Source: a virus
Virus record (IMG/VR): IMGVR_UViG_3300042554_000772
Span: 1 to 64,000 of that record
Length of the DNA: 64,000 nucleotides
Direction: 5' to 3' (one strand)
In this document: piece by piece, positions 1 to 64,000 of the stretch
Numbering within the stretch: the stretch's first letter is position 1
How the letters are laid out: the number at the start of each line of letters is the position of its first letter
The notes under the pieces: generated by a model
Database searches by the model: none
What the model saw: only the letters and a program-made list of their open reading frames with translations
Told to the model about the DNA's origin: nothing
Position numbers and translations under genes: made by a program

Positions 1-2
1 CA

Positions 3-824
3 AGATTCGAAATTATAGATGACACTCATAACTTTGATATTCTTGATTTTGATTTTGATGCGCCATCATCTGGTCATACATTAACATTAGCGTCAAATAA
101 GTTTGTCATCGCTAACGCTCCTAATGGGAACTATAACCCATCGGCAAGCGTTACTGTTGACGGGAGCGGGAATGTAGCTGTTGGTCTTTCTGGTACAACG
201 CATCGTTTCCATGTAAGTGGCTCTTCTGCATTCAGTGGCCCAGTTGTTGCAACGACTGTTAGCGCAACCAGCGTATCAAGCACAACGGCTAATATTACAA
301 CCGTCAGCTCTACGACTGTTAATTCCACAAACGTAGTAGCGACTGGAATTACGGCATCAACGGTTAGTGCGACAACGATTTCTGCAAGCGGTATCACAGC
401 ATCAGGGATTACGGCATCCGTGAGTGTAACCACTAGTGGCATTACCGCTAGCGGGATTACAGCTAATTCAGTTAATAGCACAAACATTTCAGCTAGTGGT
501 CTTACTGCAAGTGGAGTTACGGCTAATTCTATAGGCTCAACCTCTGGTAGCATAAACTCATTAGTCGTTAATACGGTCATCCCATCTGGGACAAGCGTTC
601 TCGTTAGCGGTGGGCTCATTGTAGGGCCAGCTAGCGGGGCTATTTTCAACGCTTCAGGCCACCTTGGAATTAATGTATCCCCATCTGTCCCACTCCATGT
701 AAGTGGTTCCGTCAGATTGGATGGGCAGACTACGGCAACGCCTCCAGGAAATACGACAGTTGTAAATGCTTGGCTTTCAATAAACATAAACGGAACACCG
801 TATAAAATACCACTCTATGTTTAA
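3..824 (+). CDS. Phage fibre/appendage protein, C-terminal part
   Basis: The reading frame is open from the first full codon of the window to the stop at 822-824, so the N-terminus lies outside. The visible 273 residues are a Ser/Thr/Val/Ala-rich repeat region built from short units such as TVSAT, ASGITA and SSTTV. A compact C-terminus follows that contains GLIVG, SGHLGINVSP and a final INGTPYKIPLYV. Such low-complexity beta-rich repeats with a small C-terminal tip are typical of tail or head fibres. The unfinished gene at 63663-64000 has the same repeat vocabulary and is probably the N-terminus of this protein. Receptor binding is inferred; no enzymatic motif is visible. Confidence 0.7.
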   Translation, partial: RFEIIDDTHNFDILDFDFDAPSSGHTLTLASNKFVIANAPNGNYNPSASVTVDGSGNVAVGLSGTTHRFHVSGSSAFSGPVVATTVSATSVSSTTANITTVSSTTVNSTNVVATGITASTVSATTISASGITASGITASVSVTTSGITASGITANSVNSTNISASGLTASGVTANSIGSTSGSINSLVVNTVIPSGTSVLVSGGLIVGPASGAIFNASGHLGINVSPSVPLHVSGSVRLDGQTTATPPGNTTVVNAWLSININGTPYKIPLYV

Positions 825-1071
825 AGACCTCTTAGGAGTTATCGAAAAGTTTACAAAAGAACCCATTGCGGGTATGTTGTTCTTTACGATTATATGTGTT
901 GGGTACTTATACCTCGACAATAAGACGAACTATCAGCAGCAAATCGTTAATTGCGGGAACAAGGTGGAGGCTCTTGAGCTAAAAGTTCAAGCTCTTGAGT
1001 ATCGTCTAAGGGTTAGCGATAGCTTGCTTGTTAGGGCTTTGACTAAGTTAGAATCCATAAATCAACAATAA
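817..1071 (+). CDS. Small inner-membrane protein, candidate i-spanin
   Basis: 84 residues with one transmembrane segment at about 18-34 (IAGMLFFTIICVGYLYL), followed by a heptad-like helical region with many Leu, Glu and Val residues. An N-in anchor with a periplasmic coiled coil is the layout of inner-membrane spanins. The start overlaps the fibre stop by 8 bases, and the stop overlaps the start of the next gene, which encodes a lipoprotein-like protein. The pair therefore looks like a two-component spanin. It could instead be a small holin or membrane structural protein; no family was recognised. Confidence 0.5.
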   Translation: MFKDLLGVIEKFTKEPIAGMLFFTIICVGYLYLDNKTNYQQQIVNCGNKVEALELKVQALEYRLRVSDSLLVRALTKLESINQQ

Positions 1072-1382
1072 TGAAGCGTATCTTCTTAACCATCTGTTTG
1101 TCGTTCACTGCTAATTCATGCTATGACGAGCGAATCATAGCCAAGCAGAAGGAAGCGAAAATACTTGACTCAAGCCTTTCCGTGGCTGACAGTATCGCAG
1201 TAAAGCTTGACCATGTGATTCACGAGCTAGATAGCAAGCAAGTCGTTTATACGAAGAAACCTAGCGCACGCCTTAAACAGCTTGAAAAGGAGAACAAACA
1301 CCTCAAGGATAGCATCAAGAACCTCCACGAATACTTTGTAACCGACCCCATTGATGGAACAGCGTATCAAGAATCTCATTAA
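1071..1382 (+). CDS. Lipoprotein-like coiled-coil protein, candidate o-spanin
   Basis: 103 residues. The N-terminus MKRIFLTICLSFTANSC is a signal peptide with a plausible lipobox ending at Cys17. The remainder is charged and helical (KQLEKENKHLKDSIKNL). The start codon shares a base with the stop of the preceding membrane protein, suggesting translational coupling. An outer-membrane lipoprotein next to a membrane-anchored coiled-coil protein is the expected i-/o-spanin arrangement for Gram-negative lysis. The lipobox is not ideal (Asn at -2), and the late location beside capsid genes is unusual for lysis genes. Confidence 0.45.
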   Translation: MKRIFLTICLSFTANSCYDERIIAKQKEAKILDSSLSVADSIAVKLDHVIHELDSKQVVYTKKPSARLKQLEKENKHLKDSIKNLHEYFVTDPIDGTAYQESH

Positions 1383-2079
1383 GAAGCACGGTTTGTCTGG
1401 GGTTAACAGCCCAAAGAAAACACCTAGCCACCCAACAAAGAAGGGCATTGTCCTTGCGAAGGAGGGTGATAGGGTGAAGCTTATCCGCTTTGGGGACCAG
1501 AACATGGGGCACAATTACAGCCCAGAGGCCCGTAAGGGCTTTAAGTCAAGACACGCTAAGAACATCGCCAAGGGCAAGATGAGCGCAGCCTATTGGTCGG
1601 ATAAGGCTTTCTGGGGAGGCGAAGGTGCTGACAAGAAGATGCCACCTAAGTCTCAGAAATACACCAGAGGGCTGAAGAGGTATGCGGAAGGCGGTAAGGT
1701 AGCCACTAAGTCAAACCCTTCTCTATGGAAGCGCATTGTTGCATCGGTGAAGGCTAGCTCCAAGGGAGGCGATGCTGGGGAGTGGTCTGCGAGAAAGGCT
1801 CAGCTAGCTGTTCAGCAATACAAGAAGTCTGGTGGCGATTACAAAGGCCCCAAGAAAGAAACAAGCTTGTCTAAATGGACAAAGCAAGATTGGACGACCT
1901 CTTCTGGTAAGCCATCGGAGGGTAAGCGTCGTTATTTACCAAAGGCCGCATGGTCTGCTCTGTCTTCAGCGCAGAAAGCAGCGACAAACAAAGCGAAAGC
2001 AAAAGGTGATAGTGAAGGCAAACAATTCGTTAGCCAACCTAAATCAATAGCAGAAAAAGTAGCCAAGTATCGTAGTTGA
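1354..2079 (+). CDS. Basic DUF5872-like virion-type protein
   Basis: 241 residues, Lys-rich throughout. Residues about 25-95 contain GDRVKLIRFGDQNMGH and a KSRHAKNIAKGKMSAAYW segment. Residues about 125-185 contain WKRIVASVKAS, GEWSARKAQLAVQQYKKSGG and SLSKWTKQDW, which I recognise as the DUF5872 signature found in phages and large DNA viruses. Biochemical function is unknown. The strong positive charge and the position just before the scaffold and capsid genes suggest a DNA-associated or capsid-associated role. I chose ATG at 1354 over an in-frame TTG three bases earlier. The gene overlaps the lipoprotein gene by 29 bases. Confidence 0.65.
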   Translation: MEQRIKNLIKKHGLSGVNSPKKTPSHPTKKGIVLAKEGDRVKLIRFGDQNMGHNYSPEARKGFKSRHAKNIAKGKMSAAYWSDKAFWGGEGADKKMPPKSQKYTRGLKRYAEGGKVATKSNPSLWKRIVASVKASSKGGDAGEWSARKAQLAVQQYKKSGGDYKGPKKETSLSKWTKQDWTTSSGKPSEGKRRYLPKAAWSALSSAQKAATNKAKAKGDSEGKQFVSQPKSIAEKVAKYRS

Positions 2080-2114
2080 CATATTTGTACACTAACAAGA
2101 TGTACCAATCTGTC

Positions 2115-2122
2115 TACTTTTG
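2115..2122 (+). promoter_or_regulatory. Bacteroidota-type promoter -7 element (TACTTTTG)
   Basis: TACTTTTG matches the TAnnTTTG -7 consensus and lies 24 bases before the scaffold start codon. It falls in the only gap of appreciable size between the DUF5872-like gene and the capsid genes. A second near match, CATATTTG at 2080-2087, lies just upstream. Confidence 0.5.
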
Positions 2123-2146
2123 CAAACAACTGTAATTCAATTACTT

Positions 2147-3286
2147 ATGGAAACAAACTTCAACCCGCTTGACAATCTAGCGAAGGATTTGGGAATCGAG
2201 ATTTTTGATTCACCACCAACCCCAGAGAGCCAAGAAATCACATCGGATGTCAGTACCGATTCAAACACTGACGATAGTTCTTTGACATCAGGAGCTGACG
2301 ATAGCGGTCAGTATCAAGACCAAGGGGGTTCGCAAGACGCAGGCGACAATCAATCTTATTCGGATGATTCCAATGTGTATTACAACCAAGGTTCGTTTGA
2401 CAATCAAGATGACGAGCCAACCGAGGAGGAGACGCTAAGCTTTATCGATTCTTTTCTTCAAGAAAGGTACGGTAGCGGGCTTGAGGACATTCTATCGCAG
2501 CAGAGCAATAATGTAGATATCGACGAGCGGCTTTTGCCAATTCTTCAGTTCGTCAAGGATACAGGTCGCTCCCCAGAGGATTGGTTCCGATACCAAATGC
2601 TAAATCCAACCGAAATGGACGATTTATCAGCGGTAAGGATGCAAATCTCGACGGAGTACCCTGAGCTCTCCACACAGGAAATCAATGACCTCATTGAATC
2701 CAAATATAAAATCGGAGAGGATTTCTTTGACGAAAAGGAACAGAAATTGGCCCAACTTCAGCTCAAGATAGATGCAAATAAAGCTCGTCGAGAGATAGAC
2801 GGCCTACGGAGTGGATACCTAGCAAGAACTGAAACGGGGAACGCTGGTGAATATGAAGTAGAATCTATCGTAGACGACAACTGGCTTCAAGAGATGTCTT
2901 CTGAGGTCGACGCACTCGAAGGAATAGACTTTGAAATTTCCGCTGGGAAAACATTCACTTTCGGGCTCAACGATTCTTACAAGAATAACCTTAAGTCAAA
3001 AAACGCTCAACTAGACTCATTCTTCGACCAATATGTCGAGCAGAACGGGCAATGGAACCACGAGCTGTTCAGTATGCATAGAACGGTTGTAGACAACATC
3101 GACGAAATTGTCAAAGCTGTTTACAGTCAGGGCTTGTCAGACGGACAGCGTAAGATAGTCCAGAACGTGGCGAACATCGATTCGTCCCAACCCAATGTCG
3201 GACCTGGAGGCCAACGGAATAGTCTATTAGAGCAAATCGAAAACATCATGGGTCAGAATGACTCCATGGTAAGATTCAAACTCTAA
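2147..3286 (+). CDS. Probable capsid scaffolding protein
   Basis: 379 residues. The N-terminal 120 residues are acidic and rich in Ser, Asp and Gln, and look disordered. The middle (about 150-240) is helical and charged, including KEQKLAQLQLKIDANKARR. The protein lies immediately before the major capsid gene, the usual place for a scaffold, and its acidic disordered/helical composition fits one. ATG at 2147 is preferred over a TTG at 2120 because the promoter element would overlap the longer start. I see no protease triad. The assignment rests on context and composition. Confidence 0.6.
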   Translation: METNFNPLDNLAKDLGIEIFDSPPTPESQEITSDVSTDSNTDDSSLTSGADDSGQYQDQGGSQDAGDNQSYSDDSNVYYNQGSFDNQDDEPTEEETLSFIDSFLQERYGSGLEDILSQQSNNVDIDERLLPILQFVKDTGRSPEDWFRYQMLNPTEMDDLSAVRMQISTEYPELSTQEINDLIESKYKIGEDFFDEKEQKLAQLQLKIDANKARREIDGLRSGYLARTETGNAGEYEVESIVDDNWLQEMSSEVDALEGIDFEISAGKTFTFGLNDSYKNNLKSKNAQLDSFFDQYVEQNGQWNHELFSMHRTVVDNIDEIVKAVYSQGLSDGQRKIVQNVANIDSSQPNVGPGGQRNSLLEQIENIMGQNDSMVRFKL

Positions 3287-3312
3287 ACCAAACTTTTTAA
3301 ACCAAAAACAAA

Positions 3313-4722
3313 ATGGCAAACGCATCAGGAACAGTTGCCTCTCAAGGCACATTAACCTCAGCGCCTAATGCACTTAGGCTCGCAACCCCAGACAAGTATA
3401 TCTCTCTGGGTCAATTTCTCAACGAAATCAATAAGCCTGACAATCGCACTCAGCTTGTTAAGACTTTCGGAAACCAAGGTATCACTGGATTTCTTCAGCT
3501 GGTAGGTGCTGTTAAAACTGCTGGTACTGCTGACGAAGTTCAGTGGTGGGAAGAGCAGCGTCTCCACCCTCAGGCTAGCTTCACTGCTACAGCTTCCGCT
3601 ACCGCATCTGCCGTAATGACTGTAGCTGTGTCCCCTGTAACAACTTCTGGAACAGCTGTGCTTCGTGTCAATGACGTTGTTCTTTGGGATAACTCTACGA
3701 CTGTTCAGCGTGCTATTGTCACAGCAACTGGAACCAACAGCTATACTTTTCAGAGTCTGAACAACGTCGCTTTAACGGCACCAGTTAGCGCAACCACTTA
3801 CAACTTGCCTATCATCGGTAACTTGTATGGACAGGGGACCGACCAGCCAAGCCAATACTTGGAGTCGAACCTTGTTAAGCGCACCAACCCTTACATGATT
3901 ATCAAAGAAATCTTCAAAGTAACTGGTTCTCAAGCCACAAACATTGGTTGGGTGGACGTAGGAGGCGGAGATTATCGTTGGTTCATCAAGGGTGAGGCTG
4001 ATACCCGTCAGCGGTTCATGGACAAGCGTGAAATGATGATGTTGCTCGGTCAGAAGAACATAAACACCGCCACTGGCGACTTTAGTTCTGCAAAAATCAG
4101 TGGTTCTGAAGGTTACTTCTCGGCCCTTGAAGACCGAGGCATTGTAACCAACGGATACTTGGACAACTTGACTGACCTCGATGTTATCTTGACCGTCCTT
4201 GACCGTAACGGTGCTGGTCCTGAGTACGCTGTTTACGTTGACCGTCTGCAAGACCTTGCATTCGATGACCTCGTAGCTAAAGGCGTTACTAACCAAGCTT
4301 TGACCGCTGGTGTTGCCACTCAATTCGGTGCATTCAACAACAGCCCGAACATGGCTATCGAACTTGGATTCAAATCATTCGGACGTGGCGGTTATACCTT
4401 CCACAAGCATGACTGGAAACTGTTGAACGAGCCAACATTGCTTGGTACTTCAGTTGCCACGACCGCTTCTGGTATCGGATTCGCTGGTGCCATGATTCCA
4501 ATGGCTACTGTTGTAGACCCCAAGACTGGAAACCGTGAGTTCCCTCTGGAGATTAACTACAAGTCGACCAACGGCATCTCTCGTGAGATGAACCACTGGC
4601 TGACTGGTTCCTTCATGGGTGCTACCAACTCAACCTTGGACGTACTGCAGTTCAACTATTTGTCAGAGATTGCTCTGGTAACTCGTGCTGCAAACCGTCA
4701 CGTTTTGATTAAGCGTTCTTAA
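3313..4722 (+). CDS. Major capsid protein (HK97-fold type)
   Basis: 469 residues. The order scaffold, this gene, then neck genes points to the major capsid protein. The sequence has the features of Bacteroidota-phage capsid proteins: a helical N-terminus containing LGQFLNEINKP, a Thr/Ala-rich insertion at about 95-165 that may be a surface domain, and a long second half with GGGDYRWFIKGEADTRQRF and a C-terminus ending ALVTRAANRHVLIKRS. The leader (AAACCAAAAACAAAATG) is A-rich, as in strongly expressed Bacteroidota genes. A GC-rich hairpin follows at 4747. The HK97 fold is inferred from family knowledge, not shown by a motif. Confidence 0.8.
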   Translation: MANASGTVASQGTLTSAPNALRLATPDKYISLGQFLNEINKPDNRTQLVKTFGNQGITGFLQLVGAVKTAGTADEVQWWEEQRLHPQASFTATASATASAVMTVAVSPVTTSGTAVLRVNDVVLWDNSTTVQRAIVTATGTNSYTFQSLNNVALTAPVSATTYNLPIIGNLYGQGTDQPSQYLESNLVKRTNPYMIIKEIFKVTGSQATNIGWVDVGGGDYRWFIKGEADTRQRFMDKREMMMLLGQKNINTATGDFSSAKISGSEGYFSALEDRGIVTNGYLDNLTDLDVILTVLDRNGAGPEYAVYVDRLQDLAFDDLVAKGVTNQALTAGVATQFGAFNNSPNMAIELGFKSFGRGGYTFHKHDWKLLNEPTLLGTSVATTASGIGFAGAMIPMATVVDPKTGNREFPLEINYKSTNGISREMNHWLTGSFMGATNSTLDVLQFNYLSEIALVTRAANRHVLIKRS

Positions 4723-4746
4723 TTGACGTGACTACTCGCTGAAGAC

Positions 4747-4766
4747 GGGGGCCCTTCGGGGCCCCC
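4747..4766 (+). terminator. GC-rich hairpin with TTCG loop after the capsid gene
   Basis: A perfect 8-bp stem (GGGGGCCC pairing with GGGCCCCC) closes on a TTCG tetraloop 24 bases after the capsid stop. There is no U-run, so it may act as an mRNA 3'-end stabiliser or attenuator that raises capsid mRNA relative to the next gene. Confidence 0.6.
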
Positions 4767-4808
4767 TGAATCAGCAAAAGACTTCTTAACCCCTAAATTC
4801 TATTCAAT

Positions 4809-5642
4809 ATGGCACAAAGACCACAAGTACAAAGAGAGGTAGACGAGATTCTATCTCCAGACGAAGCAAAGATTGCTTCAGTCCCCGTGTTCCGACCCAA
4901 GAGGCGTGAACCTGTCCAGCAGACTGGACGAAAACAAAAAATCTATCAGCTCGTAGAAGGCGGAGGAATCTGGTTTAAATTAAGCCAATCCGATATTACT
5001 GTCTACGATAAAGAGAAGGATACCGTTCGTTCTATTCGCTATTGCCCCAATGAGCCATCGATTTATGTGGATGAGCAATCTGCTAATGGCCGACGTTCTC
5101 ACATTATCTTTACCGATAAGATGCTTGGTGTCCCAGCGAACCAACCAAACCTTCAAGAGTATCTTGAGGTACATCCTGGGAACACAAAGAATGGAGGCAG
5201 TATCTTCTACGAGATTAACACCGAGAGAAAAACGGATACCTTGCTCCAAGACGAGTTCTTAGTGCATGACGCTATCACACTGGTTCGTGATAAATCCATC
5301 GACGAGCTGTTGCCCGTTATCATGTATTTGGGCATTAGTACAGACCAGCGTAATCAGGAAATTCGCAGGGAACTCCTTATTGAAGCCAAAGCTAACCCAA
5401 AGGCTTTCATTGAAATGTTTGACAATCCGATTGTCAAGATGCGGGCCTCCATCAAGATGGCCGTTGATTGCGGGATTCTTCGCATGAACCAAGACGGTAC
5501 ATTCTGGGCCGACTCCAACAGATTGATTATTGCCACCCCCATGGGGCAAGATGGCGTTGACATGATGACGAAGTTCTGCTTGAGCGAGAAGGGCACCATT
5601 GTCCATCAGGAAATCCTGAAAAGGCTCGAAAAGTTTCAGTAA
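4809..5642 (+). CDS. Phage structural-module protein of unknown function
   Basis: 277 residues, not recognised as a named family. The basic N-terminus (FRPKRREPVQQTGRKQK) is followed by a beta-rich part to about residue 120 with YQLVEGGGIWFKL and by a helical C-terminal half with LLIEAKANPKAFIEMFDNP. It lies between the capsid gene and the neck genes and is followed by a strong terminator, so it is transcribed with the capsid gene. A capsid auxiliary role is possible from position alone. Confidence 0.55.
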   Translation: MAQRPQVQREVDEILSPDEAKIASVPVFRPKRREPVQQTGRKQKIYQLVEGGGIWFKLSQSDITVYDKEKDTVRSIRYCPNEPSIYVDEQSANGRRSHIIFTDKMLGVPANQPNLQEYLEVHPGNTKNGGSIFYEINTERKTDTLLQDEFLVHDAITLVRDKSIDELLPVIMYLGISTDQRNQEIRRELLIEAKANPKAFIEMFDNPIVKMRASIKMAVDCGILRMNQDGTFWADSNRLIIATPMGQDGVDMMTKFCLSEKGTIVHQEILKRLEKFQ

Positions 5643-5661
5643 GCTTAACTAGCTGACAGAT

Positions 5662-5690
5662 AAGGGGTTCCGTTTGAGAACCCCTTTTTT
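5662..5690 (+). terminator. Intrinsic terminator
   Basis: A 9-bp stem, AAGGGGTTC pairing with GAACCCCTT, with a 7-base loop, runs into a T tract. It ends the scaffold-capsid unit 19 bases after the 4809 gene and directly precedes a new promoter. Confidence 0.85.
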
Positions 5691-5695
5691 GTTGG

Positions 5696-5703
5696 TATAT
5701 TTG
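5696..5703 (+). promoter_or_regulatory. Promoter -7 element TATATTTG
   Basis: A perfect TAnnTTTG match lies 6 bases after the terminator and 20 bases before the next start codon. Terminator followed by promoter marks a transcription-unit boundary. Confidence 0.7.
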
Positions 5704-5722
5704 CATCTAAAGCCGAAAAAGC

Positions 5723-6466
5723 ATGGCAAGCGTCTATACCGTATACAATGCACTGAAAAACCTTGCAAACAAGGACCAGAGGGGCTTTATCACCCCCGCT
5801 GTGTTCAACTCCTTTGCTGGGGTTGCTCAGCTAAACGTATACAACAGATTGTTCGAGAAGATGACCCTAACCTCCTCCGTTCGCTCAAGGCAGCTTGCTG
5901 GTGAGCGTGAGGTAGCCCCTGTCAAGCAGATAAGGGAGGATTTGGCTAGATTCTATAAGGAGGTCACTATTTCTCAGACCTCGGCCTCTGACCAGACATT
6001 CCTCAAGCCATCGGATTTAGGTCGCATCATATCAGCTAAGACTTTTGGGACCTTCATCCTAGGCCAAACAACTAGCATTCCCATCGACCTCATTTACGAT
6101 GAGGCGAAGATTGAGTATATCCTTCGTAGTACGCTATCTGTCCCCACGGAATCGAGGCCTGTTGCCCTTGTAAGCAATTTACTTGAGGTGTACCCCACAA
6201 GCATCAAGAAGATTAAGCTGAGGTACTACAAGCTCCCCGAAAGTTTGCTTGCGAATACTCTTACACCAACAAGGTCTCAGAACCCACCAACCTTTGGTTA
6301 CTTGGGCTCTACAGAGACCTATAACCCTTCTGCGTCCTACGACTTTGAGCTGCCTGACCATTATGTTTCAGAGCTCGTTTTAGAGATAGCTAAAATGGTT
6401 GGTGTGAACCTTAGGGATTCCGATGTATATGCTTACGCTGCTGGTCAAACCCAAGCTAATCAATAA
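5723..6466 (+). CDS. Head-tail adaptor/neck protein (probable)
   Basis: 247 residues and first gene of the neck-tail unit. The C-terminal part (FELPDHYVSELVLEIAKMVG followed by VNLRDSDVYAY) is a pattern I associate with neck or ring proteins of Bacteroidota podoviruses. The N-terminus is helical, with FNSFAGVAQLNVYNRLFEKM. The stop overlaps the next start (TAATG). The position two genes after the capsid protein and before the large tail protein supports a connector role. No catalytic residues are expected or seen. Confidence 0.55.
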   Translation: MASVYTVYNALKNLANKDQRGFITPAVFNSFAGVAQLNVYNRLFEKMTLTSSVRSRQLAGEREVAPVKQIREDLARFYKEVTISQTSASDQTFLKPSDLGRIISAKTFGTFILGQTTSIPIDLIYDEAKIEYILRSTLSVPTESRPVALVSNLLEVYPTSIKKIKLRYYKLPESLLANTLTPTRSQNPPTFGYLGSTETYNPSASYDFELPDHYVSELVLEIAKMVGVNLRDSDVYAYAAGQTQANQ

Positions 6467-7275
6467 TGGCAAGAAATCTTATCACGGTTGACCAGATAGT
6501 CAACGACTTCGTTTTGAGCATGGCTGGAGACGACTATTGCGCTGATGTAACGGACACCCTTGTTCGTAATTACGCACTGAGGGGCATCCGTGAGGTTGGG
6601 TTCGATATGTCAAAGGTCGTCAGGAGCCTCAAGCTTCCTGTTAATCAATCCTTAAGCACGGTTGACTTGCCAGACGATTTCGTTGATTTGGTTAAGATTG
6701 GCATCGTTGGAAGCGATGGATTGGTCTATGTGTTCGGGGAGAACAAGAACATCAATATGTCCCAAGCATACAAGCTGGATGCAGGTGGCAACCCGATTGA
6801 GGGCGATGATGGGCTCTACGAGCGTGTTGATGCCTACGGGACACCAAACGCTTACTCCAACCCTTTTGGGTATGAATCCTATCTGTTCCGCAACTTCTGG
6901 GATAATGATTCCTACGGAGCTCTTTACGGGCTTGGTGGCGGCCAGTATTCTGGGGAGTACCGAATGAACTACGACCAGAATAGGATTGAGTTGAACGGAA
7001 GCACAAGCTTTAGCGAGGTCGTTGTGGAGTATATCGCTGACGAGGCTCGCTCGGCCAACCCATCGGTGCATCTGTACGCAGAGGCTGCCATCAGGGCATT
7101 TATCTATTACAGGATAATCGAGCGTAAATCAAGCGTTCCTATGGCGGAGAAACAGCGTGCTAGGGCAGAGTACTTCAACGAGAGAAGGTTGGCGAACTCT
7201 AGGCTTAAGTCTTTCAATATGACTGAGGCTCTGAAGGTTATCAGGAAGAACTTCAAGCAATCCCCTAAGTACTAG
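6466..7275 (+). CDS. Head-tail connector / tail tubular-like protein (probable)
   Basis: 269 residues. The N-terminal half is helical (VNDFVLSMAGDDYC, NYALRGIREVGFDMS). It is followed by SLSTVDLPDDFVDLVKIGI and a Gly/Tyr-rich middle, then a helical C-terminus with YAEAAIRAFIYYRIIERKS. The combination 'helices, then LP-D-FV' resembles P22 gp4 / T7 gp11-like neck proteins. It starts on the stop codon of the preceding adaptor gene and is followed at one base by the large tail protein gene, consistent with a short-tail assembly operon. Confidence 0.5.
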   Translation: MARNLITVDQIVNDFVLSMAGDDYCADVTDTLVRNYALRGIREVGFDMSKVVRSLKLPVNQSLSTVDLPDDFVDLVKIGIVGSDGLVYVFGENKNINMSQAYKLDAGGNPIEGDDGLYERVDAYGTPNAYSNPFGYESYLFRNFWDNDSYGALYGLGGGQYSGEYRMNYDQNRIELNGSTSFSEVVVEYIADEARSANPSVHLYAEAAIRAFIYYRIIERKSSVPMAEKQRARAEYFNERRLANSRLKSFNMTEALKVIRKNFKQSPKY

Positions 7276-7276
7276 T

Positions 7277-10200
7277 ATGCCCATAGACAAACTTATACCA
7301 AGATACTTAAACAAAGACGACGACTACCTCCTGGTTAAATCCGTGGAGATGGTTGACGCTTTGAATATTCAAACCGCAGATGACGAAGGAGGAAACGCTG
7401 GAGTTGTCAAGAATGCTCTTGGTAACGTAGTAGTAAGTACTAATAGCACAGGCGATATCCTACCGATTGGAGGGAATATAGTAATAGGAACAACGTCGTG
7501 CAAGCAAACAGGAGAAATATTTTATTTTGTATATAACGGGTTCGGAGACCATAGCATTTATCAGTATACAAGCAAAAGGAATACTGTAAGATTGGTTTAT
7601 CGGGACCAAGTCCTTAACTTTACAGCTACAGGGTTCGTTAAGGCAGACTGTTTAGTTAAAGAGAACGGGGATACACTGTTGTACTTCACTGACGGCATTA
7701 CAGACCCCAAGAAGATTAACGCTACAAAAGCTTTAGCAAATACCTCTGGGTTTCTTGGTTATCCATACAGGCAGGTTGGATTAAGCGGTTATACTAGTGA
7801 TGAGAAGCTTCTTAGTATCACCACTATTAAAGCCCCTCCATTAGAGGCACCAACAGTAGAGGTAACGACGGTTACTGGTATCATTTCCAACAACATAACC
7901 AAAAAGAACTTTCAGTTTGCTTATCAGTATATCTACGAAGACGGGGAGGTATCTGCTATTTCACCTTATTCGGAATTAGCCCTTGACATAAATGATTTCC
8001 TTGACGGATTTGGTGACGCTGATTCTGACTCCAGCAGAAATGCAATAAACATAACCTACAAGCATTCAAAAGGGGATGTTTCGAAAATAAGGATACTGTA
8101 CCGTTCTGGTAATTTCCCTAATTTTTCTATATTCAAGGAAGTAGACAACAATCGCTCTTTATCTTCTGGTGTAGTTACATTCACTAATTCAACATTAGGT
8201 CAAATTATATCTGATAATGAGGTAAATAAACAATACGATGCTATCCCATTGTCAGCAAGAAGTCAAGTAATCAGCGGCAATCGGCTTTCTTATGGTAACT
8301 ACCTTGAGTTTTACGATAATACCACTGTATCTGGCAATATTTTGTTAGAATACAACCAAGACGCTGGGAAAAAGACAAACATACTTTCCACAAATTTTGT
8401 TAATGGGCCTGGTACTATTGTCAGCGCCAATACTAGCGGAGTTAATAATCTGGAGTTCGAGCTGGATTTAGCAAATATGCCAGAGTCATCCTTATCCGAC
8501 CCTTCTATTATATTAAATTTTTCCGTATTTATAAATAGGACCATTATAAACCAGTTAACGTCTCCTTTTAATGTTGGGCCTTTATCTGGGATTATTGGAG
8601 GTCTTACTCTCGGCAATATGTTGTTGGATATACAGAAAAAATCAACATTTACAGCATACTCGTCAAAAGCCGCTCTAGCATCTTCTGTAATAAACTTAAT
8701 CGATGGGGATTATTTGTTCAATATTTCTCCAGAGGGAACATTGGTTAGCTCTATGACAACCGTTTCTGGTCTCTCTATATCGCTAGTTAATGTTTATTTT
8801 GCTGGTTCTTTGGCGGCAAATGTATCAGCTGTTTCGGTTTCTGGAAGCGTTATAAAGTTTAAGATTACGCCAAAGTCAAACGGTCTTAATATAAATTCAG
8901 TAAAGATAACCCAATATAACCCATTACTACAGCAATCGTTTGATGTTACTAGCTTTTTTGCCCCTGTATCGTGGAATGGCATATCTATAAACAATTTGTA
9001 CAATATAACTTATAATGGGTTAAAAATCGTCAATTTGAATAGAAGCTTTTTTATAAACGATTCAACGTCTACAACTTTTAAATCTGGTCAAAACCATAAA
9101 TTTGGTATTGTTTACTATGATTCCTATAACAGGAGTTCTGCTGTTAATGAATTAGGGGAGATTTACAATCCGACGGAAGGGGAAAGGCAAGAGGAATATG
9201 GCGCTGCCGCATTAGGGGCAGCTAAAGTCATAATAAGGCTTAAGTCAAGTCCTCCAAGTTGGGCAAAAAAATGGAGGCTTGTTTATTCACCATATCAAAC
9301 TTATTCGTTTTGCTATACTTATTCTGCGGCAGAGGCTTTTGTTTCAAAGACATCTACCGCAACTGGCTCCACGCAAAATAGGTCTATTTACATATCTGCA
9401 AGGCACTTAGAGGGGAAGGATACATCATACAAAGAAAGCCGAAATTCAATCTTTAACTACACTTATGCCCAAGGGGATAAACTAAGGATTATTAGTTACG
9501 TCCCCTCAACGGCTAACGGTGGTGCACTTTACCCAAAGCAATTCGTGTATGACATTATTGGGTATGAATACTTTGATGCGACAAACACGCCAGTGTCTTT
9601 AGCGACTGGGGCTACTAATTATAATGAAAGAGCTACTGGCCCTTTCTTCATATTGAAGGATGAAAACTACACAGGGTTTAATGCTGATAGCATCCTAAAT
9701 AATTATTCTAATTGGGCTAGTGATGTTGTTTTTGAGGTTTTTAGGCCTATCCAAAGCGTCGCTAATTCTGTGTACAGGGAGACAAAAACCCAAGGAGACG
9801 TTCTTCAGGCCAGTGGTGTTTTTTATCATCAGAGTCAATTTAGGGATAGAACTTATTCTTTTACGAATCAAAAATTAACAGTAACTAGCGGAACAGCTTA
9901 TACGTCTGGGTCTATTAAATTCTATCCTGGAGACATCGTTAATATGACAGCCATATTCCCAGCTATAGGGTCCTACCAACTCACAATAAAAGACACATAT
10001 AGGATATATGACGGTAGAACGGTGGTAGTCTTTAGTGGGCCACTACCAGATGCTGGGTATAATATAGTATCCATTGCTAACATAGACGACTCTATATTGG
10101 ACTCAAGTGTAGGTGATTGTTATTATAGATTAAGGCAAATAAAACTAAATCCAATCAGTGGAACAATAACAGCTTCTGGCTCATACACAACTAATCCAGC

Positions 10201-11689
10201 AAATGTTTCTGGTATAAGATATGTAGACTATTATGTTGAAGACACCAGTATTAGTGATTTTTACAAATCAGATAATCTTAGCTTAGGAAGGCCGAATGTT
10301 GTATCTTCAAACGCCAAACAGATTGAAAGAAAGTCATCCATCACCTATTCGGAGCCATACTCGCTTGATACATCTGTATTGAAGCTATCATCATTTAACG
10401 GTGGGCAAGGGAACTTCGTGGACCTCCCGAACGCATACGGGGCTATCAATTACATGATAAACAACGGGGACACCATCACGGTTCTCCAAGAAGTAAAGTC
10501 CTCTGTAATCCCAATCAACAGGAACCTAGTAGAGTACGCTGACGGCAGTACAAACGTGACCATATCAACGAATTACCTTGGCAATCAATCTGTTTATGCT
10601 GGAGACTACGGGACCCAGAATCCTGAGAGCGTTATGTCCTACAAGGGTCGTGTTTACTTCGCAGACGTTCGCTCTGGCAAGATTGTAAGGATTGGTGGCG
10701 ACGGGATTGAGCCTATCAGCGAGAATAAGATTGACGCTTATACTCAGGACAAGTGTTTCATCATCGCTTCTGCTAGCGGTTCATACAAGGTGATTGGCGG
10801 TATTGACCCCATGCATAATGAGTATCTAGTAACCTACACCAATGTTTCTGGTGGAACCAATATCAAAGACACGATTGCATACGACACAGAGGATAAAGTG
10901 TGGAATACGAGGTATTCGTTCATCCCTGAGGCCTACGATAATATGGACAACTATATGTACACATTCAAGGATGGCCGTATGTACAGGCATACTGATGCAG
11001 CTACACGCAATAGTTTCTATGGGAGTGGTACTGCTTCTACGCTTAAGTTAATATCAGCTTTCAATAACTCTATGGTCAAGGTTGCTGAAGCTTTGAGCAT
11101 TGAGGGCAATAGCCAATGGTCAGCTCAAGTTAAGTCGACGATTAGCCAATCGTCTGGTTTTGAGCAGTGTTCTACGTTCATACAGCTATCTGATTACTCT
11201 TTAAAAGAGGGGATGTATTACGCTAGCATTCCAATGAATATCAATACTGGCCTTTCTCCAACGTCGAATAGAACGGTAATTGGATATGTGGCAGCTACTG
11301 GAACATGGGCTAGCGGGGCGACTATAACTTTAGGAAATCCTATTGTAGCCCCATTTCAAGCCAGTGGCAATGCATCTATCTTTTGTCTTAATGCTTCTGG
11401 AAGCATTGTTTCTACATTGGCTAGCGGAACATCGGTTTACGGCTATCAGAATATAGAACAATTCGACAGGAACACCATACGATTAAGCAATTTAGTAGGT
11501 GCGCCACCATCAATCGCAACAGGAACCATCTTAGTCGTGGATAGCAATGCGTCTGTAGACGGAGACCCCATTAGGGGGCCTTATTTCCTAATCGAATTAA
11601 GCAATAGCGGTATAGTACCCATTGAAGCATACGCCTTTAACGTATACTTCAGCAGGTCGAAGCTTCACAACGAATTAGTCACTCAATAG
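7277..11689 (+). CDS. Large tail hub / stabilisation-type protein
   Basis: 1470 residues, mostly beta-strand-like and rich in Ser, Thr, Asn and Tyr. The N-terminus reads IPRYLNKDDDYLLVKSVEM, with an early NAGVVKNALGNVVV. It then has KKNFQFAYQYIYEDGEVSAI at about 215-235, which I recognise from large tail 'stabilisation' proteins of crAss-like and other Bacteroidota podoviruses. Near the C-terminus are PESVMSYKGRVYFADVRSG and a beta-propeller-like VWNTRYSFIPEAYDNMD. It follows the neck genes at one base and probably forms the bulk of the short tail. Residues about 370-1030 are more AT-rich at DNA level than the ends, suggesting a mosaic middle. Confidence 0.6.
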   Translation: MPIDKLIPRYLNKDDDYLLVKSVEMVDALNIQTADDEGGNAGVVKNALGNVVVSTNSTGDILPIGGNIVIGTTSCKQTGEIFYFVYNGFGDHSIYQYTSKRNTVRLVYRDQVLNFTATGFVKADCLVKENGDTLLYFTDGITDPKKINATKALANTSGFLGYPYRQVGLSGYTSDEKLLSITTIKAPPLEAPTVEVTTVTGIISNNITKKNFQFAYQYIYEDGEVSAISPYSELALDINDFLDGFGDADSDSSRNAINITYKHSKGDVSKIRILYRSGNFPNFSIFKEVDNNRSLSSGVVTFTNSTLGQIISDNEVNKQYDAIPLSARSQVISGNRLSYGNYLEFYDNTTVSGNILLEYNQDAGKKTNILSTNFVNGPGTIVSANTSGVNNLEFELDLANMPESSLSDPSIILNFSVFINRTIINQLTSPFNVGPLSGIIGGLTLGNMLLDIQKKSTFTAYSSKAALASSVINLIDGDYLFNISPEGTLVSSMTTVSGLSISLVNVYFAGSLAANVSAVSVSGSVIKFKITPKSNGLNINSVKITQYNPLLQQSFDVTSFFAPVSWNGISINNLYNITYNGLKIVNLNRSFFINDSTSTTFKSGQNHKFGIVYYDSYNRSSAVNELGEIYNPTEGERQEEYGAAALGAAKVIIRLKSSPPSWAKKWRLVYSPYQTYSFCYTYSAAEAFVSKTSTATGSTQNRSIYISARHLEGKDTSYKESRNSIFNYTYAQGDKLRIISYVPSTANGGALYPKQFVYDIIGYEYFDATNTPVSLATGATNYNERATGPFFILKDENYTGFNADSILNNYSNWASDVVFEVFRPIQSVANSVYRETKTQGDVLQASGVFYHQSQFRDRTYSFTNQKLTVTSGTAYTSGSIKFYPGDIVNMTAIFPAIGSYQLTIKDTYRIYDGRTVVVFSGPLPDAGYNIVSIANIDDSILDSSVGDCYYRLRQIKLNPISGTITASGSYTTNPANVSGIRYVDYYVEDTSISDFYKSDNLSLGRPNVVSSNAKQIERKSSITYSEPYSLDTSVLKLSSFNGGQGNFVDLPNAYGAINYMINNGDTITVLQEVKSSVIPINRNLVEYADGSTNVTISTNYLGNQSVYAGDYGTQNPESVMSYKGRVYFADVRSGKIVRIGGDGIEPISENKIDAYTQDKCFIIASASGSYKVIGGIDPMHNEYLVTYTNVSGGTNIKDTIAYDTEDKVWNTRYSFIPEAYDNMDNYMYTFKDGRMYRHTDAATRNSFYGSGTASTLKLISAFNNSMVKVAEALSIEGNSQWSAQVKSTISQSSGFEQCSTFIQLSDYSLKEGMYYASIPMNINTGLSPTSNRTVIGYVAATGTWASGATITLGNPIVAPFQASGNASIFCLNASGSIVSTLASGTSVYGYQNIEQFDRNTIRLSNLVGAPPSIATGTILVVDSNASVDGDPIRGPYFLIELSNSGIVPIEAYAFNVYFSRSKLHNELVTQ

Positions 11690-11702
11690 TATCTTTACAG
11701 TT

Positions 11703-12584
11703 ATGGAATCACGCAAAAAACCCAAAAAGTATGTGGTTGGAGGCATTATCGCAGCTGGAGCTGCTGGCCTCGGTCAAGCCATCTATGGTGGTGTCCAGGC
11801 AGCGAAAGCTGGGAAGGAGCTCAAGCGCCTTCAAGGCCAAAGGCCCGATTTAAACCTCAACGTAGGGGATACCCCTGCAGAGTACTACAAAGCCTTTAAG
11901 GAGGCCTACGACCAAGACATCATGAACCGCCAGATGGAGTCCATAAAGACTGGTCTAGCGGGGACTACAGAAGCCCTATCGGGCGCTGGAGGTCGTGCTC
12001 TCCTTGGTGGTATCGGGGCTGCTACACAGCAAGCTCAGAGGCAAATGCAAGGGGTTGCTGATATTCAGCAGCAAAGGCAAACAGAGGCCCTTGGGCAGTT
12101 GGCATCCGCCAAAGAGCGCACAAGGGACCTTCAGCTAGAAGCTCAAGCCAAGACCTTGGGTATGCGTGAGGCTAGGTCTCAGGCAGACATCGCTGGTGCA
12201 CAAGCCTCTAGGGACGCTGGTATTCAGAACGTGGCTGGGGGGCTTGGGCAGATTGCATCTGCTGGAGTCTATGGTTCGGAGATGTTTGGGAAGAAGAAAG
12301 ACACCGATAGCTCTTTCATACCTCCTACCATGCCTGCTAAATACACTAATAGAAAGCCGTTGACTGCTGAGAAAGGTGGAGTCGTAAAAACCCCTGGGGA
12401 GTTCTCTCACAAGAAGAACCCGATTGACATCATGAAGGACGGTAAGAAAATTGCGGAGGCTACTGGTGGGGAGTACATCTTCAACCCCAAGCAGATGAGC
12501 AATATCAAGAAGTTCGTATCGAGCAATGATAAGAACAGATTGCACAGTTATGTACGCTCCTTAATCAAGAAATTCGAGAAGTAA
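11703..12584 (+). CDS. Internal/ejection-type virion protein
   Basis: 293 residues. A Gly/Ala-rich hydrophobic helix at about 10-32 (VVGGIIAAGAAGLGQAIYGG) is followed by a long Ala/Gln-rich helical region (TQQAQRQMQGVADIQQQRQ). The C-terminus is more compact, with GGEYIFNPKQMSNIKKFV. The membrane-active helix plus Ala/Gln coiled region fits inner-core or ejection proteins. It is the first of three consecutive genes of this kind and overlaps the next by one base. Inference from composition and position. Confidence 0.5.
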   Translation: MESRKKPKKYVVGGIIAAGAAGLGQAIYGGVQAAKAGKELKRLQGQRPDLNLNVGDTPAEYYKAFKEAYDQDIMNRQMESIKTGLAGTTEALSGAGGRALLGGIGAATQQAQRQMQGVADIQQQRQTEALGQLASAKERTRDLQLEAQAKTLGMREARSQADIAGAQASRDAGIQNVAGGLGQIASAGVYGSEMFGKKKDTDSSFIPPTMPAKYTNRKPLTAEKGGVVKTPGEFSHKKNPIDIMKDGKKIAEATGGEYIFNPKQMSNIKKFVSSNDKNRLHSYVRSLIKKFEK

Positions 12585-13873
12585 TGGCAGCACTTAGCAG
12601 GGCGGTAATACAACTACCAGACTTCGCTGAAATGGCTTACAAAAAGTCATTAGCGGACGAGGAGCGTCGTTTAAGGGACGAGGAGAAGCAAGAGCGCAAA
12701 GTGGCTCAGAGGCAGCGGGAAGTCGATACTTTCGGTGTCAAGCAGTCTTATTACGAGAAATCTTTCGCATTAGAGCCAGGCGCTAAAGCGGTAGCAGGTG
12801 AAGCATATAAGGCGTTTGAACAGGCTGGTATAGAATACGAGAAGACTGGCAGCGAAGAAGCTAAGCTTAAAATGCAGAAAGCGGCTGGTGTATACAACCA
12901 AGTTGTTGGTACTGGATTAGCAATATCTAATGGTATAATGGAAGAGGCGGAGACTTTTAGAAAGAATCCTTCAGCTTTTACTTCAGAAAGTCAAAAAGTG
13001 GCAAATCAAGCAATCGCTGATAGAAAAAACATTAACTTTCAACCTGTTCTTGAGAATGGGGTTTTATTCGTTACTGAAAAAGGCAAAAAGATACCAGTTA
13101 CTGAATCCGTTTATTTTTCAACTAACTTACAACCAGGCTACAACACGCTTGGTTTAGTGCCAGTTGACCCATCTACCAAGTATATGAATCCAATGGAACA
13201 GGCTCAGCTCCTATCCAAGGGTCATTCGGATGCCAATGGGGTTAAAATAGACGATGGTACGAATATTACATATAATAAACCAGAATTAGTCAAAAAAGTT
13301 AGGGCAGCCTATGAGAATAATTTAAAGGAATACCTGCCACAGGTGGAAGCTGTTATACTTAGACATTGGACTGCAGTAAATGGTAGACCTCCTTCTCCTC
13401 AGGAAAGGGAAAGCGTTATAGCTGAGTATAAAAACCCTACCTTATTTGAATCCGCTAAGGAAAGATTCTGGAGTGAAATGTTTCCGTTTATTGATACTCC
13501 ACCAACACAAAGAGGGGTTGCATCTCAGCAACGCGAGCCATCGAAGAGAGACGAAGAGCTATCTTTCTTCTTGGAGAACTCAAAGCCAACTCCTGGAGTC
13601 TTCTCAGACGGGCGTAGAGCTATTCGCTTCATGTCCCCTCCAATTAAGGACATCGAGATTGATAACTTTAACTATACCATCAAAGAGGTATCTTTTGACA
13701 AAAAGGGAACACCGAGTATGGTTATCACTGACTCAGAGGGTGATGTTTTAAAGAATGACTCGAAGGAGTTCAAGTCTGCATACAAGGAGGCTCTTATTGA
13801 CATGAAACCGTACCTTTCAAAGTTGAGGGCGATTTCTATGAATGAGCTATCTCGCAAACAACCATTACCATAA
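12584..13873 (+). CDS. Second internal/ejection-type protein
   Basis: 429 residues, not recognised. The N-terminal 110 residues form a strongly charged helical stretch (ADEERRLRDEEKQERKVAQ). A mixed region to about 300 has a LSKGHSDANGVKIDDG motif, and the C-terminal third looks beta-rich. The start sits on the stop of the preceding gene, and the giant polyvalent gene follows 13 bases later. In podoviruses, internal core proteins are encoded in such a row; a role in DNA ejection is inferred. Confidence 0.45.
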   Translation: MAALSRAVIQLPDFAEMAYKKSLADEERRLRDEEKQERKVAQRQREVDTFGVKQSYYEKSFALEPGAKAVAGEAYKAFEQAGIEYEKTGSEEAKLKMQKAAGVYNQVVGTGLAISNGIMEEAETFRKNPSAFTSESQKVANQAIADRKNINFQPVLENGVLFVTEKGKKIPVTESVYFSTNLQPGYNTLGLVPVDPSTKYMNPMEQAQLLSKGHSDANGVKIDDGTNITYNKPELVKKVRAAYENNLKEYLPQVEAVILRHWTAVNGRPPSPQERESVIAEYKNPTLFESAKERFWSEMFPFIDTPPTQRGVASQQREPSKRDEELSFFLENSKPTPGVFSDGRRAIRFMSPPIKDIEIDNFNYTIKEVSFDKKGTPSMVITDSEGDVLKNDSKEFKSAYKEALIDMKPYLSKLRAISMNELSRKQPLP

Positions 13874-13886
13874 TAAAACAATCTAG

Positions 13887-16800
13887 ATGGATACAGAAGT
13901 TAAAAAGTTTGTGGAGCGCTCCATCAAAAGGGGCGACTCTTTAGCCCAAATTAAATCTACGCTTGTTTCCTACGGCTGGGAGGAGAATGTAAACGAGGCG
14001 ACAGGTTACTACGACGAGTTTAAAAAAAAAAGTCCCGCTGGAACTGGCTTAAGGGCCGCTGGGGTTTCTCCTTCGAGGCAAACGGTTACTCCGTCTTCAT
14101 CGGGGTTTGCTTCTCAAGAAACTAAGAATATACCATTAGAGGACCCGCTCCTCACCAAGAAAGACGGGTATGCTAAGTCTTTGATGGAGCAGCTGAACTT
14201 AGCTGCAAAGGACAAAAACAATAGGAATAAGTACGTTCCAACCATCAACAAGCTTTGGAATGAATACTCGTCAATCGATAGGGGAGCGCCTACCCCTTTA
14301 AGTCTATTTGAGGATAATGGGGCTATAAGCAAGAACTCATTAAATCTTCTTAATGAATCTTCTGCTAGGAATGCAGAGAGAATGAAAAGGGAAGCTATAG
14401 CAATAGCTAAAGATGATAATGTTTTAGAGTCGGGTGTAAGAAGTTTATGGGCGGGCTTACTTGGTACAGCAAATTATCTTGGCGACTTGGTTGACCCAGA
14501 TAGCTACGATGATGTGCCAGATGCAAAAACAGACCTTGAAAAGGAAGCTGAAGCTCAATCGGCTAGGGCTCAGAAAGCCTCCTATGGACGTAAGTTATTA
14601 GCTGGGTACACGGACAAACAGATTGAAGATGGGTTCTACAAGAACTTTGCTGATGGCAATGTAGCTACAGCACTCGGTCTGTTTGGTAGGGATGTGGTAG
14701 AGCTTCTGCCTCAAGTCGCTGCAAACGCTATCCCATACGTCGGTCTTCCCGCTCTGGCAGCGTCTGCTGGTGGTCAAGCATGGCTTAAAATTAAAGACGA
14801 CGAGAAATACAACACACTCGAAAAGTTTCTGTACGCACCGCTTGTTGGTGCTGCTGAATATTTTACAGAGAAGTTCTTCGGCATGGATAGAAAAATGATT
14901 CAAGAAGGACTGTCAAAAGCATTCGGTAAGACCATCACATCAGCAGCTGATATCCCAAAGAAAGAGCTCGGTGATATGATTTTCGGCACACTGCCAAAAG
15001 CTGTTAGAGCTCCGTTGGAAGAAGGTTTTGAGGAAAGTCTTGTGAGCACTTTTACGCAAACCCTTGACAAGATTATGGCTGAAAAGCCATTTGACCCTGT
15101 TGAAATCGCTGAGTCTGCTATGCTTGGTGCTGGGGCTGGTGGTTCGACATACGCATTGGTGCGAGGCAGTTCCGCTTTGCTCCAAACCCCGTTGTTCTCT
15201 GATGTATACAAGATTACGAATACCGCAGCGAATATTGACAATATACTCAAATCCAAAGACATCAGCGACGAAGAGAGGGTTATCCTAACCGACCGATTAA
15301 ACGGGTATAAGACTCAAATGAGGAAGCTTCAAGATGGGGCTAGCGAATACTACAAGCAGTTCTCACAAGAAGATAAACAGAAGACGCTTGAGCTAAATCA
15401 AACGATATCTAGAGGCATCCGCTCTTACAGCACCATGAAGACGGCTGAAGCTAAAGCTGAAACCGTAAACAGAATCAAGCAATCACTAGCCGAGAAGGCA
15501 CAAATCGAACAGAAATATGATAGTGCGCAAAAACAACAAGTACCAAGTCCAGTCGTCCAAGGGGCGCAACCTGGGGGAGTTCCCGTCCAAGGAACAGGCA
15601 CAGAAACGCCTCAAGCAGGTGGAGTACTTCAAGTACCTAGCCAGCAAGAAGAAAAAGTAGCAGAAGCTGCTAAGCAACCAAACGTCGGATTCAGACCTAC
15701 AAAGGCTAGCCTTACATCTCAAACGCTTCCTCAGATTCTTTCTAACCTAAAGTCTTATGTTGAAAGTATTCCTGAAGAAACGCTGCAGAAGTTCGAGACA
15801 ACACGCCAGTCAATTACGAATGGGTTTGAATCCGTTGCTAATGTAATATCCTCCTTTGCCAAGGAAAGTCTTAACGTCGAAGTTGAGGCCATTAACACCG
15901 AAGACGAATGGAATAAGGCAACGATGGACCCCACCACTGGAAAGCCAGAGAAGCTGTCTAGGGGCCTGTATTACCAAAGAGGACAAGAGGGGGCTCCCTC
16001 TAAGATTATCCTGTTCGCCCCAGCATTGCTTGGCAACACGGTCTATCACGAGGGTATCCACGAGATAGTCCCACAGGCATTTGGTCAGGAGGGTATAAAC
16101 AAGGTGGCTAAAGCGCTTGCAAGCGGAATAAAGCGAGACCCAGGGCTTAATGCAAAATTTGGTAACTTCTTGTCTCAATACGAGCAAGGTGACAAAAACG
16201 AAGAGCTTCTTGCTGAGTTGGGGGCAATGGTTGCAGCTGGAGATATCGATGTCGAGATTACGAAGAGCCTCGCCACACGATTTATGGAAGCCGTAGCGAG
16301 CGTATTAGGAGCGGTTGGTATCAAGATGGCACCGAACTCTTCGCAGCTCTCTGAGGCGTTTTTAAGCTACTCACAGAAGCTCGGAGCTGGGGCTAAGCTT
16401 GATATTCAAAAGACAGCTGAAACCAAAGAGGAAGGAGACAAAAAGGGGCCAAAGAGACAAGCTGTTGGACTTAGAACGAAAGAGGAAAGTCTTGCTGAAT
16501 TTGGCTTCCCAGTCGGTGATAAAGTAACCAATATCCGTCAGGTAGGTGCTGCGTTAGAGAAAAGACAACAGAAGAAGTATATTAAAATAGCTAAAAACGA
16601 TACCAGCGACAAGGCAAAAGATATTATCTCAAACTATATGGTTGATGAGGTGATATTTGAACTAGAATCACTCGGTGAGTCTTCTGCTAAGGGTTGGTAT
16701 GGGGAAAAGTTTCAGAAAGCACTTGATTTGCTGTCTGAGTCTATACCCAGCCTAAAAGATAAAGGCAACAGAAATTTGTTTACCATGCTTGTTGCTATAA

Positions 16801-19800
16801 CTTCTGATGGACAAAAGGTTATCAATAATTTCACCTATGCTATATCGTTATACAACTCTTACTTAAAGGATGGCGTTGTATCTGACAAATTTAATTTTGG
16901 TGGAGATAGGAATTCTGGGATGAAGATAAATGTAGGCAATATAAATAGATTAATTAAGCAATATGGGAATGATTTTGTTGCAATCAATGATTTTCTATTG
17001 CAAACAGATAGCTACGGTAATATCAAGAAGAAATACAATATAAAAAAGAGCGATTACAAAGTAACCACAACGATGCCAATTTCGGCTGGGGTATTTGGGC
17101 CTAAATTAGGAGCGTTCTTTGCGAACCTTTCTGGTCAAGAGAACTATTTGACCATGGATAGATGGTGGAGTAGAACTTTTAATAGATATAGGGGTATACT
17201 CTTACCAACTGTAAAAGAACAGGGCAAGCAGAAGTTTTTAAATGCCATAGGAAAACCAAACATTAGCAACAACGCCTTCCTAAAAGAGGTCAAAAAGTAT
17301 GCTGACTCATACATAAAGAAAAAATACAAAAACGGTACAGCTATAGAGAAAGCGGCCAATACCATCTATAAAGCTGCTTTTGTAGAGCTTAATGATAAGC
17401 CTTTTAATGCTGGAGATAGGGATATGATGATTGAGACAACGCAGGTTGCTCAAGAAAAACTCAAGAAGGCTGGTTATGATTTATCAATGGCTGATATTCA
17501 GGCCATATTATGGTATTTCGAAAAAAGACTTTACGCAGAGATACAGAGCAAAAAGTCAGCAATGGACGTGGATTATTCCAATGCTGTGACCAAATTAATA
17601 GAAGGGAAAAAGGATTTATCATTCTTGCCAAACGAAGTCTCGAAAATTGTTAATGTAAAGGAATCTGAAGACGAATATGTTGATGCTATTAGTTCTCCTA
17701 GTAGCAATATTATACAGCTAGATGAAGCTGTTGATTTAGCTGCTGTTGATAAGGCCACAGAGACTATAAATAACGCTCAGAAAAGAAAGACCCCAAAGCG
17801 TCAAGGTTTTGAGGGTAAGCAGTCAGCGACATTCGTAAGAGAGTTAGATATCGCTATTACCCCAGCGACAACCGAAAGAAAGTTTGATAAGGTAACAGCT
17901 AGAATAAAGAGCCTATCTGAGAAATACGATAGATTAGTAAAAGAGTCAGAGAAAGGGATTGACAACTCAGAGGAGATTAATAACGTAGCCTCTCAAATAC
18001 TAGATGCAGCGAGGAAACAGCTTGCTGCTAGGATTTCTAAAGTAAAAGGTGCTTCCGTTAAGTTTGACGATGATTTTAGAGGTCTGTACAACAATGTATT
18101 CGAGCCATCTTTTAACCTCAAGCTAAGGCTTACACCACAATCAAATGAGAATGAGGTATCTCAGATTCTCAACGAGTTTGCTGAGAGATATACTCAAGAT
18201 GCGTTTATCGTAGAAACAGCGTCAGAAGAATCAGAGGACTTTAGGAAGCAGTTAGGGGAAAATGTAATGCCTCTTGGCGATTACGACGAAAAGACAAATA
18301 TGTCTCATTTCCCGCAACTTTATGCGGAATTTACCAGTCCTTTATCCGATAAGGAGCTAAATGAACTATCTTTGTCTTTAAGAGAAGGCGGAATTGATGG
18401 ATTCTCGCTTAATAAGAAAGAATTAAAGATAACTATATTCCCATTTTTAACAGAAGAACAAGAAAAATTATCAGAAGATGAGCAGCGAAGAATCAAAAAA
18501 GAATATTACGACGAACAAATCAGCTCAGCCCGAAAAGCTATGGCTAACGTCAGCCGAGTGGGAAGAGATGTCAAGTCAGAGGTCAGGTTCAGGAAGTCAA
18601 CCTACAAAGGGGCAAAATCAACCGAAGGAGCAACCAGACAATACGATAGAGATAACTTTCTTAAAGCGCACAAAGACGGATTAACTAAGTATGAGCTGCT
18701 AGCTAAAGAGTTCAATAAGCTTCGTCTGGAGGAAATAGAGCTCTCCAAGAAAAAGGAGAAGCTACCTAATGATAAGCAAAAAAGGTATGATGAAATAAAA
18801 AGCGTCATTCAGCCTATCATCCAAGACACAATAGCTTTAAATGAGCCTTTTTACAAGGAGGCTAAGCGTGAGATAGAGAGAATTGCGTCGTCTGTTTCCC
18901 GCAACCTAAGAGGAGCATTCGTTTCTAGGTTCAACATAAAGAGACCAGAAAGGGCCTCTATAAAGGTTATGCGATGGTATAACTCTGATATAGAAGACCT
19001 CGGTGATGGGGCTAGAGTAAATATCATCGTTGATAACGAGCAACAGGCTGACAGGCTGTTTAACGAAATCGACAAAAAGAACCCATCAAAAAACCCTGAC
19101 AGGGAGAGGCGTGTAAATGAGACCACCGATTTGGGTTATCCGAAGCGTCTCATCGAGATGGATACAAAGAATGGATTCATAGGGGAAATACAGATAATGA
19201 CCCCAGAGGGGTATCTGGCTAAAGACGGGGTTGATTACTTTGACGACAATCAGCAAGACTTTGCTAGAAAGAGACTCAAAGAAGTTCAGAATCGATTGGG
19301 ATGGGCTATACCAGATGGTATAGGGCACTATTTCTATGAAATCAATCGTGACGAAAACATAAACGACGAACTTAGGGAGCGTGCTAAAGCCCTTAGTCTT
19401 TCTTATTACAAGGCGTTTACAAACCCATCGTTTAAGTTAAGTGAAAGCGAGTTCACTAAAGAGCTGGCTAAGTTCAAAGAAGACGTAGACAAGGCTGATA
19501 AGAGCACTTGGGATGAAGGCAATAGCGGTAAATCACCAAAAACGCTAGACACCTATCTAGAAGAATCTGGAAAAAAAGAGCCAAAAGAAAGCGCACCTAC
19601 TAAGAAGGCCATGCTCCAGATTATTGGTTCTAACTCACAGATGAAAGAATGGACATCTAAGATGCTATTAAAGGCAAACGAGATGGAGAGACGTGGAGTT
19701 AAGCCGAAAACAATCTTTAATGTGACTGGATGGGAGAGAGGAGCCGATAAGAAATGGAGATACCCAGTTCCAACATTCAAGCTTAACTACACTAAAGTGG

Positions 19801-22800
19801 CTGAATTCAACGAAGGGCCAGTAGGTAATACGGTTAGCCTTTACGACCTTGTTGAAAATAAGGGGAGGTTCAAGGAGGATACATCTAAATTCGGTTACAA
19901 TAGATACGAATACGATGACAAGGGTAAGACAAGGACAAAGGAGAACGAGGACGTATTTGATTTCTACCCAGAATTTGCTAATATGAAAGTAACGCTGGGA
20001 CCATCTAATGGTTCTACGTTTTTTAAACATACGAAATCACCTGGGTCAAAAGGGCTTGGTGAAATAACTATGTCAAAAGATTGGTACAACAAGAGTCCAG
20101 ACCACTTTTTCTTTGTTCTTGTTCACGAAATACAGCACGCAGTACAGAGAGAAGAGGGATTTGCTGTTGGTGGTAGTGCATCAACCGTTGACAATGAAAT
20201 CGATGAAGTTATTAAGGCAAACGAAAGAATCCTTAAAAACAAGGACAAGATTGTACCAGCTCTAAAAGAGAACATAAAAGAGCAAAAAAAGCGGATAAAA
20301 TGGTATATCGACCAAGGGTATAGCCAAGAAACAATGATTAAGGATGGCGTATTGACCACTCTTGATGGCTTAGAGACTCAGGTTCGTATGATTGACGATG
20401 TTGAGAAGCAATTAAACCTTTTAAAACAGATAAAAGCGGCTACTAATTTATCCAGCGTAGAGAAGTATAGAATCCTTTCTGGAGAGGTAGAGGCGGATAA
20501 TGCTGCTAGAAGAGCTGCTTTTCAACTTGCTAAGGGGTCTCTTGCTACACAGCCGCTCATAGATACCGAAGAAATCCCTAGAGAGTATCAGCTCATAATC
20601 ACCCCAGATATCGAGGATATGTCTCTACCGTCTTTCTTGACTAAAATGGGATATCCCTCTAAACCCAAGCGTCAAGATATCTTAAGAGTAGCTGCACTGA
20701 AAGACGTGGAGAGTACGGCTAAGGCGTTAGAGGAGAAGTATTCAGCACAACCGATTAAAAGAAATGATATAATTAACAATAATCCACAAGAAATATATGC
20801 TTTATCAATAGGTATAAATCCAAGTAATTTATCCTATTTAGGTAAGGGGGATTTCGGGAAGGCATATAGCACTGACATTGGAACTGTTATAAAAATAACT
20901 TCATCAGCCAATGAGGCAGAAATAGCTTTAAGTTTAATAGGAAAAAAGGGAAACCACGCAGAAATATATGATGTAAAAAAAGTTGAAAACGAGTTTATTA
21001 TACATCAAGAAGAATTAGACACTTATTCAGAAATTGAAGACAATCTACAAACAGTAGAAAATATTCTAAGCGAACAAGAATTGCCAATTCAGTATTTAGA
21101 CTATTTAGACTATGACGAACTAAGTCAAGAGTCCAAAGATGAATATGATAGTTTATCGAATTTCATTTCTGATTTAGAAGACATAAATGGACTTTATAGG
21201 AATTTAGGTATTGAAGCATCTGATTTGCAAAGTGGTAATTTAGGTTACGACAAAAACGGGAAACTAAAAGCATTTGACTTACAAGATAAATCTTCAAAGA
21301 TAAAATCAAAAGATGTTAATGCAGATGCCCTTAAAGATAAAAATCAAGTAATCTCCGAAGCCTACCACGAAGCCAAGAAAGACGGGTCTAATCCTGAATT
21401 AGTCAAAGCGGTTGAGGACTTGTTGGTTGGAGAACAACAGCAACCAAAGCGCCAAGGCATCTCAAAAGCTCAAGGGCCACTAATACCGATAGTCTACAAC
21501 AGCTTGCTGCAGCAATCCACTAGGAACGCAGATGGGACGAATACCCCACCGTACACGCTTCAGGAGTGGCTGACCATGATGACCCCTTACCTGAACGCAC
21601 AGACAGCTACTGCAATCTACAACGGTGTTGCAAGGAACAAGCCACCGTTCACTGCACCAAGCATCCAAGACGCTTACGATAGCTCAAAGAAACGCATGGA
21701 GGCAGGGAAGAACAAGGCTTTCTTCACATGGAACAACCTCAAGAAATACTTCATTGACAGACAGGCAGAGCTCAAGAAGGCGATTCTCGCCTCTGGGATG
21801 AAGAACGCTTACAACTATCTGGTCAACAAGGCTGGGTCTGGGGCTAGAGCTGCCTACTTCTACTACGAGAAGGAGAAGGATATCTACAAAGACCTCAAGA
21901 AGGAACAGATTGAAAAGCTCGACCAGATTATCATGCTCAGGCGTATCATCGAGATTGATAGCAACTTCGATGAGCGTGGCGAAGCCCGCCCAAAGCACAC
22001 CAACGGATTCAATAAGGGGTACGCTGAGATGGAGCTTTCAAGGCTCCAGAGTGAGCTTGGGGACGCTGCTTACAACGACCTCAACAACCGTGCAACCAAG
22101 TACTTTGATGCTTTCCGTTCGCTGTTAGACTCTATGTACGAGGAGGGGCTTGTTAGCGAGGAGCTGTACGAGCAGCTGAGGGATATCGATTACCAACCAC
22201 GATTGTTCCTAGACCACGTTTTCGAGATGGATGAGCCATCCATGCGTGAGATGAACCTAAGCGCTGCACAAATCAAGCGAATCAAGGAAGGTAGCGAGGG
22301 TGACATTATGTTTGACTCAAGGTTCCTCCTAGCTCTTTATGCTAAGAGCGCATTCTCCAAGATTGCACGCAACAAGGCTAACAAGGAGATTGCCAAGGCC
22401 ACCGAGGCACAGGGCAACGAGTCATGGGTATCCAAGACTGATAAGCCAGGCTTCAGCGAGGTTACTTACTTTGAAGATGGTGTCAAGAAGTCTTTCTACT
22501 TAAAGGATAACTTGAAGTCAGAGCTTGACGACATCAGCCGTGTATCAGGGATGCCTCAGAACATACAGAAGCTAATCGGTATGGTTACGGGTTCATTTGC
22601 AGTCAAGCTGTTGGCCACGAGGGCAAACCCATTGTTTGTCGCTAAGAACGTACCAAGGGACTATCTGCACGTTCTCTTCTTCACGAAAGCATACGATAAT
22701 ATGTCCCTACCGCTTGCAGCCATGAGGCTCGCTGGTGACTTCATCAAGGGTGTTAAGAGCAAGCTCCAAGACGACCAAGACTTCAAGGACTTCGTTGAGT

Positions 22801-24383
22801 TCGGTGGTGGTATGGACTTTCTGTCCACAGAAGGAATGGAGAGTATGATTACGAACAGAACTGTAACTAACAAGATTATTGAGAAGCTTGGTAAGGCTGG
22901 GGAATTATCAGAGATTGGCTTCCGCTTGGCTATGTACAAGAAATTCAAGGAAGACGGCATGAAGGCCCTAGGACCTAACGCAACGGAGGATGAGGTTACA
23001 AGGGTTAAGGTTCAAGCTGTTACACAGGCTAGAGAGATGATTGACTTCTCTCAGGGCGGTATTGCAACGAAGAACTTGGAGATTGTCTCCCCCTACATCA
23101 ACTCAGCATTCCAAGGCTTCAGGGTATCAACTAGCTACATTCAGAATAACCCCAAAGAGTTCGCTAAGAAGCTTGGATACTTATCTATCGGTGTAATGAT
23201 GCTTGCGCTTTACAATGCGATGCTTGGTGACGACGATATGGAGGATATCCCAGAGGAGACCAAGCGTAAGTACTTTATCATCATGACTCCGTTTACTTTC
23301 GAAGAGGACGGGAAGACCAAGCGTCACTATGTCAAGATAGCGAAGACACAACAGCTTGCACCATTCATTGCTGGTCTTGAGCTGACATCGGATTACTTTG
23401 TTGCAGGGGTTATGGGGCGTAAGCCAAGAGAATCCAAGGATGCTTATGAGTACGCTTGGAAGGGGGCTACAATGTACTTCCCTAAAGACCCAAGCAACAT
23501 CAAGAAAGAAATCTCTTCATCGGTTCCGTTGTTTGCTGCTATAGCTGCCTATGACATGAATTACGACACCTACAGAGAGCGTGCTGTGTCAATGGACTAC
23601 AACCAAGTGCTCCCACAGGACGAAGACTTCACCAACAAGCAAGTCCCTTACTTTTACAAGGCTCTCGCTCAAGGTATCGGTGCATCTGGCGGTGAGGCTG
23701 GCCCTAAGCGCCTTCAAGTCGCTACTGAGAAGTTCGTAACCACCCCGTATTCATCCTTGCTAACCATGGGTGCGTACACGATACTTGATTCGTTCTCAAG
23801 GCTATTCGAGCTTAAGGGCCCAGGAGGTATCCCCGTAAAAGACCAAGCAGCTATCTCTAACAGCGTCAGCAAATCGTTAGGACTCAGTGCTTCCAAGGTG
23901 TTCACGGGTGCTACTGAGCCAGACTGGAGGAGCTACACGAGGAAGGAAGAGATTGAGCGCATCAACATGGAGGAGAAGTCCGAAAGACGTGGTATCAAGA
24001 TTGCAGCTCAGAATATCGGTCAGAAGTACTTTGAGGCTTCCAACGCAAAGGATAGCAAGGCTATGAGCGAAGCTAGGAAGGAGTACCAAGATGAGTTGAT
24101 GCGAATCAAAAAGGAGAGCGGTGTACCAGACGCTAAGTATTTTATGGATGCCTTCCAGCAAGCCAGAAAGTACGGGAAAGCCACCAACCCAGAGTACAAC
24201 GACATCAGCTACGCTGCAAGCAACGAAGCTAAAGCGAGAATCATCATGGAGTACGGGGGTAGGACGATGAGCAGAAAAGAGTTAGTAGAATACATCAACG
24301 ACTATAAGCGGAAGACTGGTAAGCCAATCAATGGTTCCGAAATCCTCCGTGAGTATCAAAAAGAAACAGGCTATGGTAAGTAA
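13887..24383 (+). CDS. Giant multidomain polyvalent (LPD-type) virion/ejection protein
   Basis: 3498 residues. In order I see: hydrophobic helices at about 255-330 (IPYVGLPALAASAGG); a Gln/Pro-rich linker; a zincin motif HEGIH at 721-725; linker PKRQ at 855-858; a glycosylase-like segment with FGPKLGAFFANL (about 1070-1081) and an Asp at 1091 before RWW; PKRQ at 1303-1306; a helical domain; a RelA/SpoT-like domain with DLGDGAR (1704-1710) and GEIQI (Glu1767); a second zincin HEIQH at 2080-2084 with SGEVEADN near 2198 (LPD23-like); PKRQ at 2260-2263; a kinase-like domain with GKGDFGKAY (from 2319), Lys2336, Asp2446/Asn2451 and FDL (Asp2464); PKRQ at 2520-2523; and an LPD38-like C-terminal region with NPLFVAKNVPRD near 2914. 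Polyvalent proteins of this kind are packaged and delivered with the DNA. Cleavage at PKRQ is only a hypothesis. Confidence 0.8.
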   Translation: MDTEVKKFVERSIKRGDSLAQIKSTLVSYGWEENVNEATGYYDEFKKKSPAGTGLRAAGVSPSRQTVTPSSSGFASQETKNIPLEDPLLTKKDGYAKSLMEQLNLAAKDKNNRNKYVPTINKLWNEYSSIDRGAPTPLSLFEDNGAISKNSLNLLNESSARNAERMKREAIAIAKDDNVLESGVRSLWAGLLGTANYLGDLVDPDSYDDVPDAKTDLEKEAEAQSARAQKASYGRKLLAGYTDKQIEDGFYKNFADGNVATALGLFGRDVVELLPQVAANAIPYVGLPALAASAGGQAWLKIKDDEKYNTLEKFLYAPLVGAAEYFTEKFFGMDRKMIQEGLSKAFGKTITSAADIPKKELGDMIFGTLPKAVRAPLEEGFEESLVSTFTQTLDKIMAEKPFDPVEIAESAMLGAGAGGSTYALVRGSSALLQTPLFSDVYKITNTAANIDNILKSKDISDEERVILTDRLNGYKTQMRKLQDGASEYYKQFSQEDKQKTLELNQTISRGIRSYSTMKTAEAKAETVNRIKQSLAEKAQIEQKYDSAQKQQVPSPVVQGAQPGGVPVQGTGTETPQAGGVLQVPSQQEEKVAEAAKQPNVGFRPTKASLTSQTLPQILSNLKSYVESIPEETLQKFETTRQSITNGFESVANVISSFAKESLNVEVEAINTEDEWNKATMDPTTGKPEKLSRGLYYQRGQEGAPSKIILFAPALLGNTVYHEGIHEIVPQAFGQEGINKVAKALASGIKRDPGLNAKFGNFLSQYEQGDKNEELLAELGAMVAAGDIDVEITKSLATRFMEAVASVLGAVGIKMAPNSSQLSEAFLSYSQKLGAGAKLDIQKTAETKEEGDKKGPKRQAVGLRTKEESLAEFGFPVGDKVTNIRQVGAALEKRQQKKYIKIAKNDTSDKAKDIISNYMVDEVIFELESLGESSAKGWYGEKFQKALDLLSESIPSLKDKGNRNLFTMLVAITSDGQKVINNFTYAISLYNSYLKDGVVSDKFNFGGDRNSGMKINVGNINRLIKQYGNDFVAINDFLLQTDSYGNIKKKYNIKKSDYKVTTTMPISAGVFGPKLGAFFANLSGQENYLTMDRWWSRTFNRYRGILLPTVKEQGKQKFLNAIGKPNISNNAFLKEVKKYADSYIKKKYKNGTAIEKAANTIYKAAFVELNDKPFNAGDRDMMIETTQVAQEKLKKAGYDLSMADIQAILWYFEKRLYAEIQSKKSAMDVDYSNAVTKLIEGKKDLSFLPNEVSKIVNVKESEDEYVDAISSPSSNIIQLDEAVDLAAVDKATETINNAQKRKTPKRQGFEGKQSATFVRELDIAITPATTERKFDKVTARIKSLSEKYDRLVKESEKGIDNSEEINNVASQILDAARKQLAARISKVKGASVKFDDDFRGLYNNVFEPSFNLKLRLTPQSNENEVSQILNEFAERYTQDAFIVETASEESEDFRKQLGENVMPLGDYDEKTNMSHFPQLYAEFTSPLSDKELNELSLSLREGGIDGFSLNKKELKITIFPFLTEEQEKLSEDEQRRIKKEYYDEQISSARKAMANVSRVGRDVKSEVRFRKSTYKGAKSTEGATRQYDRDNFLKAHKDGLTKYELLAKEFNKLRLEEIELSKKKEKLPNDKQKRYDEIKSVIQPIIQDTIALNEPFYKEAKREIERIASSVSRNLRGAFVSRFNIKRPERASIKVMRWYNSDIEDLGDGARVNIIVDNEQQADRLFNEIDKKNPSKNPDRERRVNETTDLGYPKRLIEMDTKNGFIGEIQIMTPEGYLAKDGVDYFDDNQQDFARKRLKEVQNRLGWAIPDGIGHYFYEINRDENINDELRERAKALSLSYYKAFTNPSFKLSESEFTKELAKFKEDVDKADKSTWDEGNSGKSPKTLDTYLEESGKKEPKESAPTKKAMLQIIGSNSQMKEWTSKMLLKANEMERRGVKPKTIFNVTGWERGADKKWRYPVPTFKLNYTKVAEFNEGPVGNTVSLYDLVENKGRFKEDTSKFGYNRYEYDDKGKTRTKENEDVFDFYPEFANMKVTLGPSNGSTFFKHTKSPGSKGLGEITMSKDWYNKSPDHFFFVLVHEIQHAVQREEGFAVGGSASTVDNEIDEVIKANERILKNKDKIVPALKENIKEQKKRIKWYIDQGYSQETMIKDGVLTTLDGLETQVRMIDDVEKQLNLLKQIKAATNLSSVEKYRILSGEVEADNAARRAAFQLAKGSLATQPLIDTEEIPREYQLIITPDIEDMSLPSFLTKMGYPSKPKRQDILRVAALKDVESTAKALEEKYSAQPIKRNDIINNNPQEIYALSIGINPSNLSYLGKGDFGKAYSTDIGTVIKITSSANEAEIALSLIGKKGNHAEIYDVKKVENEFIIHQEELDTYSEIEDNLQTVENILSEQELPIQYLDYLDYDELSQESKDEYDSLSNFISDLEDINGLYRNLGIEASDLQSGNLGYDKNGKLKAFDLQDKSSKIKSKDVNADALKDKNQVISEAYHEAKKDGSNPELVKAVEDLLVGEQQQPKRQGISKAQGPLIPIVYNSLLQQSTRNADGTNTPPYTLQEWLTMMTPYLNAQTATAIYNGVARNKPPFTAPSIQDAYDSSKKRMEAGKNKAFFTWNNLKKYFIDRQAELKKAILASGMKNAYNYLVNKAGSGARAAYFYYEKEKDIYKDLKKEQIEKLDQIIMLRRIIEIDSNFDERGEARPKHTNGFNKGYAEMELSRLQSELGDAAYNDLNNRATKYFDAFRSLLDSMYEEGLVSEELYEQLRDIDYQPRLFLDHVFEMDEPSMREMNLSAAQIKRIKEGSEGDIMFDSRFLLALYAKSAFSKIARNKANKEIAKATEAQGNESWVSKTDKPGFSEVTYFEDGVKKSFYLKDNLKSELDDISRVSGMPQNIQKLIGMVTGSFAVKLLATRANPLFVAKNVPRDYLHVLFFTKAYDNMSLPLAAMRLAGDFIKGVKSKLQDDQDFKDFVEFGGGMDFLSTEGMESMITNRTVTNKIIEKLGKAGELSEIGFRLAMYKKFKEDGMKALGPNATEDEVTRVKVQAVTQAREMIDFSQGGIATKNLEIVSPYINSAFQGFRVSTSYIQNNPKEFAKKLGYLSIGVMMLALYNAMLGDDDMEDIPEETKRKYFIIMTPFTFEEDGKTKRHYVKIAKTQQLAPFIAGLELTSDYFVAGVMGRKPRESKDAYEYAWKGATMYFPKDPSNIKKEISSSVPLFAAIAAYDMNYDTYRERAVSMDYNQVLPQDEDFTNKQVPYFYKALAQGIGASGGEAGPKRLQVATEKFVTTPYSSLLTMGAYTILDSFSRLFELKGPGGIPVKDQAAISNSVSKSLGLSASKVFTGATEPDWRSYTRKEEIERINMEEKSERRGIKIAAQNIGQKYFEASNAKDSKAMSEARKEYQDELMRIKKESGVPDAKYFMDAFQQARKYGKATNPEYNDISYAASNEAKARIIMEYGGRTMSRKELVEYINDYKRKTGKPINGSEILREYQKETGYGK
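20664..21455 (+). other. AT-rich kinase-like domain cassette between two PKRQ linkers
   Basis: The segment from PKRQ at 20664 to PKRQ at 21444-21455 encodes the kinase-like domain of the giant protein. Its core is far more AT-rich than the flanks: I count 13 G/C in the 60 bases 20761-20820, whereas the surrounding gene is visibly near balanced. The composition break lies just inside the two linkers, as expected for insertion of a whole domain. The reading frame is intact. Confidence 0.6.
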
Positions 24384-24807
24384 ATTTGCACTCAAGATAT
24401 GTTTAACGGGTTTCTTCTGTTTATTGGCTTCATGTTCGCCAGAATGGCATCTAAAGCGTGCAATAAGAAAGAATCCTATGATAGTGAAGACCGACACCCT
24501 AAAGGTTAGGGATACGTTCTACACGCCAGCGGTATACGTTACAGATACATTCGTTACGAAACAATACGACACCATCGAAATCATCAAGGACAAATTACAA
24601 ATCAAAATCGTAAAATCAAATGATACTATTAGAGTTACTGGGGCTTGCAAATCGGATACAATCGTGCGGACTGTTTCGGTCCCCGTTGAAAGGGTTGTTT
24701 ACAAAGAAGCCAAGAAGAGCAAGCCTTTCGAGTATTTCTCAAGTGCGGTTTGGGGATTCGCAGCAGTATTACTGCTAGTCATTATCTACCGCTCTGAGAG
24801 GCGATAA
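24373..24807 (+). CDS. Candidate u-spanin (lipoprotein with C-terminal TM)
   Basis: 144 residues. The N-terminus has a signal sequence with lipobox LLASC (Cys at about 21) followed by SPEWHLKRAIRKNP, a start often seen in Bacteroidota phage lipoproteins. A Thr/Val-rich beta-type middle (TDTLKVRDTFYTPAVYVTD) leads to a single transmembrane segment near the C-terminus (AVWGFAAVLLLVIIY) and a basic tail. Lipid anchor plus C-terminal TM is the diagnostic layout of unimolecular spanins, which join outer and inner membranes at lysis. ATG at 24373 is chosen because it starts the signal peptide directly; it overlaps the giant gene by 11 bases. The 3' end overlaps the convergent glycosyltransferase gene. 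Confidence 0.65.
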   Translation: MVSKFALKICLTGFFCLLASCSPEWHLKRAIRKNPMIVKTDTLKVRDTFYTPAVYVTDTFVTKQYDTIEIIKDKLQIKIVKSNDTIRVTGACKSDTIVRTVSVPVERVVYKEAKKSKPFEYFSSAVWGFAAVLLLVIIYRSERR

Positions 24808-25528
24808 GGTGCTTGTATCTTTCAAAGATATTTGAAGAGTGAGCTCTGAACTCTGCCAACTCTCTTTCTAGTCCTTCCCGTCCTATTCTGTGGTGGAATC
24901 CGAATCCTCTAAGCCTATCTCTTTCTGGGATTCTTTCTTGTATTTGTAGATTCCTTTTTATCATTTCCTCGTTGTACGGGCTGTTCCTGTACCATAGGAT
25001 TACTAGATTTGAGTTGGAAGGCTTTGAATAGTGTCTACCTAAGTTGTATGCGTACGAGTAACTGCTCATTCTCCTCATGCCTCTCTTAGAGAGAGCTACT
25101 GGGTCGTCTGCGTATATGCCATGCGTGAATTGCTCACACAATAATCTATTCGGGTCTGGGCTTATCCCTTCCATATCTTTTGGGCAAACCATTACTGCAG
25201 AAGGTATATACCGACAACTTAAATCTGAATCATTGCAATTCGCATCTATATCCCCAATTAGGAATTCCGTTACATTAAGCACTACCCTCCACCCAGTAAC
25301 GTCCTTCTCTATGATTGCCACTTCGAAATCCAATTCTTCGGCACCGAAATCTTTATTCTTGCTATCTATAATCTCCCAGTCTGGGCATATCTCTTTTATG
25401 ATTTCTACGCTCCTATCGGTCGAACTGTAGTTAATCATTATTCCTTTGTCAAACATTGGCTTGTGGTGATTAAGCCAAAAGGGAAGAAGGTACTCTTCGT
25501 TGTAGAAGTGACATATTACCGTTTTCAT
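24782..25528 (-). CDS. Family 2-like glycosyltransferase
   Basis: 248 residues. The N-terminus (VICHFYNEEYLLPFWLNHH followed by GIMINYSSTDRS) is the nucleotide-sugar-binding start of the Glyco_tranf_2_4 group. A DXD-like element GDIDANCND is at about 90-98. It is the last gene of a six-gene minus-strand operon and overlaps the methyltransferase upstream by 4 bases (ATGA). Its 3' end overlaps the convergent u-spanin gene by 26 bases. Probable role: adding a sugar to a host surface glycan or a virion protein; substrate unknown. Confidence 0.65.
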   Translation of the reverse strand: MKTVICHFYNEEYLLPFWLNHHKPMFDKGIMINYSSTDRSVEIIKEICPDWEIIDSKNKDFGAEELDFEVAIIEKDVTGWRVVLNVTEFLIGDIDANCNDSDLSCRYIPSAVMVCPKDMEGISPDPNRLLCEQFTHGIYADDPVALSKRGMRRMSSYSYAYNLGRHYSKPSNSNLVILWYRNSPYNEEMIKRNLQIQERIPERDRLRGFGFHHRIGREGLERELAEFRAHSSNIFERYKHLIASQSGR

Positions 25529-26709
25529 ACCGTTTCTATTTGTAATGATGGAAAGTATTTAACCCAGATGTCTCCTTTGCCTTGTCTATGGCTAACCCTG
25601 CTTTTTATCTCATCGTAAAAGTTCCATGCCAGTGGCAATATCACGATAGGCTTATCTATGCCAGTTAAAGCACAAGGGCTATCTATCCTTACGTTTGTGC
25701 CTGGAGTATATAACCCAACCTTCATGTCATTATCGTCAACGATGATGTCAGGAACAATGCCAGCATAATTAAGCAGTGTCATCCCCTTTGCTGCAGCTCC
25801 GTATGCTGCGATTTTAAAGCCCTCATTCCTCTTTGTGTCTATGAATGATTTAAGCTCTGATACGACAACGCTTACGTTTTCAGCGTAATCAATATATGTC
25901 TTCATAGAGGTTAGCCCTTGGCTTATCTCTTCCTCAAGTAAGGCCGTATATTTTTTGGGAGCGTCTTTCCTTTTTGAAAAGGTGAACACATAGCTGATAC
26001 CATGTACTGGTACCTTCTCTACGTCCACTAGTGTTAAGCCTGACCTATTCGCTAGGGCAAGCATTGAGTTCACGTTGAAGAAGGATAGGTGTTCATGGTA
26101 AATTGTATCAAACTGATTGCTCTTGACCATCTCAGCTTGAGATGTTTGGATGAATAACAGTGAATCATCATGCATCCTATATGAAGCATTATTCAAAAAC
26201 TCAAGAGCCTTTTCAGTGTGGGCAAATACATTCTGAGCCACGATAATGTCAAACTGTTTCCAGTATGCAGTATGGTCAAAATACCCACACATGACATTGT
26301 GGTTCTTGCTGCTTATTGGATATAGATTCTCTGCAGGGTCAACGCCATACGTTTCCCATCCAAGCTCTTTAAATGCATCTAGCTGAGTCCCATCATTGCA
26401 AGCGATATCAAGAACGCTTTTTGTGTATGGGGTTACTTTACCAGAGGTCCACTTTGCAAACCATTTAAAGTACTCTTTCAGAGTTGTTGTAGTCCCACTT
26501 ATGTACAAGTAGTTCTTGAACAGCTCGTCAGGATTGACGATATGCGTTAACTGAAGATGGTAGCAGTTCTTGCACAGATTCAACCCTAATGGGTACTCTG
26601 GAAGCTCTTCTCCCTTGTGGTAGCTATTAGCTAGGGGCTGTTTATTGAGGTCTAAGATTTGAACTAAATCGTTTTTACCACAAGCAATGCAATCTGTTTT
26701 ATGGTTCAT
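25525..26709 (-). CDS. SAM-dependent sugar C-methyltransferase
   Basis: 394 residues with the three-part layout of sugar C-methyltransferases (NovU/TylCIII type). First is an N-terminal zinc-binding domain with Cys pairs (CIACGK at 8-13, LCKNCYHLQL at about 51-60). Then comes a Rossmann domain with VLDIACNDGTQLDAF at about 103-117 and YGVDPAE. The C-terminal domain has KIAAYGAAAKGMTLLNYAG at about 300. These enzymes methylate dTDP-ketosugars. It lies in an operon with an epimerase and glycosyltransferases, so the phage may make or modify an unusual deoxysugar. It overlaps the epimerase gene by 11 bases. Confidence 0.8.
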   Translation of the reverse strand: MNHKTDCIACGKNDLVQILDLNKQPLANSYHKGEELPEYPLGLNLCKNCYHLQLTHIVNPDELFKNYLYISGTTTTLKEYFKWFAKWTSGKVTPYTKSVLDIACNDGTQLDAFKELGWETYGVDPAENLYPISSKNHNVMCGYFDHTAYWKQFDIIVAQNVFAHTEKALEFLNNASYRMHDDSLLFIQTSQAEMVKSNQFDTIYHEHLSFFNVNSMLALANRSGLTLVDVEKVPVHGISYVFTFSKRKDAPKKYTALLEEEISQGLTSMKTYIDYAENVSVVVSELKSFIDTKRNEGFKIAAYGAAAKGMTLLNYAGIVPDIIVDDNDMKVGLYTPGTNVRIDSPCALTGIDKPIVILPLAWNFYDEIKSRVSHRQGKGDIWVKYFPSLQIETV

Positions 26710-27598
26710 AAATTACCTTTTTATGTCTATTAACTTTTACCATGTTATCCCAATTATCCAAAAGCGAATTGGTTATAGTTGATACGTCTTCCTTAAACTC
26801 AAACGAGAACTCATTGATGAACTTTTCAGATGATATAGCGAAATCATAAGTAACAGTTTGTTCTTTGGCATTAGTCACTAATGATGGTGTCTCCAATTCG
26901 ATGATGGGAACATTGCATATTTCTGCTACAGCATTAGCGATTTCTTCTGCTGTAGAGTTAAAGCTCGCTAGGTTGTATATGCCACGCTTATCTCTCTTTT
27001 CACTGATAATTGCTGATACGGCATTAACAAGGTCATTGATGCCTAATATAGGCCTGTTTATATCTTTAACGTATAACTTTATATGACCATTCTCTTTAGC
27101 CGAAGAGACCATAGAGTTTATCATGACATCCGTTCTCAGCGTGGGTGAATAGCCACAAACTGTCCCAAAGCGAAGACCATAGTATTCTACCTTAGAATCA
27201 ATAGCCATCATGTCAATGAAATGCTTGGTGATGTCGTAGGTATTGTGAGGTACAAAGTCAGTATAGCTTTCTGTTAATGTGCCACCGCCAACGCATCCAT
27301 ATACACTAGAACTAGATGCATAGATTAGCTTTACACGATTCTCAGCCCTACTCAGCTTATCCAGAAGGATGGCGAAATTATCTACATTGTTCTTAAATGC
27401 TGATAGCTGATTGTTTGCACACGAAGCCACTGAAGAGTTACCAGCAAGCAATATGATTGCGTCATATCTCTCAAAGAACTCTATGGGTAGATTCCTATAA
27501 TCAATACCAATAGATAAGTCAACGGAATGGCATTTGATTTTTTCGGCAATGGCAGAGCCAATGTACCCATGCGAACCTATTAGCAATACATTATTCAT
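26699..27598 (-). CDS. NAD-dependent epimerase/dehydratase (extended SDR)
   Basis: 299 residues from the ATG at 27598, which begins MNNVLLIGSHGYIGSAIAE with the GxxGxxG NAD-binding motif. A longer in-frame extension overlaps the upstream gene and adds non-conserved residues, so I reject it. The catalytic region has SSSSVYG (about 97-103) and YDITK (Tyr-x-x-x-Lys, about 120-124), the standard SDR Tyr/Lys pair. Likely substrate is a nucleotide sugar used by the neighbouring glycosyltransferases. Overlaps its neighbours by 8 and 11 bases. Confidence 0.8.
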   Translation of the reverse strand: MNNVLLIGSHGYIGSAIAEKIKCHSVDLSIGIDYRNLPIEFFERYDAIILLAGNSSVASCANNQLSAFKNNVDNFAILLDKLSRAENRVKLIYASSSSVYGCVGGGTLTESYTDFVPHNTYDITKHFIDMMAIDSKVEYYGLRFGTVCGYSPTLRTDVMINSMVSSAKENGHIKLYVKDINRPILGINDLVNAVSAIISEKRDKRGIYNLASFNSTAEEIANAVAEICNVPIIELETPSLVTNAKEQTVTYDFAISSEKFINEFSFEFKEDVSTITNSLLDNWDNMVKVNRHKKVIYEP

Positions 27599-28109
27599 CG
27601 TTGAGTGGTTTAATGATGTACCAACTGTCTTGCTGTGGGTTTTCCGAAGCCGTGAACTCCTTGCCAATGATAGCAGTGAATTCTTCTAACGCTTTCCTGA
27701 CCCCTTCAAGGCTTCTGTCATGACCACACAAGATGCCACCATTTTTAACCTTTGGCCAATACTTGTTCATATCATGCAAAGCCCATTCGTAAGAGTGGTC
27801 TCCATCTACGTATACGAAATCGTACTTTCCGTCCTCCATATCCTCTAACGCAGAATCGCTGTACTTTTTAAGCAACGTGAATCTATTGGACTCTATGTGT
27901 TCTTTTAGATTCTCATTCGCCAACCTTTCTCTCTCAGACATATATTCAGCGGAAACATATCCCCACCAATCTTTATATCCTTCGAATGGGTCAATGCCTA
28001 TAAGCTTTAAGTTTCCAAGCTCATCTAGCATTCTTTTTGAATTCAATCCTTCTGCTACTCCTATCTCAACACCAAGCAATTCTTTGTCTTTGTCTAAATG
28101 TTCGTACAT
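27591..28109 (-). CDS. Class I SAM-dependent methyltransferase (Methyltransf_24 type)
   Basis: 172 residues. Motif I is LLGVEIGVAEGLNSKRM (about 11-27), then LIGIDPFEGYKDWW, and an acidic YDFVYVDGDHSYEWALHD (about 94-111) that is hallmark for Methyltransf_24 and the cephalosporin-hydroxylase-like group. GGILCGHD follows. Such enzymes often methylate sugars at hydroxyls. It lies third in the glycan operon, 9 bases after the glycosyltransferase-like gene and overlapping the epimerase by 8 bases. Confidence 0.75.
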   Translation of the reverse strand: MYEHLDKDKELLGVEIGVAEGLNSKRMLDELGNLKLIGIDPFEGYKDWWGYVSAEYMSERERLANENLKEHIESNRFTLLKKYSDSALEDMEDGKYDFVYVDGDHSYEWALHDMNKYWPKVKNGGILCGHDRSLEGVRKALEEFTAIIGKEFTASENPQQDSWYIIKPLNDE

Positions 28110-28118
28110 ACTATTGGT

Positions 28119-28841
28119 TTAAAATGTTACGTTTTGGAATAAGTTTAACGCTGGCATCCCCTCAAATATTTCAATCTGTTTGAACGGTACACTACCAAGC
28201 CATCCCTCAGATGAATACTTATCCTCTGTCTTAGGCTCTAACAGCTTTTGTACATGGCTTGATTTAGCCCACCAGAAGTTACCAGCGAAGAAAGAATACC
28301 CATGCGGGTGATGTTCTTTGTACATCTTGAAGTACTCAGGGAACTTAGCCTTGCTGATATAATGGCATCCAGCAGCTTCACTGTCGCTATCCACAAGAGG
28401 CATGATTGCGTGCTGCCATCGAACCGAAGAGAAGAATAGCATAGAACGACACCACAGCTGATTGACGATGCCGCCCCTTGAGCTACCTTTTGTGTGTGCG
28501 TAGTAAACCAGCCCATCGTCCGTCTTTGCAAACTCCCATAGCTTTTTCAAGGTAACGCCTTCATAGCCGCTGTCCTCTTGAGCAGCAACGATAATCTTTG
28601 GATTCCCGTAACTCTGTAGATGTTCAATAACAGCTTGACGTTGCTCTGGCGCACCAACAATGCCTACATATACGTTCTCAAGTACATCCATAAGCCCGTA
28701 GGCATTCAGCGTAACGAAGTGTTGATGAACCGTCAGCAACCAATCGCTGCCAGCGTAGATGTGGTAGAAGTGATTAAGCCTCGGTAGAGTTACCTGTTGG
28801 CTCTGTGGCTGTTCCTGGGTCGGTAATTGAGATTGTTCCAT
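28119..28841 (-). CDS. Glycosyltransferase-like protein
   Basis: 240 residues. The sequence contains VYVGIVGAPEQRQ, GLVYYAHTKGSSRGG and FFAGNFWWAKSSHV, a pattern I associate with capsular-glycan transferase-like proteins lacking a close reference. The first 68 bases overlap the end of the upstream GT4-like gene in another frame. No later start would keep the conserved part, so the overlap seems real. The Gln/Pro-rich first 20 residues are probably non-essential. Substrate unknown. Confidence 0.5.
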   Translation of the reverse strand: MEQSQLPTQEQPQSQQVTLPRLNHFYHIYAGSDWLLTVHQHFVTLNAYGLMDVLENVYVGIVGAPEQRQAVIEHLQSYGNPKIIVAAQEDSGYEGVTLKKLWEFAKTDDGLVYYAHTKGSSRGGIVNQLWCRSMLFFSSVRWQHAIMPLVDSDSEAAGCHYISKAKFPEYFKMYKEHHPHGYSFFAGNFWWAKSSHVQKLLEPKTEDKYSSEGWLGSVPFKQIEIFEGMPALNLFQNVTF

Positions 28842-29955
28842 TGTCTATTAAATTTTGAATTCGATTTTCCATGCCGTTTTCCCTGTAAGCTCTTAGGTAA
28901 AGGTTTGCCTTCTTAGCGAATATCTCAGGGAACTGAAAGTTCTTTAGTACATACTCTTGCAGATTCTTCTGCATACCCTCACGCAAATCCTTGTCAAGTA
29001 TAAGCTGCTTGGTGTAACGATACCACCCAGACTCCTCTGCCTTTGACACGATGAACCCGTTGTAGCCGTGCTTGATGTGCTCCTTGTAGTAATCCATGTC
29101 AGAGCAGATGAGAGCCTTGCCCATCCATCCAGCCTCAACGACCTTCAGCTCAGAACGAGAACGATTGAACTCTGTCTTGTTCACTGGGGCATAGGCTACA
29201 TCGACATCGTTATACCCGTACATATACTCGTAGACGGACCTAGCTGGGATGCGGTTGTAGTGCTTGTTGTTCCCTCTGTTGCTGAATACACGCTCGTAGA
29301 AGTTATAGGAGGGGTTGTCATTGTAACCTCCCAGTGTAACGGTGTACTTACCGTTCAGTGACTTGTCGTTACAAAGCATCTTCATGCTCTTCTCCATCAG
29401 CGCAACGTCTTCAACGTGCTGAGCCCCACCGAACCAACCGAAGCGCACATAGGATGCTGGTCGTTGCACGGGGACGTATTGATGGAACTTGTTGGGGTAA
29501 GGCACGTTCTTGATTACCGTTACCTCTGGGTTGAAGTTGCCAGCTCTGCTAGCCAAGTAATCCGTCGAGCAAGTGATGTAGTCGGCTTGCCTGATGTTCT
29601 CCTCGATGATGCGAGATAGGTTGTTGTCTTTGTAATGCTTGTAGGACACATGGTCCTTGTTAAGCACCCAATAGTCGTCAAGGTCAAGGATAACCCTAGC
29701 ACCAAACTGTTTCAGTGCCTTGGCTGCTTCTTGGACGGACTCCACGGATTTCGTGTCCATAACCCTTGTGATAACAAAGAGGTCTGTCTCTACGATGTTC
29801 GTGTCCCCAATCTTGTCAAATCCAGCAAAATTCCTGAACTCAAACAAGTCGGAGCTATCCTCCATCCAAGCGTTTGGCATATTGAGCCGATAGAACGCAG
29901 CTCCGCTCTCTTCCTGTGTGTAAATCGTGCTAATGACGATTGGTCTTTTATTCAT
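28774..29955 (-). CDS. GT4-like (glycosyl transferases group 1) protein
   Basis: 393 residues, first gene of the glycan operon. The C-terminal half has the GT-B donor-binding signature: VTLGGYND, NRIPARSVYEYMYGYNDVD, SRSELKVVEAGWMGKALICS and HGYNGFIVSKAEE, with the conserved Glu in KVVEAGWMG. The N-terminal half has VILDLDDYWVLNKDH. A TATATTTG promoter lies 14 bases upstream on the minus strand, so the operon starts here. Likely action: transfer of an activated sugar to a host or virion glycan. Confidence 0.75.
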   Translation of the reverse strand: MNKRPIVISTIYTQEESGAAFYRLNMPNAWMEDSSDLFEFRNFAGFDKIGDTNIVETDLFVITRVMDTKSVESVQEAAKALKQFGARVILDLDDYWVLNKDHVSYKHYKDNNLSRIIEENIRQADYITCSTDYLASRAGNFNPEVTVIKNVPYPNKFHQYVPVQRPASYVRFGWFGGAQHVEDVALMEKSMKMLCNDKSLNGKYTVTLGGYNDNPSYNFYERVFSNRGNNKHYNRIPARSVYEYMYGYNDVDVAYAPVNKTEFNRSRSELKVVEAGWMGKALICSDMDYYKEHIKHGYNGFIVSKAEESGWYRYTKQLILDKDLREGMQKNLQEYVLKNFQFPEIFAKKANLYLRAYRENGMENRIQNLIDNGTISITDPGTATEPTGNSTEA

Positions 29956-29968
29956 ATTAAATTGATTA

Positions 29969-29976
29969 CAAATATA
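29969..29976 (-). promoter_or_regulatory. Minus-strand promoter -7 element TATATTTG
   Basis: The complement of CAAATATA gives TATATTTG, a perfect TAnnTTTG match just upstream of the GT4-like gene and immediately after the nrdA stop. It lets the six-gene glycan operon be expressed independently of the nrd genes. Confidence 0.65.
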
Positions 29977-29984
29977 AGGGTATT

Positions 29985-31766
29985 TTACCCGTCACACGAT
30001 AGACAACTAGGGTCAGTAGCCCTTGCAGCGATATCGCCACGCAATACGGACTCCGTTCTCATGTAGTATAGAGTCTTGATTCCTTGGTTCCAAGCCTCCA
30101 TGTGGACTTGGTTAATCCACTTGGGGGATGCCTCCGTAGGGAATGCAAGGTTCAGCGAAACAGATTGGTCCACATAACGCTGACGAATGCTGGCTTGCTT
30201 GATTATCTCCATCTGGTTAATCTCCTTGAAGGTCTTGTAGACATCCTTAATCGACTCAACAAGAGCTGTTGAAGACCTATGTTCATCGATATGCTTGACC
30301 TCACCGTTGACAAAGAGATAGCTGTCAAGGAAATCAAGCCCCTGAACGCTACCGCCATCCTCTAGAATCTTATCCCATACCTCCTTGGTGTTCATGCCAA
30401 TCTTACGCAAGGTCTTCTCAAGCTCTGGGTTCTTTCTGATGAATGTACCCTTTGCGGATTGCTCCGTGAATACATTCGCTGCCCAAGGCTCGATACCAGC
30501 CGACACATTGCCAGAGAGCTTTGAATTGCTAACTGTTGGGGCAACAGCTCGTAGATGGGTGTTCCGCATACCGAAACCTCTGCACCACAACGGCTCCCCG
30601 TAGATGCGAGCCATATCCCTTGAGGCACGCTCGCTCTCAAGCTTGATGTGCGAGAAGATGGAGCGTGTGTGCATCTGCGCTGGGAGTCCTTCGAAGGACA
30701 TACCCTTCTGTTGTAGATAGGTATGCCAGCCGAGGACACCGAGCCCAAGAGCTCGCCCCTTCTCAGCTGAACGCACAGAGTTCTCAAAGCCCCTCATGTT
30801 CTTGGCTTTCTGAATGAACTCCTCAAGCACCCCGTCAAGGAACATTGTAGCGGTGTATACGAGGTCTGTATCCTTCCACTCGTCGTACTTAGCTAGGTTG
30901 AGCGACGATAGGCAGCACACAAAAGAGTGAGACTCATCGGTGTATAAAGCAATCTCTGAGCAGATGTTAGTCATGAAGACCTTGAGACCGTTCTTTTTGT
31001 ACATCTCTGGGTTTGCCTTGTTGACATTCCCACGGAACATGACATAGGGCTCTCCTGTAGCCTTACGCTTCTGCAATACCTTAGCCCAGCGTCTGCGTGA
31101 CTCTTGGTCTCCCTCTTCTAACTTACGCATGAACTTATCAGATATGACCACGCATTGGTGCATATTCAAGCACTGACGGTTCACATCGCCCTTTGGCTCA
31201 CGAATCTCAATCCACTCCCAGAAGTCATCATGCTCGATGTTGAGGTTGACGCTAGCAGCCCCTCGTCTTACATTACCCTGCGATGTTGCAAGGATAGTAG
31301 AATCATAGATTTTACAGAAGGGGACCACTCCATCGGTGGTGCCGTTTGAGTTAGCGATAGGGGAGCCAGCAGGTCGTAGCATATTCATACCGATACCAAC
31401 CCCTCCACCGTGCTTTGCTAGCAGCATCATTTCTAGGTTCTTCATTCCGATGTCTTGGATGCTATCTCCAACATCTACACCGAAGCAAGAGATGGGTAGC
31501 CCTCTATCGGTCCCTGTGTTAGCGAGAACTGGTGTCGCTAAGCACAACCAATTATTCCAGACGTACGAGAACAGCTTGTCCTCGAATGCCTTCGTTTGAT
31601 TCAATCTGTTTGTTACTGCTCTGCATACTCTCTTGTATGCGTCTTTGGGTGTTTCATTGTTAATCAAGTATCCATTCGTAATGGTCTTGACGTACTCCTC
31701 TGTGTTTGCCCAAGCGGGGAAGTCTACACCGACCTCCCAATTAAATTCTTTTCCGTAGTTTCTCAT
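29985..31766 (-). CDS. nrdA: Class I ribonucleotide reductase, large (alpha) subunit
   Basis: 593 residues, shorter than cellular NrdA because the ATP-cone is absent; such reductases escape dATP inhibition at that site. Active-site residues are visible: Cys94 in PISCFG, the N-x-C-x-E triad Asn267/Cys269/Glu271 in NICSEIAL, the second redox Cys in FVCCLSSLN near 283, and the C-terminal CLSC pair (588/591) that accepts electrons from thioredoxin-type donors. It reduces ribonucleoside diphosphates to deoxy forms with NrdB, raising the dNTP supply for phage DNA. It starts on the stop codon of the collagen-like gene that separates it from nrdB. Confidence 0.93.
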   Translation of the reverse strand: MRNYGKEFNWEVGVDFPAWANTEEYVKTITNGYLINNETPKDAYKRVCRAVTNRLNQTKAFEDKLFSYVWNNWLCLATPVLANTGTDRGLPISCFGVDVGDSIQDIGMKNLEMMLLAKHGGGVGIGMNMLRPAGSPIANSNGTTDGVVPFCKIYDSTILATSQGNVRRGAASVNLNIEHDDFWEWIEIREPKGDVNRQCLNMHQCVVISDKFMRKLEEGDQESRRRWAKVLQKRKATGEPYVMFRGNVNKANPEMYKKNGLKVFMTNICSEIALYTDESHSFVCCLSSLNLAKYDEWKDTDLVYTATMFLDGVLEEFIQKAKNMRGFENSVRSAEKGRALGLGVLGWHTYLQQKGMSFEGLPAQMHTRSIFSHIKLESERASRDMARIYGEPLWCRGFGMRNTHLRAVAPTVSNSKLSGNVSAGIEPWAANVFTEQSAKGTFIRKNPELEKTLRKIGMNTKEVWDKILEDGGSVQGLDFLDSYLFVNGEVKHIDEHRSSTALVESIKDVYKTFKEINQMEIIKQASIRQRYVDQSVSLNLAFPTEASPKWINQVHMEAWNQGIKTLYYMRTESVLRGDIAARATDPSCLSCDG

Positions 31767-32806
31767 TATTTAGTTGTCCAAGTTAAACTGCTTGATTCTC
31801 CGACCGTCAACACTTGACCAGCCGTTCCTATACTTAAGTTCTGCCAATCAGAGCCATCCCAATACTTGATATCACCAACACTTTGACCGCTGGAATACCC
31901 AGCACCCGCTGGCCCTGTAGCACCTGTAGCACCCGTCGGACCCTGTTGGCCTTCTGCCCCTTGTGGCCCTTGGGCACCTGTTAGACCTGTTTCTCCTTTA
32001 TCGCCTTTAGGGCCTATTGCTCCTGCTGCACCTGGTGGACCTGTGTCGCCTTGTAGACCTCTGTCGCCTGGTGCCCCTTGTGGACCTTGTGGACCTGTGT
32101 CGCCTTGTAGACCTCTGTCGCCTGGTGCCCCTTGTGGACCTTGTTGGCCTTGTGGACCTGTGTCGCCTTGTAGACCTCTGTCGCCAGGCACGCCTTGTAT
32201 ACCCTGCGGCCCTTGCGCTCCTGTGTCGCCTTGTAAACCTCTGTCGCCAGGCACGCCTTGTATACCCTGCGGCCCTTGCGCTCCTGTGTCGCCTTGTAAA
32301 CCTCTGTCGCCTGGTACCCCCTGTATACCCTGCGGCCCTTGCGCTCCTGTGTCGCCTTGTAAACCTCTGTCGCCTGGTACACCTTGTATACCTTGACTAC
32401 CCTGAGCTCCAGTAGGACCAACATTGCCAACCGATGCCAATAATTGCCAAGCAGTTGACTGTATGTTCGGTGTATCAGTCGTTTGTGCTACAACGCATAT
32501 CCAGCTGCTTCCTCCATAACTGACAATATCGTTTAGAGAATAAACAGTCCCTTGTGGTGTATATGGGCCTTGCCATGTTACACCTGGTCCTTGCGGGCCA
32601 ATAGGCCCTTGAGGCCCTTGAGCTCCTGTTTGCCCCTGTGGACCCTGCTCACCAGCTGGCCCCTTACCACCCCTCCATTTGTTCTCAAGGAAGTCCGTAA
32701 TCAGAGGAAAGCTAACTCCTGTAACTCTATTAATCTGGATGACGCTTGCGTCTGGGTTCTCTGTGAGGTAATCAAAGAGAATTTTGTCTGTGTAGTTGTA
32801 GTTCAT
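31766..32806 (-). CDS. Collagen-like repeat protein
   Basis: 346 residues. N-terminal 48 residues are non-repetitive. A short Gly-X-Y stretch follows, then an insert at about 75-125 with [20 protein letters not shown] and [12 protein letters not shown], which resembles a small carbohydrate-binding module. A long collagen-like region has the recurring unit [13 protein letters not shown] (about 140-265). The end carries [20 protein letters not shown], common at fibre C-termini. Collagen-like triple helices in phages usually form fibres. Its location between nrdB and nrdA, overlapping both neighbours, is odd for a virion gene; horizontal insertion is possible. Confidence 0.8.
32035..32400 (-). 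repeat. Tandem repeats encoding collagen-like Gly-X-Y units
   Basis: In-frame tandem DNA repeats of about 63 bp (21 residues) in the right part and 54 bp (18 residues) in the left part encode [10 protein letters not shown]-containing units. Several adjacent copies are nearly identical, so copy-number change by slippage or recombination is expected, as is assembly uncertainty. Confidence 0.85.
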
Positions 32807-33015
32807 TTTTCCTTCGATTTTGTTTTCATAATTTCCATAACCGAATCATCGGTCTCGTCAGTCTCGCAGATATAGGTTACGAAGAACTTCTTCCCGTTAA
32901 TCTGGGTCTCCCAATAAAAAACGGTCAGCTTCTCAACCTCATCCTCCGTCATTGAGTCGCAGATGTCAGCGACTTTGCTCTTGTACTCTTTTGGTGTAAG
33001 TCTTTTCAGTTTCAT
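32803..33015 (-). CDS. Small acidic protein of unknown function
   Basis: 70 residues, not recognised. It contains MTEDEVEKLTVFYWETQ and a beta-type FFVTYICETDETDD. It lies 11 bases after nrdB and overlaps the collagen-like gene by 4 bases (ATGA), so it is co-translated in the nrd operon. The leader CCTTTAAACTATG is one of the recurring minus-strand leaders in this genome. Confidence 0.6.
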   Translation of the reverse strand: MKLKRLTPKEYKSKVADICDSMTEDEVEKLTVFYWETQINGKKFFVTYICETDETDDSVMEIMKTKSKEK

Positions 33016-33026
33016 AGTTTAAAGGT

Positions 33027-34019
33027 TTAGTGCCAAACATCTTCAAAGTCTTCCCCCTCTCCAGCTTTGGAGTAATCCGTTGGGCGTAGAGCGAAGAAGT
33101 CCGTATGCGTGAGACCACCCGTTAGGTGATAGAACCAATCGAGGTTATCGGATTTCGTGGTGTCAACGATGAACACAGGCTCGTATCCGAGCTCAATGAG
33201 CTTTTCGTTTGCCCGCTTGCGGATGAACTCCACCAAGTCCTCTGCCTTCAGGTTCTCTAGGTCCCCGTTCTCAAACATCTTGTTGATGAAATCAATCTCC
33301 ATGTTGACGCTCAAATGAGCAGCCTCCAGAATCTTATCTCTCGCTGCATCCTTCAGCTCTGGGTACTCTTCGCACATCTGCCTGAATAGCATACAACCCA
33401 TCTTAGAGTGCAAGGATTCATCCCTCACAGACCATTTCATCTGCTGCCCTATCCCCTTGAGGAGGTTACGCATCTGAAAGGAATACAGCACAGCAAAGGA
33501 GGAGTACAGCGACACACCCTCAGCGAAGGCAGAGAACACCGCCAGCGACTTGGCTACCTCGACCCTAGCGAGTGGCATCGTTGCCAGCTCCACATAGGTG
33601 TAGTCGTTCTTGGTGTTCATCAGGTTGTCGAACTTGTTCTTCGTTACCTCGTTATGGAGGAAGCCGTCGAAGTTCTCCAAGCCCAAGGTCTCGTTGAGGT
33701 AGCTATAAGCCGTTGCGTGGATGGTCTCCTGAGAGCCAAACATCATCGCCATCTGGATGATTTCATGCTTCGGGAACCACCTTGTGACCTGATTTGTCCA
33801 ATAGTCGGACACAGCACACTCTGTTTGTGCGAAGCCTAGCAAGATGTTCCCGACGAGCTGTTTCTCGTGGTCAGATAAGTTTTCTCTAAAGTCTTTAACG
33901 TCCTGTTGCATGGGTATCTCCGTGTGCAACCAGAACGCTTGAGCTTGCTTGAGCCACCCCTCCGTATAGTAGACGGGGTACTCAAAAGGTTTGTATGGGA
34001 TTCTTTGTTTAAAGAGCAT
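33027..34019 (-). CDS. nrdB: Class I ribonucleotide reductase, small (beta) subunit
   Basis: 330 residues. The dimetal ligands can be placed: Glu67 (FAQTEC), Glu98 and His101 (QETIHATAY), Glu167 (FAEGVS), Glu201 and His204 (RDESLH). The radical-site Tyr105 is present. The first ligand is Glu where classical class Ia has Asp; this is seen in some other class I subgroups. The protein holds the metal cofactor that starts the radical used by NrdA. The gene overlaps the upstream PD-(D/E)XK-like gene by 11 bases and is separated from nrdA by two genes. Confidence 0.92.
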   Translation of the reverse strand: MLFKQRIPYKPFEYPVYYTEGWLKQAQAFWLHTEIPMQQDVKDFRENLSDHEKQLVGNILLGFAQTECAVSDYWTNQVTRWFPKHEIIQMAMMFGSQETIHATAYSYLNETLGLENFDGFLHNEVTKNKFDNLMNTKNDYTYVELATMPLARVEVAKSLAVFSAFAEGVSLYSSFAVLYSFQMRNLLKGIGQQMKWSVRDESLHSKMGCMLFRQMCEEYPELKDAARDKILEAAHLSVNMEIDFINKMFENGDLENLKAEDLVEFIRKRANEKLIELGYEPVFIVDTTKSDNLDWFYHLTGGLTHTDFFALRPTDYSKAGEGEDFEDVWH

Positions 34020-34515
34020 CTTTGATTTTTTTAATGAATGAACTAGTCTTTATCTCCTCCAAATCAGCCACTGGAATCCATGTGAACAGGTCGCTACGGC
34101 CTTCCCTTGAGTGGTTCTTGTAGGGGCCCGCAAATTTATAGTAAACCTGCTCATCCTCCAATAGCTTTGGCTCCACAATGGACACGATTTTGTCCCTATC
34201 CACCGTTACCCAGCGGTCCTCAAACTCGTATACAATGAATGTCGCTAACCCATAACCCCAACCTACCCTACCGCTTACATTCTTCATCTCGAAGATAGCG
34301 TAAGCCTCGTTAAAACCAGAGCCCCTTGACAGCCTCCTACGGCCCTTCACGTCGATGCAATCCCCGTTGATGGATACATCCCAGTGCTCGTGGATGTTTT
34401 GGTACTGAGAGGCTTTCAGGATGGTCTCTGGCAGACCGTAGGTGATGATATAGTCAGCGACAAACCTCTCCTCTGCCGATTTCCCTTCGGCTACCGATGA
34501 AGCAAACCTGCTCAT
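34009..34515 (-). CDS. PD-(D/E)XK-like protein of unknown role
   Basis: 168 residues. HEHWDVSINGDCIDVKGRRR at about 43-62 gives an Asp...Asp-x-Lys arrangement typical of PD-(D/E)XK nucleases, with a conserved-looking early Glu (SAEERFVADYI). The second half (FTWIPVADLEEIKTSSFIKK) is helical at the end. It may be a resolvase- or restriction-like nuclease, but I cannot name a family. It lies one base after the 34517 gene and overlaps nrdB by 11 bases. Confidence 0.5.
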   Translation of the reverse strand: MSRFASSVAEGKSAEERFVADYIITYGLPETILKASQYQNIHEHWDVSINGDCIDVKGRRRLSRGSGFNEAYAIFEMKNVSGRVGWGYGLATFIVYEFEDRWVTVDRDKIVSIVEPKLLEDEQVYYKFAGPYKNHSREGRSDLFTWIPVADLEEIKTSSFIKKIKDAL

Positions 34516-34516
34516 A

Positions 34517-34729
34517 TTACTGAGAGTTGTGCTCTTCCAGAGCGTCTTTAAGGAAGTCTAACTCCTTCCTTGAATCCACCAACAGCTCGGTGCAAGCTTT
34601 CCTAACGAGTTCTTCGTCGTGTATCGGGTCCCCTTTTTCGTCGTGTAGTTTTTCGTATAGGTCGATTGCGTGTCTTTGAATGCGACTTACCGACATCAGG
34701 TAGTAAGCCGACAGTTGTATCTTGTCCAT
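34517..34729 (-). CDS. Small helical protein
   Basis: 70 residues, predicted all-helical and acidic (RKELDFLKDALEEHNSQ at the end), not recognised. Its first 128 bases overlap the end of the nuclease gene in a different frame. The composition looks like a real protein and it ends one base before the following gene, so I keep it. An inner Met at residue 12 could be the true start and would shorten the overlap only slightly. Confidence 0.5.
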   Translation of the reverse strand: MDKIQLSAYYLMSVSRIQRHAIDLYEKLHDEKGDPIHDEELVRKACTELLVDSRKELDFLKDALEEHNSQ

Positions 34730-35162
34730 CGTTTAAGATTATGTTTATGGTTTGGTCTACTTGTAATTGGTTTTTAGGTAAAAAGATTTTGTAATCAGTC
34801 ATCTCGTTGATGACCAGCCAGTGAAGAAATAGCTTCCAGCGTATTGTGAATGTGTGCTGCGAAGGCACAAATCCCTTGGTTTCAATGATGAACTTGTGGT
34901 CATGGGACACAAAGTCTGGCTTGTAGGTGATGGGGAACTCCTTTCCGTTGCTTCGGTTGACCATGAGCTGAGCCCCGTTGGTGCACTTAAAGTAGGTACC
35001 TGGGAAAACGAAGCCGTCCATGAGCGTGTACGATTCGGACTCATAGTCGAATACCAAACCAGCGGCTCTGAGTTTCTTGTAGCAGTAGAGCTCCAGACCA
35101 CTCTTGAATTGGATTCCATCGTAGAAGTTCTTCTCTGCATTTATCTTAGTTTTTTTGGCCAT
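34602..35162 (-). CDS. PD-(D/E)XK endonuclease (DUF1064 / phage endonuclease I-like)
   Basis: 186 residues from ATG at 35162 (an earlier in-frame TTG is less likely). Motifs match the DUF1064/endonuclease I group: early FKSGLELYCYKKL with Glu24, then YKPDFVSHDHKFIIETKGF with Asp83, Glu94 and Lys96 as the catalytic set. Such enzymes resolve branched DNA or degrade host DNA. The last 40 residues are Lys/Arg-rich (RKTTRRKRGPDTRRRTR) and overlap the next gene by 128 bases; this tail may be a DNA-binding extension. It follows the primase-helicase gene by 27 bases. Confidence 0.75.
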   Translation of the reverse strand: MAKKTKINAEKNFYDGIQFKSGLELYCYKKLRAAGLVFDYESESYTLMDGFVFPGTYFKCTNGAQLMVNRSNGKEFPITYKPDFVSHDHKFIIETKGFVPSQHTFTIRWKLFLHWLVINEMTDYKIFLPKNQLQVDQTINIILNDGQDTTVGLLPDVGKSHSKTRNRPIRKTTRRKRGPDTRRRTR

Positions 35163-35189
35163 CTGTAAATCTATGAACCTATCTGTCAA

Positions 35190-37007
35190 TTATCTAAATA
35201 AAGTTTCACTTAGTTCTCCACAAGCTAAAGGATTGAACATCAGCGAACCATCGTTGAAGTAGAAGGTGTTTCTGTCGAAGTTGCACTCGAACATGAGAGG
35301 GTTGTCCAACGATGTAGGGGAACCACCCGTTTCTGTCTCACGAATCTTACGAACGTGCATCTCAACAGTTCGCCTCAACGCTGCATCGGGATGCTGAATC
35401 TTTCTGTGGAAGGTCACGAAATCATCCGCCCTATTTACGAACTTACCACCTCCCTCGGTCTGCTCTGCAAACGGGGCAATGGGCAATCCGTCTGGGCCCT
35501 TCATACGCTGGGCTTCCGTTACTGCGTGGGCGTTGAGCCACACCGCAATGCCGTTGGCGTTCGCCATCGTCAGCATCTCGCTAATCGCTTCGTAGTCGTA
35601 CTCATGCACACCCAAGGTAGAACCCTGCCTCATATCACGCTTGAGTCCGTTGTAGGGGTCTATGAGGACCCCATCAAGCCTCTCTTGGCGTAGAACCTTC
35701 TCAGTGAAGACGAGGAGGTCATAGAAGGAGTAGGTTTTGTTGTTCTCAATAATCGTGAAGTGAGCTCGAACCCAGTCGTAGCTGAGCTTCAATTCAGCCT
35801 TGGTCATCGACTCAATGGTCTTACCCATGGCGAAGGTCATTAGTTTCATCTTCACGGAGGCGGTCTTGTTCTCGGAGGTGTATAGCAACCACTTCCAGCC
35901 ATGCTTCATGGAGCTAGCCACCTGTAGGTACAATGCGAAGGTCGTCTTACCGATGTTGGAATGGCCGTTAATAACCATAAAGTTCTTCTTGAACCGCCAG
36001 TGAGCGTCAACCTTCTCAATTCCAGTGGACAGACCTTGAGGAATCTCCCCTCTTGCGAACATGGAAATCCACTTGTAATCGTCGTCGTCAGAGGAGATGA
36101 AGGACATATCCCCATCGCTGATTAGGAGCTCCCTACGCATCTTATCCCGCTCGTCAAGGACATTCTTAATGGGCATCAATTTGCCTCGCTCTAAGCCGTC
36201 CCTGATGGTGTTCATGGCTACCTGCATGGAGTCTACATCTCGCTTGCTTATCTCCCTAGCCAATACACGAACGACCTCATCCTCCTCCATCAGCGAGGCA
36301 GCGATGTACCCGCCACAGAGCACGGAGGCACGAAGTAGCACATCATGTTTCTCCCCCTGCTCAGCTCTGCGAATCATGCGACACGCAATGTTCAGCTGCT
36401 CATAGTCTGTGATACCAGCTGTTTTAACTTCAATCTGTTGCGCCTCGGCTCGTTCGGAGAGAAGACCCCCGTAGGGTTCAGCGTCCTCCCTATAGACAAT
36501 CTCTGGGTCGTAGCTAAAGAAGCAAGCCCTTGACACATTGATACCTGTTGGGTCTACCTCAAGGCCGTAATTGATGTCGTAGTACTTGATGATGGAGCGG
36601 TAGTGGTCTCGGTGGCGTTCGGGGTTTGATATCCTTACCACAACCTTGATTCCTCTACCAGAGGGGGACACGAAGCATACAAGCGTGTGCTTATCCAGTG
36701 CTATGTGCCTCTTGGCTTCTACAGCGTTAACATCGTCGATGTCGATAACCATCAAGCCAGAGTGCTCCTCAAGGGACGCATCGTCCCTCGTTCTGAACAC
36801 CCCAGAGAAACAGATAATGGGTAGCTGCTTCTTCTCGTCTTTAGTTGCCTCGCCTGAGCGAATGCGCTCAATAATCGTTAAAGAATACTTTTTTGGGTTC
36901 GCCACTTGTTGAACTACTTGTCCAAGCGTGGCGACAATCGGGCTCGCTGTGTCCGTCAGTGTCTTGAACACCGTTATCCTCTTGTCTAGTGGGTTGGTCT
37001 CGTTCAT
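35190..37007 (-). CDS. Primase-helicase fusion (AEP-like BT4734/VirE domain + DnaB-like RecA domain)
   Basis: 605 residues. Residues about 40-180 carry an archaeo-eukaryotic primase-type domain of the BT4734/VirE N-terminal kind: GVFRTRDDASLEEH, LMVIDIDDV (Asp89/91/92), SPSGRGIKVVVRI and a following His-rich segment. The C-terminal half is a DnaB-like helicase with Walker A GHSNIGKT (348-355) and Walker B-like LDGVLIDPYNGL. The protein should unwind the fork and prime synthesis. No DNA polymerase is visible, so the phage probably uses the host replisome or has one outside the window. The start overlaps the upstream gene by 140 bases, yet conserved sequence begins near it. Confidence 0.85.
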   Translation of the reverse strand: MNETNPLDKRITVFKTLTDTASPIVATLGQVVQQVANPKKYSLTIIERIRSGEATKDEKKQLPIICFSGVFRTRDDASLEEHSGLMVIDIDDVNAVEAKRHIALDKHTLVCFVSPSGRGIKVVVRISNPERHRDHYRSIIKYYDINYGLEVDPTGINVSRACFFSYDPEIVYREDAEPYGGLLSERAEAQQIEVKTAGITDYEQLNIACRMIRRAEQGEKHDVLLRASVLCGGYIAASLMEEDEVVRVLAREISKRDVDSMQVAMNTIRDGLERGKLMPIKNVLDERDKMRRELLISDGDMSFISSDDDDYKWISMFARGEIPQGLSTGIEKVDAHWRFKKNFMVINGHSNIGKTTFALYLQVASSMKHGWKWLLYTSENKTASVKMKLMTFAMGKTIESMTKAELKLSYDWVRAHFTIIENNKTYSFYDLLVFTEKVLRQERLDGVLIDPYNGLKRDMRQGSTLGVHEYDYEAISEMLTMANANGIAVWLNAHAVTEAQRMKGPDGLPIAPFAEQTEGGGKFVNRADDFVTFHRKIQHPDAALRRTVEMHVRKIRETETGGSPTSLDNPLMFECNFDRNTFYFNDGSLMFNPLACGELSETLFR

Positions 37008-37281
37008 CTTGTAATACGATTTTTAATAAAATTAAATAGCCAATTAAATCAGTTACGGTGTCTTCGGTGTGGTCGTTGAGTCCTCGGTTCTTGATGCGGT
37101 TCAACTTATCGTCAATCCTAGCGCAGATAGAATCCCTCGGTGATTTCTTGCTGAACACATTCGCAGGGTTCGTTGCGCTATCCCCGTAAGCAATGTTCTT
37201 CTCGATGAGCAAGGTCTCAATAGCACGGACTTGCTCGATAATCTTTTCGTTAGTACTCTTTTTGGTATCTTCCATTGTCAT
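36868..37281 (-). CDS. Phage protein with all-alpha MazG/DUF1599-like segment
   Basis: 137 residues. The first 90 residues are helical with AYGDSATNPANVFSKK and IDDKLNRIKNRG, then HTEDTVTDLIGYLILL; this pattern is common in phage proteins related to all-alpha NTP pyrophosphatases. The remaining 45 residues are polar and coincide with a 140-base out-of-frame overlap with the primase-helicase gene, so they may be a dispensable tail. Nucleotide-pool control is possible but not proven, since the metal-binding Glu set is not clear. Confidence 0.5.
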   Translation of the reverse strand: MTMEDTKKSTNEKIIEQVRAIETLLIEKNIAYGDSATNPANVFSKKSPRDSICARIDDKLNRIKNRGLNDHTEDTVTDLIGYLILLKIVLQDERDQPTRQEDNGVQDTDGHSEPDCRHAWTSSSTSGEPKKVFFNDY

Positions 37282-37612
37282 ATTTTTGGGTTACTTGATA
37301 AACAAAAGCTTCAATCTCTGAGCCGTCATCCATGATGAGAGGTATCTTCTCTCGCTCGTAGAAGTAAGGGTGGCCCTCAAGGGAATCTAAAATCCTGAGC
37401 CCCACATCATCAACGGAGTAGAGCTCTATTGTGACATTCTCTCCATCCTCGTGCTCTCCTTTGATTAAGTAGGGGAGCCCGTCAACGCATAGCCTCATCT
37501 TCGCCTTGGTTTCGCAATCGCCTAAGAACTCGGCATCAGCGTACTCCATGTAAGGGTGGTTGCCTTTATTGCGCTTTAGAGTGCCATACACTCCAACTAG
37601 GTGTCTATCCAT
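37250..37612 (-). CDS. Gamma-glutamylcyclotransferase-like (AIG2/GGCT) protein
   Basis: 120 residues from ATG at 37612. The N-terminus has VGVYGTLKRNKGNH, the GGCT substrate-binding loop YGTL. SLEGHPYFYER provides the expected catalytic Glu79. GGCT enzymes release 5-oxoproline from gamma-glutamyl amines or peptides. The phage also encodes an amidoligase and a class II glutamine amidotransferase about 9 kb upstream on the same strand, so a linked role in glutamyl-amide chemistry is plausible. I reject a longer start because it overlaps the HTH gene. It overlaps its neighbours by 8 and 32 bases. Confidence 0.8.
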   Translation of the reverse strand: MDRHLVGVYGTLKRNKGNHPYMEYADAEFLGDCETKAKMRLCVDGLPYLIKGEHEDGENVTIELYSVDDVGLRILDSLEGHPYFYEREKIPLIMDDGSEIEAFVYQVTQKYDNGRYQKEY

Positions 37613-37808
37613 TGGACACCTCCATTCGTATTCTTCTAATGAGCCTTGATGCGTTGGATACAAAGACTGATGATGGTCTGCTCTGACCATTGTATACTTT
37701 AATGAATCCTCCTCTCGACATATCTAAATGCTTGGCCATTGTGGATTGCGAAATGCCATATTCATCCACAAGAGACCTTATGATGTAAACGGCTTTCTCA
37801 GGTGTCAT
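37605..37808 (-). CDS. Small helix-turn-helix protein
   Basis: 67 residues. EYGISQSTMAKHLDMSRGGF at about 16-35 is a clear HTH (xre-like spacing, with Ser-x-x-x-Met-Ala-x-His-Leu). The short basic C-terminus (RLIRRIRMEVSNG) may dimerise or contact DNA. It overlaps the genes on both sides by 4 and 8 bases, in the middle of the early operon. A regulatory role is likely; the target is unknown. Confidence 0.65.
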   Translation of the reverse strand: MTPEKAVYIIRSLVDEYGISQSTMAKHLDMSRGGFIKVYNGQSRPSSVFVSNASRLIRRIRMEVSNG

Positions 37809-37984
37809 GGTCTTTTGTTTAGTAGGTGTAGCTTTTTTTCTGCAATTCTAACGGTTAAATCGCTAAATGCAGCCCTATTCTGCAAAACAGATTGCAAATT
37901 GCTTGACTCTTGCTCGATTGATTCGGCCCCAAGCTTTGAGGTCCATTGCGTATATCGCTTCGTATCAAATAGTTCTTGGTTCAT
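37805..37984 (-). CDS. Short helical protein (59 aa)
   Basis: A 59-codon ORF from ATG at 37984 (MNQELFDTKRYTQW) to a TGA that overlaps the HTH start (ATGA). The sequence is helical and polar, with ESSNLQSVLQNRAAFSDL. The leader carries TTTAAACTATG, like other genes on this strand. The exact start/stop coupling supports a real gene. Function unknown. Confidence 0.55.
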   Translation of the reverse strand: MNQELFDTKRYTQWTSKLGAESIEQESSNLQSVLQNRAAFSDLTVRIAEKKLHLLNKRP

Positions 37985-37987
37985 AGT

Positions 37988-38236
37988 TTAAAAGTTATCG
38001 TTACACCAGATGGGGGTCTTTTCGCCAACATAAGCCGATGTCATATTAAAGTAGAAGTAATCAAACGCATCCTCTTCGTTCATGTCTTTTGAAAGAATTT
38101 CAATGCACTTAGATATAGAGTAAATGAGGCGCATGGTCTCCCAGTCAATACCTATGATAGCATCGTCGAAGCCGTCAACCTTGAGTAGTCCTTCCTCCTC
38201 GTAAATTTTGAATAATTTCTCGCTGAATTTAGTCAT
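37988..38236 (-). CDS. Small acidic phage protein
   Basis: 82 residues, not recognised. Contains FDDAIIGIDWETMRLIYSIS and DMNEEDAFDYFYFN; the type is common in phage early regions. The start overlaps the stop of the upstream gene by 4 bases (ATGA), and its stop is 3 bases before the next gene's start codon. Confidence 0.6.
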   Translation of the reverse strand: MTKFSEKLFKIYEEEGLLKVDGFDDAIIGIDWETMRLIYSISKCIEILSKDMNEEDAFDYFYFNMTSAYVGEKTPIWCNDNF

Positions 38237-38562
38237 AGGTTTGAGGTTAATGGGTTAGGTGGTAGGGGCATCCAGTAGAGAACTGAGGATAATTCATTGC
38301 AAGACTCCCAACAAAAAGATGCATCATCAAGCTCAGATAAACATTCTACGCTTTGATAGCCATATTTTGTAAACACTAGAACATCTTCACCAAAAGCGGG
38401 TTTCTTTTTTTTCAATTTAATCCATTTTCTGCTACGCTCTTCTACAAGCCTAATGATTTCTTCTTGCTGCTTCTCAGTAAGCATCACATCACCATTCGCA
38501 TTTCGCATTTGCTCAAAGCATGAGCGCAAGCTCCATTCGGTTTTGATTGTTTCGTTTTTCAT
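38233..38562 (-). CDS. DUF551-like protein
   Basis: 109 residues. The C-terminal half reads KPAFGEDVLVFTKYGYQSVE followed by SVLYWMPLPPNP, matching the DUF551 pattern (Pro-x-x-Gly-x-x-Val-Leu-Val ... Trp-Met-Pro-Leu-Pro). DUF551 proteins are small phage/prophage proteins without known biochemical role. The N-terminus is helical. It overlaps the next gene by 4 bases. Confidence 0.65.
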   Translation of the reverse strand: MKNETIKTEWSLRSCFEQMRNANGDVMLTEKQQEEIIRLVEERSRKWIKLKKKKPAFGEDVLVFTKYGYQSVECLSELDDASFCWESCNELSSVLYWMPLPPNPLTSNL

Positions 38563-38635
38563 AGGGTTTGGTTGGTAAGCTTATAGGCTGACGCTGGGGG
38601 AGGTTTGGTCAGCGTGTAGGCTGACGATTTGTTCA

Positions 38636-38866
38636 CTAATGAGTACTTTCCCGAACAAGATATAACCCATTTTTTTCATCATAAGTGACGCTCTCGTTTG
38701 GTATGATTTTTACATCATTAATTGATATTTTGCAAGGTTCACCTAAGTAGCGGATAGATTCACTGTCGCTTTCGTGAATGACACCTGCTTCGCAAAATTT
38801 TGGGTTTATTCCCTTTGGTTGAAAGTATATCGTTTTCATGTATGGGATGACGGATTTATCATTCAT
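38636..38866 (-). CDS. Small beta-rich protein
   Basis: 76 residues, not recognised (MKTIYFQPKGINPKF, DVKIIPNESVTYDEKNGLYL). The start is either ATG at 38866 or the Met ten codons later at 38839, which begins the more protein-like sequence. The first start lies inside an 18-bp repeat whose second copy is 41 bp upstream. A 73-base gap to the DUF551 gene contains a small ACGCTG/CAGCGT stem (38591-38615). Confidence 0.5.
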   Translation of the reverse strand: MNDKSVIPYMKTIYFQPKGINPKFCEAGVIHESDSESIRYLGEPCKISINDVKIIPNESVTYDEKNGLYLVRESTH

Positions 38867-38911
38867 TATATGCGATAAGGGTGCTTATTGACCGATTTAT
38901 CATTCATTATA
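38853..38911. repeat. 18-bp direct repeat over a start codon
   Basis: GATTTATCATTCATTATA occurs at 38853-38870 and 38894-38911. On the minus strand each copy carries ATGAATGATAAATC. Only the downstream copy leads into a long ORF; the other runs 13 codons to a stop. It could be a duplicated start region or an operator pair. Confidence 0.6.
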
Positions 38912-38923
38912 CCCGATTGCGTA

Positions 38924-39127
38924 TTAAACGTGGGTTCGTGTTTCCGAATCCCAAATTTCAGTCCATTTGAAGTTCTTCCAGCTGTCCTTCCATAAAAGTT
39001 TAAACTTTTCTATGATTTTTGCTTCAAAACTTCTTGCCTCTTCCAAGGTGTCGAAGTCCTCCTGAAAATCATTCATCCCTCCCTCAGGATAATAGGCATC
39101 ACCTGCAAATACTAAGAATCGTTTCAT
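38924..39127 (-). CDS. Small phage protein
   Basis: 67 residues, not recognised. It begins MKRFLVFAGDAYYPEGGMND, a start shared by many short phage proteins, followed by a helical ARSFEAKIIEKFKLLWKD. The start codon overlaps the stop of the upstream gene (TAATG). Confidence 0.6.
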   Translation of the reverse strand: MKRFLVFAGDAYYPEGGMNDFQEDFDTLEEARSFEAKIIEKFKLLWKDSWKNFKWTEIWDSETRTHV

Positions 39128-39384
39128 TATTGAGTGTTATTTGTGTTTGTATCCAACAGGCGATTTTTTTCTGCATTTAACCAGTCTTTAGCCGACATAC
39201 CGCTATTGGCAAATTTTTTTGAATTAAGCATATCCAATGCTATTTCAAGTGCGTGTAATTGATACTTTTTATCAGCAATCAAGCCATCTAAATACTCATA
39301 AAAAGCCATTTGAGCCTCATACTCTGCTTGTGCTTGTGCTTGTGCAGCCCATCCTGCTTCGTATTCCCATTGTTCTTGTGTCAT
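39127..39384 (-). CDS. Small Ala/Gln-rich helical protein
   Basis: 85 residues, not recognised. AQAQAQAEYEAQMAFYEYLD in the first third suggests a single long helix, followed by a charged helical C-terminal part. Stop and start overlap with the next gene (TAATG). The leader CTTAAAACCTAAATAAAATG is A-rich. Confidence 0.55.
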   Translation of the reverse strand: MTQEQWEYEAGWAAQAQAQAEYEAQMAFYEYLDGLIADKKYQLHALEIALDMLNSKKFANSGMSAKDWLNAEKNRLLDTNTNNTQ

Positions 39385-39385
39385 T

Positions 39386-39583
39386 TTATTTAGGTTTTAA
39401 GGTTTGAAATAGTTTGTACGCACCACACGAATCGGTCAGGGTCTTCACCTGCGGTCCAAATCCGTTGCTACGGGATAGGACATACTCGCAGGCATCCCCC
39501 TTGGCCCGCACCTCAATCACCTTCCAAGGGCGGTCGTTGGTGCAGGCGGTCAGGAGGAGTAGTAGGAGCGATAGGCATCTCAT
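39386..39583 (-). CDS. Small lipoprotein
   Basis: 65 residues. MRCLSLLLLLLTACTNDR is a short lipoprotein signal peptide with lipobox LTAC. The mature part has two further Cys residues (DACEY and DSCGAY) that may form a disulfide. A surface or periplasmic early lipoprotein could act in superinfection exclusion, but this is inference. Its start overlaps the stop of a 33-aa TM ORF (ATGA). Confidence 0.6.
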   Translation of the reverse strand: MRCLSLLLLLLTACTNDRPWKVIEVRAKGDACEYVLSRSNGFGPQVKTLTDSCGAYKLFQTLKPK

Positions 39584-39681
39584 AGTGTCCAGATTAGTGT
39601 AAGCATGATTAAAATAAAGAGCGCAGTGGCTATTCCCTTGCCGATTTCAATTAGCAATTCGAGTACGTTTCCGATGTTCAT
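39580..39681 (-). CDS. 33-aa single-TM microprotein
   Basis: A 33-codon ORF from ATG at 39681 encodes a short amphipathic start (MNIGNVLELLIEIGKG) and a transmembrane helix (IATALFILIMLTLIW). Its stop overlaps the lipoprotein start as ATGA. The hydrophobic segment and exact coupling support a real gene. Possible holin-like or membrane-regulatory role. Confidence 0.5.
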   Translation of the reverse strand: MNIGNVLELLIEIGKGIATALFILIMLTLIWTL

Positions 39682-39684
39682 AAC

Positions 39685-40086
39685 TTACCCTTTAATCCAA
39701 GACTTTAGGAAAGTTTCTTTTGCAACACCTACAAACAGATGCCCCACGAAGAACGCAACGCCAAGCGTTGGGTTTAGCAAACCGATAGCCACCGATGCGA
39801 CGACTATCTTGCACATCTGAAACAAGTGCTCAGCGTCCGTGAGGAACACCAAGAATGTAGAGCTGAACGGGAACCGCTCCTCTTGAGGCATCGGGATACC
39901 GAAGTGATACCACTTTGGTTTGTAAGGTTTTAACCTACCTGTCTTAGTTACAGCCCACTTGTTCTTCCAAGAAGCCATGCCGTTCCATTTCATGAACTTA
40001 GGGCCCCATTGGCTCTTGATGCACTCATCCTCCATCTCGTTGAACAACATGAATAAGAAGCCTAGTAGTAAAAATAAAAGTTCCAT
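39685..40086 (-). CDS. Membrane protein of unknown function
   Basis: 133 residues. A hydrophobic N-terminus (MELLFLLLGFLFMLF) and a second hydrophobic pair near 90-125 (KIVVASVAIGLLNPTLGVAF) flank a Trp/Lys/Pro-rich central part with KPKWYHFGIPMPQEERFP. Recognised only as a frequent phage membrane protein type. It follows the 51-aa TM ORF with a TAATG overlap. Confidence 0.6.
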   Translation of the reverse strand: MELLFLLLGFLFMLFNEMEDECIKSQWGPKFMKWNGMASWKNKWAVTKTGRLKPYKPKWYHFGIPMPQEERFPFSSTFLVFLTDAEHLFQMCKIVVASVAIGLLNPTLGVAFFVGHLFVGVAKETFLKSWIKG

Positions 40087-40241
40087 TAGATTACATTTAA
40101 TAGTTTAAGTATTAGTACAAATATCCCACCGCTTATCATTACAGCCATACCCGATAGGATTAGCCATAGTAGCAAAGTAATCGATGGTGGGAACTCAACG
40201 ACTATTTTACGCTTTTTGTGTCTTCGACTCTTGATTTCCAT
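40086..40241 (-). CDS. 51-aa membrane microprotein
   Basis: 51 codons from ATG at 40241: a basic N-terminus (MEIKSRRHKKRKIVVEF) then a long hydrophobic region (SITLLLWLILSGMAVMISGG, then IFVLILKLL), probably two TM segments. The stop overlaps the next start (TAATG), and the start lies 40 bases inside the upstream gene. N-in topology is expected from the positive residues. Confidence 0.5.
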   Translation of the reverse strand: MEIKSRRHKKRKIVVEFPPSITLLLWLILSGMAVMISGGIFVLILKLLNVI

Positions 40242-40543
40242 TTGATTTTGTCTGCTATCTGTTTTAGGTTTACAACTCCCGCCTCCGTCGCCTCCCAGAA
40301 ATCTTGCGATTCTAGGAGTACGACATTGGTTAGAGGCTTGTTGGGTGTTACAAGCAAAACATGGGTTTCCATTGGATGTCTCCTGTGATTAGAGAGCTTG
40401 GCGACAGGGTTTTCAAAGGTTCCTACTTGAATGTTCAGCAGTATCTTCTTGTCATCCTTGGTGAACCCAAAGAACGGATTGTCAGAGTAAACCATTTTGA
40501 CTTTCCATTCGAGTGCTACGAAAAACGCTATAAATTCTTCCAT
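40202..40543 (-). CDS. Phage protein of unknown function
   Basis: 113 residues, not recognised. Mostly beta-type in the middle (DDKKILLNIQVGTFENP, ETHVLLVTPNKPL), helical at the end. The start directly follows the stop of the SSB-tailed gene, so it belongs to the recombination operon by position. Confidence 0.55.
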   Translation of the reverse strand: MEEFIAFFVALEWKVKMVYSDNPFFGFTKDDKKILLNIQVGTFENPVAKLSNHRRHPMETHVLLVTPNKPLTNVVLLESQDFWEATEAGVVNLKQIADKIKWKSRVEDTKSVK

Positions 40544-40801
40544 TTAGAAGGGTAAGTCAGAGGATTGCTGGGGAGCTTCTGACTGTTGTGGTTTTGGTTC
40601 TACAAGAATAGCGTAAGGCTTCTTGGGGTCTCGACCATTCTTGACCCTGATTCGTACACGGCCATTGTGGTCTGCTTTTTTAATCGCCTCTTGCATTTCT
40701 GCAACAGTGAGCGATAGCGTGTAGCCTGAAAATTGGCCCTCGTATTCATCGTAAAATACGCTACCGCAGTAATTTGGTTTTGGTCTAGTTTCTGTTGACA
40801 T
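40544..40801 (-). CDS. Small protein with SSB-like C-terminal tail
   Basis: 85 residues. The body has FYDEYEGQFSGYTLSLTVAE and RVRIRVKNGRDPKKPYAI. The last residues SSDLPF copy the acidic-hydrophobic tip of bacterial single-strand binding proteins (DDLPF type), preceded by a Gln/Pro/Ser linker. It lies right after the exonuclease and annealing-protein genes, where phage SSBs often sit. It may be a minimal SSB or a partner that mimics the SSB tip; a full OB fold is not obvious. Confidence 0.6.
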   Translation of the reverse strand: MSTETRPKPNYCGSVFYDEYEGQFSGYTLSLTVAEMQEAIKKADHNGRVRIRVKNGRDPKKPYAILVEPKPQQSEAPQQSSDLPF

Positions 40802-40812
40802 AGTTTTTGTTT

Positions 40813-41634
40813 TTAAAGAATGTTTGTGATGATGTGATTGTCTAAATCTCTTCCTTCTATAAAGAAATCTCTATAGGTAATCGTAGCGTTTCTTACAAGC
40901 CGCTCCCCCAGCTCGTAAAACTCCCTTGATACGCTGAACATACCAAGGTCTCCAGTCGACTTGTCAATCACAATGAAGTGAAAGTTCAAGAAATGAACAG
41001 AGAATATCTTTGAGTATATGTACACCTGTGCAGCGTACCCATACCTCCTAGCACTTTGCTCGAACGATGTGATGTCCGAAGTGGTTTTGATGTCGTAAAT
41101 TGAACCATCGCTGTGAATCATGTCAGCCTTCGCACGGAACGGATAGCCGTTCACATAGCCAATCCCAGGCTTCTCGTACACCGAGCCTTGAATGATGTCG
41201 GATATAGTCCTGCAACGAAACATCGTGTCGCATAAGCTCTTGCAATCATCGTACTCGTCTCGTGTGATAACGGATTTGCCCTCAGATGCACCCTTAGCGT
41301 CCTTGAAAGCTTTCGTGCTCTTGGAGGCTACATCAACCACAACGAATCGGTTCTCAAGCTCTTGAGGCTCAAGAACCATCGTGTGAAACAGCTTGCCGTT
41401 TGTGAGCGCAGGGCTGTCCGAGTTTGAGCCGAAGCGTAGGTAACGATGATAAGCCTTCGGGGATTGATTCAGAATCTTCACAGAGGAAGATGATAGTGAT
41501 GCGCTACCAAGATACCCGTAGTAGAAGGAGTCATCCTTCATCTTCTCAAGAAGCTCGTCCTTCCTCCAAGAGGAGCCGTCTAGCAGAACAATCTGTTGTG
41601 CCTCTATCAAGGCATCGTTTTCGTTATTATCCAT
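40813..41634 (-). CDS. RecE/RecB-like exonuclease (PDDEXK_12 / DUF3799)
   Basis: 273 residues. It begins the family pattern with LSSSSVKILNQSPKAYHRYL, then LTNGKLFHTMVLEP. The catalytic core is FRAKADMIHSDGSIYDIKTT, with Asp171, Asp181 and Lys183, and a downstream YGYAAQVYIYSKIF (Gln and Tyr of the RecB-family motif). Such enzymes resect 5' ends to give the 3' overhang used by annealing proteins. It overlaps the upstream annealing-protein gene by 8 bases, as in phage Red/RecET pairs. Confidence 0.85.
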   Translation of the reverse strand: MDNNENDALIEAQQIVLLDGSSWRKDELLEKMKDDSFYYGYLGSASLSSSSVKILNQSPKAYHRYLRFGSNSDSPALTNGKLFHTMVLEPQELENRFVVVDVASKSTKAFKDAKGASEGKSVITRDEYDDCKSLCDTMFRCRTISDIIQGSVYEKPGIGYVNGYPFRAKADMIHSDGSIYDIKTTSDITSFEQSARRYGYAAQVYIYSKIFSVHFLNFHFIVIDKSTGDLGMFSVSREFYELGERLVRNATITYRDFFIEGRDLDNHIITNIL

Positions 41635-42202
41635 TACTGATTAAAGATTTAAGCGTTGAAACTTGAGCCTCACTGAATAGTTTGCCCTTTGCCGACATAA
41701 CCTTGTCAAAGGACTCCTTGGAAGGATTCTCACGGATGTAGTCCAGAGCTTTCTGGTACACATCGTCAGCTTTCACAGCCTCGCTTCTCGTCTCCTGTGC
41801 TTGCGGGGCGGGGCGGGGGGCGGTGGCGGGCTGTGGTCGGGCGGATAGGTTCTGCTTCGCTATGGCCATATCCACCTCCTCAGCCGAAGCAATAGAAGTT
41901 TCAATACCGATACCAAGGTTGGCTAAACAGCGACCCCAAGCGGAGCTTTCCCCGTTCTCAATGTAGGAAGTCTTGTTAATCATTGAACTTGACCTATCCT
42001 CCTGAGCGTGTCCCACCGCCATAATCTTACCATCGGGGTTCTTGGCTACAGCACGGATGATGCACGATTGGTCATCGTACGAAATGAGTTCTGTTTCCAT
42101 AGACCACCCTCTGTATTCGGGTGCGGTGCGGAAGTAGAGTATCCTTTGGGATACCTCAACATAGGCTTTGCCCTTAATGTTGGTTGTTTTGAATTGATGC
42201 AT
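41627..42202 (-). CDS. Single-strand annealing / recombinase-type protein
   Basis: 191 residues. The N-terminal 120 residues have KGKAYVEVSQRILYFRT, VGHAQEDRSSS, YIENGESSAWGRCLANLGIG and SIASAEEV; this pattern marks a broad phage group related to Rad52/ERF-type annealing proteins. A Pro/Ala/Gln linker (PQPATAPRPAPQAQ) leads to a small C-terminal helical domain. It forms an overlapping pair with the exonuclease gene, followed by the SSB-tailed protein. A promoter element TACCTTTG lies 24 bases upstream. Confidence 0.75.
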   Translation of the reverse strand: MHQFKTTNIKGKAYVEVSQRILYFRTAPEYRGWSMETELISYDDQSCIIRAVAKNPDGKIMAVGHAQEDRSSSMINKTSYIENGESSAWGRCLANLGIGIETSIASAEEVDMAIAKQNLSARPQPATAPRPAPQAQETRSEAVKADDVYQKALDYIRENPSKESFDKVMSAKGKLFSEAQVSTLKSLISNG

Positions 42203-42225
42203 AGAATTGAATTAGATTAGTGAGC

Positions 42226-42233
42226 CAAAGGTA
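42226..42233 (-). promoter_or_regulatory. Minus-strand promoter -7 element TACCTTTG
   Basis: The complement of CAAAGGTA gives TACCTTTG, a perfect TAnnTTTG match in the gap before the annealing-protein gene. It would drive the recombination genes and those downstream. Confidence 0.55.
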
Positions 42234-42265
42234 CAAGCTGTTCCTCGTCCTTGTATACATTTTTG

Positions 42266-42733
42266 TTAATTAGTTTCACACAGCATTCCACAAACGGATA
42301 GCTCAATATCCAAGTGCTGTGAGAATGCGGAGTAGCGTTCCCTCAGTATCTTATCGTAGGTTATCATAGAGTCAGCAGATTTCAGTGAGTTGATTATCGT
42401 GGTGTGGTGTCTGTCCCCAAGCATCTTGCCTATGGCCTTCAAAGACCAACGCTTTGAGTGTAGATACTTGCAAATGAAGTGTCTTGCGAACACGATGTCT
42501 TGGGTTCTGCGTTCCCCCTTGAGTTCCTGAATGGATACCTTGAGCCACCTTGATGCGACCTCAAGTATCGTGCTGTTCTCTACATTGGATATTTCGTCAA
42601 TGATAGATATAATGGAGTTAGCGGAGAAAACCACTGAGTCCATATCAACCCCGTAGCGTTGTGTCTGCATACGAAGTGCGGAGGCAAAGACCTCCTTGTC
42701 CCTCCTTGAGAGGGATATGATTTCTTGTTTCAT
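42266..42733 (-). CDS. Solo DnaA domain IV-like DNA-binding protein
   Basis: 155 residues. Residues about 60-135 match the DnaA C-terminal domain: VSIQELKGERRTQDIVFARH, then LKAIGKMLGDRHHTTIINSL, the helix-turn-helix and the signature loop (consensus RDHTTV) that read DnaA boxes. There is no AAA+ ATPase domain; the N-terminal 60 residues are a short helical region. The protein could recruit the host initiator to a phage origin, or occupy host DnaA boxes and block host replication. It stands alone before the recombination genes. Confidence 0.75.
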   Translation of the reverse strand: MKQEIISLSRRDKEVFASALRMQTQRYGVDMDSVVFSANSIISIIDEISNVENSTILEVASRWLKVSIQELKGERRTQDIVFARHFICKYLHSKRWSLKAIGKMLGDRHHTTIINSLKSADSMITYDKILRERYSAFSQHLDIELSVCGMLCETN

Positions 42734-42740
42734 AATTGGT

Positions 42741-42998
42741 TTAGTTTAAAATTTGTAGGTGCGACCTTTCGGAGTCAAAGTCATATTTCATCCACATTCC
42801 CTCTGCGATTTCAAGGAACAAGTCCCCTCTCCTCAAGGGTTTCCCATCAAGAAGAATGCCGTAGAAGTGGTTGTCCTCGTCATACTCAAGCTCCCCATTC
42901 TCAAGGGATTGAAGTATCTCAAGAGCTGTTTCCTCCCGACCATCGTAGCGGATGCCGTTGTAGACCTGCTTGTCCTCTTTGTTAAGTATCTTAATCAT
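42741..42998 (-). CDS. Small protein of unknown function
   Basis: 85 residues, not recognised. It has ETALEILQSLENGELEYDED and FYGILLDGKPLRRGD, possibly a small alpha/beta fold. It overlaps the upstream gene by 4 bases (ATGA) and ends 7 bases before the DnaA-domain gene. Confidence 0.55.
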   Translation of the reverse strand: MIKILNKEDKQVYNGIRYDGREETALEILQSLENGELEYDEDNHFYGILLDGKPLRRGDLFLEIAEGMWMKYDFDSERSHLQILN

Positions 42999-43324
42999 CG
43001 TTTGCTTTTAATTATAGTGTAATTGTCTGCCGAATATAGTGCATAATGCTTGAGCTTCTTCTCAAGAACCTTCTTGCCCCAAAACATACCCATATCGTGG
43101 TTGACCACCTCGTAATGTGTACCCTGACATTCAACGATATCCCCTATACCAAAGGAGTACTTATGAACCCCCTTTGCGTAGTAGAGGCTGTCCAAGGCTA
43201 CAGATAGTTTCTTCTGTAGTGCGTAGACCTCTGCTATCTGTTGTTCAAGCTGTTCTTGGGGGTGGTCATTCTTAATTTGACCAACCCCCTTTGTCTTTAA
43301 TGCGATGATACTATCCAAGTCCAT
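42995..43324 (-). CDS. Coiled-coil plus beta protein of unknown function
   Basis: 109 residues. A coiled-coil-like helix (QEQLEQQIAEVYALQKKLSV) is followed by a beta-rich segment with FGIGDIVECQGTHYEVVNHD and YTIIKSKR. Not recognised. It overlaps neighbours by 4 and 14 bases. Confidence 0.55.
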   Translation of the reverse strand: MDLDSIIALKTKGVGQIKNDHPQEQLEQQIAEVYALQKKLSVALDSLYYAKGVHKYSFGIGDIVECQGTHYEVVNHDMGMFWGKKVLEKKLKHYALYSADNYTIIKSKR

Positions 43325-43469
43325 TAGGCTTCCTTTTAGATTTCCGTTTAATAAATTCCCTATACATAACTGAACAGATTGAAATTCTCTGCATCTCGTT
43401 GGGGTAGCGTTTGCGGTTGACGGCCATTGCGATACGCATAAACTGAGCCATCTCTTGTTCGTTATACAT
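43311..43469 (-). CDS. Small basic protein
   Basis: 52 residues from ATG at 43469 (MYNEQEMAQFMRIAMAVNRK), ending with a Lys/Arg-rich tail (FIKRKSKRKPNGLG). I reject a 34-residue upstream extension that lies inside the previous gene; the chosen start overlaps that gene's stop by 8 bases. The basic end suggests nucleic-acid contact. Function unknown. Confidence 0.5.
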   Translation of the reverse strand: MYNEQEMAQFMRIAMAVNRKRYPNEMQRISICSVMYREFIKRKSKRKPNGLG

Positions 43470-43725
43470 TAGATATAGTTTGCGCCATTGCCGTAGCCTC
43501 TGTCGGTTGATGCGTCGGGGGGGTTGGTTGACCCCCCACTCGGCTCTGTTTGTCCGTTTGCCTGAGAGCAAGGGCGAAGTTACCGCCTACGGATGATAAA
43601 GTCAAGTTTCTAAGCAACAAGTTTTCCTCATTTAGACGATTGATTTCCTCGGTCATAGCCTCAATGCGTAGCCGTTGGTATTCCATTAGTGATTGGGCGA
43701 ATGCCCCCGTTGGGTAGGTTTTCAT
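43462..43725 (-). CDS. Small protein with leucine-zipper-like segment
   Basis: 87 residues. EAMTEEINRLNEENLLLRNL forms a short coiled coil. The rest is Gly/Gln/Pro/Thr-rich and looks disordered (GGQPTPPTHQPTEATAMAQ). Not recognised. The leader ACTAAACCTTAAACCTATG belongs to the recurring minus-strand leader type. Confidence 0.5.
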   Translation of the reverse strand: MKTYPTGAFAQSLMEYQRLRIEAMTEEINRLNEENLLLRNLTLSSVGGNFALALRQTDKQSRVGGQPTPPTHQPTEATAMAQTISNV

Positions 43726-43769
43726 AGGTTTAAGGTTTAGTTGTTTGGTTTAAATTGATTTAAGTACAG

Positions 43770-44186
43770 CTATCGTTTGAACACCACCTCCTTTGCGATG
43801 TGGCCGTCTACAAACTTGCTGACCACAACCTCTTTAATATCGTGTTCTTTTTCAGTGAGCAAAATTATCTCCGAAACAAAGTTTAAATACTCCTTGTCGG
43901 TAGATAGAGTACCGCTATTGCGCCAACCTTTGGTGGTGTACACTCGGTATGCCCCATAGGGTTCTGCAATAGTTTTCCGAATGAACTTTATATTATCGTA
44001 TGTGCAGTCCTTGGACTTGTTCTTCTTTATAGGTTTACCATCCTTGCCTCGCTTGATATAGTATTCACTTAGATAGCCACATTCGGAGCAGTGGATATAC
44101 TCCTCCCCCGTTTTGTAATAGAAGTCAACAAGGCATTCATCGTGGTTACACCTTGGGCAATTCATATTGTCAGTTACGCTTCCCAT
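43770..44186 (-). CDS. Zinc-ribbon protein
   Basis: 138 residues. CPRCNHDEC near the N-terminus and CSECGYLSEYY about 20 residues later provide the four Cys ligands of a zinc ribbon, as in primase Zn domains and TFIIS-like ribbons. The rest (DIKEVVVSKFVDGHIAKEVV) looks alpha/beta. It may bind nucleic acid. A Met at residue 8, just before the ribbon, is an alternative start. Confidence 0.6.
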   Translation of the reverse strand: MGSVTDNMNCPRCNHDECLVDFYYKTGEEYIHCSECGYLSEYYIKRGKDGKPIKKNKSKDCTYDNIKFIRKTIAEPYGAYRVYTTKGWRNSGTLSTDKEYLNFVSEIILLTEKEHDIKEVVVSKFVDGHIAKEVVFKR

Positions 44187-44204
44187 AATTTTAGTTTTAA
44201 AGGG

Positions 44205-44456
44205 TTAAACAGATTGATAGTATTGATAGGTTACATAGGGGTGTCCGTTGACTCCGTATTGGTGTTCAATTTCAACCACTGCGTAACGCTTGTGGACTTG
44301 TATCTCAGCACCCTCGTCCTTGCTTGTGTCAATGCCCTCGCTTGTCAAGTCAAAGAGAGCATCGTCAAGCGAAGTGTACGGGCCAAGTAGCCGTGATGAT
44401 TTGGAGTAGTTGTCCCACAAGATTGTGGTAACACTGATTGGTGGGTTGTCTTTCAT
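44205..44456 (-). CDS. Small protein of unknown function
   Basis: 83 residues, not recognised. Mixed alpha/beta, with YTSLDDALFDLTSEGID and a beta-type C-terminus (RYAVVEIEHQYGVNGHPYVT). It is preceded by a leader ACACTAACCCTATG and separated from its neighbours by 18 to 25 bases. Confidence 0.5.
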   Translation of the reverse strand: MKDNPPISVTTILWDNYSKSSRLLGPYTSLDDALFDLTSEGIDTSKDEGAEIQVHKRYAVVEIEHQYGVNGHPYVTYQYYQSV

Positions 44457-44481
44457 AGGGTTAGTGTTTAGATATTATTTT

Positions 44482-44754
44482 TTATACTAAGTTTTCGTTA
44501 ATAATTGGCCGAAATTTTGGATTACCTGATAATTCTAATTTTAGAATATCTTTAACATTACTCCAAAATAAATATCCTCTATCCGAACCCATATCCCCCA
44601 ACACCTCATTACATACAATCAATGCAAAATTTACTGATTGATTATACCTCAATTCATCAGGATTTTTTGTGCTAATAAAACTACCATTATTGGATAAAAT
44701 ATGATAAAACTTATAGATTAGTTTCCTCGCTTTTTCTTCGGCTGTAGTTGGCAT
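44482..44754 (-). CDS. Small helical protein
   Basis: 90 residues, not recognised. Helical N-terminus (TTAEEKARKLIYKFYHIL) and VNFALIVCNEVLGDMGSDRG. The gene is clearly more AT-rich than those around it, which suggests recent acquisition. It stands alone with short gaps on both sides. Confidence 0.5.
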   Translation of the reverse strand: MPTTAEEKARKLIYKFYHILSNNGSFISTKNPDELRYNQSVNFALIVCNEVLGDMGSDRGYLFWSNVKDILKLELSGNPKFRPIINENLV

Positions 44755-44765
44755 TTTTATTTGGT

Positions 44766-44888
44766 TTATTGGTTGAACAAAAGTGCGTAGGCAAATCTTC
44801 CGAAGAAGATTAGCCCAAGCACTGCGGTTAGTAGAGAGAACCCGTATTCAAGTAGGGTTACAGCTAAGTAATTTGGTTTCTGTTTCAT
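44766..44888 (-). CDS. 40-aa single-TM microprotein
   Basis: 40 codons from ATG at 44888: MKQKPNYLAVTLLEYGF, then a hydrophobic helix SLLTAVLGLIFFGRFAYALL. It fills the gap between two other early genes, and its stop lies 11 bases before the next start. Function unknown; one of several TM microproteins on this strand. Confidence 0.45.
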   Translation of the reverse strand: MKQKPNYLAVTLLEYGFSLLTAVLGLIFFGRFAYALLFNQ

Positions 44889-44892
44889 TGGT

Positions 44893-45141
44893 TTAGTTGG
44901 TTTCGGATTGGGTGTAGTAGTTCTTAATTGCCTGAGTAACATACAGCTCGGAGGCTATCTTCTCGTCCTGAGTCAGGTGTCTAACGGAGTCAAAGGCCAC
45001 CTCAATATCAAAAGGGGTAGCATCCAAGGGGCTGACTGAGAGAATAACCTCCCCCGTTACATAGGCATCGTTGACCTCAAGTTGAAAGCGGTGGGTGGTA
45101 ATGGAGTCGGAGAGTTGGTGTTTTAGCTTAAATTGGTTCAT
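44893..45141 (-). CDS. Small acidic beta-rich protein
   Basis: 82 residues, not recognised. FQLEVNDAYVTGEVILSVSP and FDIEVAFDSVRHL look like strands; the C-terminus is helical. It overlaps the stop of the upstream TM ORF by 14 bases. Confidence 0.5.
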   Translation of the reverse strand: MNQFKLKHQLSDSITTHRFQLEVNDAYVTGEVILSVSPLDATPFDIEVAFDSVRHLTQDEKIASELYVTQAIKNYYTQSETN

Positions 45142-45280
45142 CTTGTTTCTGTTTAGAGTTTAAGTAGATTAGTGCGAAGATTAGGAACATAATTGGTAGC
45201 GTTGCCCTCTGTAGTTTTACAAAGGGCAACAAGCTACACAAAAACATAAGTACGGATATTACTCGGTCTGTCTTATTCAT
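45128..45280 (-). CDS. 50-aa two-TM microprotein
   Basis: 50 codons from ATG at 45280 with two hydrophobic segments (VISVLMFLCSLLPFV and LPIMFLIFALIYL) and a charged C-terminus. The start overlaps the stop of the 61-aa gene as ATGA, and the end overlaps the next start. This tight coupling supports a real gene. A holin-like role is possible but unproven. Confidence 0.45.
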   Translation of the reverse strand: MNKTDRVISVLMFLCSLLPFVKLQRATLPIMFLIFALIYLNSKQKQDEPI

Positions 45281-45462
45281 ACGAACCGAACGAATTTAAT
45301 GGGGTAGTAATGGTACTTGGTGGGGGACAGCTTGACAAGTACCTTGTACCTGCCCTTGCATCGTTCGTCCGTTGTCATCCACACGGAGCGACCTGTACGA
45401 ATGTTACCTTGTCTGTCTGTGCAAATCACTTTGCGATTGATAGCGAATTGTTTTGTTTTCAT
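45277..45462 (-). CDS. Small basic beta-barrel-like protein
   Basis: 61 residues, Lys/Arg-rich. KVICTDRQGNIRTGRSVWM and RYKVLVKLSPTKYHYYPIKF suggest an SH3- or Tudor-like small barrel. Not recognised. It lies 12 bases after the 298-aa gene. Confidence 0.5.
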   Translation of the reverse strand: MKTKQFAINRKVICTDRQGNIRTGRSVWMTTDERCKGRYKVLVKLSPTKYHYYPIKFVRFV

Positions 45463-45474
45463 AGTTGTTTTATT

Positions 45475-46371
45475 TTAGAAATATGGATAACCTGAACGGA
45501 TAGTTTCTGTTAATTCGGATATTGAGGTTGGTAGTTCGTTGGCTATTGAGGTTGATGTTGGGATTGGTTCTGTAGTCCTCCAACCTCCCACCAACGAAAC
45601 AGAACCCGAAGAAAGCGAGTTTTGGGTTCTTGATGTCCCATCATCATCCCCATCATTCAGTGGGGTGTCATCGTTAAGTGCTTGATGCAAGCACTGCCAA
45701 TACTCCCTGCCCATAGGGGATTCGTCCCACCTGATATGGTCTATAAGCCTCGCAACATTCATATTGGCCTTGAAATGCCTGACAAATTCTTTCGTGCTGT
45801 AGTTGTAATTAAAAAGAATAAAAGCCATCTTGTTGTCATAGCACTTTTTAAACTTAATGGTTTCAGCACGGAGGTTGTCAACGAATGATAGTGGTGTCCG
45901 TCTTAGCATATACTCGTAGGGGGATTCTTCAAACAAGTCCCCCAACCTACGGAGTTCAAAGTTCAAGTAGTCCATAGGGTTCTGCTGTACCTTGGTGTTT
46001 GCACGAAGAAAGGTCAATAGCTGTTCCTCTGTAAGAATAACAGATTCGCTTTGTGGTAAATACTCGTGTCCACTTTCATTGTGGTCTATTACGAAAACAT
46101 ATTTTTGAACAAATTTGGAAAGAAATTCATCCGTGAACCCCATAGTCCTTGATGTTGAAGGGGATAGTAAGTCCTTCATATAGAAGCTAAAGGTTATATG
46201 CTCCCTTCTGCGTGTAGCTACCCAATTAAAAAATTGGTCGGGATTGGGTGGGTCGACAAGTTGTCCAATTCTGTACCTGAACCTCCCCGTAAATTCTTCT
46301 TGGAGAGCCTTGAGAAATGCTACAGCACTCCCCCTTTGGGAGTGCGTGTAGCGGAGAATGATTGTTTTCAT
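45475..46371 (-). CDS. Unknown protein of the amidoligase module
   Basis: 298 residues, not recognised. N-terminal part MKTIILRYTHSQRGSAVAFL and RIGQLVDPPNPDQFFNWVAT, a central helical region, and a Ser/Thr/Asp-rich low-complexity tail from about 235 (DDTPLNDGDDDGTSRTQNS). It lies 12 bases after the class II amidotransferase gene, so it is probably co-expressed with it. It might be a substrate or a specificity factor of the amide-forming enzymes; this is inference from position only. Confidence 0.5.
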   Translation of the reverse strand: MKTIILRYTHSQRGSAVAFLKALQEEFTGRFRYRIGQLVDPPNPDQFFNWVATRRREHITFSFYMKDLLSPSTSRTMGFTDEFLSKFVQKYVFVIDHNESGHEYLPQSESVILTEEQLLTFLRANTKVQQNPMDYLNFELRRLGDLFEESPYEYMLRRTPLSFVDNLRAETIKFKKCYDNKMAFILFNYNYSTKEFVRHFKANMNVARLIDHIRWDESPMGREYWQCLHQALNDDTPLNDGDDDGTSRTQNSLSSGSVSLVGGWRTTEPIPTSTSIANELPTSISELTETIRSGYPYF

Positions 46372-46383
46372 AGAGCGTTAATT

Positions 46384-47193
46384 TTAGTAGGTGTAAGCAT
46401 CGTTTAGTTCGTCTGTCAAAATGGCACTGCGTAGAGCCTTCATATGATTCTTCTCAAAGGCTTTGACCTCCTTGAGGTGCTTGTCCCGTGCCTCAAGAGT
46501 CCCCCCAATAAGAGGGACTGAGGAGCGGTTGTATCCGTTGTAGCTGTTAGTGGATGGCTCAACAGCATAGCCCTTTTTGTAGTCCCATAGAGGCGTTTGA
46601 ACGCCACCCTTCTGCACCTTCGTGTTGCCGTGGTATACATAGTCAAGCGAACGCTTGTAGCTATCGTTTGAATACCAAGTGTCTTGGTTCTTGTCCCAAT
46701 GCCCAAGTTGTGAGTTAAGTATCCTGAAAGCCCCACGATAGTCCATAAGAACCACCTTGTTGGTGCGACCAAGCAAGTGCATTGCAAAGCCGTTGACTCC
46801 TTTGTGGTCAATGAACGATACATTCTTGGGGCTGAAGTTGCCCAACAGCTCCGCAAATTCCCGTGTGTCGCTGATAATGGTGTCCCCAAGGCCGTAGATA
46901 ATGCCGTTGTGAATGAGTGATACCTTGCCCTCTGCAACAGAGTGTGGGTGGAGCATATCCGTACCCTTGCCGTGGGTTGCAATACGGAAATGGAGCATCA
47001 AGGGGTGTTCGGTGTTGTTACGAATGAACTGATACTCCTCATAAAAGGACTCAAAAGAAGTCCCTTCGTGGTAGGAGCGAATGGAGTTGCCGTCCACATA
47101 GCCGATACCTGCTCCGTGGTAGTTGTTGTCCCAACAATTTTGGAGGGACTTTTTGGAAAGTTTTGCTGATTTGTTAAGAATTGCGATACACAT
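46384..47193 (-). CDS. Class II glutamine amidotransferase (Ntn-hydrolase)
   Basis: 269 residues. It begins MCIAI, giving the N-terminal nucleophile Cys2 after Met removal. NYHGAGIGYVDG (24-35), LHFRIATHGKG (67-77) and LIHNGII (93-99) are the glutamine-binding and oxyanion motifs of GATase-II enzymes. These split glutamine (or act on related amides) to supply ammonia, or act as amidases. The adjacent GS-like amidoligase is the obvious partner. The 5' leader holds six TTGAA repeats and follows a G7/C7 hairpin. The C-terminal 70 residues are variable and Lys-rich. Confidence 0.85.
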   Translation of the reverse strand: MCIAILNKSAKLSKKSLQNCWDNNYHGAGIGYVDGNSIRSYHEGTSFESFYEEYQFIRNNTEHPLMLHFRIATHGKGTDMLHPHSVAEGKVSLIHNGIIYGLGDTIISDTREFAELLGNFSPKNVSFIDHKGVNGFAMHLLGRTNKVVLMDYRGAFRILNSQLGHWDKNQDTWYSNDSYKRSLDYVYHGNTKVQKGGVQTPLWDYKKGYAVEPSTNSYNGYNRSSVPLIGGTLEARDKHLKEVKAFEKNHMKALRSAILTDELNDAYTY

Positions 47194-47213
47194 TTTGAGT
47201 TGAATTTAAAGGG

Positions 47214-47243
47214 TTGAATTGAATTGAATTGAATTGAATTGAA
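47214..47243 (-). repeat. (TTGAA)6 microsatellite in the amidotransferase leader
   Basis: Six perfect tandem TTGAA units lie 21 bases upstream of the amidotransferase start, between the shared leader motif and the G7/C7 hairpin. Changes in copy number would alter leader length without affecting the coding frame. Confidence 0.8.
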
Positions 47244-47257
47244 AGACTGATGATAGT

Positions 47258-47280
47258 GGGGGGGCTATAACCACCCCCCC
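47258..47280 (-). terminator. G7/C7 hairpin between amidoligase and amidotransferase
   Basis: Seven G at 47258-47264 can pair with seven C at 47274-47280 around a 9-base loop. It starts 8 bases after the amidoligase stop. There is no U-run on the minus strand, so it may be an attenuator or a 3'-end stabiliser rather than a classical terminator. Confidence 0.5.
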
Positions 47281-47288
47281 TTATCAAG

Positions 47289-48740
47289 TTACTTGGTCAA
47301 CTTGCGGTTAACCACTGAGGTGCTGAACTTGGATGTAACAGCATCCCGAACCGATGATTGAACACTTGACCAAGCCAAGCGCATCCGCTCAAGGAGGCGG
47401 TCTTGTTCGCCCTCGGTCTTGAATGCGATAGCGTTATCATCCTCAAGCAATGAACCGAACAGATAGGTAAGGCTCTGCTTTCTGCGAAGTTTCTCGTCCG
47501 TGCAATAGTGGTTCATAATCTTCTTGAGTTTAGTGTCCTCAAACATTGCCTCGGCCACCTCGCTGTAGTGGGTGAACTTGTTAGCATCAATGGACTTGGC
47601 TATGAACCGCATAAGGCGAAGCCTCCAAGTAATGGATTCAAGGCTGTCCACTGCGGAGGGGATTCTTATTTCTACGCTGTTGTTGTCCTTGAGGTAGATA
47701 GCCCTGCGACTCTGCCCCTCAATTTCCTCCTTGCTCTGCACTCCGCTAAAGCGACCTGCTAAGCGACCCTCGTAGATAGCGAACAGCATAGGGATGAAAG
47801 GGAACAGCTTGTCCAAAAGCACCTCACCCCTCATACCCCTACGGGATATGGTGATATGCCCACCACAAGCCTTGGACTTGGAGGCATCCATAATCCAACG
47901 AAGTTCCTCAAAATGAGCTAACTGCGTTTCCTTGTCCATAAGGTCATAGACGGGGCTGACAAATTCCACCCCCGTGGTAGAGTCAAGCGACCCGTCCCGT
48001 TCACTGCGCCATCCGTGTGGGAGGCGGTTGTTCAACCTACGGGCTGTGTTGCGAGCTGTTTCGTCCTCCTTCTCAACCTCCCAACCTACCCTCCAATTAA
48101 CGGAGGGGTTGTTCAAAACAGCCTCGCTGAATGGCTTGGTGTATTGCGCTAAGGAGCTATCGTGGTAGTTACCGAGGTCAGGGAGTGGGCCGTGGACGGA
48201 GGCCGTTTCTTCATCCTCGTACCATACCCCTCTACGCTTGACCCAAGTACCCGTGTGCGTGGGGTGGGTCTGCATAAAGTCCGAATTGTCAAAGGTGCGG
48301 AACGCTACCTCCGTGCCGTCCCGAAGAATGCGCTTTGTAGTATGGGTGCTTCTCCCAAGATTTCTCTCAATGAATCCCTCAATGCGCACCCAAGACCCGT
48401 TCTCCAAGGCCCAAATAAATTGACTTTCGGGGGTAGTGGGGGTAACGGGGACAAGACTCCTTCGGGTAATTAGTAGCACCCCACAAGCCCCAATACCTGC
48501 ATCGTGGGAGTAATCAAAGCCCTCATCGTAGTAGCGTTGAAGTCCAAGCTCTGCAACCTTGGTGGGACTCAAGTCCTTTGGGATTCGTGCGTAGCTACTG
48601 CGGTATTCCCCATCCTGACAAAGCTCCGAAGTACGGATGATTCTGTGGGGGGTGGAGGGACTTATTTGGTATTCCCCAAGTTCGGGGAGGCGGTAAGTCC
48701 AAGCGTTTGTGAGGGTGCGGTTTGTGAAGATTGATTTCAT
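47289..48740 (-). CDS. Glutamine-synthetase-like amidoligase (Amidoligase_2)
   Basis: 483 residues. The catalytic domain occupies about 215-400 and shows the family landmarks: GWEVEKED (219-226; metal-binding Glu residues), SERDGSLDS (246-254), GVEFVSP (257-263), CGGHITIS (292-299), YEGRLAGRF, then RRAIYL and VEIRIPSAV (about 345-364), with the nucleotide-binding Arg set. These enzymes use ATP to join a carboxylate to an amine. The N-terminal 210 residues have no family match that I can see and may choose the substrate. The C-terminal 80 residues are helical. The partner amidotransferase gene follows downstream. Confidence 0.85.
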   Translation of the reverse strand: MKSIFTNRTLTNAWTYRLPELGEYQISPSTPHRIIRTSELCQDGEYRSSYARIPKDLSPTKVAELGLQRYYDEGFDYSHDAGIGACGVLLITRRSLVPVTPTTPESQFIWALENGSWVRIEGFIERNLGRSTHTTKRILRDGTEVAFRTFDNSDFMQTHPTHTGTWVKRRGVWYEDEETASVHGPLPDLGNYHDSSLAQYTKPFSEAVLNNPSVNWRVGWEVEKEDETARNTARRLNNRLPHGWRSERDGSLDSTTGVEFVSPVYDLMDKETQLAHFEELRWIMDASKSKACGGHITISRRGMRGEVLLDKLFPFIPMLFAIYEGRLAGRFSGVQSKEEIEGQSRRAIYLKDNNSVEIRIPSAVDSLESITWRLRLMRFIAKSIDANKFTHYSEVAEAMFEDTKLKKIMNHYCTDEKLRRKQSLTYLFGSLLEDDNAIAFKTEGEQDRLLERMRLAWSSVQSSVRDAVTSKFSTSVVNRKLTK

Positions 48741-48802
48741 CTGTTTTGAATTTAAAGGGTTAATTGATAAGGGTTTGGTTTGGTTTGTTTAGTGTTAATT
48801 AG

Positions 48803-49078
48803 TTAGCGGTCAAGTAGTGCTTTGAAGCCTTTGTACACCCCGCTTTTGTATGCGTTAGAGGTGTAGTTGAATTGGCCCTGCATCAAGATTGAGGTAACGG
48901 AGCAGAACCTTATCTCAATTTGGTAGATAACATCCTCATAAACAGCCCCTTGCAAGATACCTTGGATGATTTCATCCTTGGTCTTGAGTGGGGTGGTAAC
49001 GGGGGTGAATGTGTTGTTTTGCCGTGCCTTGATGTAGTTATCGGCTATGGCCTTGGCGGTGGTGCTGATTCTTTTCAT
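48803..49078 (-). CDS. Small helical protein upstream of the amidoligase
   Basis: 91 residues from ATG at 49078 (MKRISTTAKAIADNYIKARQ). I reject a 46-residue upstream extension because it reads through the repeat-containing leader and is Gly/Pro/Asn-rich. LKTKDEIIQGILQGAVYEDV and SNAYKSGVYKGFKALLDR are helical. Its leader (CCCTTTAAATTCAAAACAAATG) matches the amidoligase and amidotransferase leaders almost exactly, so the three are probably regulated together. It is the first gene of the minus-strand block. Confidence 0.55.
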   Translation of the reverse strand: MKRISTTAKAIADNYIKARQNNTFTPVTTPLKTKDEIIQGILQGAVYEDVIYQIEIRFCSVTSILMQGQFNYTSNAYKSGVYKGFKALLDR

Positions 49079-49120
49079 TTGTTTTGAATTTAAAGGGTTA
49101 AAGTTTAAAGGGTTGAATGT

Positions 49121-49162
49121 GGAGGGAGGGGGAAACGAACCCCCTTGCAAACCATTCCCTCC
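49121..49162 (-). ncRNA. tRNA-like minihelix hairpin in the leader of the first minus gene
   Basis: On the minus strand: GGAGGGA, an 11-base unpaired stretch, GGGGG, loop TTCGTTT, CCCCC, then TCCCTCC. The 5-bp stem with a 7-base TTC-type loop looks like a T-arm and the 7-bp outer stem like an acceptor stem, but D and anticodon arms are missing. It may be a degenerate tRNA or tRNA-like element, a protein-binding hairpin, or an attenuator. Confidence 0.4.
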
Positions 49163-49194
49163 GTATCCACTATTGCCGTGCCTATTCCATTTTG

Positions 49195-49278
49195 GCGAAG
49201 CCCAATCGCTCCGCATAGCTGTAGTTTTCAGCCACTTACAAAGCCTTTAGCGAAGCCCTTTCGCTCCGCATAGCTGTA
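49195..49278. repeat. Two 29-bp direct repeats, 55 bp apart
   Basis: Copies at 49195-49223 and 49250-49278 differ at two adjacent bases (AA versus TT) out of 29. Each ends in CGCTCCGCATAGCTGTA and contains an internal GCGAA...TTCGC-type pairing potential, so each could fold as a small hairpin or serve as a protein-binding site. Confidence 0.75.
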
Positions 49279-49750
49279 CACTTTGTTCGGTGTGGTGTTC
49301 GTGGATATTTGAACCGATTCAAGGCGGTTCTCAAGGTGGATATGCGGTGTTCATTGGTTGGGTTGGTTCACTTTGTTTCGCCCCTCCGTACAGCCCCCCA
49401 AGGTGGGCTAAACTTTGATAGCTAACTACACGAATCCCAAGTTCTTACGACCTGCGACCCCTTGCCTTTTGCGGTGCATACTCATTGGATATCTTGATGT
49501 ATTGCTGTCTGCTGTACCCTACTCAAGCTATGGATGTGGGTTCGCCCTCAAGGTGTTCGCCTACTATCGTTGAAGTCGGCTAATAACCCTAATGCATTGA
49601 CCCTTTTGTGGATGCCCTTGGCCTTGGCCTTGGTTCACTCCCCATAGCTCCCATCGGAGCAGTCAGTTACCACCTCATCATCCCCAACCCCTCTGCACTG
49701 ACTTGTCAAGATTTCAAAGAACGCAAACCCGATGTGCTGATTTGATGATG

Positions 49751-49758
49751 CAAATATT
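49751..49758 (-). promoter_or_regulatory. Possible minus-strand promoter (AATATTTG)
   Basis: The complement reads AATATTTG, seven of eight matches to TAnnTTTG. It would give a leader of about 670 bases before the first minus gene, spanning the repeats and hairpin. A weak call. Confidence 0.3.
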
Positions 49759-49792
49759 GGGGGGCGGTGAACAAGTTTGTACACCTTGCAAG

Positions 49793-49876
49793 AAAAAAAA
49801 TGTGGGGAACAGCCCAAGAAAAAGCCTAACAGCTTGAACTACAGCGACTTAGACCACTAAAAAAAAATGTGGGGAA
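49793..49876. repeat. A-tract plus TGTGGGGAA direct repeats (candidate iterons)
   Basis: A 17-bp element of eight A followed by TGTGGGGAA occurs at 49793-49809 and 49860-49876. The complement TTCCCCACA agrees with the DnaA box TTATCCACA at 7 of 9 bases. With flanking AT-rich DNA and a phage DnaA domain IV protein, this is a plausible initiator-binding site. Confidence 0.45.
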
Positions 49877-50180
49877 AATGAAGAAAAATTCGGGGGAAGA
49901 AAGTAGTAATATGTAATCTACTGATAATCAAGCAGATAAACATTACCAAACGATTCAAACACCCCCTTTTGACCCCTACACCATATATATAGCAAACGCA
50001 TTAAACACGATGCTAATACATAAATGGCTGATACTCAGTGCAGTTTGCTCAGGAGCTAATATCTCGGCCCAAGCGGTATGGTAGCCCCACAAACGGGGGC
50101 GGATTGAATACGGGGCAGATATGGGGTCAATACGGCCAAGCGGGGGGATACGGGCCAAGGTGCAGGGGACGGGGACGATA

Positions 50181-50235
50181 GGACGGGAGCAGGACGGGAG
50201 CAGGGCGGGAGCAGAGCGGGAGCAGGACGGGGGAT
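50181..50235 (+). repeat. G-rich 11-bp tandem repeats
   Basis: Units GGACGGGAGCA, GGACGGGAGCA, GGGCGGGAGCA, GAGCGGGAGCA and a partial GGACGGGGG follow each other directly. Regular GGG runs allow G-quadruplex formation on the plus strand. The array lies in the middle of the non-coding region, next to an opposite C-rich tract. Confidence 0.75.
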
Positions 50236-50986
50236 TGATGCACCTGCAACAAACCCACCACCAACCTTTGCCCACCTCCCCCAAGCCCACCCCCACAGCC
50301 TACCTACCTACAGCCACCCACCGACCACGGCAGGGGGCAAAACGGCAAAACTTTTGGAGCTAAACGGCTGATTCTCAGGGGGTTGGGGTTGCCGTTCCGT
50401 TTCGGATTGCGGTTGCGTCCGTGTGTGAATAGTAATAATCACGGGGGCATTTAGGACTCCGCTTACGCAAGACGCAGTTGAGCCAGAAGTCGGCTTTGCG
50501 TGAGCCGAAAGAGCTATCAATTCGAGTATTCTCCGAATTAGGAGCTGTTTTCTGACAAAAGAAAAGCCCCAAGGGAACTGATGGCAAGGCGAAGACTTGC
50601 TGAGCGCAGCGAATTTCGAGCTGTTGCAAGTGCTCTAAGAGTTAAAATCTAAAAAATAAACTACATTGACAAAGCAAAAACAGCTTGAATCGTTTGTTTA
50701 CTGGGTTTTCGGTTGTTCGTCTCCGACTATACTTGTGCCCCTCACGAAGTTCTGTTGTGCTATTGTCTATTGGGAACTTGTTCGTTTGTCTTTTGGTGTT
50801 TGCGTCGGGGGTTTTCCTACGGAACCCCACTCGCAAACCCGTGTACTATTGAGCCGTTGTCTCGCTACCGCTTCGTTGTCTTTTGCTACCGCTCTGTCTG
50901 TTGTTCCTTTTGATGGGACAAAGTTACGACAGAAATTCCATAAAGTCAATATGCAAATCTGTACACTGCCCACTAGTTTTGAACAG

Positions 50987-50994
50987 TATCTTTG
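50987..50994 (+). promoter_or_regulatory. Promoter -7 element TATCTTTG before the endolysin
   Basis: A perfect TAnnTTTG match lies 4 bases before the ATG at 50999. If used, the transcript would be nearly leaderless. It is the first late-strand promoter to the right of the non-coding region. Confidence 0.5.
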
Positions 50995-50998
50995 CTCT

Positions 50999-51577
50999 AT
51001 GAATTATTCAGCTATTGGGGAGATTACATCGGCTAAGGTCCTCAAAGAGATAGACTCCGTGGTTGAGAACTACGGTTTGGATACAAAGCTTCGATTGGCT
51101 CATTTCTTAGCTCAGTGTCATCATGAGAGCATGGGGTTTAAGAAGCTAGAGGAGAACATGAATTATAGCGCTAACAGGCTGCTTCAGGTCTTCCCGAAGT
51201 ACTTTGATAGGCTCACAGCCAACACCTTTGCAAGAAAGCCTAAAGACATAGCCAACATCGTTTATGGGGGGCGTATGGGGAACGTGGAGCCGAACGATGG
51301 TTGGGACTTCAGGGGGCGTGGGTACATTCACTTGACAGGGAGAAGGAATTACGAGCTGTTTGGGGATAGCATAGGGGTTGATTTGACGGATAACCCCCAG
51401 CTGGTTTCAAAGAACTACCCCATGGATTCAGCTGCTTGGTTCTGGGTTACGAATAAGATTGATGAGCTTTCGGATAATGGCAGCGTTGCTCAGATTACAA
51501 GGAGAGTAAACGGTGGGGTGAATGGGTTGAAGGACAGGGAGGCATTATTTCGTAAGTACTTGAGTCTCATTAAGTAA
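50999..51577 (+). CDS. Endolysin, GH19 chitinase/lysozyme-like
   Basis: 192 residues. LAHFLAQCHHESMGFKKLEE carries the first catalytic Glu (43) and the second acidic site (51/52). FPKYF, GWDFRGRGYIHLTGRRNY and DSAAWFWVTN complete the GH19 phage-lysin pattern. It cleaves cell-wall glycan at lysis. There is no signal peptide, so a holin should release it. I start at 50999; an in-frame ATG at 50951 adds 16 residues but would lie upstream of the promoter element, and a much longer extension runs through non-coding sequence. Confidence 0.88.
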   Translation: MNYSAIGEITSAKVLKEIDSVVENYGLDTKLRLAHFLAQCHHESMGFKKLEENMNYSANRLLQVFPKYFDRLTANTFARKPKDIANIVYGGRMGNVEPNDGWDFRGRGYIHLTGRRNYELFGDSIGVDLTDNPQLVSKNYPMDSAAWFWVTNKIDELSDNGSVAQITRRVNGGVNGLKDREALFRKYLSLIK

Positions 51578-51589
51578 CAAAAAGAATTG

Positions 51590-51597
51590 TATCTTTG
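51590..51597 (+). promoter_or_regulatory. Promoter -7 element TATCTTTG
   Basis: A perfect TAnnTTTG match 13 bases after the endolysin stop and 22 bases before the next start codon. Confidence 0.65.
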
Positions 51598-51619
51598 CAC
51601 AATCTAAAAACAGATTGAC

Positions 51620-52468
51620 ATGGCAACAGTAAGAAAAGGCGGCCCGTTAGACTCAAAGGGTAAACCTAAAACTGGTACTAAACCTGGCCCATTGGTGCAA
51701 GCTGCCGTTGGCTTGGGTAATAAGATTGCAAGCAACAACCGAGAGATTATGGAACAATCCAGGCAGATTACGCTTGCTAAAGAGCGTGGGGTAAATCTTG
51801 GGACGACAAAGTACAAAGCCCCAGCCGAATCCTATAAAGGCACCTTTGCCCCTCTGAAGTCTGTTGACCTTGTTCCTACTAGACAAGCACCTTCTAAAAC
51901 CGCAGTCTCTAAACCAGCTGCTGCAGCAAGCAAGCCAGCCCCTGCGAAACCAGCGGCTTCCTCTGCTCAGACCTTCGGTTCTGCATTCGCAGCTGCACGG
52001 AAGAGCGGGGCGAAGGAGTTTGAGTACAAGGGTAAGAAGTACACCACTGCTATGAAAGGGGAGGCCCCAAAGCCAGCAGCTAAGCCTGCAGAACCCATGG
52101 CTAGACCAGCAGAAGCGCCCGTCGCTAAGATAGAGTCTAAAGCCGCTCAAGTCGAATCAAAAGAGCCAATGACGGCTAAGCGTGAGGTGAAGATTGAAAC
52201 CCCAGAAAAGAAGAAGAGATTTTTTGCAAGGCTCCGTGAGCGTGCCAAGGGCCGTAAGTCTAGCGGGATGAACCCCATGAGTGGATTCAGCGTAGCAACA
52301 GCTTCTGATTACCTAGAGGGCGGTAAAGGCAAAACCATGATGGGTGGAGGTATGGTTAAGAAATACATGGGTGGCGGGAAGATGGATGAGTATAAGAAGG
52401 GTGGTAAGATGGATAAGAAGAAGGCCTTCATGGAGATGATTGCAAAGCTTAAAGCCAAAAAGAAATGA
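51620..52468 (+). CDS. Basic low-complexity virion-type protein
   Basis: 282 residues, rich in Lys, Ala and Pro. The central motif TFGSAFAAARKSGAKEFEYK, followed by GKKYTT, recurs in many phage proteins of unknown role. Flanks are Pro/Ala/Lys linkers (SKPAAAASKPAPAKPAA), and the end has Gly/Met/Lys repeats (GGGMVKKYMGGGKM, KKGGKMDKKK). The charge and disorder suggest DNA or capsid-interior binding. It has its own promoter and overlaps the next gene by 4 bases. Confidence 0.6.
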   Translation: MATVRKGGPLDSKGKPKTGTKPGPLVQAAVGLGNKIASNNREIMEQSRQITLAKERGVNLGTTKYKAPAESYKGTFAPLKSVDLVPTRQAPSKTAVSKPAAAASKPAPAKPAASSAQTFGSAFAAARKSGAKEFEYKGKKYTTAMKGEAPKPAAKPAEPMARPAEAPVAKIESKAAQVESKEPMTAKREVKIETPEKKKRFFARLRERAKGRKSSGMNPMSGFSVATASDYLEGGKGKTMMGGGMVKKYMGGGKMDEYKKGGKMDKKKAFMEMIAKLKAKKK

Positions 52469-52647
52469 GGCCAAAGAAATACAACTACGGGGGCAAGATG
52501 GAGGAGGAGGGTGGTCAGATGATTAAGGTCATGGCCCCATCCCTCCAAGAAGCGGTGAAACAGATTGAAGCCGCTGTCTCCAAGTCCATGACCAAGCCAT
52601 CGCATTACATGGTGAAAGCTTGCTTCTATGAAAGCGAGGAGGAGTAA
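52465..52647 (+). CDS. Small protein
   Basis: 60 residues, not recognised (MRPKKYNYGGKMEEEGGQMI, then APSLQEAVKQIEAAVSKSM). It overlaps the previous gene by 4 bases (ATGA) and the next by 20, consistent with translational coupling. The Lys/Gly/Met start resembles the tail of the preceding protein. Confidence 0.55.
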   Translation: MRPKKYNYGGKMEEEGGQMIKVMAPSLQEAVKQIEAAVSKSMTKPSHYMVKACFYESEEE

Positions 52648-52861
52648 ATCCGCCAAGTACTACGCTGAGAACCCTGAAGCCAGGGAGAAGAAGAAGCAGT
52701 ACGACACAGCGTATCATTCCACCACGGAGCGTAAGAAGTACAGGGCCTTCCTCAACAGGAAGAACCGAAACGCTGGGACCTACGGGAATGGGGACGGGAA
52801 GGACTACGACCACGACGAGAAGCGCATGATTTCAGCGACGAGAAACCGTAGCAAAAAGTAG
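52628..52861 (+). CDS. Small basic phage protein
   Basis: 77 residues, very basic. SAKYYAENPEAREKKKQYD, RAFLNRKNRNAGTYGNGDG and DHDEKRMISATRNRSKK form a pattern common in phages of several groups, usually near structural genes, with unknown function. Possible nucleic-acid binding from the charge. It overlaps the preceding gene by 20 bases. Confidence 0.65.
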   Translation: MKARRSKSAKYYAENPEAREKKKQYDTAYHSTTERKKYRAFLNRKNRNAGTYGNGDGKDYDHDEKRMISATRNRSKK

Positions 52862-52862
52862 C

Positions 52863-52870
52863 TATCTTTG
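52863..52870 (+). promoter_or_regulatory. Promoter -7 element TATCTTTG
   Basis: A perfect TAnnTTTG match immediately after the preceding stop codon and 21 bases before the next start. It opens the transcription unit with the lectin-like fibre genes. Confidence 0.65.
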
Positions 52871-52891
52871 TGAAAACTAAAGACTTACGCT

Positions 52892-53206
52892 ATGCCAGCT
52901 AATCTTCAAAAGCAAATGCTCGGTGGTGACGGGGTGATGAGGTACATTGATTCGACCTCACCAATCACGGCAGCTTCGGGTTATCTTTTTGACTATGTAA
53001 TCGTTAATGAATCAGCCACGATTGTCTCGCATCTAGTCGATGAAAACGGGGTTTCTCTAGCGACAGAGTGGAACCTAGGCGGTAAGGAGGTATCTCAGGG
53101 TATCCTCCTGATTGGGAAGAACGGTGCTCGGATTCGAGAAATTGAAGTAACCGTTGGTTCGGTTATTGGTTATCAATCAAGGGACTACGGGAATTTAAGG
53201 GTCTAA
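52892..53206 (+). CDS. Small beta-rich protein, possible virion component
   Basis: 104 residues, not recognised. DYVIVNESATIVSHLVDENG, GILLIGKNGARIREIEVTVG and GYQSRDYGNLRV indicate a beta-sandwich. It precedes adhesin-type genes at 4 bases spacing, so a head or fibre accessory role is likely. Confidence 0.5.
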   Translation: MPANLQKQMLGGDGVMRYIDSTSPITAASGYLFDYVIVNESATIVSHLVDENGVSLATEWNLGGKEVSQGILLIGKNGARIREIEVTVGSVIGYQSRDYGNLRV

Positions 53207-53210
53207 CTGT

Positions 53211-53654
53211 ATGCTGATACCTTACGGTTATGCGTATCCTAGCAAGGTCGTGTCTTTTGCTGGGGGTGTCTCTGGGGATAACCCTTACTGGGCTGCCTAT
53301 AACCAAAGGGCTACGGCTGACGGGGCTCTACCAAAGGATGGCACTGGGAATGCTTGCTCAAGGACTCGTTTCTTGAATGCTATCCCAGATTACGTTTTCT
53401 TTGATTTCGACCAGCAGTACTTCGTCCCAGCAAATCAGCGTGCGGATACAGGCGGGGCTATTTCGAAGGACATGAACATCTACGGTTGCAGCCTTAACGA
53501 GTACTACGCATCCATTAATAATTACGACTTCTTCAAGTTCTTTAACACGACTTGGGAGGCTTACGAGCAACGTGCGAACACCGACAGCGCTGTGGCTAGG
53601 GATTTAGCTTCAACGGCCTGTACCTCAACAAAAATGTACGACATAACCACATAA
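53211..53654 (+). CDS. Protein with three internal repeats
   Basis: 147 residues, not recognised. Three units align: YWAAYNQRATADGALPKDG...C, YFVPANQRADTGGAISKDM...C and WEAYEQRANTDSAVARDL...C. Each has an aromatic start, QRA, Gly/Ser-Ala, Asp and a Cys. Repeats of about 45 residues with one Cys each suggest a small fibrous or trimeric surface protein. It lies between small virion-type and lectin-like fibre genes. Confidence 0.6.
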   Translation: MLIPYGYAYPSKVVSFAGGVSGDNPYWAAYNQRATADGALPKDGTGNACSRTRFLNAIPDYVFFDFDQQYFVPANQRADTGGAISKDMNIYGCSLNEYYASINNYDFFKFFNTTWEAYEQRANTDSAVARDLASTACTSTKMYDITT

Positions 53655-53657
53655 GAA

Positions 53658-54845
53658 ATGCCAGCATCTCCACTCTTACTCTTAGTCCCCTACCGATACA
53701 AGGCAGCTGTCTTGTATTCTCAAATCCCTATCTCTGCATCAGCGAGTGGGGACTTTGTTGTCTCTCGTGCTGGGAATACAGCCTCTAGGATTCTAGGGAA
53801 CGGGAACATCGAGACAGGGGTTTTAGCGAATATCGCTAGGATTAACTACCCCCGCACAGGGGTTGCAAGCGGTTGTGCTGGGTTGCTGGTTGAACCTGCT
53901 GCTACGAACGGAATCCTTAACTCGCAGGATACTACAACGAGTTGGATTTTGGGTGCAAACCTGTCAAGCGGTTATACTGACGTAATTGGTGTGAGCGGTA
54001 ACAACTTGACCGTGGCGGTTAGTGGTTCGAGCATTGGCTCAGATGCTGGTGTTTTGCGCAGGACTCCCAATAACGTAGCCCTCGCAAGTGGCAGCACCTA
54101 CACGCTTTCATTTTTCTTAAAGAAAACAGGAGCGCACACGATTGGCGGATATTATGCAGTTATAACTGGCGCAGGAGGAGGCAACCTTGGTGGGGGATTT
54201 AATGTCAGTGGTTCTTTTAGCAGCGGTCAAATTTATAATTCCGCATTCACAACAAACCGAATACGCAGGGTTGAACAATGGGGAACGGACGTTTATCGAT
54301 GCTCCGAAACCTTCACTATGACTGCAAGTGGAACGCTGACTCAATTAGGATTAGGACCAACTACTGCAGTAAACAATCCATTGCATCCAGCAGTCGGTCT
54401 TGGCATTGCCTTCGCTGCCCCACAAATCGAATTGGGTTCTCTACCTACATCGTTTATATCAACGGTTGCATCAGCAGTCACTCGCAACGCAGACGTTATC
54501 ACCAACAACCAGTTTGTTATCCCCAACCTAATCGGGGCGATACTCACAGAGTTTGAATCACCAACCTCTGGGACCTACTTTGTAGACAACCTCCCAGTAA
54601 CCCTTGTAAGCGGTTACAACAAGGTGGCTATATCATACACCCCCACAACGATAACTGTTTACAGGAACGGGACGCAGGTGTCTGGTTCTCCATTCTCACC
54701 CCCTGGTGGTGTGCTACCCATCCTTGGGAACGTCATCAACATAGGGCACAACAACCAGTATTATCAGCTCGGTGCGAACATCCGAAGCTTTGTATTGTAT
54801 TCATCAACACTCACCGCTGCAGAAGCAAGCGGGTTAACCACTTAA
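53658..54845 (+). CDS. Lectin-like fibre/decoration protein, copy 1
   Basis: 395 residues. A beta-sandwich region from about 75 contains LLVEPAATNGILNSQ, VALASGSTYTLSFFLKKTG, DVYRCSETFTMTASGTL and FAAPQIELGSLPTSFI, a carbohydrate-binding/LamG-like jelly-roll seen in many Bacteroidota-phage adhesins. The end has a second concanavalin-like part with YNKVAISYTPTTITVYRNGT and RSFVLYSSTLTAAEASGL. It is followed at 3 bases by a longer paralogue. Probable receptor or mucin/glycan binding. Confidence 0.7.
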   Translation: MPASPLLLLVPYRYKAAVLYSQIPISASASGDFVVSRAGNTASRILGNGNIETGVLANIARINYPRTGVASGCAGLLVEPAATNGILNSQDTTTSWILGANLSSGYTDVIGVSGNNLTVAVSGSSIGSDAGVLRRTPNNVALASGSTYTLSFFLKKTGAHTIGGYYAVITGAGGGNLGGGFNVSGSFSSGQIYNSAFTTNRIRRVEQWGTDVYRCSETFTMTASGTLTQLGLGPTTAVNNPLHPAVGLGIAFAAPQIELGSLPTSFISTVASAVTRNADVITNNQFVIPNLIGAILTEFESPTSGTYFVDNLPVTLVSGYNKVAISYTPTTITVYRNGTQVSGSPFSPPGGVLPILGNVINIGHNNQYYQLGANIRSFVLYSSTLTAAEASGLTT

Positions 54846-55870
54846 AATATGTCTGGAGCAGTATTCACATTAGGAAATTCAGTTTCTGGTTCTCTATCGC
54901 TTGGTAGCGCACTATCGAAGTTTGGTCGTGTAGCTGGGCAAGCTGGCTTCACCATCGAGCAAGAGGAGGAGACGCTAAACAATACCGTGACCTCACGATA
55001 CGCTGGCTTAGCTGCTGTAACGGTGAGCGGAGTCACGAGCGTCTTAAACCCAAGCTTGGTTCTCATCCCATCGGCCTACAACACCTCTGGGTCCACTGGT
55101 ATTCTCTACTCTCTTCATTCGAAACCAAACGGGGTTGCAGACTTTGTGGTGACAAGGGCAACGGAGGGGACAAGGTTTAACTCAGTAGGTAAGATTTCTA
55201 CTGTAGGGAGCGGTGACGCTAGACTAGATTATCTTACGAGCGGTGGAACGGTTGGACCCCCTGCTCTCTTGGTGGAGCCGAGTGCTGCCAACGGAATCTT
55301 TAACTCGGAGAACACCGCAACAAATTGGTCTTTAGGCGCAAACCTAACAAGCGGTTATACTGACGTAATTGGTGTTAGCGGTAACAATTTGACCGTTGCA
55401 GCAAGTGGTTCGGGTATAGGAAGTTCTGCTGGCGCTTTGCGAAGGACATCAAACAACGTAGCACTTGCAAGTGGTAGCACCTACACGATTTCGTTTTTAA
55501 TGCGTCAAACAGGCGCGCACACGATTGGCGGTTATTATGCAGCCATAACTGGTGGAGCGGCAGGCGACCTTGGCGCTGGATTCAATGTTAGTGGCTCTTT
55601 TAGTAGTGGCTCGCTTTTTTCCTATACAGGTGCTACCAATAGGATTCGTAGGGTCGAAAGGTTTGGCACGGACGTTTATCGTTGCTCCGAAACCTTTACA
55701 ATGACGGCAAGTGGAACGCTAACAACATTGTCTGTTGGACCGACCGTTTCAGTTACATCGGACACAAACTCGGCAAGTGGTACAACGATGGCCTTCGCTG
55801 CCCCGCAAATCGAACTCGGTGCATTACCGACATCGTTCATCCCCACAACCACCGCAAGCGCAACCCGCAA
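53940..55870 (+). repeat. Duplicated fibre core, about 0.55 kb per copy
   Basis: DNA similarity runs from about 53940-54500 in copy 1 and from 55323-55870 in copy 2. It includes exactly shared runs such as AGCGGTTATACTGACGTAAT near 53970 and 55350. The nucleotide-level identity shows a recent duplication or gene conversion. Confidence 0.7.
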
Positions 55871-56333
55871 CGCAGACGTGATAAACCTATCAGGCGCAGG
55901 CAGCGGATGTATCGGTCAGACGGAGGGAACGATTTATTGGGAAGGCGAGTCTTTGGCAAGCGGTGCGCAAGACATAATTAGTATAAATCAAAGCAATACA
56001 AATTCAGTCTACATCACGAAAATTACCACAAATGTGTATAGATGCGTAGTAATAGCAAGTGGAACGGCGTTAATTGTTGATGATACAGTTGTAAAGACGG
56101 GCTTTGTAAAAATTGCTTTTGCATACAAATCAGGTAATACCGCTTTATTTATTAATGGGGCGCAAGTGGGGTTAACTAATACAACTGTATTTACTTTTAG
56201 TGGCGCATTAAATACTTTGATTTTTGGGCCTGGCGATTACTATTCGGGCAGGCCTGACCAAAAATGTAGGACCGTTGCCCTCTACTCAACCCGCCTAACC
56301 AACGCTCAACTCGCAGCCCTTACGACCCTCTAA
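54849..56333 (+). CDS. Lectin-like fibre/decoration protein, copy 2
   Basis: 494 residues. The middle domain (LLVEPSAANGIFNSENTAT, VALASGSTYTISFLMRQTG, DVYRCSETFTMTASGTL, FAAPQIELGALPTSFI) is almost the same as in copy 1. It has an extra N-terminal 90 residues and a different C-terminal lectin part (GTIYWEGESLASGAQDI, KIAFAYKSGNTALFINGAQV, YSTRLTNAQLAALTTL). Ends differ while the core is shared, which fits domain duplication followed by exchange of the tip. The stop overlaps the next start (TAATG). Confidence 0.7.
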   Translation: MSGAVFTLGNSVSGSLSLGSALSKFGRVAGQAGFTIEQEEETLNNTVTSRYAGLAAVTVSGVTSVLNPSLVLIPSAYNTSGSTGILYSLHSKPNGVADFVVTRATEGTRFNSVGKISTVGSGDARLDYLTSGGTVGPPALLVEPSAANGIFNSENTATNWSLGANLTSGYTDVIGVSGNNLTVAASGSGIGSSAGALRRTSNNVALASGSTYTISFLMRQTGAHTIGGYYAAITGGAAGDLGAGFNVSGSFSSGSLFSYTGATNRIRRVERFGTDVYRCSETFTMTASGTLTTLSVGPTVSVTSDTNSASGTTMAFAAPQIELGALPTSFIPTTTASATRNADVINLSGAGSGCIGQTEGTIYWEGESLASGAQDIISINQSNTNSVYITKITTNVYRCVVIASGTALIVDDTVVKTGFVKIAFAYKSGNTALFINGAQVGLTNTTVFTFSGALNTLIFGPGDYYSGRPDQKCRTVALYSTRLTNAQLAALTTL

Positions 56334-56608
56334 TGGCTACCTTCCGCAAGTACGCATTCCCCAAGCAGGCCGACGCTGACAAGGTGCTGGCTTTCTGCAC
56401 AGGCACGACCGCTCCCGTTGACCTTGGAGTCTTAAATGGATTCATCGCCTACGATATCCTTTGGGAGGGCGACGCTCCCGAAGATGCTACCCAGTACGAA
56501 ACTTGGCCCGAACCCTGCGGTGTTCACTCCTTTCTCGGATGGGACGAGCAGTACACCGAGGACTATAACGCTCATCACAACAATGAAAGCGAAGAAGTCT
56601 CCGAGTAA
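56333..56608 (+). CDS. Small acidic protein after the fibres
   Basis: 91 residues, not recognised. It begins MATFRKYAFPKQADADKVLA and has DILWEGDAPEDATQYETW and GVHSFLGWDEQYTED. Start overlaps the stop of the fibre gene (TAATG), as fibre-assembly chaperones often do. Acidic, Trp-rich composition. A fibre chaperone role is possible but unproven. Confidence 0.55.
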   Translation: MATFRKYAFPKQADADKVLAFCTGTTAPVDLGVLNGFIAYDILWEGDAPEDATQYETWPEPCGVHSFLGWDEQYTEDYNAHHNNESEEVSE

Positions 56609-56750
56609 GATTATGGTGGATGCCCCAGAGGGGTACCACTGGATGAGCCAAGGTGGTCGTTTCTACCTAATGAAGCACGATGGGGAGTTTAAGCCTCACA
56701 AGGAGGCTTCGCTGAAGATGCCATTCAAGGTCATCGCTAGTCATCAATAA
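56583..56750 (+). CDS. 55-aa basic protein
   Basis: 55 residues from ATG at 56583 (MKAKKSPSKIMVDAPEGYHW, then GGRFYLMKHDGEFKPHKEAS). I reject a longer upstream extension because it overlaps the previous gene completely and lacks protein-like composition. It overlaps that gene by 26 bases and the convergent regulator gene by 14 bases. The PPxGYHWM-type motif is common in short phage proteins. Confidence 0.55.
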   Translation: MKAKKSPSKIMVDAPEGYHWMSQGGRFYLMKHDGEFKPHKEASLKMPFKVIASHQ

Positions 56751-57198
56751 AAATAGGGGCCTTCCCTTGCATCTTGCTGTAAAGCTTGTGCACCATGTAC
56801 CTACCCTTCTGCGAGAGGCAGTACCTCGTTCGAAACCTTTGGTTCTCCTCAATATTGAATCGCTGCCTATCCTCGTTGGAGATATCCCCGTGTTTCATGT
56901 AGACGAATAGCAGGCCTTGCCTCACAAGCGGGTCTATATAGTCCTTCCTCATCGTTTCAACACGAGACAACCCAAAGGTCTTGCAGATATAGTAAGCGGT
57001 GAAGTATTCAAGGTCGTAAACGAAGAGCATCATCTCAAGCTGGGACTGGCTCACATCGTAGGCCTTTCTTATGTCCTGGCAAGCCAATCTGTAGTACTTC
57101 ATGTAGGTGCTACCAATCTTGGACTTATCCGCCTTGGCATACTCCTTGATGTTCATCACGGTCCCCCGCTTCTTGGGTATGATTTTCTTGCGTGGCAT
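56737..57198 (-). CDS. Winged-helix transcription regulator (probable)
   Basis: 153 residues, the only minus-strand gene in the late block. Basic N-terminus (MPRKKIIPKKRG), then a MarR-like layout: QSQLEMMLFVYDLEYFTAYYI, FGLSRVETMRKDYIDPLVRQ as recognition helix region, and RYCLSQKGRYMVHKLYSKM as wing and dimer helix. It diverges from the 57230 gene across a 31-base gap that carries overlapping promoter elements in both directions and a palindrome, so it may control itself and the packaging genes. Confidence 0.65.
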   Translation of the reverse strand: MPRKKIIPKKRGTVMNIKEYAKADKSKIGSTYMKYYRLACQDIRKAYDVSQSQLEMMLFVYDLEYFTAYYICKTFGLSRVETMRKDYIDPLVRQGLLFVYMKHGDISNEDRQRFNIEENQRFRTRYCLSQKGRYMVHKLYSKMQGKAPIFIDD

Positions 57199-57205
57199 TT
57201 AATTG

Positions 57206-57223
57206 TATATTTGTGCAAATTTA
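57206..57223. promoter_or_regulatory. Overlapping divergent promoters with palindromic operator
   Basis: TATATTTG at 57206-57213 (plus) and TAAATTTG read on the minus strand from 57223 to 57216 are both perfect TAnnTTTG elements. Between them ATTTG and CAAAT form an inverted repeat with a 2-base centre (57209-57220). A dimeric regulator bound here would cover both promoters. Confidence 0.6.
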
Positions 57224-57229
57224 ATTCAA

Positions 57230-57607
57230 ATGAAAGAAAAAGACATCAAATCCTTCTCCAAGGAGTTCAAAAGGATTAACAACGAAATCAAGTCACTGCT
57301 TATCAAGTACGGGGCTACGGATGATTCCTTCTACGTTGTAACCGTTGGCATCAAGCAGGGTGACTTCATGATTTCAGAGGAGGAGCGAGTTCAAAACTCG
57401 ATTGACGGAATTGACAACTCCGAGCGTGTTGACGTATTCTACGCCACAAACGTGACGGATGAGGAGGTTCTTGAGGAAATCCTTGACGGGGTTTACGAAG
57501 CCTACAGCGCTGAGATAATTGAAGACCGCAAGAAGCAAATGCGTTCAGAGCCATCGCCCCCAGAAAAGGGTAGCACCACGGCTGATTATTGGATTAACTT
57601 GAACTAA
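57230..57607 (+). CDS. Acidic phage protein of unknown function
   Basis: 125 residues from ATG at 57230 (MKEKDIKSFSKEFKRINNEI). I reject a longer upstream frame since it runs through the promoter. SFYVVTVGIKQGDFMISEEE and EVLEEILDGVYEAYSAEIIE suggest a small alpha/beta fold with an acidic helix. Not recognised. First gene of the unit leading to terminase. Confidence 0.55.
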   Translation: MKEKDIKSFSKEFKRINNEIKSLLIKYGATDDSFYVVTVGIKQGDFMISEEERVQNSIDGIDNSERVDVFYATNVTDEEVLEEILDGVYEAYSAEIIEDRKKQMRSEPSPPEKGSTTADYWINLN

Positions 57608-57608
57608 A

Positions 57609-57818
57609 ATGATTCGTAAGATTATCATTGGGGTCAACCCCAAGGACGCTATGGCCTACTTTATAGGCATGGCAGCAGGTGGCGGTCATGTCGTTGCCAT
57701 CGAGGAGCATGAGTCTGGGGATAGGTTCGATGTTTACATCGAGAACTCCGAAGGTACGCTCCATTGGAAAACTATTAATAAAATGCCTGTAATCGTTGAG
57801 TATGACTGCAAATTCTAA
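57609..57818 (+). CDS. Small phage protein of unknown function
   Basis: 69 residues (MIRKIIIGVNPKDAMAYFIG, then GGGHVVAIEEHESGDRFDVY). This motif set is often seen in short phage genes near terminase. It looks like a compact alpha/beta domain. It lies one base after the previous stop and overlaps the next gene by 17 bases. Confidence 0.6.
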   Translation: MIRKIIIGVNPKDAMAYFIGMAAGGGHVVAIEEHESGDRFDVYIENSEGTLHWKTINKMPVIVEYDCKF

Positions 57819-58389
57819 TTTAAAGCCCGTAAACGACTTCCTTGTAAGGCTTCCGAAGAAGTTCAAGGATACCTTCACCATGGCTGGTCAAGAGTTCTAC
57901 CTTGAGAACAAGTTCCGTGAATTTGAGAACAGGTACTGCTACGGGGAGGTTGTTGGTATCCCAGAGAAGCACGATACACCAGTGAAGGTCGGTGATACGC
58001 TGTACTTTCATCACCATGTGGTTCTTGACAAGCGTGCAGAGATAGAGAAAGACATCTACCTTGTTCGCTATTCAGTACACGGTGGTCATGCCACACAGGC
58101 TTATGCGTACAAGCGTGACGGGGTTATCAGATTGTTTTCGGATTGGGTCTTCGTCCATATCGAGAAGAAAAAAGAGGATAAAACGTCCTCTGGCATCATC
58201 TTGCTACCTGAAGCTGTTAAGAAAAACGTCGCCACGGTGGCCTATGACTCCGATACGCTTGAGCACTACGGCATCGCTAAGGGGGACACGGTTGTTTTCG
58301 CAAGGGATGCTGACTATGAGATGGAGTTGGACGGTGAGACGGTCTATCGTATGCGAATAGACGACATCCTTTATGTCGAAAAAGCGTAA
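57802..58389 (+). CDS. Double-domain GroES-like co-chaperonin
   Basis: 195 residues from ATG at 57802; an in-frame TTG two codons upstream is less likely. Two Cpn10-like halves are visible. The first is about 8-108 (VNDFLVRLPKKF, YGEVVGIP, VKVGDTLYFHHHVV). The second is about 115-193 (KTSSGIILLPEAVKK, YGIAKGDTVVFARDA, YRMRIDDILYVE). GroES is normally about 95 residues with one domain, so this is a duplicated version. It would cap the host GroEL to fold a phage protein, probably the capsid protein. It lies two genes before terminase and overlaps the next gene by 17 bases. Confidence 0.75.
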   Translation: MTANSNLKPVNDFLVRLPKKFKDTFTMAGQEFYLENKFREFENRYCYGEVVGIPEKHDTPVKVGDTLYFHHHVVLDKRAEIEKDIYLVRYSVHGGHATQAYAYKRDGVIRLFSDWVFVHIEKKKEDKTSSGIILLPEAVKKNVATVAYDSDTLEHYGIAKGDTVVFARDADYEMELDGETVYRMRIDDILYVEKA

Positions 58390-58666
58390 ATTCTCGACGG
58401 TAGAAGCAGCTGAAAGCCTCCTGTTGTCGATGGAACACGCCATTCACAACATGATTGAAGAGGTTCGAAAGCCCGTTTCACCCGATTTGACTGGTGCGGC
58501 AAGGAAAGCTGAGCTGTCATCCATCAAACAAACTGTTGTCGACGCTAGAGAACTGCTCCAAGAGAGGCAGAGGATTGAGGATATGATTATAGCACTGAAG
58601 GATAAGGGGGAAATCGAGGACAAGACGGACTATTCCAGCGGATTTGCTGAGCAATTTGCAAAATAA
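58373..58666 (+). CDS. Candidate small terminase subunit
   Basis: 97 residues, helical and charged (KRKFSTVEAAESLLLSMEHA, ARELLQERQRIEDMIIALKD), starting inside the GroES-like gene and ending on the start of the large terminase gene (TAATG). Small terminase subunits are short, helical and sit directly before the large subunit. No HTH is obvious, so this assignment rests on position and size. Confidence 0.45.
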   Translation: MSKKRKFSTVEAAESLLLSMEHAIHNMIEEVRKPVSPDLTGAARKAELSSIKQTVVDARELLQERQRIEDMIIALKDKGEIEDKTDYSSGFAEQFAK

Positions 58667-60792
58667 TGGCTGGTTTAAAGAATATCAAGGGCTTCAAGTC
58701 AGAGGTCATCAATATCTGTCCCCAGGATACGAGCGGAGAGGTTATTGAGATAGCCGAACTCATCATCCAACTACCGAAACAGCCCGAAAAGAGCAAGATT
58801 CTCTTCAATGGAAAGCCCAAGGCTCAGCAGAAATGGGAGCGCATCCCGCCCCCCAAGGAGTTGCTAAAGATTCGTTCGATGGACGAGTGGAACGAGCAGC
58901 CCAAGGAGTTCAAGGACCGCTTCACCCCCTACATCGCTGAGGAGTTTAACAGGCGTAAGAACGGGGTCTGGTTCTACAACAACGGTGAACCCACCTACAT
59001 CACTGGAGACCATTATATGCTACTCCAATGGAGCCAGATGGACATCGGTTACGGTGGCTACTTAGACTTCCAAAGGAAGCTTTACATCCATGCGGAGGCT
59101 TGTTTTGTTGACCCACGTTGCGTTGGACAGGTTTACGTCAAGTGCCGTCGTAGCGGGTACACGAACATCAGCTCATCCATCATCGTTAACAAGGGTACAC
59201 TCGTCTCCGACAAGGTTCTTGGTATAATGTCCAAGACTGGTAAGGACGCTCAGGAGAATATCTTCATGAAGAAGGTCCTCCCGATGTACAGGAGCTACCC
59301 ATTCTTCTTCAAGCCTATTCAGGACGGCACAACGAATCCAAGGGTTGAGCTTGCTTTTAGAGAGCCCGCCAAACGCATTACGAAGACCAACAAGACCACT
59401 ACAAGGACGGAGGCACTAGATACAGTCATCAACTGGAAGAACACGACCTCGAACGCCTATGACGGTGAGAAGCTGTATGTGCTCTACCTTGACGAGGCTG
59501 GAAAGTGGGAGAACCCGATGGACATCACGGAGGTATGGCGAATCCATAGGACCTGTCTCATCGTTGGTAAGAAGGTCGTAGGAAAAGCACTGGTTGGTAG
59601 CACTGTAAACCCTCTAGACAAGGGCGGTGCCAACTTTCGAAAGCTCTATGTTGACTCCGACCCAACAGATAGAAACGAGAACGGTCGCACGAAGAGCGGC
59701 CTCTACAGGATATTCGTCCCAGCATACGAAGCCCTTGAGGGGTTCTTTGACGTTTACGGGATGCCCATCGTTGAGAACCCAAAGTCCCCCGTGATGACCA
59801 TGGATGGGGATATGGTGTCAATTGGGGCTAAGACCTACCTCTCAAACGAGCGCAAGGCTCTCAGCAAGGATGGTTACGAGCTAAACGAGGCTATACGCCA
59901 GTTCCCATGGACGGAGGATGAAGCCTTCAGGGAATCAACAAAGTCATCCCACTTCAATATCGGGAAGATTTACGAGCAGATTCAGTACAACAGGGAGCTC
60001 TACCCAGACCCGATTGTGCGTGGTAACTTCGTCTGGAAGGACGGCATACCCGATACGGAGGTCCTTTGGTCCCCAGATGCTAACGGCAAATGGAGGGTTT
60101 CTTGGCTACCGCCAGCGCACCTGAGGAACCTGAAGTCTATCAGGAACGGCAAGTTCTACCCCATGAACGAGCACATGGGAAGCGGGGGAGTCGACTCCTA
60201 CGATATTGATAATACGATGGACGGTAGGGGCTCTAAGGGCTCCTGTCACCTATTCAACAAATTCAATATTGAGCACCCATCCAATGTTTTTGTTGCCGAA
60301 TACGCAGAGAGGCCACCTCTTGCGAGGATTTTCTATGAGGACGTTCTCCAGGCTTCCGTATTCTTCGGATACCCACTTCTCATTGAAAACAATAAATATG
60401 GGATTTTTAGATACTTCGAGGCACGAGGATATGACGGGTTCATTCTTGACCGACCAGAACATCTCAGGGCTCCACATAGCAATGCAAATATAAAAACTAA
60501 GGGTATACCCTCTAATAGTCAAGACGTTATCCAGGCGCACGCTCAATCCATAGAATCGTACATCCACGAGCACGTCGGCATCCACGACGAGACTGGGGAG
60601 TACGGGAGGATGTATTTCGAGCGAACGCTGGAGGACTGGATTAACTTCAAGGTGGATGACCGTACCAAGTTTGACTTAACCATCTCTTCGGGACTTGCCC
60701 TTTTGGCAGCTCAGAAGTACAAACAACCCATCAAAAAGGCCGATTTGTCAGATAAAGTCTTCTTCAGAAAGCACAAACCTATAATTCGCTGA
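58666..60792 (+). CDS. terL: Terminase large subunit
   Basis: 708 residues. The ATPase part has a degenerate Walker A (KCRRSGYTNISS, 159-170), Walker B YVLYLDEAGKW (Asp276, Glu277) and a coupling motif GSTVNP (311-316). The nuclease part has a first acidic site at GGVDSYDID (about 508-515), a VFVAEYAERP segment and later a DRTKFDLTISSGLAL ending with Asp in a typical RNase H-like position. It cuts and translocates DNA into the prohead through the portal. A terminator hairpin overlaps its stop codon. The classical Walker A Lys is replaced by Tyr, as may occur in related phages. Confidence 0.9.
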   Translation: MAGLKNIKGFKSEVINICPQDTSGEVIEIAELIIQLPKQPEKSKILFNGKPKAQQKWERIPPPKELLKIRSMDEWNEQPKEFKDRFTPYIAEEFNRRKNGVWFYNNGEPTYITGDHYMLLQWSQMDIGYGGYLDFQRKLYIHAEACFVDPRCVGQVYVKCRRSGYTNISSSIIVNKGTLVSDKVLGIMSKTGKDAQENIFMKKVLPMYRSYPFFFKPIQDGTTNPRVELAFREPAKRITKTNKTTTRTEALDTVINWKNTTSNAYDGEKLYVLYLDEAGKWENPMDITEVWRIHRTCLIVGKKVVGKALVGSTVNPLDKGGANFRKLYVDSDPTDRNENGRTKSGLYRIFVPAYEALEGFFDVYGMPIVENPKSPVMTMDGDMVSIGAKTYLSNERKALSKDGYELNEAIRQFPWTEDEAFRESTKSSHFNIGKIYEQIQYNRELYPDPIVRGNFVWKDGIPDTEVLWSPDANGKWRVSWLPPAHLRNLKSIRNGKFYPMNEHMGSGGVDSYDIDNTMDGRGSKGSCHLFNKFNIEHPSNVFVAEYAERPPLARIFYEDVLQASVFFGYPLLIENNKYGIFRYFEARGYDGFILDRPEHLRAPHSNANIKTKGIPSNSQDVIQAHAQSIESYIHEHVGIHDETGEYGRMYFERTLEDWINFKVDDRTKFDLTISSGLALLAAQKYKQPIKKADLSDKVFFRKHKPIIR

Positions 60793-60807
60793 TTATCAGC
60801 GTTTTTT
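60787..60807 (+). terminator. Intrinsic terminator overlapping the terL stop
   Basis: Stem CGCTGA/TCAGCG with loop TTA, followed by six T. The TGA stop of terL is part of the left arm. A promoter starts 3 bases later. Confidence 0.75.
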
Positions 60808-60809
60808 AG

Positions 60810-60817
60810 TATATTTG
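60810..60817 (+). promoter_or_regulatory. Promoter -7 element TATATTTG before portal
   Basis: A perfect TAnnTTTG match directly after the terL terminator and 25 bases before the portal start. It separates portal transcription from terL. Confidence 0.7.
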
Positions 60818-60842
60818 TAGCCAAACTGACCGAGCGAAACGC

Positions 60843-63308
60843 ATGGCAAAAGACTTCAATTTCCCATACGGGAATTTCCCCAATCCTTTAGTTCCAAGGG
60901 AAGCCAAGGAACAAAAGGCTTACGGGTTAAAATACGCAAAAGCTATTGAATCCCAGTGGGGAAGGACGGAAGAGCCGCAGAGCGTTTTCGCAAGGCGCTT
61001 TGGGGAGTTTGAGAGGAACAGGGACTACGCCAACGGTACGCAAGACGTATCCATCTACAAGCAGATTCTTACATCTCTAGACCCCAACAACGGGGACGGT
61101 TCCTTGCTGAACCTAGACTGGTCTCCAGTCCCCATCGTGCCGAAGTTCGTCCGTATCGTCGTTAACAAGATTCTTTCACGCAAGCCTTACCCGAATGTGG
61201 AGGCCGTTGACCCGCTGTCCATTTCAGAGAAGGAGGATAAGAAGGCGAAGGTCCGTTTTGAGATTAACAACAAGGAGACGATTGCCATGGCCAACGAGCT
61301 TGGCATCAACACAGGGGTTAACGTAGAAAAGCTACCAGAGACCCCAGAGGAGGCTGAGATTTTCCTTGAGAGCAACGTGAAGACCAATGCGGAGATTGCA
61401 TCGCAGATTGCAGCTAATCTAACACTTGAGTGGAACGATTTCAACGATGGGGTGCTCAGGCGCTGCGTCAACGACCTCGTTGCGCTCGGTATGGCTGTAA
61501 CGAAGCGTGACAACGACCCGAACTACGGAATTTCCACGAACTATGTGGACCCGTCTTATTTTGTCCATTCCTACACAGAGGACCCGAACATGGCTGACCT
61601 CTCCTACGCTGGGCACATCAAGCGCATCAGCATTCAGGAGCTAAAGCGTTTGGCTGGGGACCAACTGACGGAGGAGGATTATGAGAAGATAGCTAGAGAC
61701 GTTCAGTATAAATATTCGAATGTCCCTGGGCGTATGAGCTTAAGCAACTACGACAGATACAGCCAGCGAACTGTTTATGGGTACGATGAGTATATCGTTG
61801 AGGTGCTTGATTTTGAGTTCTTGTCCGTTGACGATATCTATTACGAGGGGAAGGAGTCTCGCTTTGGTAATGTAGGGTTCTACTACAAGGGAAATACATA
61901 CACCCCGCCTCGTGACAGCGTATACGACAGGAAGCCCTATAAGATGTCTTACACCACGGTTTACGGGGGTAGCTACATTGTAGGTACAAACATGATTTAC
62001 AACTACGGGTTGAAGAAGAACATCCCTCGGAATGTCCATGACATCACCCGTGCTAGGCTGTCTTACAGCGCTGTGGCTGTTAACCTTCGCAGGTTGCAAC
62101 CCAAGTCCATGGTTGGCTCGGTTATCGGCTTTGCTGACCAGCTGCAGATTACGCACCTGAAGATTCAGCAAGCGATTGCGAAAGCCAAGCCAGATGGTTT
62201 GATTATCGACGTTGAGGGATTGGAGAATGTGCAGCTCGGTCAGGGTGGTGATTTGCAGCCATTGCAGATTCAGGACATCTACGAGCAGACTGGTATCTTC
62301 TACTACCGCTCCAAGAACCCAGAGGGTGGATTCCAGAACCCGCCTATCCGTTCGATTGAGAACCAGATTAGGAATATCAACGAGCTTGTCAATCTATACA
62401 ACCACTACCTACGCATGATTCGTGATGCCACTGGTATCAACGAAGTCGTTGACGGTTCCACACCGAAGGGCGATGCGTTGGTTGGAGTTCGTCAGCAAGC
62501 TATTGAAGCGTCTAACAACGCTGTCTATGATATCACGCACGGAACCTTGGTTCTGTACAAGAAGGTTTGCGAGGACGTTATTCGCTGCTTGCAGATTATG
62601 CCAACGGATTCCGTTATTTACAAGGTTTACGAGAACGCTATCGGTAAGTCCAATATGCAGGTGCTCTCGTCTTTCGCTGACCTACCGATGTATAACTTCG
62701 GTGTTCATGTGGTCACGGAGATGTCCGATGTCGACAGGGCTTACCTAGAGGGAAACATTCAGGCTTCCTTGTCTCAGCGTGAAATCGACCTTGAGGACGT
62801 TATCGCAATCCGCAAACTGAAGGATGTGGACCAGGCGGAGCGTTTGCTCCTCGTTCGTAGGAAGAAGCGCATCAAGCGCAACCAAGATATTGCAGCGCAG
62901 AATAGCCAGATGCAAGCCCAAGCGAATCAGCAGACGGCTATGGTTACATCACAGGCTAAGATTCAAGAGCTTCAAGCAGAGGCTCAGCTTGTGGCACAGA
63001 AGATTCAGTTAGAGACCCAATCAAAGTCCCAGCTGTTGCAACAGGAGTATATGTTGAAGATGGAGCTTGCAAAAGTCGAGGCGGAGATGAGGGGCATGAT
63101 TGACCAAGGCGATAAGGCTTTCCGTCAACAGCTTGAACAGACCAAGGAGCAAGCCAAGGACGAGCGAATCCAGAAGCAAGCCGTTGAGCAATCTAAGCTC
63201 ATCAGCCAGCGCAAAGGCGAGCGTGGAGAGATTAAGCCAGAGAGCGAAGAATTGATGGAGGCAATTTTGGGAGGACAACCACAAATGACAAACAATGAGC
63301 AAGCTTAA
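60843..63308 (+). CDS. Portal protein
   Basis: 821 residues, follows terL directly. Features of large podovirus portals: N-terminal helical part with PNVEAVDPLSISEKEDKKAK, a beta-rich region including SYAGHIKRISIQELKRLAGD, and a core with SMVGSVIGFADQLQITHLKI, RSIENQIRNINELVNLYNHY and ATGINEVVDGSTPKGDALVG. A long C-terminal Gln/Ala/Lys coiled coil (QMQAQANQQTAMVTSQAKIQ) probably forms the barrel. It makes the dodecameric DNA channel at one capsid vertex and binds the terminase. The end overlaps the next gene by 14 bases. Confidence 0.88.
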   Translation: MAKDFNFPYGNFPNPLVPREAKEQKAYGLKYAKAIESQWGRTEEPQSVFARRFGEFERNRDYANGTQDVSIYKQILTSLDPNNGDGSLLNLDWSPVPIVPKFVRIVVNKILSRKPYPNVEAVDPLSISEKEDKKAKVRFEINNKETIAMANELGINTGVNVEKLPETPEEAEIFLESNVKTNAEIASQIAANLTLEWNDFNDGVLRRCVNDLVALGMAVTKRDNDPNYGISTNYVDPSYFVHSYTEDPNMADLSYAGHIKRISIQELKRLAGDQLTEEDYEKIARDVQYKYSNVPGRMSLSNYDRYSQRTVYGYDEYIVEVLDFEFLSVDDIYYEGKESRFGNVGFYYKGNTYTPPRDSVYDRKPYKMSYTTVYGGSYIVGTNMIYNYGLKKNIPRNVHDITRARLSYSAVAVNLRRLQPKSMVGSVIGFADQLQITHLKIQQAIAKAKPDGLIIDVEGLENVQLGQGGDLQPLQIQDIYEQTGIFYYRSKNPEGGFQNPPIRSIENQIRNINELVNLYNHYLRMIRDATGINEVVDGSTPKGDALVGVRQQAIEASNNAVYDITHGTLVLYKKVCEDVIRCLQIMPTDSVIYKVYENAIGKSNMQVLSSFADLPMYNFGVHVVTEMSDVDRAYLEGNIQASLSQREIDLEDVIAIRKLKDVDQAERLLLVRRKKRIKRNQDIAAQNSQMQAQANQQTAMVTSQAKIQELQAEAQLVAQKIQLETQSKSQLLQQEYMLKMELAKVEAEMRGMIDQGDKAFRQQLEQTKEQAKDERIQKQAVEQSKLISQRKGERGEIKPESEELMEAILGGQPQMTNNEQA

Positions 63309-63666
63309 CTTAGATTTATCGCAGCGACTTGATATTACCTGTAGGAAGGGTGATACATTTAAGATGCAGCTCCTTGTAAAGGACTCAAACAATGTGCCAG
63401 TTAATGTATCTGGCTCTATTTACAGCTATAAACTAGAAGTCAGAGAGACGGACACATCTCCGACTCCCATAATCCCAGCAAGCGGTTTCATTTTCAACGG
63501 GGACGCAAGCGGGAATTTAACGATAGAAGCCTCTGCTACGACGATGAATGTTGACTCTGGTTTGTATGTCTACGACCTTCAGACAACGATTATCGCCAGC
63601 GGCTTTGTTCAAACTTGGTTCTATGGGTTGTTCAACATTCACGAAGACGTTTCTGTTACATCATGA
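63295..63666 (+). CDS. BppU N-terminal-like virion protein
   Basis: 123 residues. LDLSQRLDITCRKGDTFKMQ, then LLVKDSNNVPVNVSGSIYSY and a following beta-sandwich with SGNLTIEASATTMNVDSGLY, match the BppU_N domain, known as an adaptor joining fibres to baseplates. Here it probably attaches the adjacent fibre to the neck or head. It overlaps the fibre start by 4 bases (ATGA). Confidence 0.7.
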   Translation: MSKLNLDLSQRLDITCRKGDTFKMQLLVKDSNNVPVNVSGSIYSYKLEVRETDTSPTPIIPASGFIFNGDASGNLTIEASATTMNVDSGLYVYDLQTTIIASGFVQTWFYGLFNIHEDVSVTS

Positions 63667-64000
63667 GCTCTAACAAAATAATCGTAGTTAAAGAATCAGC
63701 TAACAGTTTGACTGTTGGGCTGCCTATCACTCAAGAGACGCTTGAAAGCGTAACCTCAAGGGGTAACACAACGGCTAACGGAATCTCGGTTGGGAGCATT
63801 GTTGCCCCGACGGCTTCTGGGACATCTCTAAACTTTACGAACGCAACGGTTTCTGGGCTTAATGCTTCGGGTATTACAGCGAACAATGTCAGCGGAACTT
63901 CTATAAGCACGGTTAGCGCAACAATTACCGCTGTTGAAGCATCCTCTGTCGTAGCTAGCAGCGTTACTTCAACAAACGTAAGTTCGACCACAAATGCATC
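63663..64000 (+). CDS. Fibre protein, N-terminal part (cut by window end)
   Basis: 112 codons are visible from ATG at 63663. The start MSSNKIIVVKESANSLTVGL is followed by Thr/Ser/Val/Ala-rich repeats (ISTVSATITA, SVVASSVTSTNVSSTT, LNASGITANNV) of the same kind as in the fibre at 3-824. The frame is open to the end of the window. It probably continues into the left-edge gene across a missing stretch. Attachment through the preceding BppU-like protein is likely. Confidence 0.7.
   Translation, partial: MSSNKIIVVKESANSLTVGLPITQETLESVTSRGNTTANGISVGSIVAPTASGTSLNFTNATVSGLNASGITANNVSGTSISTVSATITAVEASSVVASSVTSTNVSSTTNA

Follow-up and report, generated by a model that had tools for sequence, protein, structure and literature searches.

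Phage cassettes that combine an amidoligase with a class II glutamine amidotransferase (GATase) are known from phiEco32, LUZ24, tf, RIO-1, Marvin and the OM43 phages, and the cassette analysed here is not new. An account of the phiEco32-type system was published by Iyer and colleagues in 2009, as cited in PMC10580990; a seven-gene version has been discussed as a peptidoglycan-modification cassette (PMC5498523), LUZ24-like phages list all of the cassette parts (PMC3890496), and OM43 phages carry the amidoligase and the GATase (PMC10580990). Modification of peptidoglycan against superinfection is the role proposed, since 2009, in the literature (PMC10580990, PMC5498523), and we saw no biochemical assay of the phage enzymes in the literature consulted for this comparison. 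A preliminary description had presented the locus as a candidate phage amide-bond modification system, a kind already published for the phiEco32, LUZ24 and RIO-1 cassettes (PMC5498523, PMC3890496, PMC10580990); the comparative-genomic link that it named between the amidoligase, GATase-II and AIG2-type families is indeed established.

The present locus has the phiEco32/LUZ24-type core, in which an amidoligase is followed by a class II GATase and a gamma-glutamyl cyclotransferase (GGCT) lies in the early region. As a whole, it is probably a minimal cassette with which the phage carries out amide chemistry of the gamma-glutamyl type.

The locus and its genomic setting

The window, the whole stretch of 64,000 bases that was analysed, corresponds to positions 1-64,000 of viral record IMGVR_UViG_3300042554_000772 (64,759 bases). 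Late genes, encoding large structural proteins, tail proteins and the terminase large subunit, occupy the plus strand at both window ends and include an ORF of 3498 aa (13887-24383), while the remaining genes, replication genes among them, run on the minus strand from ∼49.2 kb down to 25 kb. A search of the window for tRNA genes found none. The primase/helicase carries a BT4734-like N-terminal domain, which suggests a Bacteroidota host. The minus strand also holds ribonucleotide reductase genes, two subunit genes of which flank a collagen-repeat tail fibre gene containing long tandem repeats (31766-32806), and a run of sugar genes (24782-29955) comprising two glycosyltransferase-like genes, a C-methyltransferase (Methyltransf_13/14), an NAD-dependent epimerase and another methyltransferase. 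C-methyltransferases of this type occur in deoxysugar synthesis, and the run is possibly a glycan modification set for the virion or the host.

As had been described, the amidoligase, the GATase and a 298-aa protein are encoded by three consecutive minus-strand ORFs (Table 1), and the motifs reported for them (GWEVEKED, CGGHITIS, VEIRIP and MCIAI) are all present in the translations. The GGCT gene, nested in an ORF spanning 37250-37690, sits ∼9 kb from the ligase-GATase pair and just upstream of the primase/helicase, from which a single small gene separates it (37612-35190).

Table 1. Features of the cassette and its surroundings in the window.
Feature	Coordinates	Strand	Basis
Gamma-glutamyl cyclotransferase (GGACT/AIG2-like), 120 aa	37250-37612	-	Pfam GGACT 1.3e-17, motifs
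298-aa protein, C-terminal FW motif IRWDESPMGREYW	45475-46371	-	weak homologue in nearest relative
Class II (Ntn) glutamine amidotransferase domain protein, 269 aa, Cys2 nucleophile	46384-47193	-	invariant residues, GATase_6
AACCCTTTAAATTCAA leader before GATase	47200-47215	-	exact copy
GS-fold amidoligase, 483 aa	47289-48740	-	invariant residues, model, fold matches; core ~residues 210-483, N-terminal ~165 residues unassigned
AACCCTTTAAATTCAA leader before amidoligase	48746-48761	-	exact copy
AACCCTTTAAATTCAA leader before upstream 91-aa ORF (start 49077)	49084-49099	-	exact copy

The leader sequence AACCCTTTAAATTCAA gives 7 matches at up to 3 mismatches, against 1.1 expected, and three of these are exact copies. 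The spacer between amidoligase and GATase contains a perfect six-copy tandem repeat of 5 bases (TTGAA/ATTCA, (ATTCA)6, 47214-47243) that could vary in length. The shared leader and the repeat fit joint control of ligase and GATase but prove nothing. Upstream of the amidoligase region, GCTATGCGGAGCGAWWGGGCTTCGC occurs in two near-identical copies 55 bases apart (49195-49219 and 49250-49274).

The set belongs to the early/replication transcription unit and hence probably acts during infection. Some DNA-modification pathways include amidotransferases, and the proximity of the cassette to replication genes could be read in terms of DNA base hypermodification, with the enzymes building an amide on a modified phage DNA base. 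We regard this as highly improbable: no genes for modified-base synthesis, kinases or transglycosylases were seen among the scanned window ORFs, and relatives of the cassette are spread over many unrelated phages.

Identity of the amidoligase, amidotransferase and cyclotransferase

The enzyme identities of the three proteins are almost certain. For the amidoligase, the Glu and Arg residues whose loss had been named as grounds for rejecting the assignment (E221, E223, E259, R326, E357 and R359) are invariant, together with G219, D249, G293 and H295, in a 70-row alignment of sequences 14-51% identical to the window protein. The corresponding ExE, DxS..GxE, CGxH and ExR motifs form a residue set of the type expected for glutamine-synthetase-like amidoligases. 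In the AlphaFold2 model, residues 210-483 have pLDDT values mostly >90 and residues 1-163 are nearly all <50. Its fold matches are glutamine synthetases (GS), the gamma-glutamyl-methylamide synthetase GmaS, YbdK and gamma-glutamylcysteine synthetase, with Z-scores of 8-10 over residues 210-460 (best GS 10.2, YbdK 9.5); GmaS is among the best Foldseek matches, and many amidoligase-annotated models in a viral structure library also match (E from 8e-13). Whole-model TM-scores are low, in part because the N-terminal part is poorly modelled. The protein thus combines a GS fold with the ExE, E, H, R and ExR residues of the GS-like amidoligase superfamily.

The profile search suggested in the preliminary description gives a divided answer. 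The window sequence has no match to Pfam Amidoligase_2 (PF12224) even at E<1, so the test fails for the ligase taken as a single sequence; 20 of its 70 aligned relatives, however, match at E≤0.01 (best 2.2e-9), and the assignment rests on these relatives and on the fold. Searches of PHROGs, PADLOC and, directly, Pfam with the amidoligase returned nothing useful, and neither a PDB sequence search with its profile nor a genome scan gave any match. Among phage records, tblastn found one distant homologue (28% identity), in Manatee Spring phage ctfjg026, where the following gene is also a GATase; with this pair as seed, viral contig scans yielded about 160 loci. The resulting profile A6 recovers the amidoligases of phiEco32 (E 4e-7), tf (7e-5) and LUZ24 (4e-4), and those of tf and LUZ24 exceed the Pfam cut-off. 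An hhalign comparison of the three-row window clade with the LUZ24 group, based on shallow alignments, reached a probability of only 10% (E 0.003), although the motifs align.

Selection at the codon level is consistent with a functional gene. Of the codon differences that separate the amidoligase from a 98%-identical copy in contig 3300044627_002215, 43 are synonymous and 8 are non-synonymous (pN/pS ∼0.05); the gene is under purifying selection and is kept as a working protein. These codon changes, the 70 aligned amidoligases and the 22 aligned GATases argue that the observed genes are not a product of chance.

The N-terminal regions of the amidoligases vary among relatives. A zinc ribbon at this end was considered as a general feature and rejected, as two CxxC motifs are present in only 5 of the 147 ORFs for amidoligases. 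In several relatives (L013, L014, L016, L027, L035, L037 and others) two amidoligase genes surround one GATase, an arrangement counted in 12 loci, of which a few may represent split ORFs.

Protein modifiers of the PafA and Dop type are GS-fold ligases. The phage ligase might attach glutamate or an amine to proteins of the host or the virion, such as those of the transcription or translation machinery, and so aid takeover. Dop appears in the list of fold matches, and the variable N-terminal regions could recruit different targets. The Dop match is weak, however (E 0.04), and the amidoligase has no conserved neighbour that would serve as a dedicated small tag or as a peptidase; we consider protein modification unlikely.

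For the GATase, C2, R70, T73, G75, N96, G97 and D109 are invariant in a 22-sequence alignment, so that the Cys after the initiator Met, RxxTxG, the Asn-Gly pair and the Asp of class II GATases are all intact. This set fits the nucleophile and glutamine pocket of the family. The profile evidence is again mixed: the GATase relatives contain GATase_4/6 matches, but the window protein matches Pfam GATase_6 weakly and below the cut-off (E 0.0013). A PDB sequence search with the GATase found no matches. At least two CxxC motifs occur in a C-terminal tail in 104 of 150 GATase ORFs, and the window GATase does not carry this tail. The cyclotransferase gives the strongest Pfam match of the cassette (GGACT, 64.9 bits against a cut-off of 22.8) and has both the YGTL loop (GVYGTLKRN) and the catalytic Glu motif (LEGHPYFYER) of gamma-glutamyl cyclotransferases, which bears out its earlier assignment.

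Conservation of the gene neighbourhood

A conserved neighbourhood in related phages had been predicted, and the ligase-GATase pair is tightly conserved. After loci with identical GATase sequence had been dropped, a GATase accompanied the ligase in 61 of the 73 loci that the amidoligase had identified, and in the other 12 the contig ends within ∼1.8 kb of the ligase; conversely, 67 of 68 loci found by the GATase have the amidoligase, the single exception lying 172 bases from a contig end. The loci are mutually related and these counts are not independent, with identities spanning down to about 14%. A genome scan with the GATase returned only three bacterial loci, all of which also have the amidoligase.

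The GATase and GGCT form one polypeptide in 46 of 126 loci. In a tree of amidoligases (65-row subsample) the fusion loci form one clade (support 96/86, one change), and the fusion appears to have a single origin; the window falls in a separate, well-supported branch with L009 and L010. The occurrence of both enzymes as one polypeptide in one clade therefore ties GGCT to the system. We found no published description of this fusion, and we do not claim it as new because the 2009 paper of Iyer and colleagues lies outside the literature compared. GGCT is also found in 8 of 21 records with an amidoligase and an unfused GATase; of 37 background phage records that lack an amidoligase, 1 has it. It does not seem to be strictly required, as it lies ∼9 kb away in the window and was not found in 13 of the 21 non-fused relatives, some of which are fragments. 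The fusion and the co-occurrence strongly support a common pathway, and we consider it likely that amidoligase, GATase and GGCT act together in this way.

The tightness of the pairing also bears on a metabolic role, in which the genes would be auxiliary metabolic genes that recycle host nitrogen and gamma-glutamyl compounds, such as glutathione-like peptides, for phage synthesis. The yeast class II GATase Dug3 takes part in glutathione degradation, and the ribonucleotide reductase genes of the window would also suit such a role. It has been argued for Phage-ZRK32, which carries an amidoligase, a GATase, a glutathione synthase and a GGCT and is reported to boost growth on nitrate and ammonium; however, the text consulted does not tie the growth effect to the cassette genes by deletion (PMC10945688). 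Salvage would need a looser ligase-GATase pairing than is seen, and the scanned window ORFs include no further genes for glutathione or nitrogen metabolism. A metabolic role is unlikely.

The 298-aa protein, whose ORF starts 12 bases after the GATase stop, had been included as a possible third partner, and this part of the proposal is not supported. The protein has no matches in Pfam, PHROGs or phage records, PADLOC gave nothing useful, and a single-sequence structure model, at a pLDDT of 37, is uninformative. Its one faint homologue is a 216-aa ORF at the equivalent place in the nearest relative (L009), which aligns to the C-terminal part (BLASTP 6e-5, a single comparison) and has in common with it the motif F/I-x-W-x2-T/S-x-EG-x2-F/Y-W, located at about 45655-45735 in the window.

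This FW motif was considered as a system-specific partner or tag and rejected. In an unbiased scan with the strict motif, 51 viral stretches match and only two fetched loci have an amidoligase, one of which (L213) shares a contig with L117, already found via the amidoligase; the motif is thus general among small phage proteins. The form FxWxxTxEGHxFW occurs in diverse, unrelated small proteins of phages (L117, L144, L155, L041, L172, L168-L218), and in L041 and L172 the motif lies inside the N-terminus of the amidoligase. The 298-aa protein is a fast-evolving neighbour and a candidate member at most.

Proposed chemistry and comparison with known cassettes

The phage cassette most likely both makes and breaks glutamate-type amide bonds during infection. 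Gamma-glutamyl amide chemistry in particular is probable, given the kinship of the ligase fold with GS and GmaS and the presence of a cyclotransferase. From the fold and catalytic residues, the amidoligase would use ATP for phosphorylation of a carboxylate, which is most likely the gamma-carboxylate of a glutamyl group, and would join it to an amine; the preference for the gamma-carboxylate is suggested by fold kinship only. The class II GATase may then hydrolyse glutamine and hand the ammonia to the ligase, forming a split glutamine-dependent amide synthetase, or alternatively may trim the gamma-glutamyl amide. The cyclotransferase could free gamma-glutamyl groups as 5-oxoproline, thereby undoing or editing the products. 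As has been proposed for phiEco32, the most plausible targets would be peptide precursors of the host cell wall or else a different host peptide. The cell wall itself, a proposal taken from the literature, can be named only tentatively, and no gene pointing to peptidoglycan synthesis was seen among the scanned window ORFs. A further scheme is a minimal machine of two to three enzymes: the ligase would place a mark, a gamma-glutamyl amide, on some host molecule, the GATase and cyclotransferase would erase or edit it, and the variable ligase N-termini would choose the target. It seems quite unlikely.

Our results describe a very widespread phage enzyme set in which the ligase and GATase are close to inseparable and one large clade has GATase and GGCT as a fusion. 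The minimal system therefore consists of two or three proteins that can be co-expressed and assayed, which makes a prediction open since 2009 directly testable.

The nearest relative found with both genes is IMGVR_UViG_3300014720_000203 (L009/L090), in which the amidoligase is 51% and the GATase 69% identical over their lengths and the gene order, with an FW-motif gene downstream, is the same; however, two tandem downstream genes (216 and 302 aa) replace the single 298-aa gene. Caudoviricetes phage ctfjg026 (MW202828.1) shares the order amidoligase, GATase, small genes, dnaA, hypothetical gene and exonuclease, and a VirE-annotated gene likewise lies downstream. In this phage and its relatives the GATase is joined to GGCT in a fusion that has a Cys-containing tail at its C-terminus, whereas in the window GGCT is separate and 9 kb downstream. 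The OM43 phages MEP401 and MEP402 also have amidoligase and GATase with no ATP-grasp or COOH-NH2 ligase annotated nearby, but belong to another phage family, and their amidoligase is only about 21% identical to that of the window.

The phiEco32-, LUZ24/tf- and RIO-1-like podoviruses differ in also carrying an ATP-grasp ligase and a COOH-NH2 ligase. No ATP-grasp protein was found in the window with a profile from the LUZ24 and StenR_269 proteins, which identified 12 ORFs in other loci. The COOH-NH2 ligase (PF14395) was found neither in the window record nor in 39 other records and was detected in LUZ24, tf and phiEco32 as positive controls. The second amidoligase of some related phages may possibly stand in for the second ligase of LUZ24-type cassettes. 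Compared with these podoviruses, the window amidoligase is far diverged and has a longer N-terminus. The likenesses are that an Amidoligase_2 protein directly precedes the class II GATase in these phages and that, in LUZ24 and tf, only one small gene separates GGCT from the primase/helicase that follows it, the LUZ24 genes of the shared arrangement being gp18, gp19, gp22 and gp24. Without the ATP-grasp and COOH-NH2 ligases, the window cassette is a distant, reduced member of this group.
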